Shown: positions 1 through 64,000 of the stretch, piece after piece | Position numbering within the stretch: the first letter of the stretch is position 1 | Layout of the letters: each line of letters opens with the position of its first letter | DNA from: Klebsiella planticola ATCC 33531 | Lineage (GTDB): Bacteria; Pseudomonadota; Gammaproteobacteria; Enterobacterales; Enterobacteriaceae | Direction: 5' to 3' | Assembly (NCBI RefSeq): GCF_000735435.1 | Contig: NZ_JMPP01000052.1 | Span: 1 to 64,000 of the forward strand | Length of the DNA: 64,000 bases | Notes under the pieces: generated by a model | Database searches by the model: none | Seen by the model: only the letters and a program-made list of their open reading frames with translations | Told to the model about the DNA's origin: nothing | Program-made: the position numbers and the translations under genes

Positions 1-807
1 ATCGAGTCGCTGGCAAAAGAGGTCCGCGAGCTGGAAGAGCATCACCGCGACATGCTCAACCCGAATACCACCCGCGAACTGACCCGACTGGTCAGCAACC
101 TTAACCGGCTGCTGACCAGCGAGCGCGAGCGCTACGACAAATATCGCACCACGCTGACCGATTTGACCCATAGTCTGAAAACGCCGCTGGCCGTGCTGCA
201 AAGCACCCTGCGTTCTTTGCGCGGCGAAAAGATTGACCTTAATGAAGCAGAACCGATCATGCTGGAGCAGATCAGCCGCATCTCGCAGCAAATCGGCTAC
301 TACCTGCATCGCGCCAGTATGCGCAGCGGCGGTACCCTGCTCAGCCGCGAACTGCACCCCATTGCGCCGCTGCTCGACAAGTTGACCTCGGCGTTGAACA
401 AGGTTTATCAGCGCAAAGGGGTCAATATCAGTCTTGATATCTCTCCGGAGATCAGCTTTGTCGGCGAACAGAATGATTTTATGGAAGTGATGGGCAACGT
501 GCTGGATAACGCCTGTAAATACTGCCTGGAATTTGTCGAAGTTTCCGTGCGTCAGACCAACGACAACCACCTGCATATTCTGGTGGAAGATGATGGCCCC
601 GGCATCCCGTTAAACCAGCGGACTGCCGTATTCGATCGCGGGCAACGTGCCGATACGCTGCGGCCAGGCCAGGGCGTGGGACTCTCCGTCGCCCGGGAGA
701 TCGTTGAGCAATACGATGGCGACATTCTCACCGGCGAAAGTCTGCTCGGCGGAGCCTGCATGGAGGTGGTTTTTGGCCGCCAGCTGCCCGACGATACGGA
801 AAGCTGA
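1..807 (+). CDS. phoQ: PhoQ sensor kinase, C-terminal part (5' truncated by window edge)
   Basis: This is the cytoplasmic part of PhoQ, the membrane histidine kinase that senses low Mg2+, acid pH and cationic peptides and phosphorylates PhoP. The reading frame is open from base 1, so the gene starts outside the window; 268 residues are visible against about 486 in E. coli. Visible parts are the end of the HAMP/linker helix, the H box (LTHSLKTPL, phospho-acceptor His at bases 169-171), the N box ([10 protein letters not shown]), and G1/G2 boxes ([17 protein letters not shown]) of the HATPase domain. It ends 124 bases before roxA. The phoP gene should lie to the left of the window. Confidence 0.95.
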
Positions 808-879
808 ATCGCCCCGCTTCCCACGCCTGGGCAAACTCTGTGACTACGAAGCACAATCGCCGTCAACAAAGAGGCAGTT

Positions 880-899
880 TGAAGCATGGCGTGTATAAT
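880..899 (+). promoter_or_regulatory. possible roxA promoter -10 element
   Basis: A perfect TATAAT lies at 894-899, about 33 bases before the roxA start. No good -35 hexamer sits at 17 bases spacing, so the promoter may be activator dependent or weak. Inference only. Confidence 0.4.
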
Positions 900-931
900 C
901 CCAAACAGACACCTGCTGTGGAATAAATAAA

Positions 932-2053
932 ATGGATTATCAATTAACGCTTAACTGGCCTGACTTTATCGAACGCTACTGGCAAAAACGCCCGGTAGTC
1001 CTCAAGCGCGGCTTCGCGAATTTCGTCGATCCCATTAGCCCGGATGAACTGGCCGGGCTGGCGATGGAAAGCGAAGTCGATAGCCGCCTGGTCAGCCATC
1101 AGGACGGGAAATGGCAGGTCAGCCATGGTCCTTTCGAAAGCTACGACCATCTGAGCGAAAACAACTGGTCGCTGCTGGTGCAGGCGGTGAATAACTGGCA
1201 CGAGCCGACGGCCGCGCTGATGCAGCCCTTCCGCGCTCTCCCCGACTGGCGTATTGATGATCTGATGATCTCTTTCTCCGTGCCCGGCGGCGGCGTAGGT
1301 CCCCATCTCGATCAGTACGACGTGTTTATCATCCAGGGAACCGGCCGGCGTCGTTGGCGCGTGGGCGATAAAGTCCCGATGAAGCAGCACTGCCCGCATC
1401 CAGACCTGCTGCAGGTGGATCCGTTCGACGCCATCATTGATGAAGAGATGGAGCCGGGCGATATTCTCTATATTCCGCCGGGATTCCCGCACGAGGGGTA
1501 TTCCCTGGAAAACTCGCTGAACTATTCGGTAGGCTATCGCGCGCCAAATGCCCGCGAGCTGTTCAGCGGCTTTGCCGACTATATTCTGCAACGTGAACTG
1601 GGTAGCCAGCGCTATGTCGATCCGGATGTGCCTTCCCGCGATCATCCGGCGGATATTCTGCCGGCTGAACTCGACCGTCTGCGCGATATGATGCTGGGGT
1701 TGATTAACCAGCCAGAGCATTTTAAGCAGTGGTTTGGGGAGTTTATCACCCAATCCCGCCATGAGCTGGACGTCGCTCCTGCTGAGCCGCCGTATCAGCC
1801 TGATGAGATTTACGACGCGCTACAACAGGGCGATCGCCTGGTGCGGCTGGGCGGGCTGCGCGTACTGCGTATCGATGGCGAGGTGTTCGTCAACGGCGAG
1901 AAGATTAATTCGCCGCACCGTCCGGCGCTGGACGCGCTGGCCACGCATCTGTCGCTTAACGCGGAACATTTTGGCGATGCGCTGGAAGATCCATCGTTCC
2001 TCGCAATGCTTGCCGCACTGGTCAACTGCGGCTACTGGTTCTTCGAGGACTGA
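932..2053 (+). CDS. roxA: RoxA, ribosomal protein uL16 arginine hydroxylase (JmjC-type oxygenase)
   Basis: RoxA (YcfD) is a 2-oxoglutarate/Fe(II) oxygenase that hydroxylates an arginine of ribosomal protein L16 (Arg81 in E. coli). The 373-residue length matches the family. The metal-binding facial triad is visible as His125 and Asp127 in GPHLDQYD and His187 in GFPHEGY, at the same numbers as E. coli. The N-terminal JmjC barrel is followed by a dimerisation region and a C-terminal winged-helix-like domain. The gene follows phoQ in the same direction, as in E. coli, and ends just before the REP array. Confidence 0.93.
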   Translation: MDYQLTLNWPDFIERYWQKRPVVLKRGFANFVDPISPDELAGLAMESEVDSRLVSHQDGKWQVSHGPFESYDHLSENNWSLLVQAVNNWHEPTAALMQPFRALPDWRIDDLMISFSVPGGGVGPHLDQYDVFIIQGTGRRRWRVGDKVPMKQHCPHPDLLQVDPFDAIIDEEMEPGDILYIPPGFPHEGYSLENSLNYSVGYRAPNARELFSGFADYILQRELGSQRYVDPDVPSRDHPADILPAELDRLRDMMLGLINQPEHFKQWFGEFITQSRHELDVAPAEPPYQPDEIYDALQQGDRLVRLGGLRVLRIDGEVFVNGEKINSPHRPALDALATHLSLNAEHFGDALEDPSFLAMLAALVNCGYWFFED

Positions 2054-2063
2054 GCCGCGAGAT

Positions 2064-2512
2064 GCCCGGTGGCGGCTCACGCCTTACCGGGCCTACGGTC
2101 CCGGCTCCGGGATTATGTACCACACCGCATATATTGCCCGGTGGCGGCTCGCGCCTTACCGGGCCTACGGTCCCGGCTCCGGAATTATGTAGCGCACTGC
2201 ATATATTGCCCAATGGCGGCTCGCGCCTTACCGGGCCTACGGTCCGGGCTCCGGGATTGTGTACCACACCTCATATATTGCCCGGTGGCGGCTCGCGCCT
2301 TACCGGGCCTACGGTCGGGCTCCGGGATTGTGTACCACACCGCATATATTGCCCGGTGGCGGCTCGCGCCTTACCGGGCCTACGGTCCGGGCTCCGGGAT
2401 TGTGTACCACACCGCATATATTGCCCGATGGCGGCTCGCGCCTTACCGGGCCTACGGGATGAATGTGAGTCTGGATTCTGTAGGCCGGGTAAGGCGTGAG
2501 CCGTCACCCGGC
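2064..2512 (+). repeat. REP array, left block: six direct REP units at about 72-base period plus one inverted unit
   Basis: Six near-identical 33-base REP palindromes (consensus begins gcccggtggcggctcgcgcc and ends ccgggcctac) start at 2064, 2136, 2208, 2280, 2351 and 2423. The roughly 39-base linkers between them are also conserved (ggtccgggctccggg...catatatt), so the repeating unit is the whole 72 bases. A seventh unit lies inverted at 2480-2512 and overlaps the end of the RAYT gene. REP units typically bind the RAYT transposase and affect mRNA decay or termination; here the array follows roxA. Confidence 0.9.
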
Positions 2513-3007
2513 GTTCTGTTTGCGCTCTCCGGCGTCAAAATCGGCAACGTCCCCAGCCCAATCCGGCGGATACAACCCGAGGCTCACATCACGATGAAAA
2601 GTTGAATACGGCCAGTCAATCACCCTCTTCACATAGCCATGTTTCACCGGATTGATGTAAACGTAATCCATATGCCGTCGGTAATCGTCCTCATGACGGA
2701 TCGCATGTTCCCAGAAACGGGGCTGCCAGACCTCGCGCATTCCCAGTTCGCGGGTGAATGTTTTTTTAATATCCCGCCAGCGTCCCGAATAATCGGTATC
2801 ACCTTCCGGTAGCGTCCAGATAGCGTGCATATGTTCGGGTAAAATAACCCACGCGTTAATCAGGAAGGGCTTTTTGCGTTTAATATCAGCTGTCACAGCG
2901 CGAAGTTGAGCGATATGGCGGGTCAAAAGATCGCTTTGCCGATTTCGCAAATTGACGGTAAAGAACCAGGTACCGCCAGGGATATGGCTGCGGCGGTAAT
3001 TTGACAT
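2504..3007 (-). CDS. REP-associated tyrosine transposase (RAYT)
   Basis: This is a single-copy HUH-type nuclease related to IS200/IS605 TnpA that acts on REP palindromes. The 167-residue protein shows the paired histidines of the HUH site (PEHMHAIW, His59 and His61), the catalytic-tyrosine region (HMDYVYINPVKHGY, Tyr115 likely) and the family motif DWPYSTFHR near 133. The start at 3007 is chosen because AGGGA lies about nine bases upstream; an in-frame upstream ATG at 3061 has no good site. It is flanked on both sides by REP units. The last codons (Ala-Gly-stop) come from the inverted REP at 2480-2512. Likely domesticated rather than a self-copying element. Confidence 0.88.
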   Translation of the reverse strand: MSNYRRSHIPGGTWFFTVNLRNRQSDLLTRHIAQLRAVTADIKRKKPFLINAWVILPEHMHAIWTLPEGDTDYSGRWRDIKKTFTRELGMREVWQPRFWEHAIRHEDDYRRHMDYVYINPVKHGYVKRVIDWPYSTFHRDVSLGLYPPDWAGDVADFDAGERKQNAG

Positions 3008-3071
3008 CAGAGGTTCCCTCCCCTTCCGCAGGTGCAGGTACGCAGTCTTTGCGAACCGCACGTTCGGTATT

Positions 3072-3240
3072 GCCCGGTGGCGGCTTACGCCTTACCGGGC
3101 CTACGGTCCGGGCTCCGGGATTATGTACCGCACCGCATATATTGCCCGGTGGCGGCTCACGCCTTACCGGGCCTACGGTCCGGGCTCCGGAATTATGTAG
3201 CGCACCGCATATATTGCCCGCTGCGGCTTACCGGGCCTAC
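3072..3240 (+). repeat. REP array, right block: three direct units
   Basis: Units start at 3072, 3144 and 3216 with the same 72-base period as the left block; the third is shortened inside its palindrome. Linkers match the left block: the first has gattatgtacc and the second aattatgtagc, in the same order as the linkers between left units 1-2 and 2-3. This suggests a duplicated three-unit segment around the RAYT gene. Confidence 0.88.
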
Positions 3241-3246
3241 CAATAG

Positions 3247-3272
3247 CCCGGATAAGCACCGCGCTATCCGGG
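3247..3272. terminator. 8-bp stem palindrome downstream of pepT
   Basis: Cccggata pairs with tatccggg across a 10-base loop, 13 bases past the pepT stop on the minus strand. There is no U tract, so it may be a REP remnant or an mRNA 3'-end stabiliser rather than an intrinsic terminator. Confidence 0.4.
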
Positions 3273-3284
3273 AGTTCTTCGGGA

Positions 3285-4514
3285 TCAGGAGCCGCGTTTT
3301 GCCGTTAGCTCCGCAATCCGCACAATCACCTGCACCGCCTTCTCCATCCCCTCCAGCGTGACGAATTCATGCTTGCCGTGATAGTTATAGCCGCCGGTAA
3401 ACAGGTTCGGACAGGGTAGCCCCATAAAAGAGAGCTGAGCGCCGTCGGTGCCGCCGCGAATCGGCTTCATTTGCGGTTCAATATCGCAATCCACCATCGC
3501 CTGGCGGGCAATCTCCACGACGTGCGGGTGCGACATCACTTTTTCATGCATATTGTAATAGCTGTCTTCAATCACCAGCTCAATATAGCAATCCGGATGC
3601 AGCCCCTTACCGACCTTTTTGGCAATTTCCATCATTTTGCGCTTGCGGGCCTCGAACTGCTTACGGTCAAAGTCGCGAATGATGTAGTGCATTTCTGCCC
3701 GGTCAACGCTGCCTTTCATGCTCGCCAGATGGTAAAAACCTTCGTAGCCTTCGGTCGTCTCCGGCACCTCATCGGCAGGGATTTCCGCATGAATCCGTGC
3801 CGCCAGCGACAGCGCATTCACCATCACCCCTTTTGCGGTGCCCGGATGGACATTGTTGCCCACGATCTTAATGGTCACCGATGCGGCGTTGAAGTTTTCA
3901 AACTCCAGCTCGCCCACTCCGCCGCCGTCAACGGTATAGGCCCAGCGGGCGTCAAACGCGGCGACATCAAAGTGCTTCGCCCCTTTCCCGACCTCTTCGT
4001 CAGGCGTGAAGGCCACGCGAATATCGCCGTGAGGAATATTTTTCGCCTTCAGCGTCGCCAGCGCGGTCATTATCTCGGCGATACCGGCTTTGTCATCGGC
4101 GCCAAGCAGCGTTTTGCCATCGGTGGTGATCAGCGTTTGCCCAAGCAACTGGTGCAGTACCGGGAACATCACCGGTGAGAGCACTTCATCGCCAATCCCA
4201 AGCGCGATATCACCGCCACGGTAGTTTTCAACGATTTGCGGGTTCACGTTTTTGCCGCTGAAATCCGGCGCCGTGTCGACGTGGGAAATAAAGCCAATGG
4301 GCGGAATAGCGCCGGCAACGTTGGCCGGAAGGGTTCCCATTACCGTCCCTTTCTCACTTAGCGTCACATTAACCAGTCCCATTTCTTCCAGCTGCGCCTG
4401 CAGCAGGCGTAACAGCTTCCACTGACCTTCCGTGCTTGGAACCTGACGCACGCCAGGCTTCGACTGTGTGTCCAGAGAAACGTACTGTAAAAAACGCTCA
4501 AGCAATTTATCCAT
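3285..4514 (-). CDS. pepT: Peptidase T (tripeptide aminopeptidase)
   Basis: PepT is a cytosolic dinuclear zinc aminopeptidase of the M20B family that removes N-terminal residues from tripeptides. The 409-residue protein matches E. coli PepT (408). Visible metal and catalytic motifs are [26 protein letters not shown] (catalytic Glu pair), YTVDGGG and the C-terminal NYHGKHEF. The start MDKLLERF at 4514 is preferred over an upstream ATG at 4550 because it matches the family N terminus and follows GAGGGTGG. It is divergent from potA, as in E. coli, where pepT is FNR-induced; I did not find a convincing FNR box here. Confidence 0.95.
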
Positions 4515-4661
4515 GTAGCCACCCTCATCTTTTGTGACAACATTATTCATAAGCCCGAATATACAAATATTGCGTCAGGTCATTTTTAGCCCGGCAAATA
4601 AAAATTTAATACATGAACCGGCGTATTGTTGTAAAGGTCGTGTATCCGTATGAGACAGGCA

Positions 4662-4690
4662 TTGGCGATCGCAAGCGATTGCCGTAGAAT
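4662..4690 (+). promoter_or_regulatory. predicted sigma70 promoter for potABCD
   Basis: A TTGGCG -35 (4662-4667) and a TAGAAT -10 (4685-4690) are separated by exactly 17 bases. It lies about 80 bases before the conserved potA ATG and is the best promoter-like pair in the pepT-potA gap. Confidence 0.65.
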
Positions 4691-4788
4691 GCTGGCCCTC
4701 GTTTATTATGCGCAACCGCAAAGGTGGTTAACCACAAACCCCGCAACGGTCAATCGTCCGCTGCGTCTACATGGGACAGAGTTAAAAA

Positions 4789-5907
4789 TTGAATATACAA
4801 CCGCGTTCGCTTTCGCCGCTGGTGCAACTGGCGGGAATTCGCAAAAGCTTTGATGGAAAAACGGTTATCTCAGATCTGAATCTGACCATCAACAACGGTG
4901 AGTTTCTCACCCTGCTTGGCCCCTCTGGCTGCGGTAAAACCACCGTTCTTCGTCTTATTGCCGGGCTTGAAAACGTCGACAGCGGGCGAATTCATCTCGA
5001 AGATCAGGACATCACTCATGTTCCGGCGGAAAACCGCCACGTCAATACCGTTTTCCAAAGCTACGCTCTGTTTCCCCATATGAGCGTATTCGAAAACGTC
5101 GCCTTCGGTCTGCGGATGCAGAAAACGCCGGCGGCGGAAATCACGCCTCGCGTCCTCGATGCGCTGCGCATGGTCCAGCTGGAGGAGTTTGCCCAACGCA
5201 AACCGCATCAGCTCTCCGGCGGTCAGCAGCAGCGGGTGGCTATCGCCCGGGCGGTGGTCAACAAACCGCGCCTGCTGCTGCTGGATGAGTCCCTGTCGGC
5301 GCTGGATTACAAGCTGCGTAAGCAGATGCAAAACGAGCTGAAGGCGTTGCAGCGTAAGCTGGGCATCACCTTCGTCTTCGTCACCCACGATCAGGAAGAG
5401 GCCCTGACCATGTCCGACCGCATCGTGGTCATGCGCGATGGGAAAATCGAGCAGGACGGCACGCCGCGTGAAATCTACGAAGAGCCGAAAAACCTGTTCG
5501 TCGCCAGTTTTATCGGCGAGATTAATCTGTTTAATGCTACGGTCATTGAACGCCTTGACGAGCAGCGCGTCCGCGCCAGCGTTGAAGGCCGCGAATGCAA
5601 TATCTACGTCAACTTCCCCGTCGAGCGGGATCAGCGGCTGAACGTTCTGCTGCGCCCGGAAGATCTGCGCGTCGATGAAGTCCACGACGGCAGCAACGCC
5701 GACGGACTGATCGGCTACATTCGCGAGCGCAACTACAAAGGCATGACGCTGGAGTCGGTTGTCGAACTGGAAAATGGCAAAATGGTGATGGTCAGTGAAT
5801 TCTTTAACGAAGACGATCCGGACTTTGATCACCCGCTTGACCAGAAAATGGCCATTAACTGGGTAGAAAGCTGGGAGGTTGTGCTGGCTGATGAAGAACA
5901 CCAGTAA
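4789..5907 (+). CDS. potA: Spermidine/putrescine ABC transporter ATPase PotA
   Basis: PotA is the ATPase that powers PotBC import of spermidine and putrescine. It has a Walker A (GPSGCGKT, about 44-51), the signature LSGGQ (142-146), Walker B (LLLLDE, 162-167) and a C-terminal regulatory TOBE-like domain. The E. coli start ATG-GGA-CAG-AGT is conserved at 4771, but the next codon is TAA instead of AAA. Translation must therefore begin downstream, most likely at the TTG at 4789 (codon 7 of the usual frame), giving 372 residues. The core protein is intact, so the gene is probably functional. The 3' end overlaps potB by 17 bases. Confidence 0.92.
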
Positions 5908-6748
5908 ATTCCAGAATGTGGTGATCGCCACTATCGTGGGTTGGCTTGTGCTGTTTGTGTTCCTGCCCAACCTGATGATCATCGGTACCAGCTTTTTGAC
6001 CCGCGACGACGCCAGTTTCGTCAAGATGGTCTTCACGCTGGATAACTACACGCGCCTGCTGGATCCGCTCTATTACGACGTGCTGCTGCACTCGCTTAAT
6101 ATGGCGCTGCTGGCGACCCTTGCCTGTCTGGCGCTCGGCTATCCTTTCGCCTGGTTTCTGGCCAGGCTGCCGGAAAAAGTGCGCCCGCTGCTGCTGTTTC
6201 TGCTGATCGTGCCGTTCTGGACCAACTCCTTGATCCGTATCTACGGGCTGAAAATCTTCCTCAGCACCAAAGGGTATCTCAACGAGTTCCTGCTGTGGCT
6301 GGGAGTGATTGATACGCCGCTGCGCATCATGTATACCCCGTCTGCGGTCATCATCGGACTGGTCTATATTCTGCTGCCATTTATGGTGATGCCGCTGTAC
6401 TCCAGTATTGAGAAGCTCGATCGTCCTCTGCTGGAAGCGGCAAGAGATCTGGGCGCCAGCAAGCTGCAAACCTTTATCCGCATCATTATTCCACTGACCA
6501 TGCCGGGTATTATTGCCGGCTGTCTGCTGGTGATGCTGCCGGCGATGGGGCTGTTCTACGTCTCGGATCTGATGGGCGGCGCCAAAAACCTGCTGATCGG
6601 TAACGTGATTAAGAGTCAGTTCCTGAATATCCGCGACTGGCCGTTTGGCGCCGCGACCAGCATTACGCTGACGCTGGTGATGGGCCTGATGCTGTTAATT
6701 TACTGGCGCGCGGCGCGTCTGTTGAATAGCAAGGTGGAACTCGAATGA
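5891..6748 (+). CDS. potB: Spermidine/putrescine ABC transporter permease PotB
   Basis: PotB is one of two inner-membrane permeases of the PotABCD importer. The 285-residue protein has about six membrane segments and the EAA loop that contacts PotA ([17 protein letters not shown]). The ATG at 5891 (MKNTSKFQ) is chosen over an in-frame TTG at 5879 because GGGAGG at 5873-5878 lies 12 bases before it and the N terminus matches the family. It overlaps potA and ends in an ATGA overlap with potC, so coupling of translation is likely. Confidence 0.93.
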
Positions 6749-7530
6749 TCGGTCGACTGCTGCGCGGCGGCTTTATGACCGCCATTTATGCTTACCTGTA
6801 TATTCCGATCATTATTCTGATCGTCAACTCGTTTAACAGTTCGCGCTTTGGTATTAACTGGCAGGGCTTTACCACTCAATGGTATAGCCTGTTGATGAAC
6901 AACGATAGTCTGCTGCAGGCCGCACAGCACTCGCTGACCATGGCGGTGCTGTCAGCCACCTTTGCAACGCTTATCGGGTCGCTGACCGCCGTCGCGCTGT
7001 ATCGCTATCGTTTTCGTGGTAAACCGTTCGTCAGCGGGATGCTGTTCGTGGTGATGATGTCGCCGGATATCGTCATGGCCATCTCCCTGCTGGTGCTGTT
7101 TATGCTGATCGGCATTCAGTTGGGGTTCTGGTCGCTGCTGTTTTCGCACATCACCTTCTGCCTGCCTTTCGTGGTGGTGACGGTCTATTCGCGCCTCAAA
7201 GGTTTTGATGTGCGGATGCTGGAGGCGGCGAAAGATCTGGGCGCCAGCGAGTTGACCATTCTGCGTAAAATTCTTCTGCCGCTGGCGCTGCCTGCCGTGG
7301 CCGCCGGATGGCTGCTGAGCTTTACGCTGTCGATGGATGATGTGGTGGTGTCGTCATTCGTGACCGGCCCGGGTTACGAGATCCTGCCGCTGAAGATCTA
7401 TTCGATGGTCAAAGTGGGCGTATCGCCGGAAGTGAATGCCCTGGCGACGATTCTGTTAGTTCTGTCGCTGGTGATGGTCATCGCCAGCCAATTGATTGCA
7501 CGTGATAAAACTCAGGGGACGTTAAAATGA
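6745..7530 (+). CDS. potC: Spermidine/putrescine ABC transporter permease PotC
   Basis: PotC is the second permease of the polyamine importer and forms a heterodimer with PotB. It has 261 residues (E. coli 264), about six hydrophobic segments and an EAA loop (EAAKDLGASELTILRK). Start and stop overlap its neighbours by four bases (ATGA at 6745 and 7527), typical of a tightly coupled operon. Confidence 0.95.
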   Translation: MIGRLLRGGFMTAIYAYLYIPIIILIVNSFNSSRFGINWQGFTTQWYSLLMNNDSLLQAAQHSLTMAVLSATFATLIGSLTAVALYRYRFRGKPFVSGMLFVVMMSPDIVMAISLLVLFMLIGIQLGFWSLLFSHITFCLPFVVVTVYSRLKGFDVRMLEAAKDLGASELTILRKILLPLALPAVAAGWLLSFTLSMDDVVVSSFVTGPGYEILPLKIYSMVKVGVSPEVNALATILLVLSLVMVIASQLIARDKTQGTLK

Positions 7531-8573
7531 AAAAATGGTCACGCCACCTGCTCGCAGCGGGCGCTCTGGTAATGGGTATCAGCGCCGCGCATGCGGACGA
7601 CAGCAAAACGCTCTATTTCTATAACTGGACCGAGTATGTGCCGCCGGGTCTGCTGGAGCAGTTCACCAAAGAGACCGGCATCAAGGTTATCTATTCCACT
7701 TACGAGTCGAATGAAACCATGTACGCCAAACTCAAAACCTACAAAGACGGCGCCTACGATCTGGTGGTGCCTTCCACCTATTTCGTCGACAAGATGCGTA
7801 AAGAAGGGATGTTGCAGAAGATCGATAAGAGCAAGCTGACGAACTTCAGCAACCTCGATCCGCAGATGCTGAACAAACCGTTCGATCCGGGTAACGATTA
7901 TTCCATTCCCTACATCTGGGGCGCCACCGCCATTGGCGTCAATAGCGATGCTATCGACCCGAAAACCGTCACCAGCTGGGCCGACCTGTGGAAACCAGAG
8001 TATAAGAGCAGCCTGCTGCTGACAGACGATGCGCGGGAAGTGTTCCAGATAGCCTTACGTAAGCTGGGCTATTCCGGCAATACCACCGACCCGAAAGAGA
8101 TTGAAGCCGCCTACAACGAGCTGAAAAAACTGATGCCTAACGTCGCGGCGTTTAACTCCGATAATCCGGCCAACCCGTATATGGAAGGGGAAGTGAATCT
8201 CGGCATGGTGTGGAACGGTTCGGCATGGGTTGCCCGCCAGTCGGGCACGCCGCTCGAGGTCGTCTGGCCGAAAGAAGGCGGGATCTTCTGGATGGATAGC
8301 CTGGCGATTCCGGCGAATGCGAAAAACGTCGACGGCGCGCTCAAGCTGATTAACTTCTTGCTGCGTCCGGAAGTGGCAAAACAGGTGGCGGAAACCATCG
8401 GCTACCCGACGCCAAATCTCGCCGCGCGTAAAATGCTCAGCCCGGAAGTCGCCAATGATAAGTCGCTCTACCCGGATGCGGACACTATCGCCAGGGGCGA
8501 ATGGCAAAACGATGTGGGCAGCGCCAGCACCCTGTATGAAGAGTATTATCAGAAGCTAAAAGCGGGCCGTTAA
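7527..8573 (+). CDS. potD: Spermidine/putrescine-binding periplasmic protein PotD
   Basis: PotD captures spermidine (and putrescine) in the periplasm and delivers it to PotBC. The 348-residue precursor has a Sec signal peptide (MKKWSRHLLAAGALVMG..., cleavage after AHA near 23). The mature part is a two-lobe binding protein with conserved pocket residues in the segments YNWTEYVP, PSTYFVDKM, MVWNGSAW and IFWMDSLAIP. It closes the potABCD operon and is followed by a hairpin terminator. Confidence 0.95.
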   Translation: MKKWSRHLLAAGALVMGISAAHADDSKTLYFYNWTEYVPPGLLEQFTKETGIKVIYSTYESNETMYAKLKTYKDGAYDLVVPSTYFVDKMRKEGMLQKIDKSKLTNFSNLDPQMLNKPFDPGNDYSIPYIWGATAIGVNSDAIDPKTVTSWADLWKPEYKSSLLLTDDAREVFQIALRKLGYSGNTTDPKEIEAAYNELKKLMPNVAAFNSDNPANPYMEGEVNLGMVWNGSAWVARQSGTPLEVVWPKEGGIFWMDSLAIPANAKNVDGALKLINFLLRPEVAKQVAETIGYPTPNLAARKMLSPEVANDKSLYPDADTIARGEWQNDVGSASTLYEEYYQKLKAGR

Positions 8574-8581
8574 TCCCGTCA

Positions 8582-8607
8582 GGCGGAGCCCCGGCTCCGC
8601 CGTTGTT
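8582..8607 (+). terminator. intrinsic terminator after potD
   Basis: Ggcggagcc pairs with ggctccgcc, followed by a short T-rich stretch (gttgttt), nine bases after the potD stop. The remaining bases to 8825 hold no gene I can support. Confidence 0.7.
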
Positions 8608-8825
8608 TCGTCCTTCCCCCGCTCTACTCCGCAACACTGACACTCATACCAGCGCAGAATTTCCGCCACGAGGCTAATCATGCTGGCGACGGTATGACTG
8701 CTGCCGAGGCGGGGAAATCGGGTCGCTATTATCATCCCGCGTAAGCCGCCGGGTGCGGCCATTCCTCCGCGATTCAACTCTGGGTATTAGCACCCGCACG
8801 TTGATTGGGGCACCCGGAGGCCGGC

Positions 8826-10463
8826 TTATCCCGCATCGCGCCCATCCGCCATCAGAATCTGACCAAACTCGGCGCGCAGCCGGTTTTTCAGGACTTTACC
8901 GGTGGCGCTGACGGGGAGCGCATCGATGAACAGAATCCGGTCCGGAAGCTGCCATTTCGGCACTCGTGTCTGGTACCAGGCCAACAGCTCCGGCTCTTCA
9001 ATTTCGCCATCTTCTGCCCTGACACACAGCAGCACCGGACGCTCATCCCAGCGCGGATGCTGCGCCGCAATCGCCGCCGCGCTGCGAATCGCCGGATGGG
9101 CAAGCGCAATATTCTCCAGCTCGACCGTTGAGATCCACTCTCCGCCGGACTTAATGATATCTTTCGCCCGATCGTGAATCACCAGGTAGCCATTCTCATC
9201 AACCGTGCCAATATCACCGGTGTCGAACCAGCCATCATCGGTCAACGCGGTATCGGGACGACCGTAGTAATTTGCCGCCACCCAATGGCCGCGCACCTGC
9301 AGATAGCCCTGACTTTCGCCATCGTTGGCCAGCGCCTGGCCCTCAGCATCCACCACCCGCAGATCGATGCCAAAAATGACGCGCCCCTGACCGTGCCCCA
9401 GTTTTTGCTGTGCCTCCTGAGGCAGGGCTTTATGTTTGCTCAGCGGCGTGTTGATGGTGCCGATGGGCGAAGTCTCGGTCATCCCCCAGGCATGAATCAG
9501 CTCAATACCATAATCGCGGCGGAAGACCTCAATCATCGACGGGGGCAGCGCCGACCCGCCGACAAAAGATCGTTTAAAACAGGGCAGGCGAACATCCGAT
9601 TTACGCAGCGCGGCAAGCAATCCTGCCCAGATGACCGGAACGCCGAAGGCGACGCTGACCTGCTCCTCGCTCAACAGCCGCAGCAGGCTGTCGCCGTCCA
9701 GATTCGGCCCCGGCAGAACCAGGCGAGCGCCGGCCATCGCGGCAATAAAAGGCGTGCCCCAGGCATTGACGTGGAACATCGGCACTACCGGCAACAGCGT
9801 GTCCTGCGCCGAGATACCGGCCGCATCCGGCTGATTGCCGCTCAGCGCATGCAGTACCAGCGAGCGGTGGGTATTCAGCACCCCTTTCGGCTTGCCGGTG
9901 GTCCCCGAGGTATAGCACAGCGACGCCGGCGAATGTTCGCTCACCTCGGGCCAGCGATACGCCGGATCCGCTGCAGCGATCAGCTCCTCAAAAAACAGCA
10001 GCGAGTCCAGCGCGGCGAGCGCCTCCTCATTCCGCGGCTCCAGCAGAACAAAATGCTTTACCGTTGGCAACTGGGGCCGCAGCGCGCAGATAAGCGGCAG
10101 AAAGGTGTCGTCGAAAAACAGAATCTCGTCCGCGGCATCATTGATGATAAACGCGAGGTGTTCCGTGGACAGGCGTGGGTTGATGGTATGCGTCACCCAT
10201 CCCCCAGCACTGATGCCAAAATAGATCTCCAGATGGCGGCGATTATTCCACGCCAGCGTGCCGCAGCGGGCGCCTGTCGGGAGCCCCAGCCGGCTCATGG
10301 CGGAAGCCAGACGCAGGGCGTTATCCGCCACCTCTCCCCAGCTACTGTACTCTCTTCCCCCTAACGTCCCGACCGAAACAATTTCCGTATCGCTATGATA
10401 GCGCGCGGCATGCTCAATGAGCGTCCGGGTCGTTAAATCCTGATACATCATCGGTGGATGCAT
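8826..10463 (-). CDS. AMP-binding fatty acyl-CoA synthetase-like protein
   Basis: This is a member of the adenylate-forming (ANL) superfamily, closest by eye to medium/long-chain acyl-CoA synthetases of the AlkK type. It would activate a carboxylic acid with ATP and transfer it to CoA. Seen in its 545 residues: P-loop-like YTSGTTGKPKG (about 184-194), GMTETSP, GWFDTGDIG, the hinge KDIIKSGGEW and the C-terminal catalytic lysine in SATGKVLKNR. The start at 10463 has GGAG eight bases upstream; a longer frame up to 10577 lacks a convincing site. The neighbours do not reveal the substrate. It is absent from this locus in E. coli K-12 as I recall it. Confidence 0.82.
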   Translation of the reverse strand: MHPPMMYQDLTTRTLIEHAARYHSDTEIVSVGTLGGREYSSWGEVADNALRLASAMSRLGLPTGARCGTLAWNNRRHLEIYFGISAGGWVTHTINPRLSTEHLAFIINDAADEILFFDDTFLPLICALRPQLPTVKHFVLLEPRNEEALAALDSLLFFEELIAAADPAYRWPEVSEHSPASLCYTSGTTGKPKGVLNTHRSLVLHALSGNQPDAAGISAQDTLLPVVPMFHVNAWGTPFIAAMAGARLVLPGPNLDGDSLLRLLSEEQVSVAFGVPVIWAGLLAALRKSDVRLPCFKRSFVGGSALPPSMIEVFRRDYGIELIHAWGMTETSPIGTINTPLSKHKALPQEAQQKLGHGQGRVIFGIDLRVVDAEGQALANDGESQGYLQVRGHWVAANYYGRPDTALTDDGWFDTGDIGTVDENGYLVIHDRAKDIIKSGGEWISTVELENIALAHPAIRSAAAIAAQHPRWDERPVLLCVRAEDGEIEEPELLAWYQTRVPKWQLPDRILFIDALPVSATGKVLKNRLRAEFGQILMADGRDAG

Positions 10464-10735
10464 GGCTGTTACTCCGCGACAGGCTGATATGTTGTGTAAG
10501 TGATGCGGTCCGGTGTGCACCCGAACTCTCACTAAATCTGGCAACAACCCGGGCAGCCAACCAAAACAGATGTGCAAAATTTAGCGTTCACGCACAAGAA
10601 TCCTCGTCTGGCAGCGGGGAATGTGATGGGAAATGGCTTTTCACGCGCGGCGGTAGCGCGCAGAAGAGGGGCCGACGCAGTGAAGAATGCGCGAGTGGTA
10701 CGCTCGTCGCATTCAACTCGCGCCGGCGCAATGTT

Positions 10736-11455
10736 TCAGTTGCCAGGCTCTGGCTGCGGGACCGTAAACTTATATCCTTTTCCCCATACCGTCAGAATAA
10801 ACTCCGGCTCCGCCGGATTATCTTCTATTTTCATCCTCAGCCGATTAATGTGCGTGTTGACCGTATGCTCATACCCTTCATGCTGATAGCCCCACACCTG
10901 GTTGAGCAAACTGATGCGGGAAAAGACCTTATCGGGATGCCTGGCAAAGAACCACAGCAGGTCGAACTCGCGCGGCGTCAGGTCAAGCGCGAGATCGCGC
11001 AAACGCGCTTCGCGCGCAAGCGGGTCGATGGTCAGCCGGTCAATGTGCAGTATGCCGGCGTCCTGCATCAGATTCTGGGCCATGGCCTCCTGACGACGGA
11101 AGAGCGCCTTCACTCGCGCCACCAGCTCAAGCATCGAAAAGGGTTTCGCGAGGTAGTCATCTGCCCCGAGTTCCAGCCCCAGGACACGATGGACTTCACT
11201 TGCGCGCGCGCTGATTATCACTATCGGCATGTAGCTTGCCATGGTGCGGGCATGCCGGCAGATCTCCAGACCGTCGATGCCCGGTAACATCAGGTCGAGG
11301 ATCAGCGCGTCCCAGCCGCCCTGCCTGACCATCGCCAGCCCGCCGGTGCCTTCAGCAGCATGGCTGATTTCATAGCCCTCCTCGCATAAATGCAGCTGCA
11401 GCAGCTCCGCGATATTTTCATCATCTTCAATAATTAATACTTTTTTGGGCTTCAT
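10736..11455 (-). CDS. OmpR/PhoB-family response regulator, no adjacent kinase
   Basis: A 239-residue two-domain regulator. The receiver domain shows the acidic pair Asp11-Asp12, phospho-acceptor Asp54 (LILDLMLPG), and the lysine in YLAKPFS. The C-terminal winged helix has the usual DLTPREFDLLWFFARHP and VWGKGYKF signatures. The ATG at 11455 has AAGG at good distance. It is divergent from the cytochrome b/molybdoprotein/MxKDx unit and probably regulates it (inference from arrangement). No histidine kinase gene lies beside it; the 272 bases towards the acyl-CoA synthetase start hold no recognisable kinase. Confidence 0.88.
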   Translation of the reverse strand: MKPKKVLIIEDDENIAELLQLHLCEEGYEISHAAEGTGGLAMVRQGGWDALILDLMLPGIDGLEICRHARTMASYMPIVIISARASEVHRVLGLELGADDYLAKPFSMLELVARVKALFRRQEAMAQNLMQDAGILHIDRLTIDPLAREARLRDLALDLTPREFDLLWFFARHPDKVFSRISLLNQVWGYQHEGYEHTVNTHINRLRMKIEDNPAEPEFILTVWGKGYKFTVPQPEPGN

Positions 11456-11465
11456 CGCTGCCGCC

Positions 11466-11475
11466 TTATTGCGTT
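11466..11475 (-). promoter_or_regulatory. shared 10-base leader element, copy upstream of response regulator
   Basis: On the minus strand this reads AACGCAATAA, ending 10 bases before the regulator ATG. The identical decamer precedes the divergent cytochrome gene (11576-11585). Function unknown. Confidence 0.45.
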
Positions 11476-11488
11476 CTGTCAGAGACAG
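11476..11488. promoter_or_regulatory. small inverted repeat, possible operator
   Basis: CTGTC-AGA-GACAG is a perfect 5-bp inverted repeat between the divergent regulator and cytochrome b genes. It could be an operator for the regulator; this is inference. Confidence 0.3.
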
Positions 11489-11575
11489 TTTAGACGACAT
11501 TCGCATCGCGAGTTATCACATTTAATTTAACTTTTCGTGATACATCGGCGAACAGATTCAGGCCACACTGTTATT

Positions 11576-11585
11576 AACGCAATAA
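11576..11585 (+). promoter_or_regulatory. shared 10-base leader element, copy upstream of cytochrome b gene
   Basis: AACGCAATAA ends 11 bases before the ATG at 11597, mirroring the copy before the divergent response regulator. Confidence 0.45.
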
Positions 11586-11596
11586 CCGGGAATATC

Positions 11597-12211
11597 ATGA
11601 TGAACAGTCTCTCAAATCAGATTAAGCCCGCGACCATTCATCCTCTGTGGTTAAGAATTTGCCACTGGGTTAATGCGCTTTCGATATTAATTATGGTGAC
11701 CAGCGGCTGGCGTATTTATAACGCATCACCGTTGTTTAATTTTTATATTCCTGATGCACTGACTCTTGGCGGTTGGCTGGCAGGCGCATTGCAATGGCAT
11801 TTTTCAGCAATGTGGTTGTTTGCTCTTAACGGTGTATTTTACCTGCTGATGAATCTTGTCAGCGGGCGCTTAAAAAAACAATTCTGGCCTCTGTCGCCGC
11901 AAGGAGTAATTGACGATTTTATTTCCGCACTACGCGGCAGGCTGACACATGACAATCCCGGCCATTATAACTACGTCCAGAAACTGGCCTATCTCTTCGT
12001 CATGCTCGATAGCATTATTCTGGCGTTATCCGGTCTGGTTATCTGGAAGTCGGTGCAGTTTCCGCTGCTACGAATCTTACTCGGGGGATATGACAACGCA
12101 CGGGTGATTCATTTCTTTGCGATGTCCGCACTGATGGGATTTGTCGTTATTCATCTGCTGATGGTGCTGCTGGTCCCGAAAACGTTACTGGCCATGCTCC
12201 GCGGACGATAA
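11597..12211 (+). CDS. Membrane b-type cytochrome (cytochrome b561/YedZ-like partner)
   Basis: An integral membrane protein of about 204 residues with four hydrophobic segments, resembling the b-type cytochrome domain of Ni/Fe-hydrogenase and thiosulfate reductase cytochromes. Candidate haem ligands are His15/His23 in the first segment (HPLWLRICHWVNAL), a His before the second (QWHFSAMW) and histidines in the fourth (VIHFFAM...VIHLLMV). It probably passes quinol electrons to the periplasmic molybdoprotein encoded next, as MsrQ does for MsrP. The ATG at 11597 is followed directly by a second ATG; either may be used. Ten bases separate it from the next gene. Confidence 0.82.
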   Translation: MMNSLSNQIKPATIHPLWLRICHWVNALSILIMVTSGWRIYNASPLFNFYIPDALTLGGWLAGALQWHFSAMWLFALNGVFYLLMNLVSGRLKKQFWPLSPQGVIDDFISALRGRLTHDNPGHYNYVQKLAYLFVMLDSIILALSGLVIWKSVQFPLLRILLGGYDNARVIHFFAMSALMGFVVIHLLMVLLVPKTLLAMLRGR

Positions 12212-12221
12212 GGAAAATACA

Positions 12222-13010
12222 GTGAACAATCATAAAAATTCATTCTCCGCCGCCGACAAGGCCATCGTAGTCCAGGAGGCGAGCCGGGAAATTAACAAGC
12301 GGCTCTCATCGGAAGGTCGTCGCCGCTTTATCAGGCAGGGGTTAACTTTTGGCGGTCTGATGCTGTTAAGCGGTTGCGATATCAGCAATAACAGCGAGGT
12401 CGAAACAACCTTAAGCCAGATCTCACAATTTAACGATCGTATTCAACGCTGGTTATTTAATGCTAATAACCTTGCGCCGGTTTATCCCGAAAGTATGATC
12501 GCTCGCCCTTTCCCGTTTAATGCATTTTACAGCGAGGATCAGGCGCCCGCGATCGACGGCAGCGATTATCGTCTTGAAGTTTCTGGATTAGTGGCTGACA
12601 AACGCCCATGGACACTGGCCGAACTGCATAAGATGGCGCAGGTCAGCCAGATCACGCGACATATTTGTGTGGAAGGATGGAGCGCCATCGGTAAATGGGG
12701 TGGCGTTCCGTTTGCCCTATTCCTCAAACGTATCGGCGCCGATCTGAGCGCCAGCTACGTCAGCTTTCGCTGTGCTGATAATTATTATACCAGTATCGAT
12801 ATGGCCACTGCGATCCATCCGCAGACGATTATGGCATTAACCTACGATGGCCAGATATTACCGCGTAAATATGGTTTCCCGATGAAGTTAAGAATTCCGA
12901 CCAAGCTCGGTTATAAAAACCCGAAGCATATTATGTCAATTGAAGTCACCAACCGCTACCCCGGCGGCTACTGGGAAGACCAGGGTTATAACTGGTTCGC
13001 TGGTAGTTAA
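12222..13010 (+). CDS. Periplasmic molybdopterin-dependent oxidoreductase, predicted Tat lipoprotein
   Basis: The 262-residue protein has an oxidoreductase molybdopterin-binding domain of the sulfite oxidase/YedY (MsrP) type; Cys149 in HICVEGWSAIGKWGG is the expected Mo ligand. The N terminus carries a twin-arginine motif (GRRRFIRQG, about 32-40), a hydrophobic stretch and a lipobox (LLSGC, Cys52), so it is likely exported folded by Tat and anchored by lipid. It starts with GTG at 12222 after AAGGAAA. The likely role is reduction of an oxidised periplasmic compound, perhaps methionine sulfoxide, using electrons from the upstream cytochrome. Substrate is inference. About 30 residues precede the twin arginines, an unusually long n-region. 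Confidence 0.85.
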   Translation: MNNHKNSFSAADKAIVVQEASREINKRLSSEGRRRFIRQGLTFGGLMLLSGCDISNNSEVETTLSQISQFNDRIQRWLFNANNLAPVYPESMIARPFPFNAFYSEDQAPAIDGSDYRLEVSGLVADKRPWTLAELHKMAQVSQITRHICVEGWSAIGKWGGVPFALFLKRIGADLSASYVSFRCADNYYTSIDMATAIHPQTIMALTYDGQILPRKYGFPMKLRIPTKLGYKNPKHIMSIEVTNRYPGGYWEDQGYNWFAGS

Positions 13011-13059
13011 TTCGTGGTCGTCATCATCCGTTATTCATACAACATGAAGGAATTGCAAA

Positions 13060-13320
13060 ATGAAAAAGATTAATACGTTACTGATGTGCTCTGCTTTACT
13101 TTTCGGTATGTCCAGCGCCTACGCTGCCGATAATATGGCTAAAGATAATATGGCCAAAGATAACATGGGCAAGATGTCTCACGACTGCACAAAAGATGGC
13201 ATGAAAAAAGAGTGTATGTCTAAAGATGGCATGTCGAAGGATAAAATGAGCAAAGACAGCATGGCCAAAGATGCCATGTCGAAAGACAAGATGGGCAAAG
13301 ACACGATGGGTAAACAATAA
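13060..13320 (+). CDS. Periplasmic pentapeptide MxKDx repeat protein, methionine rich
   Basis: An 86-residue precursor with a Sec signal peptide (cleavage after AYA, residue 22). The 64-residue mature part is a run of pentapeptides of the form M-x-K-D-x. I count 12 methionines, two cysteines and many Lys/Asp in it, and no aromatic residues. It belongs to the MxKDx repeat family. A similar peptide, MrpX of Azospira, is a sacrificial hypochlorite scavenger regenerated by a YedY-type reductase. Its position 49 bases after the molybdoprotein gene supports the same role here (inference). AAGGA precedes the ATG, and a strong terminator follows. Confidence 0.88.
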   Translation: MKKINTLLMCSALLFGMSSAYAADNMAKDNMAKDNMGKMSHDCTKDGMKKECMSKDGMSKDKMSKDSMAKDAMSKDKMGKDTMGKQ

Positions 13321-13343
13321 CCGCGCAGCCCGACGACGAGGTC

Positions 13344-13383
13344 AAAGGGGTGGCCTGCCGGTTGGGCAGGTAACCCCTTTTTA
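13344..13383 (+). terminator. intrinsic terminator after MxKDx gene
   Basis: Aaaggggt pairs with acccctttt, with an inner cctgcc/ggcagg helix and a run of T at the end. It closes the cytochrome b-molybdoprotein-MxKDx unit. Confidence 0.85.
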
Positions 13384-13490
13384 TCCCCTCATCCTGCCAC
13401 CGTAGGATCGCCAGCAGGGGCCCTCGAAACACCGGGAAACCGCTCTCCTCCGACCTGAGCTTTAGCAATCAAAGCCGTAGCGTTACGGGA

Positions 13491-14315
13491 TCAGAGATCT
13501 TTCAACAGCCGGTCGACGAATGCCGGAACAACCTCACTCGCCAGACCGTAGTGTTTTTCGGCAAATTCGCTGCCGACCTGGCTGGGCTCGAGGTTAAGTT
13601 CCACGGTATGCGCCCCCTGCAGACGGGCTTCGTGCACGAAACCTGCCGCCGGGTAAACGTGCCCGGAAGTGCCAATGGCGATGAAGATATCGGCATCGGC
13701 CAGCGCGCTGTAAATGTCATCCATCCCCAGCGGCATCTCGCCAAACCAGACCACGTGCGGACGCAGCGGCGCCGGGAACTGGCAGCAGTGGCACTTATCT
13801 TCCGCCGTGACGTCTCCGGTCCACTCCAGTACCTGTCCGCTCCACGAACAGCGCACCTTCAACAGCTCGCCGTGCATATGAATCACCCGACGGTTTCCCG
13901 CGCGTTCGTGCAGGTTATCAATGTTCTGGGTAACCAGCACAAATCGATCGCCCAGCGCCGCTTCCAGCCGCGCCAGCGCCTGATGTGCCGCATTCGGCGC
14001 TATCTCCGGGCTTTGCAACTGCCGGCGACGGGCGTTATAAAACGCCTGCACCAGCGCAGGGTCGCGGGCGAATCCTTCCGGCGTCGCCACATCTTCCACC
14101 CGGTGCTCTTCCCACAAACCATCGGCCGCGCGAAACGTTTTAATCCCGGACTCCGCTGAAATGCCCGCGCCGGTCAGCACCACAACCCTGGGTTTATCTG
14201 TTGTTTCCACAGCCGCCTTATCCTCTTTAAAAAAAATCCGCTGGCGCAGACGTTCACGCAAGCGACGTTTATTGCGACGAAAACGGCTCAATCGGTGTAA
14301 GCGGCGCGACAACAT
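13491..14315 (-). CDS. cobB: NAD-dependent protein deacylase CobB (sirtuin)
   Basis: CobB removes acetyl and succinyl groups from lysines using NAD+, for example reactivating acetyl-CoA synthetase. The 274 residues show [10 protein letters not shown], the [12 protein letters not shown] motif, catalytic His in HMHGEL, zinc cysteines (VRCSWSG and CHCC) and the Tyr/Arg pair of desuccinylases in AFYNARRR. The basic N-terminal extension ([12 protein letters not shown]...) of the long form is present. The methionine used to start the short isoform in E. coli/Salmonella is replaced by Thr (VETTDKPRV). It lies 14 bases after nagK, so the two probably form an operon. Confidence 0.95.
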
Positions 14316-14329
14316 AGCTCCCCCTGTGG

Positions 14330-15241
14330 TTAATGAGTCAAATGAAGGAAGGCCGCACCGCGCATGCCTCCGGCATCGCCATGGCGCGCACGTTCAATAC
14401 GCGGTACCCGGGCAACGGGAAGTAAATGTCGCGGCAGGCGTTGCGCCAGCCCTTCGCTTATGGCAGTAAAGTTAGACAATCCTCCGCCAAGCACCAGCAG
14501 ATCCGGATCAACAATCGTCAGAATATTACCCAGACAGACCGCCAGCAGGTCAAGATAGCGCTCGACGTGCTCGTGCGCCCGCGCATCGCCCTGCTGCCAG
14601 AGCGCCACGATTTCGGGAGAGGTTAAGGTGTGTTGATAGAAATGTTCATAGAGCCAGGCAAAACCGCGGCCGGAGAGATAGTTTTCAATGCAGCCCAGCT
14701 GACCGCAGCCGCAGCGGGTGAGCGGGAAATCACGCCCCACGACCTCCAGCGCATCCACCGGCAGCCGGATATGGCCAAATTCACCGGTAATATAGCTATG
14801 TCCGGTAATCGATTTACCGTTGAGGACCAGGCCGCCGCCCACCCCGGTGCCGAGAATCAGCCCCATCACCAGCGGGTATTGCGTAAATTCATCGTCCCAG
14901 GCTTCGGAGAGAGCAAAGCAGTTGGCGTCGTTATCCAGACGGACTTCACGCCCGAGCCGGGCGCTCAGATCGCTGCGCAGCGACTGGCCGCTGGCAGCGG
15001 GGACGTTGGCGGCATACAGCGTGCCGTCCGCGGTTTCCGGCATCCCCGGAATACCAATCCCTACCGTCCCCTGACAGTCAAAGCGGCCGTCAGCTTCACG
15101 GACCAGCGCCTCTACCGCCTGTAGAAAGTCGGCATAACTCTCCTTCGGCGTGGCAACGCGTTTTTCCCACTGCAATCGCCGCGCTTTATCAAACACGCCC
15201 AGCGCTATTTTGCTGCCGCCAATATCAAATCCGTAGTACAT
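14330..15241 (-). CDS. nagK: N-acetyl-D-glucosamine kinase NagK
   Basis: NagK phosphorylates GlcNAc recovered from cell-wall recycling to GlcNAc-6-phosphate. It is a 303-residue ROK-family kinase with an N-terminal ATP site ([12 protein letters not shown]), catalytic Asp in [17 protein letters not shown], and the zinc motif CGCGQLGC. The start at 15241 is preferred over an ATG six bases upstream because AGAGGA then lies at normal spacing and the length equals E. coli NagK. It is followed closely by cobB. The link with nagZ in the same window is functional (both in murein recycling). Confidence 0.95.
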
Positions 15242-15302
15242 AGCCATTCCTCTTTACTGACCGAAAAGGTCAGGACGTAAAGAGTGGATAACAGAGATTC
15301 TT

Positions 15303-15370
15303 GTAGGTCCGCGCAAACGAAGCGCCACCGGGCGCAATGTCAGGTGGCAGCTTCTCCTTACCCGACCTAC
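15303..15370. repeat. inverted pair of degenerate REP units (BIME-like)
   Basis: An inverted unit (15303-15333, gtaggtccgcg...gccaccgggc) faces a direct unit (15339-15370, caggtggcagc...cccgacctac) between lolE and nagK. Both resemble the REP consensus of the roxA-pepT array with several changes. Confidence 0.6.
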
Positions 15371-15396
15371 CGGTTCATCCCCCGCAATCCACTGAA

Positions 15397-16641
15397 TTAC
15401 TGGCCACTCAGCACCCTCGCCGGGTCAATGCGGCTGGCGCGGCGGGCGGGATACCAGCTGGCCAGCAAACTCAGCAACAGTGCCGTCACCAGCACATAAA
15501 TAACATCCAGCCAGTGCAGTTCAGACGGCAGGAAGTCAATAAAATAGATGTCGCCGGACAAGAATTTGTGCCCGATCAGGTATTCAAGGCCGTTGATGAT
15601 GGACGTCAGATTTAGCGCACAAATGACGCCGATCGCCACACCAATCAGGCTCCCGACCGAACCGGCAAGCAAACCATACCAGACAAAAATGGCGCGGATC
15701 AGGCCATCTTTCGCCCCGAGCGTACGCAGTACCGCAATATCGCTGCTTTTATCTTTCACCGCCATCACCAGGGTGGAAACGATGTTAAAGCAGGCCACGC
15801 CGATCACCAGCACCATCGCGAGGTACATAATGGCGCGGATCATCTGAATATCACGATACATATAACCGTAGGTTCCGATCCAGCTCTTGATGTAAACGTA
15901 GCTGTTGGTCACTTCGCCGGCATCACGCACCAGCGTGTTGGCGTGGAACACATCGGTGACTTTAATCGCAATCCCGGTCACGCTGCCAGCCATATCCAGA
16001 TACTGCTGGGCATCGCTCATCGGGATCATCGCAAAACTGTGATCGAGCTGGCCGCTGAGCTGCAAAATCCCGGTCACATGCAGCCTGACGCGTTTCGGCT
16101 GCAGGAGCTGATGCTCGGAATCAGAGTTGGGGATCATGATGGAAACCCAGTCGCCCTGCTTCACGTGCAGCGCATCCGCCACCCCTTTACCGAGAATGAC
16201 CTGCTGTTCGCCGGCTTTAAAATTAGCCCACGCGTTATTCTGGACAAACTGAGGCAGCGAACTCAGGCGGCTTTCCTGCTGCGGATCGACACCCTTGACC
16301 TGAATGGCGCGCATGTTGCTGCCGCTCTCCACCAGCCCGGTGAAATTAATGTACGGCGCCGCGGCAACGATCCCTTTAACTTTTTCCACCTTCGCCAGCG
16401 CGTCGTTCCAGTTGGTCCACGGCTGCTTCACCGGCTCGATTTCGCCATGCGGAACCACCGCCAGAATGCGGTTGTTCAGCTCACGTTCAAAACCGTTCAT
16501 TGCGCTGAGGCCGACGATCAATACCGCCACCCCGAGCGCAATCCCGATGGTTGAAATCACCGAAATCAGCGACACCATGCCGCCACGTCGCCGTCCGCGG
16601 CTAAAACGCAGGGCAATCAATAACGATAACGGAGAAGTCAT
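15397..16641 (-). CDS. lolE: Lipoprotein-releasing ABC transporter membrane subunit LolE
   Basis: LolE forms with LolC the membrane part of the LolCDE complex that extracts outer-membrane lipoproteins and hands them to LolA. The 414 residues equal the E. coli length. There is an N-terminal membrane segment, a large periplasmic domain, and three C-terminal membrane segments of the MacB/FtsX type ending in [17 protein letters not shown]. The start codon shares one base with the lolD stop. Last gene of lolCDE; nagK follows after the REP pair. Confidence 0.95.
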
Positions 16642-17342
16642 TACCTGGCCCCCATCAGGGTCAGTTCCGCGTCCAGATGGCCATCACGCATCTCCAGCTG
16701 GCGGTTCATCCGTTTGGCCAGTTGCAGGTCGTGGGTCACCACCAGAAAAGCGGTGCGCTGGGCAACGTTCAGTTCCCCCAGCAGCTGAAAAATACTGTCG
16801 GCGTTGCGGGCATCGAGGTTACCGGTCGGTTCATCCGCCAGCACCAGCCGGGGCTTGTTGACCAGCGCCCGGGCAATCGCCACCCGCTGGCGCTCGCCGC
16901 CGGAAAGCTCTGACGGGCGGTGGTTGCTGCGGTGTTCCAGCCCCACGGCATGCAGCATCGCCTTAGCCTGACGTTCAATATCCGCTGCTTTCTGTTTGCC
17001 AATCAGCAGCGGCATTGCCACGTTTTCGAGGGCGGTGAAATCCGGCAACAGGTGGTGGAACTGGTAGATAAAGCCCAGTTCACGGTTACGCAGGTCGGCT
17101 CGCGCGGCTGCGGAGAGCCGGTTCATCGACTGCCCGGAGAAAATCACATCGCCGGAGGTCGGCGTATCCAGCCCGCCGAGCAGATGGAGCAGCGTACTCT
17201 TCCCGGAACCCGAGGTACCGACAATCGCCATCATCTCCCCTTCCTCAATGCTGAAGCTGACATTGTGCAACACGTCGGTTTGCACACTGCCTTCCTGATA
17301 GCGTTTGCACAGATTGTCGCATTGCAGCAGGATCTTATTCAT
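16641..17342 (-). CDS. lolD: Lipoprotein-releasing ABC transporter ATPase LolD
   Basis: The ATPase of LolCDE, 233 residues as in E. coli. Walker A is GTSGSGKST, the signature is [15 protein letters not shown], and Walker B is [13 protein letters not shown], with the LolD-type sequence [18 protein letters not shown] between. It overlaps lolC by eight bases and lolE by one. Confidence 0.96.
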
Positions 17343-18534
17343 AACGTAAAGCCTCAGCGGGTTGAGTGGCGGCAGCGCGCCAGGAAGGATACAACGTAGA
17401 TAACAATGCCAGCACCATGGCCACCAGTACGATAATCGTCACCTGGAAAGGCTCGATTGCGACCGGCAGCGCAGCGCCGTCAAGGAACGCGCCGATAATC
17501 GGCATTAAATTATTTAACTGGCTGGCGAGCAGTACGCCGAGTGCGGCGCCAAGCAAGGCTCCGACGATCCCGGCGCTGGCCCCCTGGACCATAAAGACCA
17601 GCATAATCTGTCGCGGGGTCAGCCCCAGGGTTTGCAAAATCGCCACCTCGCCCTGTTTTTCCATGACCATCATCCCCAGCGAGGTAATGATATTAAACGC
17701 CGCGACGGCCACAATCAGGCTCAGCAGCAGGCCCATCATATTTTTTTCCATGCGCACGGCCTGGAACAGCTCGCCTTTCCGCTCGCGCCAGTCCTGCCAC
17801 TTCGTTCCCTGCGGCAGCGTCTGCTGGCTGAGGGTATCCACCTGTAAAGGCTGGCTCAGCCACAGGCGCCAACCGGTAATGTTGCCCAGCGGGTAGCGCA
17901 TCAGGCGCGAGGCATCGTCGATATTGGTCAACATCTGATAGCCGTCCACTTCACTGTTGGCGGCAAAGGTGCCGATCACGTTAAACAGGCGTTGGCTGGG
18001 CACCCGCCCCATTGGCGTGAACTGACTGGCTGAAGGCACCATGACGCGAATCTGGTCGCCGCGGTTAACCCCCAGCTGACCGGCCAGCTGTTCGCCAAGA
18101 ATGACGTTATATTTGCCGGCCTGAAGATCGCTTTGCTTCACGTTAACGAGATAGGGAGTGAGCGGATCGTTTTGCGTCGGGTCGATACCCAGCATCACGC
18201 CAACTGCGACGCTGCGGGCGCTTTGCAGCACCACATCGCCGGTCGTTAATGGCGCTATGCGCGTGACGCCCTGTAACTTGATGGCGCTTTCCGGCAGCTG
18301 CTGAGGGTTCACCGAGCCCTGCTGTGCGCTAATCATGGCCTGCGGCATCAGCCCCAGGATGTTGTTCTGCAGCTCGCGCTCGAAGCCGTTCATGACCGAA
18401 AGCACGGTCACCAGCGCCATCACGCCAAGCGTAATGCCGATGGTGGATAGCCAGGAGACGAAACGACCGAAGCGGTCGGCTGCGCGCCCGCGCATGTAGC
18501 GAAGGCCGATAAAGAGTGCGGCAGGTTGGTACAT
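17335..18534 (-). CDS. lolC: Lipoprotein-releasing ABC transporter membrane subunit LolC
   Basis: LolC recruits LolA to the inner-membrane complex through its periplasmic domain. The start [17 protein letters not shown] at 18534 gives 399 residues, the family length; an in-frame extension to 18651 is not conserved. It has one N-terminal and three C-terminal membrane segments, and ends [20 protein letters not shown]. First gene of lolCDE. E. coli has ycfT between lolC and mfd; that gene is missing here. Confidence 0.95.
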
Positions 18535-18784
18535 GTAATCCATCTGGTTGCTGATAGCCGATGCACGAGTATATATGGCATAGCACAACGCGTAAATCAC
18601 TGAAACGGTAAGTTTTTGTCGCGTAATAAGAAAAAAGTAAAGATAAATCAAATGGATATTTGATTAGTCAGCGCTTATCTATCAGAATCTTTCACCGTAG
18701 CGGCCCCTCTTACCGTCAATCAGGTTGGCGAATACGGGTCAATCGCGGATAATCATCAACATTGAATATTAGCGATTTGCCCTT

Positions 18785-18990
18785 ATATACCGGTCATACT
18801 GCAAGCTGCATGTGCATTGGCGACGCTGGTTTACCCGAATCACTTACCTGCGTAAGCTCATCGGGCAGCAATCGGCAAAATGAGGGACCTCTTTGTCCCT
18901 TGCCAGAGGCATCGTCGACTGTTCAGGTTCGTTTCTGACGAATTTGTCGCTCACTTGCCGCGTAACCTGGCCTATGGCCTTGCCCCTTCG
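18785..18990. repeat. ERIC-like element with internal insertion
   Basis: The 564 bases between lolC and mfd have no gene. They hold a degenerate ERIC: a left arm (tataccggtcatactgcaag), and a core hairpin at 18834-18865 where cccga...cttac pairs with gtaag...tcggg. A right-arm-like stretch (ctcacttgccgcgtaacctgg, near 18950) follows, separated from the core by roughly 80 extra bases. The core matches the familiar ERIC centre with substitutions. The right boundary is uncertain. Confidence 0.65.
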
Positions 18991-19098
18991 GGGTCAGTGC
19001 AAGCGCTGTTCAACAATGCCTGAGGTGTTTTTGAGCAGCAATTCGAATATTTAGGGTACACATATAGAGCGAATCAAGAAGGGATCCTGATAACAGCT

Positions 19099-22545
<3,447 letters not shown>

Positions 22546-22550
22546 TCGCA

Positions 22551-22592
22551 GCGCGGAGGCGGTGCCCGTCACCGTCTTCCGCGCCTTTTTCT
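22551..22592 (+). terminator. intrinsic terminator after mfd
   Basis: Gcgcgga...ggcggtg pairs with caccgtc...tccgcgc, followed by ctttttct, six bases after the mfd stop. Confidence 0.85.
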
Positions 22593-22712
22593 TCCTTCAC
22601 GGTCACACCCGGTAAACTTTACAAACATTTTGCAATTCACCAGGGTTTCCCCACAGAGACCCGCGCGATAATCCCCGTCTGTTTCCTCATAAAAAATAAC
22701 CACTTATTTATT

Positions 22713-23675
22713 ATGGCTACTTTCGTATCGCGTTTTTCACTGTGGCTGGCAATGGCGGCCGTTGCTGGCGTCCTGGCCCTCCCTGCCCGCGCCAATACCT
22801 GGCCCTTACCGCCTTCAGGTAGCCGCCTCGTCGGGCAAAATCAGTTTCATGTCGTCCAGAATGACGGCGGTTCGCTGGAGGCTATCGCCAAAAAATACAA
22901 CGTGGGCTTTCTGGCATTGCTTCAGGCAAATCCCGGCGTCGATCCTTACGTTCCGCGTGCCGGCAGCGTACTGACCATTCCGCTGCAGACCCTACTGCCG
23001 GAAGCGCCGCGCGAAGGGCTGGTGATCAACCTCGCCGAGCTTCGCCTCTACTACTACCCGCCGGGGAAAAATGAGGTCACCGTCTACCCTATCGGTATCG
23101 GCCAGTTGGGAGGGGATACCCTTACTCCGACGATGATCACCACCGTCTCCGACAAGCGCGCAAATCCAACCTGGACGCCGACGGCGAATATTCGCGCACG
23201 GTATAAAGCGATGGGAATAGAACTCCCGGGCGTGGTACCTGCCGGGCCGGATAACCCGATGGGGCACCATGCTATCCGCCTTGCGGCCTACGGCGGCGTC
23301 TATCTGCTGCACGGCACGAATGCCGATTTTGGCATCGGAATGCGCGTAAGCTCCGGCTGTATCCGCCTGCGCGATGACGACATCAAAACCCTGTTTAACC
23401 TCGTTACCCCAGGGACGAAAGTCAATATTATCAACACGCCAGTAAAAGTCTCCGTGGAGCCTGACGGCAGACGTCTGGTGGAAATCCATCAGCCGCTGTC
23501 CAAACACTTAAATGACGATCCGCAGACGCTGCCAATAGTCCTGAATAGCGAGATGTCGGCGTTTAAGCAGGCCGCGCAGACCGATCAGACGGTGATGGAT
23601 CGTGCGATGGTGCTGCGTTCGGGTATGCCGATTGACGTTACCCGTCATCACAATGCTGGCGAACAGTCATTGTAA
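22713..23675 (+). CDS. ldtC: L,D-transpeptidase LdtC
   Basis: LdtC (YcfS) attaches Braun lipoprotein to peptidoglycan. The 320-residue protein equals the E. coli length. It has a signal peptide (cleavage near ARA, residue 27), a LysM-like segment (FHVVQNDGGSLEAIAKKYNV), and a YkuD domain with His200 (LLHGTNADFG) and catalytic Cys216 (SSGCIRL). The ATG at 22713 has only a weak ribosome site but fits the signal peptide; the frame is open back into mfd. It lies between mfd and bhsA as in E. coli. Confidence 0.94.
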   Translation: MATFVSRFSLWLAMAAVAGVLALPARANTWPLPPSGSRLVGQNQFHVVQNDGGSLEAIAKKYNVGFLALLQANPGVDPYVPRAGSVLTIPLQTLLPEAPREGLVINLAELRLYYYPPGKNEVTVYPIGIGQLGGDTLTPTMITTVSDKRANPTWTPTANIRARYKAMGIELPGVVPAGPDNPMGHHAIRLAAYGGVYLLHGTNADFGIGMRVSSGCIRLRDDDIKTLFNLVTPGTKVNIINTPVKVSVEPDGRRLVEIHQPLSKHLNDDPQTLPIVLNSEMSAFKQAAQTDQTVMDRAMVLRSGMPIDVTRHHNAGEQSL

Positions 23676-23691
23676 GCGCTTAGACAGAAAT

Positions 23692-23717
23692 AAAAAACCG
23701 CCCGGGGGCGGTTTTTA
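23692..23717 (+). terminator. intrinsic terminator after ldtC
   Basis: Aaaaaccgccc pairs with ggcggttttt through a GC-rich stem ending in T5. Confidence 0.88.
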
Positions 23718-23756
23718 TGGGATAACAAACGGGGTAAAACGATAGTGCGACGCTTC

Positions 23757-23849
23757 GCGGTTTCATAAAGGGGTGAAAACCGCGTCACGTAAGTGGCATA
23801 ACAGGGAACAACTTACTGCTCGCGGCCTGATAAAGGGGTCAGGGGTCGC
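23757..23849. repeat. two structured repeats with conserved loop and compensating stems
   Basis: Two copies of gcgg-N5-TAAAGGGG-N5' lie at 23757-23783 and 23822-23849, about 65 bases apart. The eight-base loop is identical. The five-base arms differ but stay complementary: TTTCA/TGAAA in the first and CCTGA/TCAGG in the second. Each is followed by gtggcat(a/g)acaggg. They sit between the ldtC terminator and the bhsA stop, so they would be in the 3' untranslated part of bhsA mRNA if transcribed. Confidence 0.7.
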
Positions 23850-23884
23850 GTTTTGTCAGTGGCATGACAGGGGTAAAACGAAAC

Positions 23885-24142
23885 TTATTTGTAGATAACC
23901 GCAGTGCCATGCAGGGTGTTTGGACCCGTTACTGAGGTGATACGGAAAGAGGTGGCGCCCATTTCTTCCGCTTTCTGCGCCAGCTGGTCTTCCAGCGAGC
24001 CCAGGTTTGTCCCGGCGGAGGCAGAAACGGTACCGATTTTGTGTTGGCCGGCAGGTGTGGACTGCACTTCAACAGCCGCGAAGCTGGCGAAAGAAAGAGA
24101 GCTCAGCACGGCGGCAAGCGTCAGCGTTTTGATGTTTTTCAT
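23885..24142 (-). CDS. bhsA: Stress-response outer membrane protein BhsA (YhcN/DUF1471 family)
   Basis: BhsA (YcfR, ComC) is a small envelope protein induced by copper, acid, oxidants and biofilm conditions. The 85 residues include a signal peptide (MKNIKTLTLAAVLSSLSFASFA) and one DUF1471 domain with the typical AEEMGATSFRITSVTG and C-terminal GTAVIYK. It is very close to the E. coli protein by eye. It is divergent from comR, its known repressor gene. Confidence 0.95.
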   Translation of the reverse strand: MKNIKTLTLAAVLSSLSFASFAAVEVQSTPAGQHKIGTVSASAGTNLGSLEDQLAQKAEEMGATSFRITSVTGPNTLHGTAVIYK

Positions 24143-24216
24143 GATTATTATACCTATGCAGATGATTTTTTTAGTAGGGTCGTAAGAATTAACTTAACGA
24201 TCGATAGGTAAATAAT

Positions 24217-24236
24217 AATGTGACCTATATCACACG
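24217..24236. promoter_or_regulatory. CRP-cAMP binding site, bhsA-comR intergenic
   Basis: TGTGA-CCTATA-TCACA at 24219-24234 matches both half-sites of the CRP consensus exactly. Its centre is about 84 bases upstream of the bhsA ATG and 165 upstream of comR, so bhsA is the more likely target. Confidence 0.75.
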
Positions 24237-24251
24237 TCAATGAATTTTTAT

Positions 24252-24303
24252 AACGATCGTTTATTTATTTATAAACAACTTAAAATTCATACATATATGA
24301 ATT
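24252..24303. promoter_or_regulatory. palindromes, candidate ComR operators
   Basis: AACGATCGTT (24252-24261) is a perfect palindrome, with a related aacgatcgat at 24196-24205. A second inverted repeat, aattcat-N6-atgaatt, is at 24284-24303. One of these may bind the TetR-family repressor ComR; no operator sequence was checked. Confidence 0.4.
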
Positions 24304-24391
24304 ATTTATTTTTGCGGGTTCAGCGCTGGAAGGTTGTAAGGTTTATTTTTATAATGCCTCTTCAACAAACCAACATAGGTACAGCGGCATC

Positions 24392-25027
24392 ATGACAACT
24401 GACGTTCAAAGTTGCACAAAAAAAAGCCGTGGCCGACCCAAAGTGTTCGACAAGGAAGCGGCGCTGGATAAGGCTATGGCACTTTTCTGGCAGCACGGCT
24501 ACGAGGCAACTTCTCTTGCCGATCTGGTGGAGGCGACCGGGGCAAAAGCACCGACGCTGTACGCTGAGTTCGTCAACAAGGAAGGGTTATTTCGCGCGGT
24601 TCTGGATCGCTATATTTCACGTTTTGCCGCCAGACACGAAGCGCTGTTGTTTGCCGAAGAAAAATCAGTTGATCAGGCGCTGCGAGACTATTTCACCGCC
24701 ATTGCCACCTGCTTTACCAGTAAAGACACGCCGGCAGGCTGTTTTATGATCAATACGTCCGCGGCGCTGGCGGCATCATCTACCGCGATCGCCAATACCA
24801 TTAAGTCGCGGCACGCGATGCAGGAACAAACGCTGACCCAGTTCCTCCAGCAGCGGCAGCTGCGCGGCGAACTGCCGCAAAACGGCGATGTGCGACAGCT
24901 GGCGCAGTTCTTAAACTGCGTGTTGCAAGGGATGTCCATCAGCGCACGCGAAGGGGCTGATTTCACCAGGCTGATGCAAATCGCCGATACCACCCTGCGG
25001 CTGTGGCCGCAAATCCTCCAGCACTAA
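24392..25027 (+). CDS. comR: TetR-family copper-responsive repressor ComR
   Basis: ComR represses bhsA/comC in E. coli and is released by copper. The 211-residue protein begins with a basic arm (KKSRGRPKVFDKEAALDKAM) and a TetR helix-turn-helix (YEATSLADLVEATGAKAPTLYAEF), followed by an AefR-like ligand domain with two nearby cysteines (ATCFTSKDTPAGCFM). It is divergent from bhsA across a 249-base regulatory gap. Confidence 0.93.
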   Translation: MTTDVQSCTKKSRGRPKVFDKEAALDKAMALFWQHGYEATSLADLVEATGAKAPTLYAEFVNKEGLFRAVLDRYISRFAARHEALLFAEEKSVDQALRDYFTAIATCFTSKDTPAGCFMINTSAALAASSTAIANTIKSRHAMQEQTLTQFLQQRQLRGELPQNGDVRQLAQFLNCVLQGMSISAREGADFTRLMQIADTTLRLWPQILQH

Positions 25028-25135
25028 TCTGCGCTTCCCCGGTGACAATCGCCACCGGGTTTTCCCCTGTCTTTCCTGATTAACCCCAGTTTTATTCATG
25101 TTTTCACACTGTTACGTATCAATTTTGTTGTAAAT

Positions 25136-25154
25136 GATATTGATAACAATAATC
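25136..25154. promoter_or_regulatory. Fur box upstream of the iutA-like gene
   Basis: GATATTGATAACAATAATC matches the 19-base Fur consensus at 15 positions. It lies about 118 bases before the receptor start, so iron repression is expected. Confidence 0.8.
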
Positions 25155-25271
25155 ACTACGTGCAAAATCCGCTTTTAAGTTTTTCTGCTTATTTCCATCT
25201 GTAACAACCGATGCGCCCGCATCGAACACTAAAAACAACATGACTGCAGTTAACTCATAAAAGGAATGCGT

Positions 25272-27458
25272 ATGAACAAGCGTCTCTGGGTGCTTAACCC
25301 ACTGCTGCTGGCCACCGCCCTGCCCGCCTTTGCCGCGCAGGCGGAAGAAGAAAACATTATCGTTAGCGCCAACCGAACTCACCGCACCGTCGCCGAAATG
25401 GCGCAAACCACGTGGGTTATCGAAGGTCAGGAGATAGAACAACAGGTTCAGGGGGGAAAGGAGTTCAAAGACGTCCTGGCCCAGTTGATTCCCGGAATTG
25501 ATGTCAGCAGCCAGGGACGAACCAACTACGGAATGAACATGCGTGGACGGGCCATCGTGGTGCTGATCGACGGCGTTCGCCTCAACTCTTCCCGTACCGA
25601 CAGCCGTCAGCTCGACGCTATCGACCCGTTCAACATTGAGCATATTGAAGTCATCTCCGGCGCCACTTCGCTGTATGGCGGCGGCAGTACCGGCGGCCTG
25701 ATCAATATCGTGACCAAAAAAGGGCAGCAGGAACGCCAGGTGGATCTGGAATTAGGCGGCAAAAGCGGATTTGCCAACAGCAACGATCACGACGAACGCG
25801 TGGCGGCGGCGGTCAGCGGCGGCACCGACCATGCTTCCGGACGGTTATCGGTGGCTTATCAGCGCTTTGGCGGCTGGTATGATGGCAATAACGATGCGCT
25901 GGTCCTCGATAATACGCAGACCGGCCTGCAGCACTCGGATCGCCTCGATGTCATGGGCACCGGCACCATCAACATCGACGATAACCGTCAGCTGCAGCTG
26001 GTGACGCAATACTATAAAAGCCAGGGCGATGATTACGGCCTGTATCTCGGCAAAAACATGTCGGCCGTCACCGGTGAGGGCAAAGCCTATACCACCGACG
26101 GGCTTAATTCCGACCGCGTTCCTGGTACCGAACGGCATCTGATTAGCCTGCAATACTCCGATGCCGATTTCTATGGCCAGAATCTGGTCAGCCAGATCTA
26201 TTATCGCGACGAGTCGCTGACCTTTTACCCCTTCCCGACGCTCACCAAAGGTCAGGTCAGCAGCTTCTCCTCATCTAAACAGGATACCGATCAGTACGGT
26301 GCGAAGATTACCCTTAACAGCCAACCGCTTGACGGCTGGGATCTGACCTGGGGGCTGGATGCCGATCATGAGACCTTTAATGCCAACCAGATGTTCTTCG
26401 ATCTGAACACTTCGATGGCGTCAGGCGGCCTGCACAACGAGTCTATCTACACGACAGGACGCTACCCGGGCTATAGCATTACAAACCTGGCGCCGTTCCT
26501 GCAAAGTAGTTATGACCTGAATGATATTTTCACACTGAGCGGCGGCGTGCGCTATCAATGGACGGAAAACCGGGTTGATGATTTTGTCGGCTACGCCCAG
26601 CAGCAGGATGTCGCCAGCGGCAAAGTGAACTCGGCCGATGCCATCCCGGGCGGTAAAACGGATTATGATAACTTCCTGTTTAACGCCGGTATTGTCGCCC
26701 ACCTCACCGACCGCCAGCAGACCTGGTTTAACTTCTCGCAGGGCGTCGAGCTGCCGGACCCGGGTAAATACTATGGTATCGGCAAATACGGCGCGGCGGT
26801 CAACGGCAACTATCCCCTGCTGTCGAGCGTCAACGTGGGTGATTCGCCGCTGCAGGGGATCAAAGTCAACTCCTACGAACTGGGCTGGCGTTACACCGGC
26901 GATAACCTGCGCACGCAGCTGGCGGCATACTACTCCACCTCGGACAAAACCATTGTCGTTAACCGCACCGATATGACGATCGACGTCCAGTCCGACAAGC
27001 GGCGTATTTACGGCGTGGAAGGGGCCGTCGATTACTTCTTCCCGGATAGCGACTGGAGCACAGGTGCGAACTTCAACGTGCTGAAATCTCAGGTGAAGAG
27101 TGACGGTAGCTGGCAGAAATGGGATGTGACTCTCGCTTCGCCATCTAAAGCCACCGCCTGGGTCGGCTGGGCGCCGGATCCGTGGTCGCTGCGCGTGCAA
27201 ACCCAGCAGGTATTCGACCTGAGCGATGCCAGCGGTAATAAGCTCGACGGCTATAATACCGTAGACTTTATCGGCAGCTATGCGCTCCCGGTGGGCAAAC
27301 TGACCTTCAGCATCGAGAACCTGCTGAACGAAGACTATGTCACCATCTGGGGACAGCGCGCCCCGCTGCTCTATAGCCCGACCTACGGCAGCAGTTCACT
27401 GTATGAATACAAAGGTCGCGGCCGTACCTTTGGCCTGAACTACGCCGTCAGCTTCTGA
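25272..27458 (+). CDS. iutA: TonB-dependent siderophore receptor, IutA (ferric aerobactin receptor) homologue
   Basis: A 728-residue outer-membrane barrel that imports ferric siderophore with TonB energy. It has a signal peptide (cleavage near AFA/AQA), a TonB box (EENIIVSAN), plug domain (NYGMNMRGRAIVVLIDGVR, ATSLYGGGSTGGLINIVTKKG) and a C-terminal barrel ending in Phe (GRTFGLNYAVSF). Long stretches match plasmid IutA, for example TVAEMAQTTWVIE, FNFSQGVELPDPGKYYG and RRIYGVEGAVDYF. No iucABCD genes are nearby, so it may take up aerobactin or related hydroxamates made by others. The ATG at 25272 is chosen because AAAGGA then has proper spacing; 25266 is too close. Sequence divergence from plasmid IutA suggests a chromosomal paralogue. 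Confidence 0.88.
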   Translation: MNKRLWVLNPLLLATALPAFAAQAEEENIIVSANRTHRTVAEMAQTTWVIEGQEIEQQVQGGKEFKDVLAQLIPGIDVSSQGRTNYGMNMRGRAIVVLIDGVRLNSSRTDSRQLDAIDPFNIEHIEVISGATSLYGGGSTGGLINIVTKKGQQERQVDLELGGKSGFANSNDHDERVAAAVSGGTDHASGRLSVAYQRFGGWYDGNNDALVLDNTQTGLQHSDRLDVMGTGTINIDDNRQLQLVTQYYKSQGDDYGLYLGKNMSAVTGEGKAYTTDGLNSDRVPGTERHLISLQYSDADFYGQNLVSQIYYRDESLTFYPFPTLTKGQVSSFSSSKQDTDQYGAKITLNSQPLDGWDLTWGLDADHETFNANQMFFDLNTSMASGGLHNESIYTTGRYPGYSITNLAPFLQSSYDLNDIFTLSGGVRYQWTENRVDDFVGYAQQQDVASGKVNSADAIPGGKTDYDNFLFNAGIVAHLTDRQQTWFNFSQGVELPDPGKYYGIGKYGAAVNGNYPLLSSVNVGDSPLQGIKVNSYELGWRYTGDNLRTQLAAYYSTSDKTIVVNRTDMTIDVQSDKRRIYGVEGAVDYFFPDSDWSTGANFNVLKSQVKSDGSWQKWDVTLASPSKATAWVGWAPDPWSLRVQTQQVFDLSDASGNKLDGYNTVDFIGSYALPVGKLTFSIENLLNEDYVTIWGQRAPLLYSPTYGSSSLYEYKGRGRTFGLNYAVSF

Positions 27459-27459
27459 T

Positions 27460-27493
27460 AAAAAAAGCCCCTCAGCCTGAGTGCAGGAGGGGC
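27460..27493 (-). terminator. intrinsic terminator for ycfJ, convergent with iutA
   Basis: Gcccctc (27467-27473) pairs with gaggggc (27487-27493). Read on the minus strand the hairpin is followed by T6. It lies between the two convergent stops. Confidence 0.75.
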
Positions 27494-27513
27494 AAATAAC
27501 AGTCACGTCTTTT

Positions 27514-28053
27514 TTACGCTTTGTTGTTGAGGACCAGCTGGCCGTTACTGTCCAGCGGAATCTGCGTCCCGGGATCGTGTTCCATGCGGATTTTTCCCTG
27601 CTGTTCGCCAATTTTGTAGGTCACATCGTAGCCCAGCATTTTATCCGACTTGTCATACACCGTTTTACAGCGCTGCTGCGTGGTGGTGTAGGTATCCCCT
27701 TCCTGCATCGAACCCTGAATCTGGTTACCGGCGTAACCGCCGCCCAGAGCGCCCACGACGGTCGCCACGCTGCGACCACGACCGCCGCCAAACTGATGGC
27801 CGATGACCCCGCCGGCAACGGCGCCAAGAACGGAGCCGGCGATGCGGTTTTCATCCTGCACCGGACGACGATGGGTCACGGTGACGTTACGGCATTCCTG
27901 ACGCGGAGTTTTTACGGTCTCTTTTATCGGTGTACTGGACACCACTTGCGCATATTGCGGGCCACGATCTAAGACGTTAAGACCAGCGACAGCTGCAACA
28001 CCCAGCGCGGCAGCCACGCCAATCCCTATACCCGCCAACATTGATTTATTCAC
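27514..28053 (-). CDS. ycfJ: YcfJ, glycine-zipper membrane protein
   Basis: A 179-residue protein of unknown biochemical role. It has an N-terminal hydrophobic segment (MLAGIGIGVAAALGVAAVAGL) and a glycine-zipper 2TM stretch (GSVLGAVAGGVIGHQFGGG...VGALGGGYAGNQIQG) as in Rick_17kDa-type proteins. The start is GTG at 28053, preceded by GGGAGGA, and the length equals E. coli YcfJ. It follows ndh in the same direction. Confidence 0.92.
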   Translation of the reverse strand: MNKSMLAGIGIGVAAALGVAAVAGLNVLDRGPQYAQVVSSTPIKETVKTPRQECRNVTVTHRRPVQDENRIAGSVLGAVAGGVIGHQFGGGRGRSVATVVGALGGGYAGNQIQGSMQEGDTYTTTQQRCKTVYDKSDKMLGYDVTYKIGEQQGKIRMEHDPGTQIPLDSNGQLVLNNKA

Positions 28054-28307
28054 GGGGTATCCTCCCTTGTTGCTGATAGAAACAATTTTGCTATCGACCC
28101 GGGGACCTTGCAAATGAGAAAGCGGATGAAAAATGCGGGGAAAAGCGGCAAACGGAGTGGATTCAGAGGAATCCGAGATGTTATGCGCGAAATGGCAGAC
28201 AGAAATTCTGTCATTGAGCCGGCAAGGAGATTACCGGCTCAACGTTCACCTTGTTACCATCCCAAACGGGCCTAGCGGCACAATCCGGGAACGAGGCAAA
28301 CAGACTA

Positions 28308-29612
28308 TCAGTGCAGCTTCAGACGGGGACGAATGATGCGGTTGATGCGCCCTACCAGCATCATCAGACCGGTCTTGCAGTAGCCGTGCAGCGCAATCTG
28401 GTGCATACGGTACAGAGAGATATACACGAAACGCGCAATACGTCCTTCGACCATCATGGAACCGCGCATCAGGTTGCCCATCAGGCTCCCCACGGTCGAG
28501 TAGTTGGAGAGCGAAACCAGCGAACCGTGATCTTTATAGACGTAGGGCTTCAGCGGCTTGTCTTTCATCTGCGCCAGAATATTATTCAATGCGCAGGTCG
28601 CCATCTGGTGAGCCGCCTGGGCGCGCGGTGGCACAAATCCACCTTCCGGACGCGCGCAGGATGCGCAGTCGCCGATCGCATAAATATCCGGGTCGAGCGT
28701 CGTTTGCAGCGTTGGCTGAACCACCAGTTGGTTAATACGGTTGGTTTCCAGACCGCCGATCTCTTTCATAAAGTCCGGCGCTTTGATCCCCGCCGCCCAG
28801 ACCATCAGGTCGGCATTAATGAACTCGCCGTCTTTGGTATGCAGACCGTTGGCATCGGCGCTGGTCACCATGGTTTTCGTCAGGACGCGTACACCAAGCT
28901 TTGTCAGTTCATTGTGAGCGGCGCTGGAAATACGCGGCGGCAGCGCAGGAAGAATACGCTCACCCGCTTCAACCAGAGTCACGTTCAATGCCTCGTTAGT
29001 CAGCCCTTTGTAACCGTAGCTGTGCAGTTGCTTCACCGCGTTGTGCAGCTCAGCGGAGAGCTCAACGCCGGTAGCCCCGCCGCCCACGATCGCGATATTG
29101 ACTTTGCCGTTGGCGCCGAGGTTAGCCGAGTATTTCAGGAACAGGTTCAGCATTTCCTGATGGAAACGGCGTGCCTGGTGCGGGTTATCAAGGAAAATAC
29201 AGTTCTCTTTGACGCCCGGAGTATTAAAGTCGTTAGAGGTACTGCCCAGCGCCATCACCAGCGTGTCGTACGGCAGCTTACGCTCGGCGACCAGCAGCTC
29301 GCCCTTCTCGTCACGCAGCTCGGACAGCGTAATGGTTTTCGCTTCACGGTTAATATCCGCCACTGACCCCAGCTGGAACTGGAAACCGTGGTTGCGGGCG
29401 TGGGCCAGATAGCTCAGCGCATCGACGCCTTCATCGAGCGAACCGGTCGCCACTTCATGCAGCAACGGCTTCCACAGATGGCTATGATTACGATCCACCA
29501 GCGTGATTTTCGCTTTTTTGCTACGCCCCAGCTTTCTCCCCAGCTGAGTCGCCAGTTCCAGTCCACCGGCACCGCCACCTACGATTACGATTTTTTTCAA
29601 TGGTGTAGTCAC
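28308..29612 (-). CDS. ndh: NADH dehydrogenase II (Ndh)
   Basis: Ndh is the non-proton-pumping, FAD-containing NADH:ubiquinone oxidoreductase bound to the inner membrane. The 434 residues equal the E. coli length. Two nucleotide-binding folds are seen: FAD site [18 protein letters not shown] and NADH site [18 protein letters not shown], plus the second FAD motif [11 protein letters not shown]. The C terminus is basic and amphipathic, suited to membrane contact. A consensus FNR box lies upstream, consistent with anaerobic repression known in E. coli. Confidence 0.97.
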
Positions 29613-29746
29613 GAGACCCCCTAAAAATATTAACCAATTGTTAATTAAAAGTTATATAAATAGCTCTTATTTAACAACAAGTTACAGCAGTGAAACCATT
29701 CAGCGAAATTGAGAATACCATGAACGGGTCATTGGTCATACCAAAA

Positions 29747-29760
29747 TTGATATGCATCAA
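29747..29760. promoter_or_regulatory. FNR binding site upstream of ndh
   Basis: TTGAT-ATGC-ATCAA is a perfect FNR consensus. It is centred about 141 bases before the ndh ATG, between ndh and ycfP. E. coli ndh is repressed by FNR from such sites. Confidence 0.85.
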
Positions 29761-29802
29761 GTTTTACCGCCTGTTTTTTAACCATGCCATCACTGGCGCC
29801 AT

Positions 29803-29835
29803 AAAAAAAGCCCGCCGTATTCACATACGGCGGGC
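29803..29835 (-). terminator. intrinsic terminator after ycfP
   Basis: Gcccgccgtat pairs perfectly with atacggcgggc (loop tcac) and is followed on the minus strand by T7, 18 bases past the ycfP stop. Confidence 0.9.
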
Positions 29836-29852
29836 CGGAGTCCAGGAGCGGT

Positions 29853-30395
29853 TCAGCCTAGCGTCTTAAAGGCTTTTATCCGCTGCAGATGGGGGGAGAT
29901 GTTTTTGAATTTGTGGGTCTGCTCATTATCCCAGATGATTTCATAGTAGTGATGCAGCAGGTCAGCGGAACGCTGGCTGTCCAGCGCTTCGTCCTGGCGG
30001 GAGAGTATCACCAGACAACGATCGCGGTTTTTCTCGCGGAAGTTGTTGACGCACTTGGTCCCGATATCAGCATACTCTTCAGGCCTGTCGATCTTACCTT
30101 CCATGTTTTCTGCGGGAAACAGATTGGGGTTAAAAATGGCCTGACGCACATCGCAAAGGAAACCGATCCGTTCCGCCCAATAGCCGCCCAGACCGACGCC
30201 GCAAATCAGCGGCCGATCGTCAGTATTAAGCTGCAGCATTTTATCGACTTCTTTTAACAAGTGCTGCATATCATGTTTTGGGTGCCGCGTGCTGTAGCTT
30301 ATCAGACGCACATCGGGATCGATAAACTGCAGCTGCAGCACTTTCTCATGGTTTCCGGGACTGTTTGAGTCAAAACCGTGTAAATAGATAATCAT
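29853..30395 (-). CDS. ycfP: YcfP, esterase-like alpha/beta hydrolase of the UPF0227 family
   Basis: The 180-residue protein equals E. coli YcfP in length and is highly similar from its [19 protein letters not shown] start. It has an alpha/beta-hydrolase look ([25 protein letters not shown]), but the nucleophile position reads GVGLGG with Leu in place of Ser, so catalytic activity is doubtful. GAGG precedes the ATG. It lies 26 bases after nagZ in the lpoB-thiK-nagZ-ycfP string. Confidence 0.92.
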
Positions 30396-30421
30396 CGCAT
30401 CCTCACCAGACTTCAGGTCAA

Positions 30422-31444
30422 TTACGCAGACTTCGCCTCTTGCCAACGCGCGTGGAGCTGCTCCAGCTGCGCATTAACCGTCTTCCAACGGGCAGAATCC
30501 CTTAACTCCTGACGGGTAAATGAACCTTTATGATACAATTTCGTAACACGCTCTGCTTTGATCGGCGACAGGTTATCCAGCACGCTGACCGCACCCTTAC
30601 GATTATTGCAGACCAGGATCATATCGCAACCTGCATCCAGCGATGCCTGCCCACGTTCGGCATAACTGCCCATGATCGCCGCCCCTTCCATCGACAGATC
30701 GTCAGAGAAAATGACCCCGTCGAAACCCAGCTCACCGCGCAGCACCGTCTTCAGCCAGTGCGCTGAACCACTGGCCGGGCGCGGATCCACATCGCTGTAG
30801 ATAACGTGGGCAGGCATAATGGCATCGAGACGATTTTCCGCCACCAGGGTGCGGAAAACCGCCATATCCCGGGCCCGAATCTCAGCTTCAGCGCGCGGAT
30901 CTCGCGGCGTCTCTTTATGCGAATCCGCGGTCACAGCACCGTGTCCCGGGAAGTGTTTCCCGGTGGTTTTCATCCCCGCCTCGTGCATACCGTCGATAAA
31001 GCGGCGGGCGATGGCCAGCGCTTTATCCGGATCGTCATGATAAGCGCGTTCACCGATCGCGGCACTGATGTGGCCGACATCAAGAACCGGCGCAAAGCTG
31101 ATATCGATATCCATCGCGATCATCTCGCTGGCCATCAGCCAACCGGCCTGAGCCGCCAGCGCGCCGCCCTCTTCCATCCCCAGCAGCGCCGCAAAAGATT
31201 GCGCGGCCGGCAGTCGGGTAAACCCCTCGCGAAAGCGCTGTACGCGCCCGCCTTCCTGATCGACGGCCACCACCAGATGATTGCGCGAAGCCTCGCGGAT
31301 CTGGCGCACCAGTTCCCGCAGTTGGGCCGGATCGTGATAGTTGCGGGTGAATAAAATCAGCCCGCCCACCAGCGGATGGGCGAGAATCTCACGCTCTTCC
31401 GCATCCAGTTCAAACCCTTCGACATCCAACATTACCGGACCCAC
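30422..31444 (-). CDS. nagZ: Beta-N-acetylhexosaminidase NagZ
   Basis: NagZ is a cytosolic GH3 enzyme that removes GlcNAc from anhydromuropeptides during wall recycling; its products feed NagK and influence AmpR-driven beta-lactamase induction where ampC is present. It has 340 residues. The catalytic loop [18 protein letters not shown] holds the Asp-His acid/base pair, and the nucleophile Asp is in [16 protein letters not shown] start at 31444 fits the family N terminus ([12 protein letters not shown]) and follows AGAGG. The ATGs further upstream are not conserved. Confidence 0.94.
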
Positions 31445-31464
31445 ACTGACCTCTCTTATCCTTT

Positions 31465-32283
31465 TCATTCTTTGTCTAACTGACACCATGTTTCATCTGC
31501 CAGCGTGATAAATTGCCGGTCGCCGGTCTGCTGCCAGCGGCGTTCATACCAGCCCGCCATCAGCAATATGACCCAAGGACGCCAGCGTTGTACCTGCCGC
31601 CACAGCAGCCGCTCATCAATACGCGCCAGCCGGGCATATGCGGTGACCAGCTGGCGATGCGCCGCCGGCGCAATCCACACCGCGGCCAGCTCCAGCGCAA
31701 TGTCGCCATCGCCCGCATATTCCCAGTCGATCAACCGCAGCCCCGCTTTCGTATGGACAATATTGCCGGCATGCACATCCATATGTAACGGCGCCAGCCG
31801 CAGAGGACGAGGCTCGCCGCGCTGCAACAAACGTTTATGCCAACGCAGCCACAGCGGCGTACGCCGCGCAGGATCACAGGCCAGCCAGTAGCGTTCAAGC
31901 AGCGGCGCCAGCGCCACATACCAGCCCAGACGCGACTGCCGGTGCAGATGATACAATAACCCTGCCAGCTGCGGGCACTCCGGAAGCGTGCTTTTCATCT
32001 CGCCATCGCAATATTCCGCCACCAGCCAGCCCGGCGAATAAAAAAGCGGCGCGGGGACGACGGTCTTCGGCAGGCGAGACAGGGTGCGGTACTGACGGAG
32101 GAAATCACGGGCGGGAGCGTCGGGGTCGTGCGGCTGGCGCAGGACCAGCCGCCGGACGCCGTCGCTGATAATACAGCTGCCGCCGCTCAGGCCATTCTGG
32201 CCCAGGCCGGCGACAGGTGAATAGCGGGGGAAAAAGCGCGACAACACCTCATCGCGCGTCAGTTTACTGTTGCTGAACGGCAC
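31465..32283 (-). CDS. thiK: Thiamine kinase ThiK
   Basis: ThiK phosphorylates salvaged thiamine to thiamine monophosphate. The 272-residue protein has an aminoglycoside-phosphotransferase fold with the catalytic loop [10 protein letters not shown] and metal site [11 protein letters not shown]. The N-terminal P-loop-like stretch is [13 protein letters not shown]. It overlaps lpoB by 20 bases and is followed by nagZ after 20 bases, the E. coli order. Confidence 0.93.
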
Positions 32284-32908
32284 CTTTACCTGACCAAATA
32301 ATCTCGCCAGTCTGCACCAGCATCAGCTGCATTTTCAGCTCAGGTGAATTGACGTTGCCGGTCGCATTCGAGTACAGCACGTACTGAGCTCCCACGGTAC
32401 GGGCAATCCCCATCGCTTTGCTGCGGCTGCCGAGACTATCCTGAGGGGATAAACCCAGCTGCTGTTTTGCCACTCCCAGCTGCTGGGCAGACACCAGCGT
32501 AAATTTGCCATTGCCACTCAGGGCATTGCGCAACGCCGTCGTCGCCTCTCCGGCGTTCAGCGTGCCGTTGGTGCGGTTATTCACACTGTCGACCAGCAGA
32601 ATACTGCCCGCATTGACGCCGCCCGCCTGCAGCATTTGCCCCACCATCGGCTGTACCGCCGCATTCCAGTCATAATGACGCACGCGCGGCGCTGGCTGTG
32701 CCGGCTGCTGCTCGTGTTCAATCGGCCCTGGCTGCTCCGGAATAGTCGGAACCGTAGGTACGGTTGGCACCGTCGGCTGCGGCTGCGCGGGCTGGGTTGG
32801 CTTCGGCTGCGCCTCCTCAACGGGAGCGGGCTCCTGACGTTGCCCCACGCACCCGGCAAGGAATATCGCCAGTGCCGTGATTAACGCGTAGCGACACATT
32901 TTAATCAT
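32264..32908 (-). CDS. lpoB: LpoB, outer-membrane lipoprotein activator of PBP1b
   Basis: LpoB reaches from the outer membrane through the wall to stimulate the PBP1b synthase. The 214-residue precursor has a lipobox (FLAGC, Cys20) followed by a long disordered Pro/Gln-rich linker ([15 protein letters not shown] region) and a globular domain ([10 protein letters not shown]... to SGKGAVQQQ). Two start ATGs three codons apart are possible; the first gives the usual length. It is downstream of ycfL. Confidence 0.94.
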
Positions 32909-32920
32909 TACAATTACCCC

Positions 32921-33295
32921 TTACAGATAAAGATACAGGCGGGCCTTATGTGCCCCCAAAATATTTGCGCTACCGTACAAGGTGACAGAAGAGTGCGCAG
33001 GCACCGTAATACTCCGGGCCGGCTCCAGCGGATGCATTTCCAGTCCTCTGGCGTCATACCAGAAGAAGCGGTAATGCACGGTGATCGGTTCCTGTCGTTC
33101 ATTAAACAGTCTGGAGGTGGCGGTTGCCTGAATCTCTGAGGCCGTGACCTCTGGCGCATCGGCGCTGATGCCCGCCGCCAGCACGTTGGATTCCATCACC
33201 AGAGTCTGCTGTTCACCAACGGGGATTTCCGCATGGGAACCGCACCCGACCAGGAGCATAGCCGCCAGAAGCGGGCCGAAATGAGCTGCGCGCAT
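32921..33295 (-). CDS. ycfL: YcfL, DUF1425 lipoprotein
   Basis: A predicted lipoprotein of 124 residues with lipobox LLVGC (Cys18). The conserved DUF1425 core reads VHYRFFWYDARGLEMHPLE and YGSANILGAHKARLYLYL. Function is not established. It lies three bases after hinT and 12 before lpoB, so it is cotranscribed. Confidence 0.92.
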   Translation of the reverse strand: MRAAHFGPLLAAMLLVGCGSHAEIPVGEQQTLVMESNVLAAGISADAPEVTASEIQATATSRLFNERQEPITVHYRFFWYDARGLEMHPLEPARSITVPAHSSVTLYGSANILGAHKARLYLYL

Positions 33296-33298
33296 CGA

Positions 33299-33655
33299 TT
33301 AACCTTTGTGAGCCAGCATCGGGCCTAGCGGGCGACCGCCCAGCAGGTGCATATGGATATGGTAGACTTCCTGGCCGCCGTGGCGGTTGCAATTGACAAT
33401 CAGACGATAGCCATCGTCAGCAAGACCTTCATCACGCGCAATTTTTGCCGCAACGGTCATCATGCGCCCCAGCGTCAGTTCATGTTCAGCGGTCACATCG
33501 TTGACGGTAGGAATCAGGATATTGGGGACAATCAGAATGTGGGTCGGCGCCTGCGGGGAAATATCGCGAAAAGCGGTCACCAGTTCATCCTGATAAACCA
33601 TATCCGACGGGATCTCCCGGCGAATGATTTTGCTAAAAATCGTTTCTTCTGCCAT
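33299..33655 (-). CDS. hinT: HinT purine nucleoside phosphoramidase
   Basis: HinT is a HIT-family enzyme that hydrolyses AMP-lysine type phosphoramidates. The 118 residues contain the histidine triad in [11 protein letters not shown] and the N-terminal nucleotide-binding segment ([18 protein letters not shown]). First gene of the hinT-ycfL-lpoB-thiK-nagZ-ycfP series. Confidence 0.96.
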
Positions 33656-33950
33656 GACTGATTCCTTATTAATTTTTATACCGTGCTCTGGCCTGCCTCT
33701 GCAGATAAACGCGGATGCACAGGATTCGCCTAAGAGTATGAGCGAGTTACTCCCTCTCTTTCAACCCGAATGCGCTTTTTCTTATGTCGCGACGGTGATA
33801 GCTGCTGATGGATTAATCATATTGCGGCTTCAGGCTTTGCGCCGGGCTCGCTTAAGGGCCCTTTTGGCACCACCGTGGGTATCAAAGGCTGATGCCCACA
33901 TCTCTTTTATGCCTTAATACGCCCCCCGGGTTTCAGCCGGCAGATTGAGA
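33656..33950. other. hinT-ptsG gap without a recognised gene
   Basis: About 300 bases carry no supported gene. In E. coli fhuE sits here. The stretch should hold the hinT promoter, but I see no convincing hexamer pair. Small open frames have no family resemblance. Confidence 0.5.
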
Positions 33951-33954
33951 ACAA

Positions 33955-33979
33955 TAAAAAAGGCAGCCATTCGGCTGCC
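33955..33979 (-). terminator. intrinsic terminator after ptsG
   Basis: Ggcagcc-attc-ggctgcc followed on the minus strand by T6, about 21 bases past the ptsG stop. Confidence 0.9.
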
Positions 33980-34000
33980 TTAGTCTCCCCACATCACGAC

Positions 34001-35434
34001 TTAGTTGCTGCGGATGTACTCATCCATTTCAGTTTTCAGGTTATCGGATTTGGTCCCGAAGATGGCCTGAACGCCTGAACCTGCAACAACCACACCGGCA
34101 GCGCCCAGTTTTTTCAGGCCAGCCTGATCAACTTTCGCGACGTCGGCCACGCTGACGCGCAGACGGGTGATGCATGCATCAAGGTTAGTGATGTTGTCTT
34201 TACCGCCGAACGCTGCAATCAGTGCCGGAGCCATTTCGCTGGTCGCACCGGCTTTGCTGTCTTCAGTCGTATCTTCACGACCCGGAGTTTTCAGGTCCAG
34301 TGCTTTAATCAGCACGCGGAAGATAACGTAGTAGACGATGGCATAGCAGATACCGACGATCGGGAACAGCCACAGTTTGCTGCTGTTACCAGACAGTACG
34401 ATAAAGTCGATCAGACCATGAGAGAACGACGTACCATCACGCATACCCAGCAGGATACAGATCGGGAAGGCCAGACCGGCAAGAATAGCGTGGATAACGT
34501 ACAGAATCGGCGCAACGAACATGAAGGAGAACTCGATCGGCTCGGTGATACCGGTCAGGAACGAGGTCAACGCTGCGGAGATCATGATACCGCCCACTTT
34601 CGCGCGGTTTTCCGGCTTAGCGGAGTGCCAAATCGCGATAGCAGCAGCCGGCAGACCGTACATTTTGAACAGGAAGCCGCCGGACAGTTTACCCGCAGTC
34701 GGGTCGCCTGCCATATAACGAGGGATATCGCCGTGGAAGACCTGACCTGCCGCGTTGGTGTATTCGCCAATCTGCATCTGGAAAGGAACGTTCCAGATGT
34801 GGTGCAGACCAAACGGTACCAGGCAGCGTTCGATGAAGCCGTAGATACCGAACGCCACAACCGGGTTCTGGTATGCCGCCCACTGCGAGAAGGTCTGGAT
34901 AGCAGTACCGATCGGTGGCCAGATGAAGGAGAGGATCACGCCGGTGAAAATAGCGGCGAGACCGGAGATAATCGGAACAAAACGCTTGCCCGCAAAGAAG
35001 CCCAGATATTCAGGCAGCTTGATGCGGTAGAAGCGGTTGAACATGTACGCTGCAATCGCACCAGAGATAATACCGCCGAGTACGCCGGTATCAGCCAGGT
35101 GTTTGGCCGCAATTTCTTCAGCAGGTAAATGCAGAACCAGCGGTGCAACGACCGCCATGGTTTTCACCATGATGCCGTAAGCAACAACGGAAGCCAGCGC
35201 AGATACGCCGTCGTTATTGGTGAAGCCAAGCGCCACACCGATAGCGAAGATCAATGGCATATTGGCAAAGACTGAACCGCCTGCTTCTGCCATAACGTGG
35301 GAAACAACGGCTGGCAGCCAGCTGAAGTTTGCGGAACCGACGCCCAGCAGGATACCTGCGATAGGCAGCACGGAGACCGGCAGCATCAGCGATTTACCGA
35401 CCTTCTGCAGGTTAGCAAATGCATTCTTAAACAT
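34001..35434 (-). CDS. ptsG: Glucose-specific PTS transporter EIICB (PtsG)
   Basis: PtsG imports and phosphorylates glucose, receiving phosphate from EIIA-Glc. The 477 residues match E. coli. The membrane IIC domain (about 1-385, with [12 protein letters not shown] and the sugar-binding region [10 protein letters not shown]) is followed by a linker ([11 protein letters not shown]) and the IIB domain with phospho-Cys in [12 protein letters not shown]. The ATG at 35434 follows AGGAG at the same spacing and sequence as E. coli. Regulatory sites for Mlc, CRP and the small RNA SgrS are visible upstream. Confidence 0.97.
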
Positions 35435-35454
35435 AATTGAGAGTGCTCCTGAGT
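35432..35454 (-). promoter_or_regulatory. ptsG ribosome site with SgrS pairing target
   Basis: On the minus strand the sequence ACTCAGGAGCACTCTCAATT followed by ATG is, as I recall, identical to the E. coli segment that base-pairs with SgrS under glucose-phosphate stress. Its conservation suggests SgrS control of ptsG here. SgrS itself is not in the window. Confidence 0.75.
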
Positions 35455-35531
35455 ATTTGGTGCTTTTTACGTTTTCACGCATTGGCACGGGGGGAGAACC
35501 GTGCCGTGGACAGGACATCTAAGCGCCCTTT

Positions 35532-35587
35532 ATTTATTACACAGAGTAAAATAATTGACGGAATCATTGTTTGACGGCTATCACGTT
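35532..35587 (-). promoter_or_regulatory. ptsG control region: Mlc-type operator and CRP site
   Basis: The minus strand has AATTATTTTACTCTGTG continuing to TAATAAAT (35532-35554), matching the Mlc operator region of E. coli ptsG. Further upstream, CGTGA-TAGCCG-TCAAA (35570-35585) is a degenerate CRP site in the same relative place. Assigned by recollection of the E. coli promoter. Confidence 0.6.
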
Positions 35588-35737
35588 TCAATCAGTCAGC
35601 GTTGAAAAATTTACACCAACTTACATAATCCGTTTCTGGATGTTGCAAAAAACCCTTCACCGCCGATTTTGTGGCGGTGAACTTTACTCGCTTTACCTAT
35701 TAATTACGAGCCTTAAAATAATAGAAAGATCGGCAGG

Positions 35738-36523
35738 TTACAGTCTGGCGGGGTCAATGTGGAACAGGCTGGCGAAATTTTGCGTGGTCTGTTGCGCCAG
35801 CTGCTCAAGCGAAACCCCCTTCAGTACCGCCATGTATTCCGCAACATCGCGTACCATTGCCGGCTGGTTCTCTTTGCCGCGATGCGGGACCGGCGCCAGG
35901 TACGGCGAGTCGGTTTCCACCAGCAGGCGGTCGAGCGGAACATAGCGCGCGGCATCGCGCAGCTGCTCGGCATTACGGAAAGTGACGATCCCGGAAAACG
36001 AGATATAGAACCCCATATCCAGCAATTTACCTGCCGTCTCCCTGTCCTCAGTGAAACAGTGTAGTACGCCACCGCAATCCGTCACTTTTTCTTCCTGCAA
36101 AATGGCCAGCGTGTCGGCGCGCGCATCGCGGGTATGCACGATAACCGGCTTGTTTAACTCGCGGCCAATGCGGATATGATCGCGGAAGGAAGCCTGCTGG
36201 CGGGGTTTGGTTTCCGGCGTGTAAAAATAGTCCAGCCCGGTCTCCCCCATTGCGACAACCCCCTCTTCCGCCGCCAGCTTACGCAGCTCGTCAACATCGT
36301 ACTCTTCATCCTGATTGAGCGGATGTACGCCGCAGGAGAAAACCACATTGTCGCGCGGTCCGACAAGCTCACGCATTCCACGGTATCCCGGCAGCGTCGT
36401 GGCCACCGCGAGGAAAAACTTCACGTCACGGGCCGCGGCTTTTGCCAGCACATCGTCCACGTCTTTGTGCAGCGTTTGATAATCCAGACCATCCAGATGG
36501 CAGTGGGAGTCGACTAAAAACAT
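35738..36523 (-). CDS. ycfH: YcfH, TatD-family metal-dependent hydrolase
   Basis: A 261-residue TIM-barrel hydrolase of the TatD DNase family. Metal ligands are seen in VDSHCHLDG, GETGLDY, PVIVHTRDA, LHCFTE and the final Asp in VETDSPYLAPVPHRG. The biological substrate is not firmly known. It lies 10 bases after holB at the end of the fatty-acid/tmk/holB cluster. Confidence 0.93.
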   Translation of the reverse strand: MFLVDSHCHLDGLDYQTLHKDVDDVLAKAAARDVKFFLAVATTLPGYRGMRELVGPRDNVVFSCGVHPLNQDEEYDVDELRKLAAEEGVVAMGETGLDYFYTPETKPRQQASFRDHIRIGRELNKPVIVHTRDARADTLAILQEEKVTDCGGVLHCFTEDRETAGKLLDMGFYISFSGIVTFRNAEQLRDAARYVPLDRLLVETDSPYLAPVPHRGKENQPAMVRDVAEYMAVLKGVSLEQLAQQTTQNFASLFHIDPARL

Positions 36524-36533
36524 AATGTCTCGC

Positions 36534-37538
36534 TCAGAGGTGGGATACGGGAAGTACCGTCCCAGGTTGCAGGTAATGTTCCCAGCGCAGAAGGCGCTCG
36601 GTTAGCAGCAGTTCGCGGTTGACGCCAATCACGTTCAACAGCTGGTCGCGGCAGGCGCTGACGTCGCGGGCGATCGCCTGCAAACGGGCGGCAGGCAGCG
36701 CCTGCGCCAGCTGATTGACCAGCGTCCAGGCATCAGGGTTACTCACCAGCGTGATGCCCTGTTGCCGTTTTTGTGCATCCAGCAGCAGCGATGCCAGCCA
36801 GTGCAAACGAACCGCGGCCTGTTCGTGATTCAAAATCGGCAGCAGCGCCAGCCAGTCGCCGCTGCTTAAGACGCCAGCCAGCGTCTGGGTAAGCTGCTGC
36901 CGGGAAGCCCAGTGACTCTCCTGCAGCAGATCCAACGCCGCTGCTGGCGCATTCGCGCTCAGGCGCAGCGCAGAGAGCAGCGTCTCCTGAGGCATTGCCA
37001 CCTCGCGCTCCAGCCACGCCAGCCCGTAGGACTCTGACGGCGGCGCGAGGTGATGGAGGCGACAGCGGCTACGCAGCGTGGCCAGCAACCGCGCGGGCTC
37101 CTGACAGGCGAGGAAAAACCAGGTATTTTCCGGCGGCTCTTCCAGCGTTTTTAACAGGGCATTTGCCGCCGCATCCGTTAACAAAGCAGCATCGCCTGCC
37201 CACACCACTTTGGCGCCGCCAAGACGGGAACGCTCATAAAGCTTTTCGTTAACATCACGCACAGCGTCAATACCGAGGGCGCTTTTGCCTTTTTCCGGCG
37301 CCAGGGTGTAGTAATCGGGGTGCGTACCAGCCTGCATCAACTGGCAGCTATGGCACTGCCCGCAGCTTTTATTTCCTTCCGGCTGTCGGCACATGAGATA
37401 ACGGCACAGCGCGTAGATCAGCGCCTCCCCTCCCATGCCAGGCAATGCCTGAAGCAGTAACGCATGGTGACCCCGTCCAGCCTGATAGCCGGCGACTAAT
37501 TGTTCAAATGACGGGCGTAACCACGGGTACCATTTCAT
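36534..37538 (-). CDS. holB: DNA polymerase III delta' subunit HolB
   Basis: Delta' is part of the clamp loader. The 334 residues equal the E. coli length. It keeps the zinc module ([16 protein letters not shown]) and a degenerate ATPase fold ([13 protein letters not shown]), with sensor region [15 protein letters not shown] and arginine-finger SRC-type motif [10 protein letters not shown]. The start MKWYPWLRP at 37538 overlaps the tmk stop by four bases. Confidence 0.95.
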
Positions 37539-38176
37539 GCGCTTTGCTCCGCGACCCACCGGCGGATAACCGCCTTGATATCACTTGCGACGGCTTCCAG
37601 CGACTGCGTCGCATCAATGGTGTGAATAGTCGGATCCTGTGCCGCCAGCTCAAGGTAGCGCGCCCGGGTACGATTGAAGAAAGCCAGCGATTCTTGTTCA
37701 ATGCGATCGAGTTCACCGCGCGCGCGCGCGCGCTTCAACCCCACCTCCGGCGTCACATCCAGATACAGCGTCAGGTGCGGGCGAAAATTACCCAGTACCG
37801 CATCACGCAGCGTAGCCAGCATCGTCTGGTCGATACCGCGACCGCCGCCCTGATAGGCCTGGGTCGACAGGTCGTGGCGATCGCCGATGACCCATTGACC
37901 GCGAGCCAGAGCGGGTTTGATCACCGTCTCGACCAGCTGAACGCGGGCGGCGTAAAACATCAGCACTTCGGCTTTGTCATTAATCACTTCATCGCCGGTG
38001 GACTGGATATCCAGCACCAGGCTGCGCAGCTTCTCGGCCAGAATAGTGCCGCCCGGCTCGCGGGTAAACACCAGATCGCTGATACCTGATTCCTGCAGCG
38101 CCTCCACCACCAGATTGCGCGCGGTGGTCTTCCCTGCACCTTCCAGGCCTTCGATAACGATATAGTTACTGCGCAT
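37535..38176 (-). CDS. tmk: Thymidylate kinase Tmk
   Basis: Tmk converts dTMP to dTDP. The 213 residues show the P-loop ([13 protein letters not shown]), DR(H/Y) motif ([12 protein letters not shown]) and the Arg-rich LID ([13 protein letters not shown]) of type II enzymes. The LID is encoded by an uninterrupted 17-base CG alternation (37717-37733). It overlaps mltG by 11 bases and holB by four. Confidence 0.96.
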
Positions 38177-39188
38177 TTTTTTCCTTAAGTACTTTCAGAT
38201 AATCCTGCACCGAGCGGTTGTGGCTGGCCAGATTGGTGTTAAACGTATGCCCACCCTTACCATCGGCAACAAAATAGAGATAGGGCGTTTTCGCCGGGTG
38301 CGCCGCGGCGTTCAGAGAGGCTTCTCCCGGTACGGCGATGGGTCCCGGCGGCATACCGCCGATCACGTAGGTATTGTACGCCGTCGGCGTCTCCAGATCT
38401 TTGCGCGTCAGCTTGCCAGTATAACTCTCCCCCATACCGTAGATAACGGTCGGGTCGGTTTGCAGACGCATGCCAGTCCGCAGGCGATTGATAAATACCG
38501 ACGCCACGCGGTCGCGTTCTTCGGCAACCGCCGTCTCTTTTTCAATAATGGACGCCATGGTCAGCAGCTGGTTCTGATCTTTGTACGGCAGATTATCCAT
38601 CCGCCCTTCCCAGGCTTTTTCGACCTGCGCGACCATCTTCTGATGCGCGCGCTTGAGGATCGCCACATCGCTGGTATGGGCGGTATACATCCAGGTATCC
38701 GGCCAGAACCAGCCTTCAACCCAATCCGCATGCTCGAGGTTAAGCGCCTGGGCGACGGTTTCGTAGCGGTCATCTGCCAACGTATGTTTGATATACGGCG
38801 CATCGCGCAGCTGACGCAGGTAGTCGCTCACCCGCATCCCCTCCACAAAGCGCAGCGGGAACTGGGCCTCTTTGCCGCTGCCCAGCAGTTGCAGCATTTC
38901 CCGCACCGTCATGTCCGGCGTAAAGCGGTAGGTACCGGCTTTAAAGTGGGATAATTCAGGCTCAAGACGCAGCAGCCACTGGAATACGCGCGGCCGATTG
39001 ATCACCTTATCGACATACAGCTGCTCACCCAGCGCCATGCGCCCGGTACCGGCCTCTAAGGTGAAGATCGTCTCTTCTTTAATCAGCAGCTTGCTCTGTG
39101 CAAGCTGACGAACTTTCCAGATGCCCGCGCCTGCAGCAATGCCCAGCACTACCAACAACAGCAGGATAAAACGTAACATTTTCTTCAT
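38166..39188 (-). CDS. mltG: Endolytic murein transglycosylase MltG
   Basis: MltG (YceG) cuts nascent glycan strands in the inner membrane and acts as a terminase. The 340 residues equal E. coli. One N-terminal membrane helix ([18 protein letters not shown]), a LysM-like region, and the YceG domain with catalytic Glu in [21 protein letters not shown] are visible. It lies two bases after pabC and overlaps tmk. Confidence 0.95.
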
Positions 39189-39190
39189 GA

Positions 39191-40000
39191 CTAACCAGAC
39201 AGCTCACACAGTGGGGCTAAAAAATGATAAAGCTCTCGCGAGGACCAGCATGTCTCGTCCCAGCGGCGAACCGGTACCAGCGGCATCAGCGCATTGCATA
39301 TCAGCACTTCATCGGCATCACGCAACGCCTCCGCACCCGCAGTGACTTCGACAACGCGAAACGGCGATTGTGCCAGTTGCGCGATGCAATGCTGGCGCAT
39401 AATGCCATTGACCCCGGCATGATCGAGACGTGGCGTAAACACATCCATCCCCTTGCGCCAGAACAGATTCGCGGCACAGCATTCCGTAAGCCACCCGTCG
39501 CTGTCAAGAACCAGCGCCTCATCGGCGTCCGTCTGCTCAAGATGAGACCGGATCAACACCTGTTCCAGGCGGTTTAGGTGCTTCAGCCCGGCCAGCGCCG
39601 GATTACGTCCCAGCCGAACCGGGCTTAGCGTCAGCGCAACGCCGGTTTCTTGCCAGCGCGCATAATGCGCCGGATAAGCCGAAACGCTGAGGATACGTGT
39701 GGGAGCCTGACAGCTCGCGCCGCTGTAGCCGCGTCCGCCTGCACCGCGCGTCAGAATGACTTTAAGCACGCCGTCATCATGCGCCAGCGCCAGGTGCCGC
39801 ATTTCCTCTTCCAGCGTTTGCCAGCGGGTGTAGGGAATCATCAGTTTTTCGCAGGCCTGCTGCAAACGGCGAAGGTGGGCTGGCAACATCTGTACTTTAC
39901 GTCCCGCAATGCGTGCGGTGGTAAAGCACCCATCCCCAAACTGAATGGCCCGGTCATTAGCGGCCAGGGTGTCCCGTTCAATGCCATTAATCAAGAACAT
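39191..40000 (-). CDS. pabC: Aminodeoxychorismate lyase PabC
   Basis: PabC releases pyruvate from 4-amino-4-deoxychorismate to give p-aminobenzoate for folate. It is a 269-residue PLP fold-type IV enzyme with the Schiff-base Lys in [13 protein letters not shown], and phosphate-binding residues near VNGIMRQ. Length equals E. coli. A terminator separates it from fabF, so part of its transcription may be readthrough. Confidence 0.94.
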
Positions 40001-40070
40001 AGCGGCTCCTTATCGGTGGCCTGTCAGTGTCTCAGGATGAATTACGCAGGACAAGCAGAGAAAGCTGAAG

Positions 40071-40101
40071 AAAAAAGAAGGCCCGCATTTGATGCAGGCC
40101 T
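40071..40101 (-). terminator. hairpin between fabF and pabC
   Basis: Aggcc-cgcat pairs with atgc-a-ggcct (one bulge) and the minus strand continues tcttttttc. It probably reduces readthrough from fabF into pabC. Confidence 0.8.
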
Positions 40102-40132
40102 GAGTCAGGATTTAGCGGCAAGCGCGACGGGC

Positions 40133-41450
<1,318 letters not shown>

Positions 41451-41462
41451 GGAGATGTTCAC

Positions 41463-41699
41463 TTACGCCTGGTGACCGTTGATGTAATCAATGGCAGCCT
41501 GAACAGTGGTGATTTTCTCAGCTTCTTCGTCCGGAATCTCAGTATCAAACTCTTCTTCCAGAGCCATTACCAGCTCAACGGTGTCAAGAGAATCAGCGCC
41601 CAGGTCTTCAACGAAGGAAGCATTGTTGGTAACTTCTTCCTGCTTAACGCCCAGCTGTTCGCCGATAATTTTCTTAACGCGTTCTTCGATAGTGCTCAT
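41463..41699 (-). CDS. acpP: Acyl carrier protein AcpP
   Basis: The 78-residue acidic carrier of fatty-acid synthesis. The phosphopantetheine serine is in [18 protein letters not shown]. The protein appears identical or nearly identical to E. coli. A 210-base gap after fabG should carry its own promoter, as known in E. coli. Confidence 0.98.
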
Positions 41700-41909
41700 A
41701 CTCTTAAATTTCCTATCAAAACTCGCTTTCGCGATGGTTTTCGTAGTGTATAAAATGTTGAAAAATTTGCAACTAAATCCCGGCAGGTCTTACCACGATT
41801 TTACGCTATTTTGCGGGTGTTTGCCCTCAGAACGCAAATCATTTTGCACAAAACCGCATTCGGGATCGCACAGACTGCGCGGTTCCTGAGCGTTTTGTGC
41901 AAATCTCGG

Positions 41910-42644
41910 TCAGACCATATACATTCCGCCGTTGACGTGCAGGGTTTCACCAGAGATGTAACCTGCTTCGTCAGAAGCTAAGAACGCAACCGCACTGGCG
42001 ATTTCTTTTGCATCGCCGAGGCGACCCGCAGGAACTTGCGCCAGAATACCCGCACGCTGATCTTCAGACAGCGCACGCGTCATGTCCGTTTCAATAAAGC
42101 CCGGAGCAACAACGTTAACAGTAATACCGCGGGACGCGACTTCACGTGCCAGCGATTTACTAAAACCAATCAGACCCGCTTTCGCCGCAGCGTAGTTGGC
42201 CTGACCAGCATTTCCCATGGTACCGACCACAGAACCGATAGTAATAATGCGGCCGTGACGCTTTTTCATCATAGCGCGCATTACTGCTTTTGACAGACGG
42301 AAAACTGATGACAGGTTGGTTTCGATAATATCGTTCCACTCATCATCTTTCATTCGCATTAACAGGTTATCACGAGTAATACCGGCATTATTAACCAGGA
42401 TATCAACTTCACCAAACTCTGCGCGAATATTTCCCAGAACAGATTCGATAGATGCCGGATCGGTCACATTCAACAGCATACCTTTGCCATTAGCACCGAG
42501 GTAATCGCTGATCGCCTGCGCACCGCTCTCGCTGGTGGCCGTGCCGATCACTTTCGCGCCACGGGCGACAAGCGTTTCTGCGATTGCGCGGCCAATGCCG
42601 CGACTTGCACCGGTAACCAGCGCGATTTTTCCTTCAAAACTCAT
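41910..42644 (-). CDS. fabG: 3-oxoacyl-[ACP] reductase FabG
   Basis: FabG is the NADPH-dependent beta-ketoacyl-ACP reductase. A 244-residue short-chain dehydrogenase with TGASRGIGRAIAE, NNAG, catalytic Ser in IGSVVGTMG and Tyr/Lys in YAAAKAG. It sits 12 bases after fabD. Confidence 0.97.
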   Translation of the reverse strand: MSFEGKIALVTGASRGIGRAIAETLVARGAKVIGTATSESGAQAISDYLGANGKGMLLNVTDPASIESVLGNIRAEFGEVDILVNNAGITRDNLLMRMKDDEWNDIIETNLSSVFRLSKAVMRAMMKKRHGRIITIGSVVGTMGNAGQANYAAAKAGLIGFSKSLAREVASRGITVNVVAPGFIETDMTRALSEDQRAGILAQVPAGRLGDAKEIASAVAFLASDEAGYISGETLHVNGGMYMV

Positions 42645-42656
42645 GGTATTCCTCTT

Positions 42657-43586
42657 TTATTGCTCAAGCGCCGCAGACATCGCTGCTGGCTCGTTAAGCG
42701 CGGAAGCGGTCAGGGTGTCAACAATACGTTTGGTCAGACCGGTGAGGACTTTACCCGGTCCCACTTCATACAGGTGTTCTACGCCCTGGGATGCCATAAA
42801 CTCAACGGTTTTGGTCCACTGAACCGGGCTGTACAGCTGGCGAATCAGCGCATCGCGAATCGCGTCTGGCGCCGTTTCACACTGCACATCAACGTTGTTC
42901 ACCACCGAAATAACCGGTGCGTTAAAGGTGATGTTTTGCAGTTCGACAGCCAGTTTTTCCGCCGCAGGCTTCATCAGCGCGCAGTGGGACGGGACGCTCA
43001 CCGGCAGCGGCAGCGCACGTTTAGCGCCGGCAGCTTTACAGGCAGCACCGGCACGCTCAACGGCTTCTTTGTTGCCGGCAATGACCACCTGGCCCGGAGA
43101 GTTAAAGTTGACCGGAGCCACGACCTGCCCTTCGGCGGACTCTTCGCAGGCTTTCGCAATAGACGCATCGTCAAGACCGATAATCGCTGACATCGCGCCG
43201 GTCCCTTCCGGGACCGCTTCCTGCATAAATTTGCCGCGCATTTCGACCAGACGCACCGCGTCGGCAAAATCAATCACGCCGGCACAAACCAGCGCGGAAT
43301 ACTCACCCAGGCTATGACCCGCCAGCAGAGCCGGGGTCTTACCGCCCTGCTGCTGCCAGACGCGATACAGCGCCACGGAAGCAGTCAGCAGCGCAGGCTG
43401 GGTTTGCCAGGTTTTGTTCAGCTCTTCCGCCGGGCCCTGCTGAGCAAGCGCCCACAGATCGTAACCCAACGCCGCAGAGGCTTCACGGAAAGTTTCTTCG
43501 ATAACCGGATACGCCGCTGCCATGTCAGACAACATGCCGACCGTCTGAGAACCTTGTCCCGGGAACACAAAAGCAAATTGCGTCAT
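42657..43586 (-). CDS. fabD: Malonyl-CoA:ACP transacylase FabD
   Basis: FabD loads malonyl onto ACP. The 309 residues carry the nucleophile Ser in GHSLGEYSAL, FPGQGSQ at the N terminus and His in VPSHCALM. It lies 15 bases after fabH. Confidence 0.97.
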   Translation of the reverse strand: MTQFAFVFPGQGSQTVGMLSDMAAAYPVIEETFREASAALGYDLWALAQQGPAEELNKTWQTQPALLTASVALYRVWQQQGGKTPALLAGHSLGEYSALVCAGVIDFADAVRLVEMRGKFMQEAVPEGTGAMSAIIGLDDASIAKACEESAEGQVVAPVNFNSPGQVVIAGNKEAVERAGAACKAAGAKRALPLPVSVPSHCALMKPAAEKLAVELQNITFNAPVISVVNNVDVQCETAPDAIRDALIRQLYSPVQWTKTVEFMASQGVEHLYEVGPGKVLTGLTKRIVDTLTASALNEPAAMSAALEQ

Positions 43587-43601
43587 GTCTAAATCCTTAT
43601 C

Positions 43602-44555
43602 CTAAAAACGAACCAGCGCGGAACCCCAGGTGAAACCGCCACCAAAGGCTTCCAGCAGAATCAGCTGACCACGCTGGATGCGGCCATCGCGCACCGCTTC
43701 ATCCAGCGCACAGGGAACGGAAGCCGCGGAGGTATTGCCATGACGATCGAGCGTCACCACCACGTTATCCATCGACATCCCCAGTTTTCTTGCCGTCGCG
43801 CTGATGATGCGCAGGTTAGCCTGATGCGGTACCAGCCAGTCCAGCGCCGAGCGATCGAGATTGTTAGCCGCCAGCGTCTCATCGACAATATGCGCCAGCT
43901 CGGTCACGGCAACTTTAAACACTTCGTTGCCCGCCATCGTCAGATAGATCGGATTTTCCGGCTCAACGCGATCGGCGTTCGGCAGCGTTAACAGCTCGCC
44001 GTAGCGGCCATCCGCATGCAGGTGGGTGGAAATGATACCCGGCTCTTCAGAAGCGCCCAGTACGACGGCTCCCGCGCCATCACCAAAAATAATGATCGTC
44101 CCGCGATCGCCAGGATCGCAGGTACGCGCCAGAACGTCAGCGCCAATCACCAGCGCGTAGTCCACGGCTCCGTTTTTCACGTATTGATCGGCGATGCTCA
44201 GTGCGTAGGTAAACCCTGCGCACGCCGCCGCCACGTCAAAGGCCGGGCAGCCATTAATACCCAGCATAGACTGAATCTGACAAGCCGAACTTGGAAATGC
44301 GTGAGTACCCGAGGTGGTCGCAACAACGATCAGACCAATTTGCTCCGGTTTAACACCCGCCATATCCAGCGCATTTTTTGCCGCTTCAAAACCCAGCGTA
44401 GCAACGGTTTCATTCGGTGCAGCAATACGACGTTCACGGATACCCGTACGAGTAACAATCCACTCGTCAGACGTCTCTACCATTTTTTCCAGGTCGGCGT
44501 TAGTACGCACTTGCTCGGGCAGATAACTGCCGGTACCAATAATCTTCGTATACAT
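43602..44555 (-). CDS. fabH: 3-oxoacyl-[ACP] synthase III FabH
   Basis: FabH starts fatty-acid synthesis by condensing acetyl-CoA with malonyl-ACP. The 317 residues show Cys in [10 protein letters not shown], His in [10 protein letters not shown] and Asn in [11 protein letters not shown]. It follows plsX after 53 bases. Confidence 0.97.
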
Positions 44556-44608
44556 GTACGCTCAGTCACTCTTGGGTAATATACCCGCCTTGTTCAAACC
44601 GCTGGGCG

Positions 44609-45706
44609 TCAGCCTTCTTCGTTCGTCCCGCTTTGCTGCCGGGAGTTCCCGTTTCTGTCGCCCGTGGGCAGTTCGAAACCTGCTGGGTATAAAGATTCCA
44701 GGCGAGCGGCGATCCGCTGAGGAATTTGCCGCTGCACCGCCTGCACTGCCTGCTCTATCGCCACGCTGAAGGCGCGCTGATTGGCAGCACCGTGACTCTT
44801 AATCACGGAACCGCGCAATCCTAACAGACAGGCGCCATTATACTGGTCGGGGTTGAGGTGACTGAATCGCCTTGCCAGGCTTTTTTGTAACCAACGCTTC
44901 AATAACAGCAGCCACCACGACCGTTTTTTGCCCTCACCCTGTGATTTCAGCAGCGAGAGGAACATTCTGACAACACCTTCCATAGTTTTTAATGTGACGT
45001 TGCCCGTGAATCCATCACAAACCAGCACATCGGTTTTGCCCGTCAATAGTTCGTTGGCTTCAAGATAGCCGATATAGTTCAGCGACGGCAGTGTCTTCAG
45101 CACCGCAGCGGCATCGCGGATACTGCTGAGGCCCTTCATCTCTTCTTCGCCGATGTTCAACAGCGCGACGCGGGGGTTCTCAATGCCGACCACTTCTTCG
45201 GCCAGTACGGCGCCCATGACCGCAAACTGCACCAGCATCGTACTATCGCAATCCACGTTGGCGCCTAAATCCAGCACCACCGTTTTGCCCTTTTGCTGAT
45301 GCGGTAACACCGTCACCAGCGCCGGACGCTCAATCCCTTCAATGGGTTTGAGTAATAACTTGGCCAGTCCCATCAGCGCGCCGGTATTCCCCGCGCTGAC
45401 GCAGGCTTCCGCCCGCCCTTCTTTTACTAACTCCAGCGCCACGCGCATTGAGCTTCCGCGGCTACTGCGGATCGCCTGAGCGGGCCGCGCATCACTAGCA
45501 ATAACTGACTGCGCAGGGATCACCTGCAGACGCGAACGTTGTTCGAAATCAGCTTTGGCAAGTAATGGCGTGATGGTGTCGGGGTCGCCGACTAAAAGAA
45601 GTGTGAGTTGCGAATTAGAGTTCAGTGCCTGCAGTGCTGCAGGCACTGTCACGGATGGGCCAAAATCACCCCCCATGACATCTAACGCCAGGGTTAGACG
45701 TGTCAA
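44609..45706 (-). CDS. plsX: Acyl-phosphate synthase PlsX
   Basis: PlsX makes acyl-phosphate from acyl-ACP for phospholipid synthesis. The 365 residues begin [19 protein letters not shown], identical to E. coli over that stretch; the C terminus ([19 protein letters not shown]) is different and about nine residues longer. Other conserved parts are [14 protein letters not shown] and [10 protein letters not shown]. About 200 bases holding an ERIC-like element separate it from rpmF. Confidence 0.95.
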
Positions 45707-45782
45707 GATATCGTCGCTGCCCGGTTCGGTTATTCCCCAGTCACCTGGGGAAATCCTCGCTAAGCTTCATCACGCTCATACT

Positions 45783-45898
45783 CTTTGTCTTTCACGCTGC
45801 AAGTATGTTGACTGCGCTCGTTCATCCCAGTCACATAGTTGTCTATGCTGCCGGCGATGTTCTCGCTTACGCCTCTTGCCGCGCGAAATCCATGGAGT
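45783..45898. repeat. ERIC-like element between rpmF and plsX
   Basis: The stretch reads tttcacgctgcaagtatgtt, then the core cgctcgttcatcccagtcac, a catag-ttgt-ctatg hairpin, then gatgttctcgcttacgcctc. This follows the ERIC consensus arm-core-arm order with substitutions. It is inside the yceD-rpmF-plsX-fab transcript. Ends are approximate. Confidence 0.7.
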
Positions 45899-45907
45899 CG
45901 TGCGTGA

Positions 45908-46093
<186 letters not shown>

Positions 46094-46097
46094 TCAA

Positions 46098-46619
46098 TTA
46101 CTTATGCTTTAAGCTGGCTAATACGGCAAATGGATTTGGTTTTTGTGCCTCTTCAGGCAGTTCACCAAAGACCATGTCCGCGTCGGACACTTCACAGTGT
46201 TCAGAATCATGCACCGGAACTACAGGCAAGGAGAGAATGATTTCATCCTCAACCATCGCTTGCAGGTCGATTTCACCGAATTCGTTAACCTCAATCGGCT
46301 CATACGCTTCCGGCAGTGCTTCGGCCTGTTCGTCATTTCTGACGGGGCTAAAACAATACGTGGTGTGGACATGATGGGGGAACGGTTTCCCGCAACGCTG
46401 ACATTCGAGGGTTACTGATACCTTTGCATCGCCGGTAATAACGGCAAGGCGCTGATTATCAATAGCGAACGACATGCTGCATTCCACATCGCTGTCCACG
46501 CTGACTACTGAATCGGCTACACGTTCAACCTGATCACGGGCATAGATACCTTCGTAATCGAGGCGTTTTTGAGCCGTGCGAACCGGATCGAGAGTCAGGG
46601 GTAATTTTACCTTTTGCAT
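46098..46619 (-). CDS. yceD: YceD, DUF177 protein (23S rRNA accumulation)
   Basis: The 173-residue protein belongs to DUF177, linked in E. coli to 23S rRNA accumulation. Conserved cysteines ECQRCGKPF and the acidic tail ending SLKHK are present. First gene of the rpmF-fab operon and divergent from yceF. Confidence 0.93.
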
Positions 46620-46760
46620 AGGGCGCGCATATTAACTTTGTAATGTCATAGAGTCAAAGAAAAAGGCAGCCTCAGGTTGCCTTTCGCCATTTATTCGCAC
46701 ACATTGCGGCCCATAGTTTAAAATGATGCTCTTAGAAGCGCTATATGTGGATGAAAAAAT

Positions 46761-47345
46761 ATGTCTGAACTTATCCTGGCGTCGACCTCGCCGTGGCGGC
46801 GAATGCTGCTGGAAAAACTGGCCATGCCGTTTGACTGCGCGGCGCCTGATGTGGATGAAACACCCCACCCCGGCGAATCTGCCCGTCAGCTGGTGGTCCG
46901 TCTGGCGCAGGCGAAGGCGCAGGCTCTTGCCGAACGCTATCCCCGGCACTTAATTATCGGATCCGATCAGGTTTGCGTCCTCGATGGCGAAATTACCGGC
47001 AAGCCGCACAGCGAAGAGAATGCGCGCCTGCAGTTAAGGAAAGCCAGCGGCACGATTGTGACCTTTTATACCGGACTGGCACTTTATCATTCCGCCAATG
47101 GCCATCTACAAACCGAGTGTGAACCCTTTGATGTCCATTTTCGCCATTTAAGCGACCAGGAAATAGACAATTATGTGCGCAAAGAGCGTCCGCTGCACTG
47201 CGCCGGGAGTTTTAAAAGTGAAGGTCTGGGCATTACCCTTTTCGAGCGACTGGAAGGACGTGACCCGAATGCGCTGGTGGGCCTGCCGCTGATCGCCCTG
47301 TGTCAGATGCTACGCCGGGAAGGCTGTAATCCGCTGTTGCGCTAG
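46761..47345 (+). CDS. yceF: YceF, Maf-family 7-methyl-GTP pyrophosphatase
   Basis: A nucleotide house-cleaning enzyme that hydrolyses m7GTP. The 194 residues show the Maf N-terminal motif [17 protein letters not shown] and the conserved [12 protein letters not shown] and GKPHSEENA segments. It is divergent from yceD and convergent with rluC. Confidence 0.93.
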
Positions 47346-47814
47346 CCGTTTATTCTGCCGGGCCGGAACCGCCGTTCTGGCCTGCTGCTCTACCTTGGTT
47401 TTTTTCCGTCTCAGCCAGTCATCTCATTTCCCCTCTTAGCGACTGAAAATAACCGTGGACTCACTCACGCGCCTGGCCGCGGCTGTCTGTTACCCTGCCA
47501 GCCTGATGTTGCTCATCACCGTGGGGATGGGGCAGACTGCCGGCCTGTTTATCCATCCGCTGATGGGCGAAACAACACCACTATTGCCGAAGTCAGGATG
47601 GCGCTGGCGACAGGTCAGTGGCAGTGGGGAGCGAGCCAGCCGCCGTCTGGCCTGGCCCGGAGGTCTGGCGAACGGCAATCCTGATGGGGTGCGGTATGGG
47701 ATATCGCGCTGGCGCGGCGGGTAAATTTACCCATAAAGGAGAAAAACGTCGCGGTGAATGCTGGCACAGCGACGCAGCAGATGACAATGGCGGATTCAGC
47801 GTCCGCCGGGACGA
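47346..47814. other. yceF-rluC convergent gap with a possible remnant
   Basis: About 470 bases with no recognised gene. A hairpin (ggccggaac/gttctggcc, 47361-47382) follows yceF but lacks an adjacent T run. A GTG-started open frame (47455-47724, 89 residues) has a hydrophobic start (LAAAVCYPASLMLLITVGMG) and then a low-complexity tail; I cannot assign it and it may be chance or a decayed gene. Confidence 0.4.
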
Positions 47815-48768
47815 TCATTTACTATTACGTAGCACCTGCAGGCAGCGCTTCAGCTGGTTATCCAGCGGCGCTTCGACACGCATCACTTCCCCGGTCCCCG
47901 GATGAGTAAATTTCAGCGCGGCAGCATGGAGGAACAACCGATTCAGGCCGGTGCCAGCCAGCTGTTTGTCAAACTCGCGGTCGCCATAACGGTCGTCAAA
48001 GGCAATGGGGTGGCCCGCATACTGCGTGTGAACGCGGATCTGGTGCGTACGCCCGGTCACCGGACTGCAGCGAACCAGCGTCGCGTGCGTATAGCGCTCT
48101 TCAACCTTAAAGCGCGTCTCCGACGGTTTTCCTTCCTGACTGACGCGAACGATACGTTCGCCGCTCTGCAGAATGTTTTTCAGCAGCGGTGCCTGCACCA
48201 CTTTGGTGTGCGACTGCCACTGCCCGCGCACCAGCGCCAGATAATCCTTCTGCATCCCCTTTTCGCGCAGCTGTTCATGCAGCGAACGCAGCGCGGAACG
48301 CTTCTTCGCGACCAGCAGTACGCCGGAGGTATCGCGGTCAAGGCGGTGAACCAGTTCGAGGAAACGGGCTTCCGGACGCAGCGCGCGCAGGCCTTCAATG
48401 ACGCCGAAACTCAGGCCGCTGCCGCCGTGCACCGCGGTACCGGAAGGTTTGTTCAGCACCAGAATATGGTCATCTTCATACAGAATCACGTCGGCCAGCG
48501 CCGACACTTTCTGCAGATGCGGGGAGACGGCTTCTTCTTCACGCTCGGCAACCCGAACAGGCGGAATGCGGATTTCGTCGCCGGCTTCCAGCTTGTATTC
48601 CGGCTTGACGCGTTTTTTATTCACCCGCACCTCGCCTTTACGCAGGATGCGATAAATCATGCTCTTCGGTACGCCCTTTAGCTGCGTACGCAAAAAGTTA
48701 TCGATGCGTTGCCCCGCTTCATCGGCGGTAATGGCAACCATTTTTACGCTTGGAGTCTCAGTTTTCAT
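47815..48768 (-). CDS. rluC: 23S rRNA pseudouridine synthase RluC
   Basis: RluC makes pseudouridine at positions 955, 2504 and 2580 of 23S rRNA (E. coli numbering). The 317-residue protein has an N-terminal S4 domain (RIDNFLRTQLKGVPKSMIYRI region) and the catalytic Asp in HRLDRDTSG. The ATG at 48768 (MKTETPSVK) matches the family; an in-frame ATG at 48810 is not conserved. Divergent from rne. Confidence 0.96.
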   Translation of the reverse strand: MKTETPSVKMVAITADEAGQRIDNFLRTQLKGVPKSMIYRILRKGEVRVNKKRVKPEYKLEAGDEIRIPPVRVAEREEEAVSPHLQKVSALADVILYEDDHILVLNKPSGTAVHGGSGLSFGVIEGLRALRPEARFLELVHRLDRDTSGVLLVAKKRSALRSLHEQLREKGMQKDYLALVRGQWQSHTKVVQAPLLKNILQSGERIVRVSQEGKPSETRFKVEERYTHATLVRCSPVTGRTHQIRVHTQYAGHPIAFDDRYGDREFDKQLAGTGLNRLFLHAAALKFTHPGTGEVMRVEAPLDNQLKRCLQVLRNSK

Positions 48769-49597
48769 GGTGCGCGATTCTAAATAGCCCGACGCATTAG
48801 CGCCACTCATTTTTATATGCTTATATTTATCATTATCCGGTTTTCATTGAATGCTTCATCGGCGTTTTGTTTGTTATTAGAACAATCTGTATGCGCTGGT
48901 GAAAAAACTGTGAGTAACCGGGTGATAAAAGGTAAAAGTCAACTTGCTATAACAAGGTTAGCAATGGAATAATGATGCCGTTTTCCGTGTTGAATCTTGT
49001 TAGAACAAGAAATTAGCGGAATGACCAATTTTGTCTGACCGATCATCCACGCAGCAATGGCGTAAGACGTATTGATCTTTCAGACAGTTAGCGGGCTGCG
49101 GGTTGCAGTCCTTACCGGTACAGGCCTCTATGGATTTCACGTCGCAGGAAGGCGTCGACTCCGGGTATTCCCGGGTGCTCTACTCAGTCCGCTGATTGAG
49201 ATGAGCGGGTTAAGCCACTACATCTGTAACGTGAAAGACGACGAGATATACGCAAAATTATTCAGGATGCGCCAAGGCGGCGAAAGAGAGAATCTCCGGA
49301 ACTGACATCATCAGTAAGTCAGCAACAGGGGTGAAACGAGCAAGCCGACGCAGAAGCAACCTGAAAAATGACGCGTATAAATGGAATCTTCTCTGGTGAT
49401 ACATCCCAGGCTGTTCCCCTGCTAATTGCGCTGTGTTTCCGTTTGAAATACAGGCGACCGACACTCTGCGCCTCTTAAGCGCGCGACAACCGTGAGGTTG
49501 GCGACGTGAAACAGACACGAGGCCATCGGTTTCCCCCGGCAAGGCAATACTCTGCCCGCAGCTTAGTCGTCAATGTAAGAATAATGAGTAAGTTACG
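48769..49597 (+). other. rluC-rne intergenic region and long rne leader
   Basis: 829 bases contain the divergent promoters and the rne leader (361 bases from the main start in E. coli). No gene was found. The first 300 bases are AT-rich; exact promoters could not be fixed by eye. Confidence 0.7.
49434..49513 (+). ncRNA. rne 5'-UTR autoregulatory structure
   Basis: A branched fold is visible: an outer helix tgtttc (49434) with gaaaca (49508), an arm aggcg/cgcct (49452-49473) and an arm caacc-gtga-ggttg (49487-49500). This corresponds to the conserved leader stem-loops by which RNase E senses and cuts its own mRNA in E. coli. The assignment to particular named hairpins is inference. Confidence 0.65.
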
Positions 49598-52500
49598 ATG
49601 AAAAGAATGTTAATCAACGCAACTCAGCAGGAAGAGTTGCGCGTCGCCCTTGTTGATGGGCAGCGCCTGTACGACCTGGATATCGAAAGCCCCGGGCACG
49701 AACAGAAAAAAGCGAACATCTACAAAGGCAAAATTACCCGTATTGAACCTAGCCTTGAAGCCGCGTTTGTTGATTACGGCGCCGAGCGTCATGGTTTCCT
49801 CCCCCTCAAAGAAATCGCCCGCGAATACTTCCCTGCTAACTACAATTCTCATGGTCGTCCGAATATTAAGGATGTTCTGCGTGAAGGTCAGGAAGTGATT
49901 GTTCAGATTGATAAAGAAGAACGTGGCAACAAAGGCGCCGCGCTCACCACCTTTATCAGCCTGGCGGGTAGCTATCTGGTACTGATGCCGAACAACCCGC
50001 GCGCGGGCGGTATTTCACGCCGCATTGAGGGTGACGATCGTACAGAACTAAAAGAAGCGCTGGCCAGCCTTGAGCTGCCGGACGGCATGGGGCTTATCGT
50101 GCGTACCGCGGGCGTCGGCAAATCTGCCGAAGCGCTGCAGTGGGACCTGAGCTTCCGTCTGAAACATTGGGAAGCAATCCAGAAAGCCGCTGAAAGCCGC
50201 CCGGCGCCGTTCCTGATCCATCAGGAAAGCAACGTCATCGTGCGTGCCTTCCGTGATTACCTGCGCCAGGACATCGGCGAAATCCTGATCGATAACCCGA
50301 AAGTGCTTGAGCTGGCTCGCCAGCACATCGCCGCACTGGGCCGCCCGGATTTCAGCAGCAAAATCAAACTGTACACCGGTGAAATCCCGCTGTTCAGCCA
50401 TTATCAAATCGAATCGCAGATTGAATCCGCCTTCCAGCGCGAAGTGCGCCTGCCTTCCGGCGGGTCAATCGTTATCGACAGCACCGAAGCGTTAACCGCT
50501 ATCGATATCAACTCCGCTCGCGCCACCCGCGGCGGCGACATCGAAGAAACGGCATTCAACACCAACCTGGAAGCAGCCGATGAGATTGCTCGCCAGCTGC
50601 GTCTGCGTGACCTCGGCGGCCTGATTGTCATCGACTTCATCGACATGACGCCAGTACGCCACCAGCGCGCGGTGGAAAACCGCCTGCGCGAAGCGGTGCG
50701 TCAGGATCGTGCGCGTATCCAGATCAGTCATATCTCTCGCTTCGGCCTGCTCGAGATGTCGCGTCAGCGTCTGAGCCCGTCGCTGGGTGAATCCAGTCAT
50801 CACGTCTGCCCACGCTGTAGCGGTACCGGCACCGTTCGTGATAACGAATCCCTGTCGCTCTCTATCCTGCGTCTGATTGAAGAAGAAGCGCTGAAAGAGA
50901 ACACCCAGGAAGTTCACGCTATCGTGCCTGTGCCGATTGCGTCCTACCTGCTGAACGAAAAACGTGCTGCGGTGAGCGCCATCGAAACCCGCCAGGGCGA
51001 CGTGCGCGTGATCATCGTCCCGAACGATCAGATGGAAACCCCGCACTACTCCGTGCTGCGCGTACGTAAAGGCGAAGAGACCTCTACCCTGAGCTATCTG
51101 CTGCCTAAACTGCACGAAGAAGAGATGGCGCTGCCTGCTGACGAAGAACCGGCCGAGCGTAAGCGCCCTGAGCAGCCGGCCCTGGCCACCTTCGTGATGC
51201 CGGACGTCCCGCCAGCGCCAGAGCAGGAAGTTCCTGTTGCCGCACCTGCCGCCGCAAAACCAGCGGTAGCCGCTGCTGCGCCAGCGCAGCCTGGTCTGCT
51301 CTCCCGCTTCTTTGGCGCCCTGAAAAACATCTTCTCCGGTGCAGAAGAGACCAAACCGGCAGAACCTCAGGTAGAGAAGAAAGCCGAAGAGAAACCGGAA
51401 CGTCAGCAAGAACGTCGTAAACCGCGGACCAACAATCGCCGCGATCGCAACGATCGTCGTGATAACCGTGATAACCGCGACGGTCGTGATAACCGCGATA
51501 ACCGTGCTGAAAATACCGAAGGCCGTGAACCTCGTGAATCCCGCGAGGAAAACCGCCGTAATCGTCGCGAGAAACAGCAGCAGAATGTCGAGCCGCGTGA
51601 ATCTCGTCAGACGGTGACCGAGGATGCAGAAAAAGGCAAAGCGCGCGATGAGCAGCAGCCGCGTCGTGAGCGTAATCGTCGTCGTAATGACGAGAAGCGC
51701 CAGGCTCCGCAGGAAGCCAAAGCACAAACGCGCGAAGAGCCAGTAGTTCAGCAGGAAGTCGAGCAGGAAGAACGCGTTCAGACGATGTCCCGTCGTAAAC
51801 CGCGTCAGTTATCCCAGAAAGTTCGCATCGAGTCTGCGGTAGCTGAAACGGCCGATCAGGTTGTTGAAACCGTGCCTGCGGTCCAGCCGGAAGCGGTCGC
51901 TCCGCGCACGGAACTGGCGAAAGTCGATCTGCCTGCCGTCGTTGAAAGCAACGGCGACCATGACGACAACAACGAGTCTCGCGAAGCCAACGGTATGCCG
52001 CGTCGCTCCCGTCGCTCGCCGCGTCATCTGCGCGTCAGCGGCCAGCGTCGTCGTCGTTACCGCGATGAGCGTTACCCGACCCAGTCGCCGATGCCGCTGA
52101 CCGTAGCCTGTGCATCCCCGGAAATGGCGTCAGGTAAAGTGTGGATTCGTTACCCGGTTGTCCGTCCGCAGGATCAACAGCAGGAAGAACAGCAGGTTCA
52201 GGCGTCCGTTACTGAAACTGTCGCTCCTGTTGCTGTCGCTGAAGCCGCCATTGCAGAAGTGGTCGCCCCGGCGGTTGCCGAGGCGGCGCCTGCTGCCGCC
52301 GAACAACCTGTCGTAGCCGAAGCAACCGCCGCTGAAGCCGCGCAGACTGTTCAGCCGGAAGTCGCCCGCGAAACCGAGGTTGCGCCGCAGGATGCTATCG
52401 CCGCAGAAGCGCCGGTTGTTGAGGCAGAAAGCGGTGTTGCGCCGGTTGCTGCAGAACCGGAAACGGTAGCAGTAGAAACAGCAGCTGAAGCCGTTGTTGA

Positions 52501-52876
52501 GGAATCTGCCCCGGTTGTGGCACAAGCAGCTCCGGCACCGCAGGTCATTGAACCCGCGCCGGTGGTTGAAGCTACTCCGGTGGTTGAACCCGCCCCAGTG
52601 GTTGAAGCCGCTCCGGTCCTGGAAACAGCGCCGGTCGTCGAATCAGCGCCTGCTCCGGTCGTGGTCGCCACACCCGCGGCGGCGGTTATCGTGTCTCATC
52701 GCCACGCGACCGCCCCGATGACGCGTGCCCCGGCGCCGGCCTACGAGCCAGAAGCGCCGCGTCACAGCGACTGGGTTCGCCCGTCGTTTGCCTTTGACGG
52801 CAAAGGTGCGGCAGGCGGCCACAGCGCCACTCATCAGGCGACGGCGGAACCAACCCGTCCACAACCTGCCGAGTAA
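49598..52876 (+). CDS. rne: Ribonuclease E
   Basis: RNase E starts mRNA decay and scaffolds the degradosome. The 1092-residue protein is longer than E. coli (1061). The catalytic half has an S1 domain (about 36-125), the Mg-binding Asp in [16 protein letters not shown] and LIVIDFIDM, and the zinc-link CPRCSGTG. The second half is disordered: an amphipathic membrane helix ([17 protein letters not shown]), an Arg/Asp/Asn-rich RNA-binding block (51400-51700), a second Arg-rich block, a Val/Ala/Glu/Pro repeat region, and a C-terminal PNPase-type tail. Autoregulated through its leader. Confidence 0.97.
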
Positions 52877-52890
52877 ACGCGGTACGGCAT

Positions 52891-52920
52891 CAAAAAAACC
52901 GGCCTCTGGCCGGTTTTTTA
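52891..52920. terminator. bidirectional terminator between rne and LysR gene
   Basis: Aaccggcc-tct-ggccggtt flanked by A7 and T6, so it works in both directions for the convergent genes. It touches the LysR gene stop. Confidence 0.9.
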
Positions 52921-53853
52921 TTCCCCCTCCGGACGCTGCATCCCGGCAACCTGCGGCATCACTTCGCGCATCAGGTCGAGAAACTTTCGTAGCCGGGTCG
53001 GGTAATAACGCGCCCACGGATAGACCAGGTGGACCGGCAGCGAAGAGGCCCGCCACTGCGGAAATAGCTCAACCAACCGACCGGCGGCGATATCCTCCGT
53101 CACAGCCCAACTCGACACGATAGCAACCCCCAGCCCCGCCAGCGCCGTATTACGGGCCACATACACGCTATCGGTGCTCAGACAGGGCACAATACCAAAC
53201 GATATCTCCCGGCTATCCTCCTGATGCTGCAACTCCACTTCATGTTGATAAAAGGTACTGATGGCCACCCACGGCAGCCGCGACAGATCCTCAGGCATCG
53301 CTAATGCCGGATAGCGTGACAACAGCTGTGGGGCAACCACCAGACTACGCGGAACTTCGGCCAGCAGCACCGACACCGTGGCCGGGTCAACTTCAGCGCC
53401 CACCCGAATCGCGCAATCGATATTGTCACTGAGAAAATCGACGGTTTTGTCATTGAGCATCCACTCCACCGCCAGCTGCGGATAGCGTTGCAGAAAACTG
53501 ACCAGCGGCCCCAGCAGCTGCTGCTGACCAAAGGCATGAGGCGCACGCACGCGCAGTACCCCTACCGGCCGATCGTCAGCAATACTCATCTCGTCCTCCA
53601 GCGCCAGCCACGCATCCACCACCTGACGCGCGTGCTGATAACAGCGTTCACCATCATCGGTGAGCTTCATGGCATGCGTTGTACGCAGGATCAGTCGATT
53701 ACCGAGCATGCTCTCCAGCGACTGCAGACGGCGGCTGACCGTCGCCTGAGTGGTATCCAGCTGCCGTGCCGCCGAAGAGAGTGAACCGGCCTCGACAATT
53801 CGAATAAAGGTCCGCATCAGTTCAATGCGGTCTATACGCTCCTGCCTCTTCAT
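52918..53853 (-). CDS. LysR-family transcriptional regulator
   Basis: A 311-residue LysR protein: helix-turn-helix (GSLSSAARQLDTTQATVSRRLQSLE, about 25-49) and a periplasmic-binding-like sensor domain of the CrgA/AaeR/DmlR subgroup (VGVLRVRAPHAFG, DCAIRVG). The ligand is unknown. It is divergent from the MFS gene and probably controls it. The start at 53853 is preferred, with a GTG two codons upstream as alternative. Not at this place in E. coli, where flagellar genes lie. Confidence 0.88.
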   Translation of the reverse strand: MKRQERIDRIELMRTFIRIVEAGSLSSAARQLDTTQATVSRRLQSLESMLGNRLILRTTHAMKLTDDGERCYQHARQVVDAWLALEDEMSIADDRPVGVLRVRAPHAFGQQQLLGPLVSFLQRYPQLAVEWMLNDKTVDFLSDNIDCAIRVGAEVDPATVSVLLAEVPRSLVVAPQLLSRYPALAMPEDLSRLPWVAISTFYQHEVELQHQEDSREISFGIVPCLSTDSVYVARNTALAGLGVAIVSSWAVTEDIAAGRLVELFPQWRASSLPVHLVYPWARYYPTRLRKFLDLMREVMPQVAGMQRPEGE

Positions 53854-53962
53854 TATCACTTTCTCTATACGTTAAACGTATAACCGTTTTACCACCACGC
53901 TATCTACCGCGCCAGCGGCATTCGGGGAAGAATAGCGCCATCTCATCTACGAGGACTTCATC

Positions 53963-55177
53963 ATGACCCCGACTCCACTATCCTCCCGCGAGGCAGGCTG
54001 GATTATTTTTATACTCGCTCTTGGCGCTGGTTTTAGCGTTGCCTCTATTTATTACGCCCAGCCCCTGCTCCCGCTGATGGGCGCCAACCTGCACCTGAGC
54101 GTTGAAGGGATGGGCCTCGTCCCGACCCTGACCCAGGCCGGCTACGCGCTGGGCATTCTGTTTCTGCTGCCGCTCGGCGATCGCCACGACCGGCGGACGT
54201 TGATTCTACTGAAAAGCGCGGCGCTGGCGGTCCTGCTGCTGCTGTGTAGCCTGACGGACCAGCTCACTTCACTGCTGGTGGTCAGCTTATTGATCGGGAT
54301 GGCCGCGACGATGGCGCAGGATATTGTTCCGGCAGCAGCGATTCTGGCCCCGGCGGGTAAGCAGGGGAAAATGGTCGGGACGGTGATGACCGGTCTGCTG
54401 CTGGGAATTCTGCTCTCGCGGACCGTCAGCGGACTGGTCGGGGCGCTGTTCGGTTGGCGGGTGATGTATCAGGCGGCAGCTCTGAGTATCGCTCTCATCG
54501 GCCTGCTGATGTGGCGTATTCTGCCCCGCTTTGCGATTCACTCAACGCTAAGCTATCCGCAGCTGATGAAATCGATGGCGCACCTGTGGCAACGCTACCC
54601 TGCGCTGCGACGCGCGGCACTGGCCCAGGGCTTTTTATCCATCGCCTTCAGCGCCTTCTGGTCAACGCTAGCGGTGATGCTGCTCGCACATTATCAGATG
54701 GGTAGCGCCGTGGCCGGGGGATTCGGCATCGCCGGTGCGGCCGGGGCCCTTGCCGCCCCGCTGGCGGGTGGACTGGCCGATAAATATGGCGCGGGAAGGG
54801 TCACTCAGCTAGGGGCCGGACTGGTTACCCTTTCTTTCGCCCTGATGTTCCTGATGCCGCTACTGCCGCCACATGGTCAGCTGCTGCTGATCGGCCTTTC
54901 GGCGATCGGCTTCGATCTCGGTCTGCAGTCCAGCCTGGTCGCGCATCAGAATCTGGTTTACAGCCTCGAGCCGCAGGCTCGCGGTCGCCTGAACGCCCTG
55001 CTGTTCACCGGCGTGTTTATTGGTATGGCGCTCGGCTCAGTACTCGGCAGCCGACTATACGTGGTCGCCGGCTGGAACGGCGTCGTTGTCCTGGCCGTAG
55101 TTACCGGCGCGATTGCGCTCGTGATTCGTCTGCGGGAAAGCGCCCGTCTGGCATCCATAGCGCGCGCAGTGCGATAA
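53963..55177 (+). CDS. MFS transporter, probable exporter
   Basis: A 404-residue major facilitator with about 12 membrane segments. The loop 2-3 motif (GDRHDRRTLILLK) and its repeat in the second half (GGLADKYGAGRV) are seen, and the sequence resembles YnfM/drug-efflux type MFS proteins. Substrate unknown. GAGGA precedes the ATG. Paired with the divergent LysR regulator, an arrangement typical of inducible efflux. Confidence 0.85.
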   Translation: MTPTPLSSREAGWIIFILALGAGFSVASIYYAQPLLPLMGANLHLSVEGMGLVPTLTQAGYALGILFLLPLGDRHDRRTLILLKSAALAVLLLLCSLTDQLTSLLVVSLLIGMAATMAQDIVPAAAILAPAGKQGKMVGTVMTGLLLGILLSRTVSGLVGALFGWRVMYQAAALSIALIGLLMWRILPRFAIHSTLSYPQLMKSMAHLWQRYPALRRAALAQGFLSIAFSAFWSTLAVMLLAHYQMGSAVAGGFGIAGAAGALAAPLAGGLADKYGAGRVTQLGAGLVTLSFALMFLMPLLPPHGQLLLIGLSAIGFDLGLQSSLVAHQNLVYSLEPQARGRLNALLFTGVFIGMALGSVLGSRLYVVAGWNGVVVLAVVTGAIALVIRLRESARLASIARAVR

Positions 55178-55206
55178 AAAAACCCGCTCCGCAATGCGGA
55201 ACGGGT
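55175..55206 (-). terminator. terminator between MFS gene and murJ
   Basis: Acccg...tccgc-aat-gcgga...cgggt; on the minus strand it is followed by T7, serving murJ. It may also end the MFS transcript. Confidence 0.82.
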
Positions 55207-55229
55207 CTCTTTCAATCCGGCGTATGGCG

Positions 55230-56867
<1,638 letters not shown>

Positions 56868-56877
56868 TTACAACCAA

Positions 56878-57801
56878 TTATTCACTCATTGCCTCGCGCC
56901 AGAGTTTTTCGACCACCCGTTGGGCCAACAGCGCCTGTTCACCCGCAGTTTCCGGAACCGTCTGATTTTGCACGCATTCGATGAAGTGGCGCGCGCAGCC
57001 GACAAACCCGCGTTGCTCCAGCGTGGTTTGCCAGCCCGGAACCGGGCGCATAATCACCCCCTGACCGCGCTCTTCCTGCCATTCGCGCATATCGCAGACG
57101 GCGTACAGTCCGCCGTCAGTTACGGCCTGCACCCACTCCCGCTGACTACCGGCACGCCGGTGCATACTGGTGGTGACCTCCAGTTGAGGCGTGCTGAAGT
57201 GGTGTTCGGCATAGAGCATTTCGCCCTGGGACGTGGTTTGCAGCGAGCCGCCGCTCAGGCGCGCGGTACCGCCCGCCAGCCACAGCGCAGTATCCACCAC
57301 ATGCAGATAATCATCCAGCAACGTAAAACGCAGATCGTGGCCGACGCTGTCGCTGCGATGTTTATCCATGCGCAGCGATGCGGCGCTGCCCATCTGCGTT
57401 TTGAGTTCACGATACAGCGGCGCAAAGCGACGGTTAAAACCGACCATCAGCGTGAGCTTGCGGCGCGCCGCCAGTTCGACCAGCGACTCTGCCTCATTCA
57501 GCTTGTCGGCCAGCGGTTTATCCACGCACACATGCACCCCGGCATTCAACAGGCGGCTGACCACCTCAAAATGCGAGGCCGTTGAAGTATGCACAAAGAC
57601 CGCATCGCACTGCGCCGCCAGCTGCTCCAGCGAGTCGGCATAGGGAATGCGCCAGCCCTCACAGATACGCAGCGCTTTCTCTTTACCCGGCGACCAGGCC
57701 GCCTGCAGCGTCCAACCGTCTGCGGCACCCAGCACCGGCAGCCAGGCCTTCTGCGCAATGCCCCCTAACCCCACCACGCCAATGCGTAATTTCGCGGTCA
57801 C
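56878..57801 (-). CDS. mviM: MviM, Gfo/Idh/MocA-family oxidoreductase
   Basis: A predicted NAD(P)-dependent oxidoreductase of 307 residues. N-terminal Rossmann motif IGVVGLGGIAQKAWLPVL, the family motif VDKPLADKLNEAESL with EKP-type lysine, and a C-terminal alpha/beta domain. Substrate unknown despite the historical name linking it to murJ (mviN). It starts two bases downstream of the yceH stop. Confidence 0.92.
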   Translation of the reverse strand: MTAKLRIGVVGLGGIAQKAWLPVLGAADGWTLQAAWSPGKEKALRICEGWRIPYADSLEQLAAQCDAVFVHTSTASHFEVVSRLLNAGVHVCVDKPLADKLNEAESLVELAARRKLTLMVGFNRRFAPLYRELKTQMGSAASLRMDKHRSDSVGHDLRFTLLDDYLHVVDTALWLAGGTARLSGGSLQTTSQGEMLYAEHHFSTPQLEVTTSMHRRAGSQREWVQAVTDGGLYAVCDMREWQEERGQGVIMRPVPGWQTTLEQRGFVGCARHFIECVQNQTVPETAGEQALLAQRVVEKLWREAMSE

Positions 57802-57803
57802 GA

Positions 57804-58451
57804 TTAATCTCCCAGGTGAGCCAGCAGCGAGGCCAGCCGTTCTTTCAGTTCCGCGACTTCGCCTTCCAGCGCCTCAACCCGCGCGAGAAGATCATCGGCC
57901 GGCGGCGAGACGGCCTCAACGGCGGTAATAAGCGAGTCCATATCATCGCAGAACAGGTGCATATAGCGGGATTCTCGCTTCCCGGGCTCGCGCGGCAGAC
58001 GCGCGACGAAAGGCCCGTCATCCCGGGTTGCCAGCGTTTCCAGCACGCTCTCCACTTCCGCCATATCGCTAAAATCATGCATTCGCTGCGCCCGGCTGCG
58101 CAACTCGCCCGGGGTCTGCGCGCCGCGCAGCAGCAGCGTTGTCACAACCGCCACTTCCGCCGAAGACAGCTTCAAATCGCCAAATTCGGAATTACAAAAG
58201 CGCTGTTCGTATTTGGTTACCCGATTGCCGAAACCGCTGACGGTACGCAGGTAATGGCGTTTGACCAGGGTATCCAGCAGATCCTGAATATCACTTTCGC
58301 TGAGCGACATCACCGGCTCACGGTTAGTTTTCTGATTGCAGGCGGTCACCACCGCATTGACCGACAGCGGATACTGCTCAGGCGTGGTAACCTGTTTTTC
58401 CAGCAAACACCCGATGACGCGCGCTTCGTGTGCGGTTAACTGATATTTCAT
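57804..58451 (-). CDS. yceH: YceH, DUF480 winged-helix protein
   Basis: A 215-residue protein with two winged-helix domains (DUF480) and a C-terminal coiled coil ([20 protein letters not shown]). Its function is not established. It is sandwiched between rimJ and mviM with short gaps, so it is likely cotranscribed. Confidence 0.92.
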
Positions 58452-58460
58452 GCTCTCTCC

Positions 58461-59045
58461 TCAGCGACCCGGAGTCCAGTCCGGTGTCGTCAACGCCGTC
58501 AGTACATGGTCACGCCACTGCCCGTCAATCAGCAGATAATTTTTGGCGTACCCCTCTTTTTCAAAGCCAAGACGAGCGAGTAAATCGCCGCTTCGTTGAT
58601 TATGCGGCATGTAGTTGGCCATGATGCGATGGATATGCTGCGTGCGCTGCATATAGCGAATTGCCGCGGTCAGGGCCTCAAACATCAGCCCCTGGCCTTG
58701 CCACTTCTCGCCAATGGAATAGCCAAGGTAGCAGGCATGAAACGACCCGCGGACCACATTGGAAAAATTTGCCACGCCGATAATCTCTTTCTCTTCCGGA
58801 TCGAGCAGCGCAAAATAGAATGCCGAGCCCTGCTTATGAAACTCGGAAATCATCGATAACCGCGCCTGCCAGCCAGAGGGGTAGCAGTGGCTGTCGTCGC
58901 GCACTGGCTCCCAGGGTTTTAAGAACCCTTTATTCTCCGCGTAATAATCGGCCAGACGCCAGGCGTCACGATCGTATACCAGCCGCACCACCAGCCTGTC
59001 CGTCGTCAAACGCACCTTCGGTACGTTACTGCGATAGCCAAACAT
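58461..59045 (-). CDS. rimJ: Ribosomal protein S5 alanine N-acetyltransferase RimJ
   Basis: RimJ acetylates the N-terminal Ala of ribosomal protein S5 and assists 30S assembly. It is a 194-residue GNAT protein with the acetyl-CoA loop [15 protein letters not shown] and a C terminus ending TTPDWTPGR. The start [13 protein letters not shown] at 59045 equals the family; longer in-frame extensions are not conserved. Divergent from mdtH. Confidence 0.95.
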
Positions 59046-59273
59046 TCCCTTCTCCTGTTCCCCTGACTGATTACCTGCTCCCTTCACTATACCTGTCCTG
59101 AACGGTTGTGTGAAAACAGCAACATACCATTTTCTGCACCATCTCCCTTTTTCGATGAATAGACTCAATCGATCTTGCATTTTGATAAAAAAATATTGTC
59201 GCAAGGATGCTGGGAAAGTCAGCATCTTCCCCGCACACTATCCGGGTAACTCTTTATTTTCCCTGGAGGGGAA

Positions 59274-60482
59274 ATGTCCCGCGTATCGCAGGCAAGGAGC
59301 CTGGGTAAATATTTCCTGTTGGTCGACAACATGCTGGTGGTTTTGGGCTTTTTTGTCGTCTTCCCGCTGATTTCTATTCGCTTTGTTGACCAGATGGGCT
59401 GGGCGGCGCTGATGGTCGGGATTGCGCTCGGCCTGCGCCAGTTGGTGCAGCAAGGATTAGGCATTTTTGGCGGCGCGGTCGCCGATCGCTTTGGCGCCAA
59501 GCCGATGATCGTCACCGGCATGCTCATGCGCGCGGGCGGTTTCGCGGCGATGGCCGTGGCCCATGAACCGTGGGTGCTGTGGCTCTCCTGCATTCTCTCC
59601 GGGCTCGGCGGCACCCTGTTCGATCCGCCGCGCGCCGCGCTGGTGGTCAAGCTGGTGCGCCCGCATCAGCGCGGGCGGTTCTTTTCGATTCTGATGATGC
59701 AGGACAGCGCCGGGGCGGTGATCGGCGCCCTGCTCGGCAGCTGGTTGCTGCAATATGACTTCCGTCTTGTTTGTAGCGTGGGCGCGGCGTTGTTTGTCGC
59801 CTGCGCCGCGTTCAACGCCTGGTATCTCCCGGCGTGGAAGCTTTCCACCGTGAAAACGCCGGTTCGGGAAGGTCTGGGTCGGGTGCTGCGCGATAAGCGC
59901 TTTGTCACCTACGTTCTGACGCTCACCGGCTACTACATGCTGGCTGTCCAGGTGATGCTCATGCTGCCCATAATGGTTAACGACATCGCCGGTTCACCAA
60001 CCGCGGTAAAATGGATGTATGCCATTGAAGCCGCTATATCGTTAACCCTGCTCTACCCCATTGCCCGCTGGAGCGAACAGCGCTTTCGCCTGGAGCATCG
60101 GCTGATGGCCGGGTTACTGGTGATGACCATCGCCATGCTGCCCATCGGCTTGACCAGCAATTTACAGCAGCTGTTTACCCTGATTTGTATCTTCTATATT
60201 GGATCGATCGTTGCGGAACCGGCGCGGGAAACGCTGGGAGCCTCTTTAGCCGATGCCCGGGCGCGCGGCAGCTATATGGGCTTCAGCCGGCTGGGGCTGG
60301 CCTTTGGCGGCGCGTTTGGCTATGCCGGCGGCGGATGGTTGTTTGATGCGGGTAAAGCGCTGAATCAGCCCGAACTACCGTGGCTGATGCTGGGTATTAT
60401 CGGCCTGTTTACCTTCCTTGCCCTGTGGTGGCAGTTCAGCCAGAAGCGGTCGACATCCGGCATGCTGGAGCCACGTACCTGA
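59274..60482 (+). CDS. mdtH: MdtH, MFS multidrug efflux pump
   Basis: A 402-residue major facilitator, same length as E. coli MdtH, which confers norfloxacin and enoxacin resistance when overexpressed. About 12 membrane segments and the loop motif [14 protein letters not shown] are visible. Its start is preceded by GGAGGGGAA. Divergent from rimJ. Confidence 0.93.
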
Positions 60483-60595
60483 CCTGAGGTTTAACGTAAG
60501 GCCTGTTTTCAGCATTTTCCGCTAGTGCGTCGAATGCTGGCAGGCCATACTGCTTTATGTCAGGATAAGTCCTGGCATGACCGTTAAGGAATCTA

Positions 60596-61156
60596 ATGAA
60601 AAAGATGTTTATCGTGGCCGCGCTCATTGTCAGCGGCCTTCTGAGCGGCTGTAACCAGCTTACGCAGTATTCAGTTAGCGAGCAGGAAATTAACCAGGCG
60701 CTGCAGAAACGTAACCATTTCGCCAAAGATATCGGCCTGCCGGGCGTGGCGGATGCACATATTGAGTTACACGATCTGACCAGCGCGATTGGCCGTGAAG
60801 AGCCGAATAAAGTGACGCTGAGCGGCATTGCCAACCTGGATCTGAACTCGTTATTCGGCAACCAGAAAGCCACCATCGATCTGAAGCTCAAGGCGCTGCC
60901 GGTCTTTAATAAAGAGAAAGGCGCGATCTTCCTGCAGGAGATGGAGGTCGTAGAGGCGAAAGTGTCACCTGAGAAGCTGCAATCCGTCGTGCAGACCCTG
61001 ATTCCCTACCTGAATCAGTCTCTGCGTAGCTATTTTAACCAGCAGCCGGCCTACGTCCTGCGCGAAGACGCCAGCACCGGCGAAGCGCTGGCGAAAAAAT
61101 ACGCGAAAGGCATCGAGGTGAAACCGGGCGAAATTATCATCCCGTTCACCAATTAA
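60596..61156 (+). CDS. yceB: YceB, DUF1439 lipoprotein
   Basis: A 186-residue lipoprotein with lipobox GLLSGC (Cys19) and a DUF1439 lipid-binding-like fold. Function not established. AAGGA precedes the ATG. It lies between mdtH and pyrC as in E. coli and ends in a strong terminator. Confidence 0.92.
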   Translation: MKKMFIVAALIVSGLLSGCNQLTQYSVSEQEINQALQKRNHFAKDIGLPGVADAHIELHDLTSAIGREEPNKVTLSGIANLDLNSLFGNQKATIDLKLKALPVFNKEKGAIFLQEMEVVEAKVSPEKLQSVVQTLIPYLNQSLRSYFNQQPAYVLREDASTGEALAKKYAKGIEVKPGEIIIPFTN

Positions 61157-61160
61157 TACG

Positions 61161-61186
61161 ACGGGCGCTGCGGCGCCCGTTTTTTT
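61161..61186 (+). terminator. intrinsic terminator after yceB
   Basis: Acgggcgc-tgcg-gcgcccgt followed by T6, five bases after the yceB stop. Confidence 0.92.
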
Positions 61187-61202
61187 ACGGAAATTGATGC
61201 AA

Positions 61203-61218
61203 AGGAAAACGTTTACGC
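61203..61218. promoter_or_regulatory. PurR operator of pyrC
   Basis: AGGAAAACGTTTACGC matches the PurR consensus (central AACGTT and A/T-rich flanks) and lies in the pyrC promoter, as known in E. coli. Confidence 0.8.
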
Positions 61219-61230
61219 TTATCCTTAGTG

Positions 61231-61271
61231 CCCGGCAAAAACAGCCCTGATGACTGACCCTATTAGCCGGA
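61231..61271 (+). promoter_or_regulatory. pyrC leader hairpin for pyrimidine control
   Basis: Ccggc (61232-61236) can pair with gccgg (61266-61270), which abuts the AG(C)-rich ribosome site before the ATG. In E. coli, CTP levels shift the transcription start so that only longer transcripts form this hairpin and block translation. The same design appears here. Confidence 0.65.
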
Positions 61272-61278
61272 GCTTTCC

Positions 61279-62325
61279 ATGACAGCACAATCCCAGGTAT
61301 TGAAAATCCGCCGCCCTGACGACTGGCATATCCATCTGCGCGATGACGATATGCTGAAGACCGTCGTGCCTTACACCAGTGAGTTTTATGGCCGGGCGAT
61401 CGTGATGCCGAATCTGGTGCCGCCTGTCACCACCGTTGAAGCGGCGATAGCTTATCGCCAGCGTATCCTCGACGCCGTTCCCGCCGGGCACGATTTTACG
61501 CCGTTGATGACCTGCTACCTGACCGATACGCTCGACCCGGCAGAGCTGGAGCGTGGATTCCACGCTGGCGTATTCACGGCGGCAAAACTCTACCCGGCCA
61601 ATGCCACCACCAACTCCAGCCACGGCGTCACCAGCATCGATGCCATCATGCCGGTGCTGGAGCGCATGGAAAAACTGGGCATGCCGCTGCTGGTTCACGG
61701 TGAAGTCACCCACGCCGAGATTGACATCTTCGATCGCGAAGCGCGCTTTATCGAAACGGTAATGGAGCCGTTGCGCCAGCGTTTACCTGGCCTGAAAGTG
61801 GTATTCGAACATATCACCACGAAGGATGCCGCCGAATACGTACGCGACGGTAACGAACTGCTGGCCGCGACCATTACTCCTCAGCACCTGATGTTTAACC
61901 GTAATCACATGCTGGTTGGCGGCGTGCGCCCCCATCTTTACTGTCTGCCGATTCTGAAGCGTAATATCCACCAGCAGGCGCTGCGTGAGCTGGTTGCCAG
62001 CGGCTTTAGCCGCGCGTTTCTGGGAACCGACTCCGCTCCGCACGCCCGCCATCGTAAAGAGGCCAGCTGCGGATGCGCCGGTTGCTTTAACGCGCCGACC
62101 GCGCTGAGCAGCTATGCCACGGTATTTGAAGAGATGAATGCCCTGCAGCACCTCGAAGCGTTTTGTTCACTCAACGGCCCGCGCTTCTACGGCCTGCCGG
62201 TGAATGACACCTTTGTTGAGCTGGTGCGCGAAGAGAGCACCGTCGTTGACAGCATCGCCCTACCGGACGATACCCTGGTGCCTTTCCTTGCCGGTGAAAC
62301 CCTGCGCTGGACGATGAAGAAATAA
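61279..62325 (+). CDS. pyrC: Dihydroorotase PyrC
   Basis: PyrC closes carbamoyl-aspartate to dihydroorotate in pyrimidine synthesis. The 348 residues equal E. coli. Zinc ligands are in [11 protein letters not shown], the carboxylated Lys in [13 protein letters not shown], His in VHGEVTH and [10 protein letters not shown], and Asp in [13 protein letters not shown]. Its promoter carries a PurR box and its leader a pyrimidine-responsive hairpin. Confidence 0.97.
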
Positions 62326-62360
62326 AAGCACTGCCCCTTGTTGTAAAGGTAAATCAGATA

Positions 62361-62376
62361 CTGTATAAATAAACAG
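62361..62376. promoter_or_regulatory. LexA (SOS) box of dinI
   Basis: CTGTATAAATAAACAG fits the consensus CTG-N10-CAG with the expected AT-rich centre, 22 bases before the dinI ATG. It predicts tight SOS control. Confidence 0.92.
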
Positions 62377-62397
62377 TATATTACACAGGGGGCAATT

Positions 62398-62649
62398 ATG
62401 CGCATCGAAGTGTCTATCGCCAAATCCACAGCCTTACCGAACGGCGCCTTAGAAGCGCTAAATAACGAACTCTCCCGACGCATTGAACAGCAGTTCCCGG
62501 CTTATCCAAGCCAGGTAACCGTACGCTTTGCCGCCAGTAACAATTTGTCCGTCATTGGCGGCCTGAAAGAAGATAAAGACCGGATAAGCGAAATCCTGCA
62601 AGAAACCTGGGAAAGCGCTGATGACTGGTTTGACCATGACGTATCCTGA
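62398..62649 (+). CDS. dinI: DinI, RecA-filament modulator
   Basis: DinI binds RecA filaments and tunes LexA and UmuD cleavage. The 83-residue protein ends with the acidic helix ISEILQETWESADDWFDHDVS that mimics DNA and contacts RecA. A LexA box lies upstream. Confidence 0.94.
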   Translation: MRIEVSIAKSTALPNGALEALNNELSRRIEQQFPAYPSQVTVRFAASNNLSVIGGLKEDKDRISEILQETWESADDWFDHDVS

Positions 62650-63036
62650 CGCCTCTCTGGCGGCATACCGCAGCAGAGTGGCGCTGACTCTGAACAAACA
62701 GAGCAGGCCAGTCTGAAGCAAAAGCCGCCGGAACATCGCGTCGGGTACAGCAAATTTAATTTGCTCCCTCATTGTGCTTTTTTTTGCCGGGTCGCCCCGG
62801 CTTTTTTATCCCCGTGTCAGTCTCAGACTTTTCTTCTTTCTCCTCATTATTTCCTTTAAAAATAACGATGCGCGGCACTAAGTTTGTGCAAAAAAGCACC
62901 AAACAGATGAAAGTTCGCCCTGTTTAATTTAATTTCTCGAGTTTATTCTTAACACCTGATATAATTAACTTGCTTCAAAAAATATGCATTAAACCTCGAG
63001 AATTGTTGTCTTTTAACATATGAATAAGGGGTTATG
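62650..63036. other. dinI-bssS intergenic region
   Basis: 387 bases without a gene. It holds a terminator at 62786-62808 and a long AT-rich leader before bssS (62860-63030), which may contain its promoter; I could not fix the hexamers. Confidence 0.6.
62786..62808 (+). terminator. intrinsic terminator after dinI
   Basis: Gccggg-tcgc-cccggc followed by T6, about 136 bases after the dinI stop. Confidence 0.88.
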
Positions 63037-63291
63037 ATGGAAAAGAATAATGAAGTCATCCAGACCCATCCCCTCGTCGGATGGGACATCAGCACCGTTG
63101 ATAGCTACGATGCAATGATGTTGCGCCTGCACTACCAAAACCCCACTCAAGAAAGCAGTAACGAAGCTGAAATTGGCCAGACGCTATGGCTAACGACGGA
63201 AGTCGCACGTCAATTTATTTCTATCCTGGAAGCAGGTATTGCGAAGATAGAATCAGGTGAATACCAGGCAAACGAGTACCGCAGGCATTAA
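63037..63291 (+). CDS. bssS: BssS, biofilm-related regulatory protein
   Basis: BssS (YceP) influences biofilm formation, indole/AI-2 signalling and cAMP-linked gene expression in E. coli; its mechanism is unclear. The 84-residue protein starts MEKNNEVIQTHPLVGWDIST, as in E. coli. A second ATG three bases upstream (63034) is in frame and possible. AAGGGG precedes it and a terminator follows. Confidence 0.94.
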   Translation: MEKNNEVIQTHPLVGWDISTVDSYDAMMLRLHYQNPTQESSNEAEIGQTLWLTTEVARQFISILEAGIAKIESGEYQANEYRRH

Positions 63292-63325
63292 TGATTATGC
63301 CGCGATCGATATATGCTAACTCAAC

Positions 63326-63355
63326 AGGCACCTGCGGGTGCCTGATTTATTTTCG
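63326..63355 (+). terminator. intrinsic terminator after bssS
   Basis: Caggcacc-tgcg-ggtgcctg followed by atttatttt. Confidence 0.82.
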
Positions 63356-63416
63356 GGCTTGTATATATGCAGGTTGTTAATTACCCTGCTAATAAAGCAA
63401 AAAACCGGAACAGACC

Positions 63417-64000
63417 ATGCAATACGACCTCATCATTATCGGCAGCGGCTCCACTGGTGCCGCTGCCGGCTATTATGCCCGCCGGGCTGGACTCAACGTG
63501 CTGATGACCGACGCGCACACGCCTCCGCATCAGGAAGGCAGCCATCACGGCAATACGCGCCTTATCCGTCACGCCTACGGTGAAGGAGAGAGATATGTCC
63601 CGCTGGTGCTGCGTGCGCAGACGCTGTGGGATGAGCTTGCTACCCTCAGCGGCGAGGCCGTCTTCGAACGCACCGGGGTGATTAACCTCGGCCCGGCAAA
63701 CTCGACGTTTCTCAGCAACGTTGCGCACAGCGCCCGACAGTTTCAGCTGGATGTTGAAGAGATGGATGCCCCAGCTATCATGGCCCGCTGGCCTGAGATT
63801 CGCGTACCGGAAGATTATCGTGGCCTATTCGAACCGGCATCAGGGGTTTTACGCAGCGAGCTGGCCATCGAAACCTGGATACGCCTCGCGCGCGAGGCGG
63901 GCTGCGCTCAGCTGTTTAATTGCCCGGTTACCGCCATACACCATCACCCGGATGGCGTGACAATCGACACCGCCGATGGCAGCTACAGCGGCAAGAAACT
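63417..64000 (+). CDS. solA: N-methyl-L-tryptophan oxidase SolA (3' truncated by window edge)
   Basis: SolA is a flavin amine oxidase of the MSOX family that demethylates N-methyltryptophan and sarcosine-like amines. The first 194 codons are present. The FAD dinucleotide motif [18 protein letters not shown] is at the N terminus, followed by the flavin-binding [15 protein letters not shown] and the [10 protein letters not shown] segment. The frame is still open at base 64000; the E. coli protein has 372 residues. It follows bssS as in E. coli. Confidence 0.94.

Follow-up and report, generated by a model that had tools for sequence, protein, structure and literature searches.

The window, that is, the whole 64,000-nucleotide stretch analysed here (positions 1 to 64,000 of contig NZ_JMPP01000052.1 of Klebsiella planticola ATCC 33531), belongs to a 5.67-Mb genome and carries an operon in which a minus-strand OmpR-type regulator gene is followed by three plus-strand genes divergent from it. 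The features are as follows.

10736..11506, minus strand: response regulator of OrhR type in the OmpR family; Pfam gives Response_reg and Trans_reg_C domains, and translation likely starts at the ATG at 11455
11507..11545, plus strand: OrhR box, core 11513-11540 TTATCACATTTAATTTAACTTTTCGTGA, a pattern match
11597..12211, plus strand: b561/Ni-hydrogenase-type cytochrome b (PF01292, E 8e-28)
12222..13010, plus strand: Tat-exported molybdopterin lipoprotein, MsrP-like, with a GTG start (PF00174, E 8e-30)
13060..13320, plus strand: secreted methionine-rich peptide of the MxKDx type, its mature residues encoded at about 13126-13317 (TIGR02953)
13344..13382, plus strand: rho-independent terminator, hairpin at about 13344-13380 and then a U run

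The terminator hairpin folded with -31.6 kcal/mol (z -4.1 against shuffles), with the U run behind it; it was absent from the list of a simple terminator scan, and Rfam searches at gathering scores and tRNA searches across the window gave no match. On one side the operon is flanked by a potD-like gene and an AMP-binding ligase gene, on the other by a cobB-like gene of the Sir2 family. An earlier note on this DNA, covering the interval 11456-13383, which spans the intergenic region and the operon and not the regulator gene, had described a regulator divergent from a cytochrome, molybdoprotein and MxKDx unit closed by a terminator, and all of these parts were confirmed by Pfam, TIGR02953 and fold. 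The four genes are under purifying selection, with dN/dS values against genome G009 of 0.165 for the regulator, 0.19 for the cytochrome, 0.14 for the molybdoprotein, and 0.11 for the peptide. Related loci were compared as the best 80 of 585 places. The cytochrome and molybdoprotein genes were adjacent in 80/80 of them, and a Met-rich peptide frame lay downstream in 76/80, the misses being L034, whose contig stops about 50 bases past the molybdoprotein gene, L041, L048, and L080. The gene arrangement is therefore not due to chance, and the co-occurrence of these genes proposed in the earlier note holds among these loci.

Upstream of the cytochrome gene lies a 28-bp box that includes the inverted repeat published for OrhR. 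The box was near-invariant over 72 promoters including that of the window, with many invariant positions, and it occurred in Enterobacteriaceae and as far away as Pseudomonas and Achromobacter. The window box had no mismatch to the pattern and was the sole match in the genome at up to two mismatches. Among the best 80 of 585 places, 71 loci carried the box at up to two mismatches. Kinase and regulator genes were both adjacent in 50 of the 80, where 49 were boxed at this threshold and L036 had four mismatches; the other 30 lacked an adjacent regulator, with 22 boxed at up to one mismatch and 8 unboxed. The pattern was found in 5/20 genomes of the genus at up to two mismatches (the backward pattern, used as control, gave one match) and in 31/246 genomes of the family at up to one mismatch, one site each (control, one match). 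The c3566 promoter of CFT073 contained the box with one mismatch, and the TCACA-N15-TGTGA repeat, as worded in PMC8550376, falls within it. In the window the operator lies between the regulator and cytochrome genes, as in the OrhR-C3566-C3568 type. The window regulator was 63% identical to the CFT073 regulator, and both its receiver and DNA-binding segments were intact in the alignment. Its segment HEGYEHTVNTHINRLR, which was identical across 8/8 aligned regulators, occupies the place where the recognition helix is expected. The regulator scored 154.8 bits against the HprR model (cut-off 353) and 171.8 bits against the heavy-metal subfamily model (cut-off 279.2).

Profile searches showed PF01292 as the only Pfam match of the cytochrome, and its model contained four long helices (mean pLDDT 84). 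The NCBIfam matches were hydrogenase and formate-dehydrogenase cytochromes, all below cut-off, and the best structural match was a weak one to HyaC of hydrogenase-1 (6g94, E 1.5e-3). His15, His23, His68, His118, His172, and His186 were kept in 83/83 sequences, and the protein is probably di-haem. Membership of the MsrQ family was considered and rejected: when translated from an internal Met, the MsrQ encoded by this genome matched PF01794 and also NF003831 at 183.4 bits, whereas the window cytochrome matched no MsrQ model and showed no significant similarity to that MsrQ by BLAST (E 0.078). The cytochrome is hydrogenase/b561-type and not MsrQ-type, in agreement with the different cytochrome type assumed in the earlier note. 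The plasmid-borne E. coli counterpart also matched PF01292, and C3566 is reported to be 23.1% identical to MsrQ (PMC8550376). Our literature search found no paper pairing MsrP with “cytochrome b561”.

In the molybdoprotein, residues 33-34 form the twin-arginine motif and residue 52 is the Cys of a lipobox. Cys52 and Cys149 were invariant in 25/25 aligned homologues, and Cys149, the presumed molybdenum ligand, is within a C-V-E-x-W-S motif shared in the alignment with the genome's own MsrP, which is encoded by a separate gene and scored 498.7 bits. The window protein reached 82.5 bits against the MsrP model NF003767, below the cut-off of 207. Sulfite dehydrogenase membership was rejected at 47.5 of 600 bits for SorA and 41.8 of 420 bits for SoxC. 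The PDB profile search ranked 1xdq, the E. coli YedY/MsrP, first (5.9e-17) and SorA next (1.3e-11). Since the structural model of the molybdoprotein was weak (mean pLDDT 64), its fold matches were used as support only. PruR is a pterin-binding protein of the same fold, a small domain without the enzymatic cysteine; it was dismissed as the identity of the window protein because Cys149 is present and invariant and because PruR ranked behind both MsrP and SorA when folds were searched. MsrP was thus the nearest of the known families tested, and the grouping with sulfite dehydrogenases, which the earlier note had weighed, was not borne out. Judged from its sequence, the protein is MsrP-like but not MsrP. 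The Tat/lipobox regex was failed by 8/83 automatically called molybdoproteins, several of them with over-long starts, and these were kept in the count. No enzyme assay of the window molybdoprotein or C3567 was found in the literature searched. The peptide scored 55.1 bits against TIGR02953 (penta_MxKDx; cut-off 41), which places it in this family, and its mature part contained 12 Met in 64 residues; for 80 family peptides the medians were 14 Met, 75 mature residues, 2 Cys, and 2 His.

The closest known system is that of uropathogenic E. coli, in which, according to a 2021 study, OrhK phosphorylates OrhR and OrhR binds the c3566 promoter (PMC8550376). C3566-C3568, consisting of a cytochrome, a molybdoprotein, and a Met-rich peptide, were induced by H2O2, and C3566 and C3567 were protective against tert-butyl hydroperoxide and in macrophages; the authors contrast the H2O2 and tert-butyl hydroperoxide used as inducer and challenge with the chlorine species that MsrPQ faces, and HOCl is not the signal reported there (PMC8550376). 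Constitutive c3566-c3567 alone rescued the growth of a kinase or regulator mutant, and the section on these rescue experiments reports no peptide mutant, so a role of the peptide is not supported there (PMC8550376). The window genes are orthologous to this system, with identities to CFT073 of 54 and 61% for the cytochrome (two pieces), 61% for the molybdoprotein, and 41% for the peptide, and they share with OrhK/OrhR-C3566-C3568 the divergent order, the related parts, and the operator. In CFT073 the kinase gene is adjacent and the system lies in a pathogenicity island, co-transcribed with the haemolysin operon (PMC8550376), whereas the window unit has its own strong terminator, potD/ligase and cobB flanks, and its kinase elsewhere. 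MsrPQ/HprSR of E. coli likewise combines a membrane cytochrome with an exported Moco protein and shares the Cys motif with the window pair; the window unit differs in its b561-type cytochrome (MsrQ being PF01794), its lipoprotein enzyme, its regulator under the HprR cut-off, and its extra peptide. The Azospira SigF/NrsF-YedYZ-MrpX and Brucella BcrS/AbcS-BcrXQP systems also join a Met-rich secreted peptide to a Moco methionine sulfoxide reductase (PMC4623255, PMC8315932), but they are HOCl-responsive and under sigma/anti-sigma control, in contrast to the two-component regulator of the window. The earlier note had proposed the same idea as in Azospira with a response regulator in charge. Response-regulator control fits our results, but the idea is not new, because the two-component version had been published and its C3568-type peptide likened to MrpX, the system there being called putative (PMC8550376); the idea is therefore largely known through OrhK/OrhR, and it is the wiring that differs here.

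That difference concerns the kinase. Unlike in the OrhR-C3566-C3568 type, no histidine kinase gene is present beside the window regulator, a point that the earlier note did not raise. A search of window positions 1-16000 with the Buttiauxella kinase found no kinase remnant near the regulator, and its sole strong match, at 145-777, was a different kinase. The genome's single close OrhK relative was located on contig C55, next to a second, core OrhR-like regulator. Such a pair of OrhK-like kinase and core regulator was present in 20/20 genomes of the genus, with a single close relative of OrhK per genome (E up to 1e-80). The operon's regulator in G009 likewise had no adjacent kinase, and in G007 the adjacent regulator was lost too while the box and the operon were kept. 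With its own regulator lacking an adjacent kinase and the sole close OrhK relative on C55 by the core regulator, the window operon is probably controlled in trans in this organism, as judged from gene content. The C55 kinase may act on the local regulator, the core regulator may act on the same box, or both may occur.

A variant of the box was found before the core regulator in 20/20 genomes of the genus, taken at each locus as the best gapped match to a consensus drawn from the operon boxes and not from the core-regulator loci. Its score was reached by 0/40 shuffles in each of the 20 loci, and with the ungapped pattern these sites had at least 8 mismatches. The variant box lies 98-100 nt from the core regulator (13 of the 20 loci measured) and partly overlaps the end of a neighbouring rlmC-like gene, so its conservation may be partly coding. 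Remote regulators were also sought for those loci, among the best 80 of 585, that lacked an adjacent one. For the boxed loci, an orthologue (67-70% identity) was present elsewhere in the genome in 22/22 cases, as against 3/8 for the unboxed loci, where a 41% match in the L040 genome (E 9e-52) was left out as a non-orthologue; the contrast gave a Fisher p of 4e-4, a value which ignores kinship and leans on Pseudomonas. The regulator of the L034 genome sits beside another operon copy, the L041 genome has regulator and operon yet no box, and the L060 genome has the regulator and a best box-like site with 6 mismatches. A close kinase was detected in 19/20 genomes tried, and the exception, G278 (L044), was also without regulator and box.

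Box sites in relatives showed how the parts can be combined. The genus search (up to two mismatches) and the family search (up to one) together gave 35 distinct sites, and 34 were read, with G170 left out. The box preceded cytochrome and molybdoprotein genes at 27 sites, a Met-rich secreted peptide without these two at 5, and neither at 2. The five genomes with such a peptide site were G014, G018, G253, G045, and G104; in G018 the sequence was read as far as the end of the contig, which the peptide frame reaches. Elsewhere in the genomes of G253, G045, and G104 there was a related reductase cassette with a DUF5666-like protein at its head, and the stretches examined contained neither a box nor a peptide match. 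The reductase matches in G014 and G018 were weak (34%), in 353-aa frames resembling MsrP. The orphan regulator of G014 adjoins an MsrA gene, a gene for a DsbD/thioredoxin-like protein, and one for an MsrB bearing a Tat signal; no box was found before these msrB-msrA genes, the best site having 4 mismatches. Homologues of msrA/msrB are mentioned beside the sigma-factor version on the perchlorate island (PMC4623255). The molybdoprotein gene of G003 was broken and its peptide intact. The loci carrying the DUF5666-like cassette (L102, L226, L227, L228, and L237) had the same gene order, with cytochromes 48-55% and molybdoproteins 53-60% identical to those of the window; they differed in having a secreted DUF5666-like protein first (26.8 bits, cut-off 27), in lacking a box and a peptide match over the stretches examined, and, in L102, in a CopR/CusR-type regulator. 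L151 (G041) kept kinase, regulator, and box with fimbrial-looking genes downstream, and the box of L172 (G057) was set aside as a probable chance match. Boxed peptides without a reductase in five genomes, together with reductase cassettes without box or peptide, show that reductase and boxed peptide are separable, which suggests that the output always includes the peptide and that its reductase partner can be exchanged.

We consider it likely that the window unit serves periplasmic methionine defence as an oxidant-inducible operon of the OrhR-C3566-C3567-C3568 kind. The phosphorylated OrhR-type regulator would bind the box in front of the cytochrome gene; electrons drawn from quinol by the cytochrome would pass to the membrane-anchored molybdenum lipoprotein, which in turn would reduce methionine sulfoxide both in periplasmic proteins and in the Met-rich peptide expressed with it, the latter serving as a putative sacrificial oxidant sink. 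Our confidence in this reading, and in that of the peptide as constant output, is tempered by the published rescue without added peptide (PMC8550376). More tentatively, and with rather less than even confidence, the same parts may form a transferable one-box OrhR regulon in which the peptide is a rechargeable periplasmic methionine buffer, the recharger is interchangeable, and one kinase can act in trans on several regulators and on operons far away. The candidate rechargers would be the Moco lipoprotein together with its b561 cytochrome, MsrA/MsrB driven by thiols, or MsrP in its housekeeping role.

Three other explanations were weighed against the methionine-defence operon. The peptide might bind copper or silver and the operon answer envelope metal stress in place of oxidants, the Met repeats chelating Cu(I). 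Met-rich periplasmic peptides can bind Cu(I), the family peptides carry the Cys and His residues given above, and the L102 sister cassette (cytochrome 48%, molybdoprotein 58%) adjoins a regulator and a kinase above the CopR/CusR and CopS/CusS cut-offs. We nevertheless regard this as rather improbable, for the window regulator falls below the heavy-metal subfamily cut-off, the sister cassettes examined had no peptide match or box, and the published inducer of the CFT073 relative is H2O2 (PMC8550376). About as improbable is that the molybdoprotein acts as a sulfite dehydrogenase or as a reductase of another S- or N-oxide, the peptide being merely co-regulated: SorA and animal sulfite oxidase have the same fold, the cytochrome type is a general quinone-linked one, and no assay of any family member was found, but the profile scores favour MsrP, the active-site Cys motif is that of MsrP, the Met-rich peptide is a regular downstream neighbour in the best 80 of 585 places, and in G014 the regulator and Met-rich peptide adjoin secreted-looking MsrA/MsrB genes, albeit unboxed.

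The remaining explanation, which we hold to be unlikely, is that the orphan regulator is kinase-independent, using small phosphodonors or cross-talk, or is decaying, so that no specific signal governs expression of the operon. The lack of an adjacent kinase gene and the loss of the adjacent regulator in G007 are consistent with it; the intact segments of the regulator, its dN/dS of 0.165 against G009, and the box kept in G007 argue against it.

What is new here, all of it computational, is the box, the class of the cytochrome, the detached kinase, and the separable modules. These findings place an oxidant-resistance system of a pathogenicity island inside a much wider family, correct the assignment of its cytochrome partner, which is not MsrQ-type, and supply an exact DNA site for reading the OrhR regulon in other genomes. 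The natural variants, which lack an adjacent kinase, an adjacent regulator, or a reductase, make the role of the peptide directly testable.

The cytochrome-molybdoprotein-peptide operon and its divergent regulator gene were accompanied in the window by a ligase gene located between the regulator gene and a potD-like gene:

8826-10577, minus strand, AMP-binding ligase gene, flanked by the potD-like gene and the regulator gene

An AMP-binding ligase gene likewise adjoined the operon in the genomes G007 and G009. Elsewhere in the window's genome, the third PF00174 match (31.2 bits), located at 57897-58139 of contig C27 (locus L003), is possibly a PruR-like pterin-binding protein.

Two decayed copies of the operon retained an intact peptide gene. 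In G003 (L103, 6738-7410) the molybdoprotein gene was broken, and across the whole genome of G012, which carried the other decayed copy (L223), no molybdoprotein match was found at 1e-60. In E. coli CFT073, the cytochrome gene at the c3566 position (L217, 2752-3350) was flagged in RefSeq as frameshifted, but deletion of c3566 gave a phenotype in the published study of that system (PMC8550376).

In a sister cassette, found at L102, L226, L227, L228, and L237, the genes were ordered DUF5666-like, cytochrome, and molybdoprotein, with neither a peptide match nor the OrhR box in the stretches examined; the cassette of L102 was adjoined by a CopR/CusR-type regulator and a kinase. At L140 of G014, the genes for MsrA, a DsbD/thioredoxin-like protein, and a Tat-signal-bearing MsrB (6555-9595) had as neighbours an OrhR-type orphan regulator and a Met-rich peptide gene that stood alone.

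Plasmid-borne versions of the operon were also observed. The 6.4-kb plasmid p7_KVTMDU of Klebsiella variicola (L085) bore the cytochrome, molybdoprotein, and MxKDx peptide genes; its annotation contained no regulator gene, and a search of the plasmid for the box found none, the best site having 6 mismatches. For another plasmid-borne version (L084), the 5426 E. coli genomes searched included 73 with kinase matches, and all of the 76 matching places lay on plasmids.
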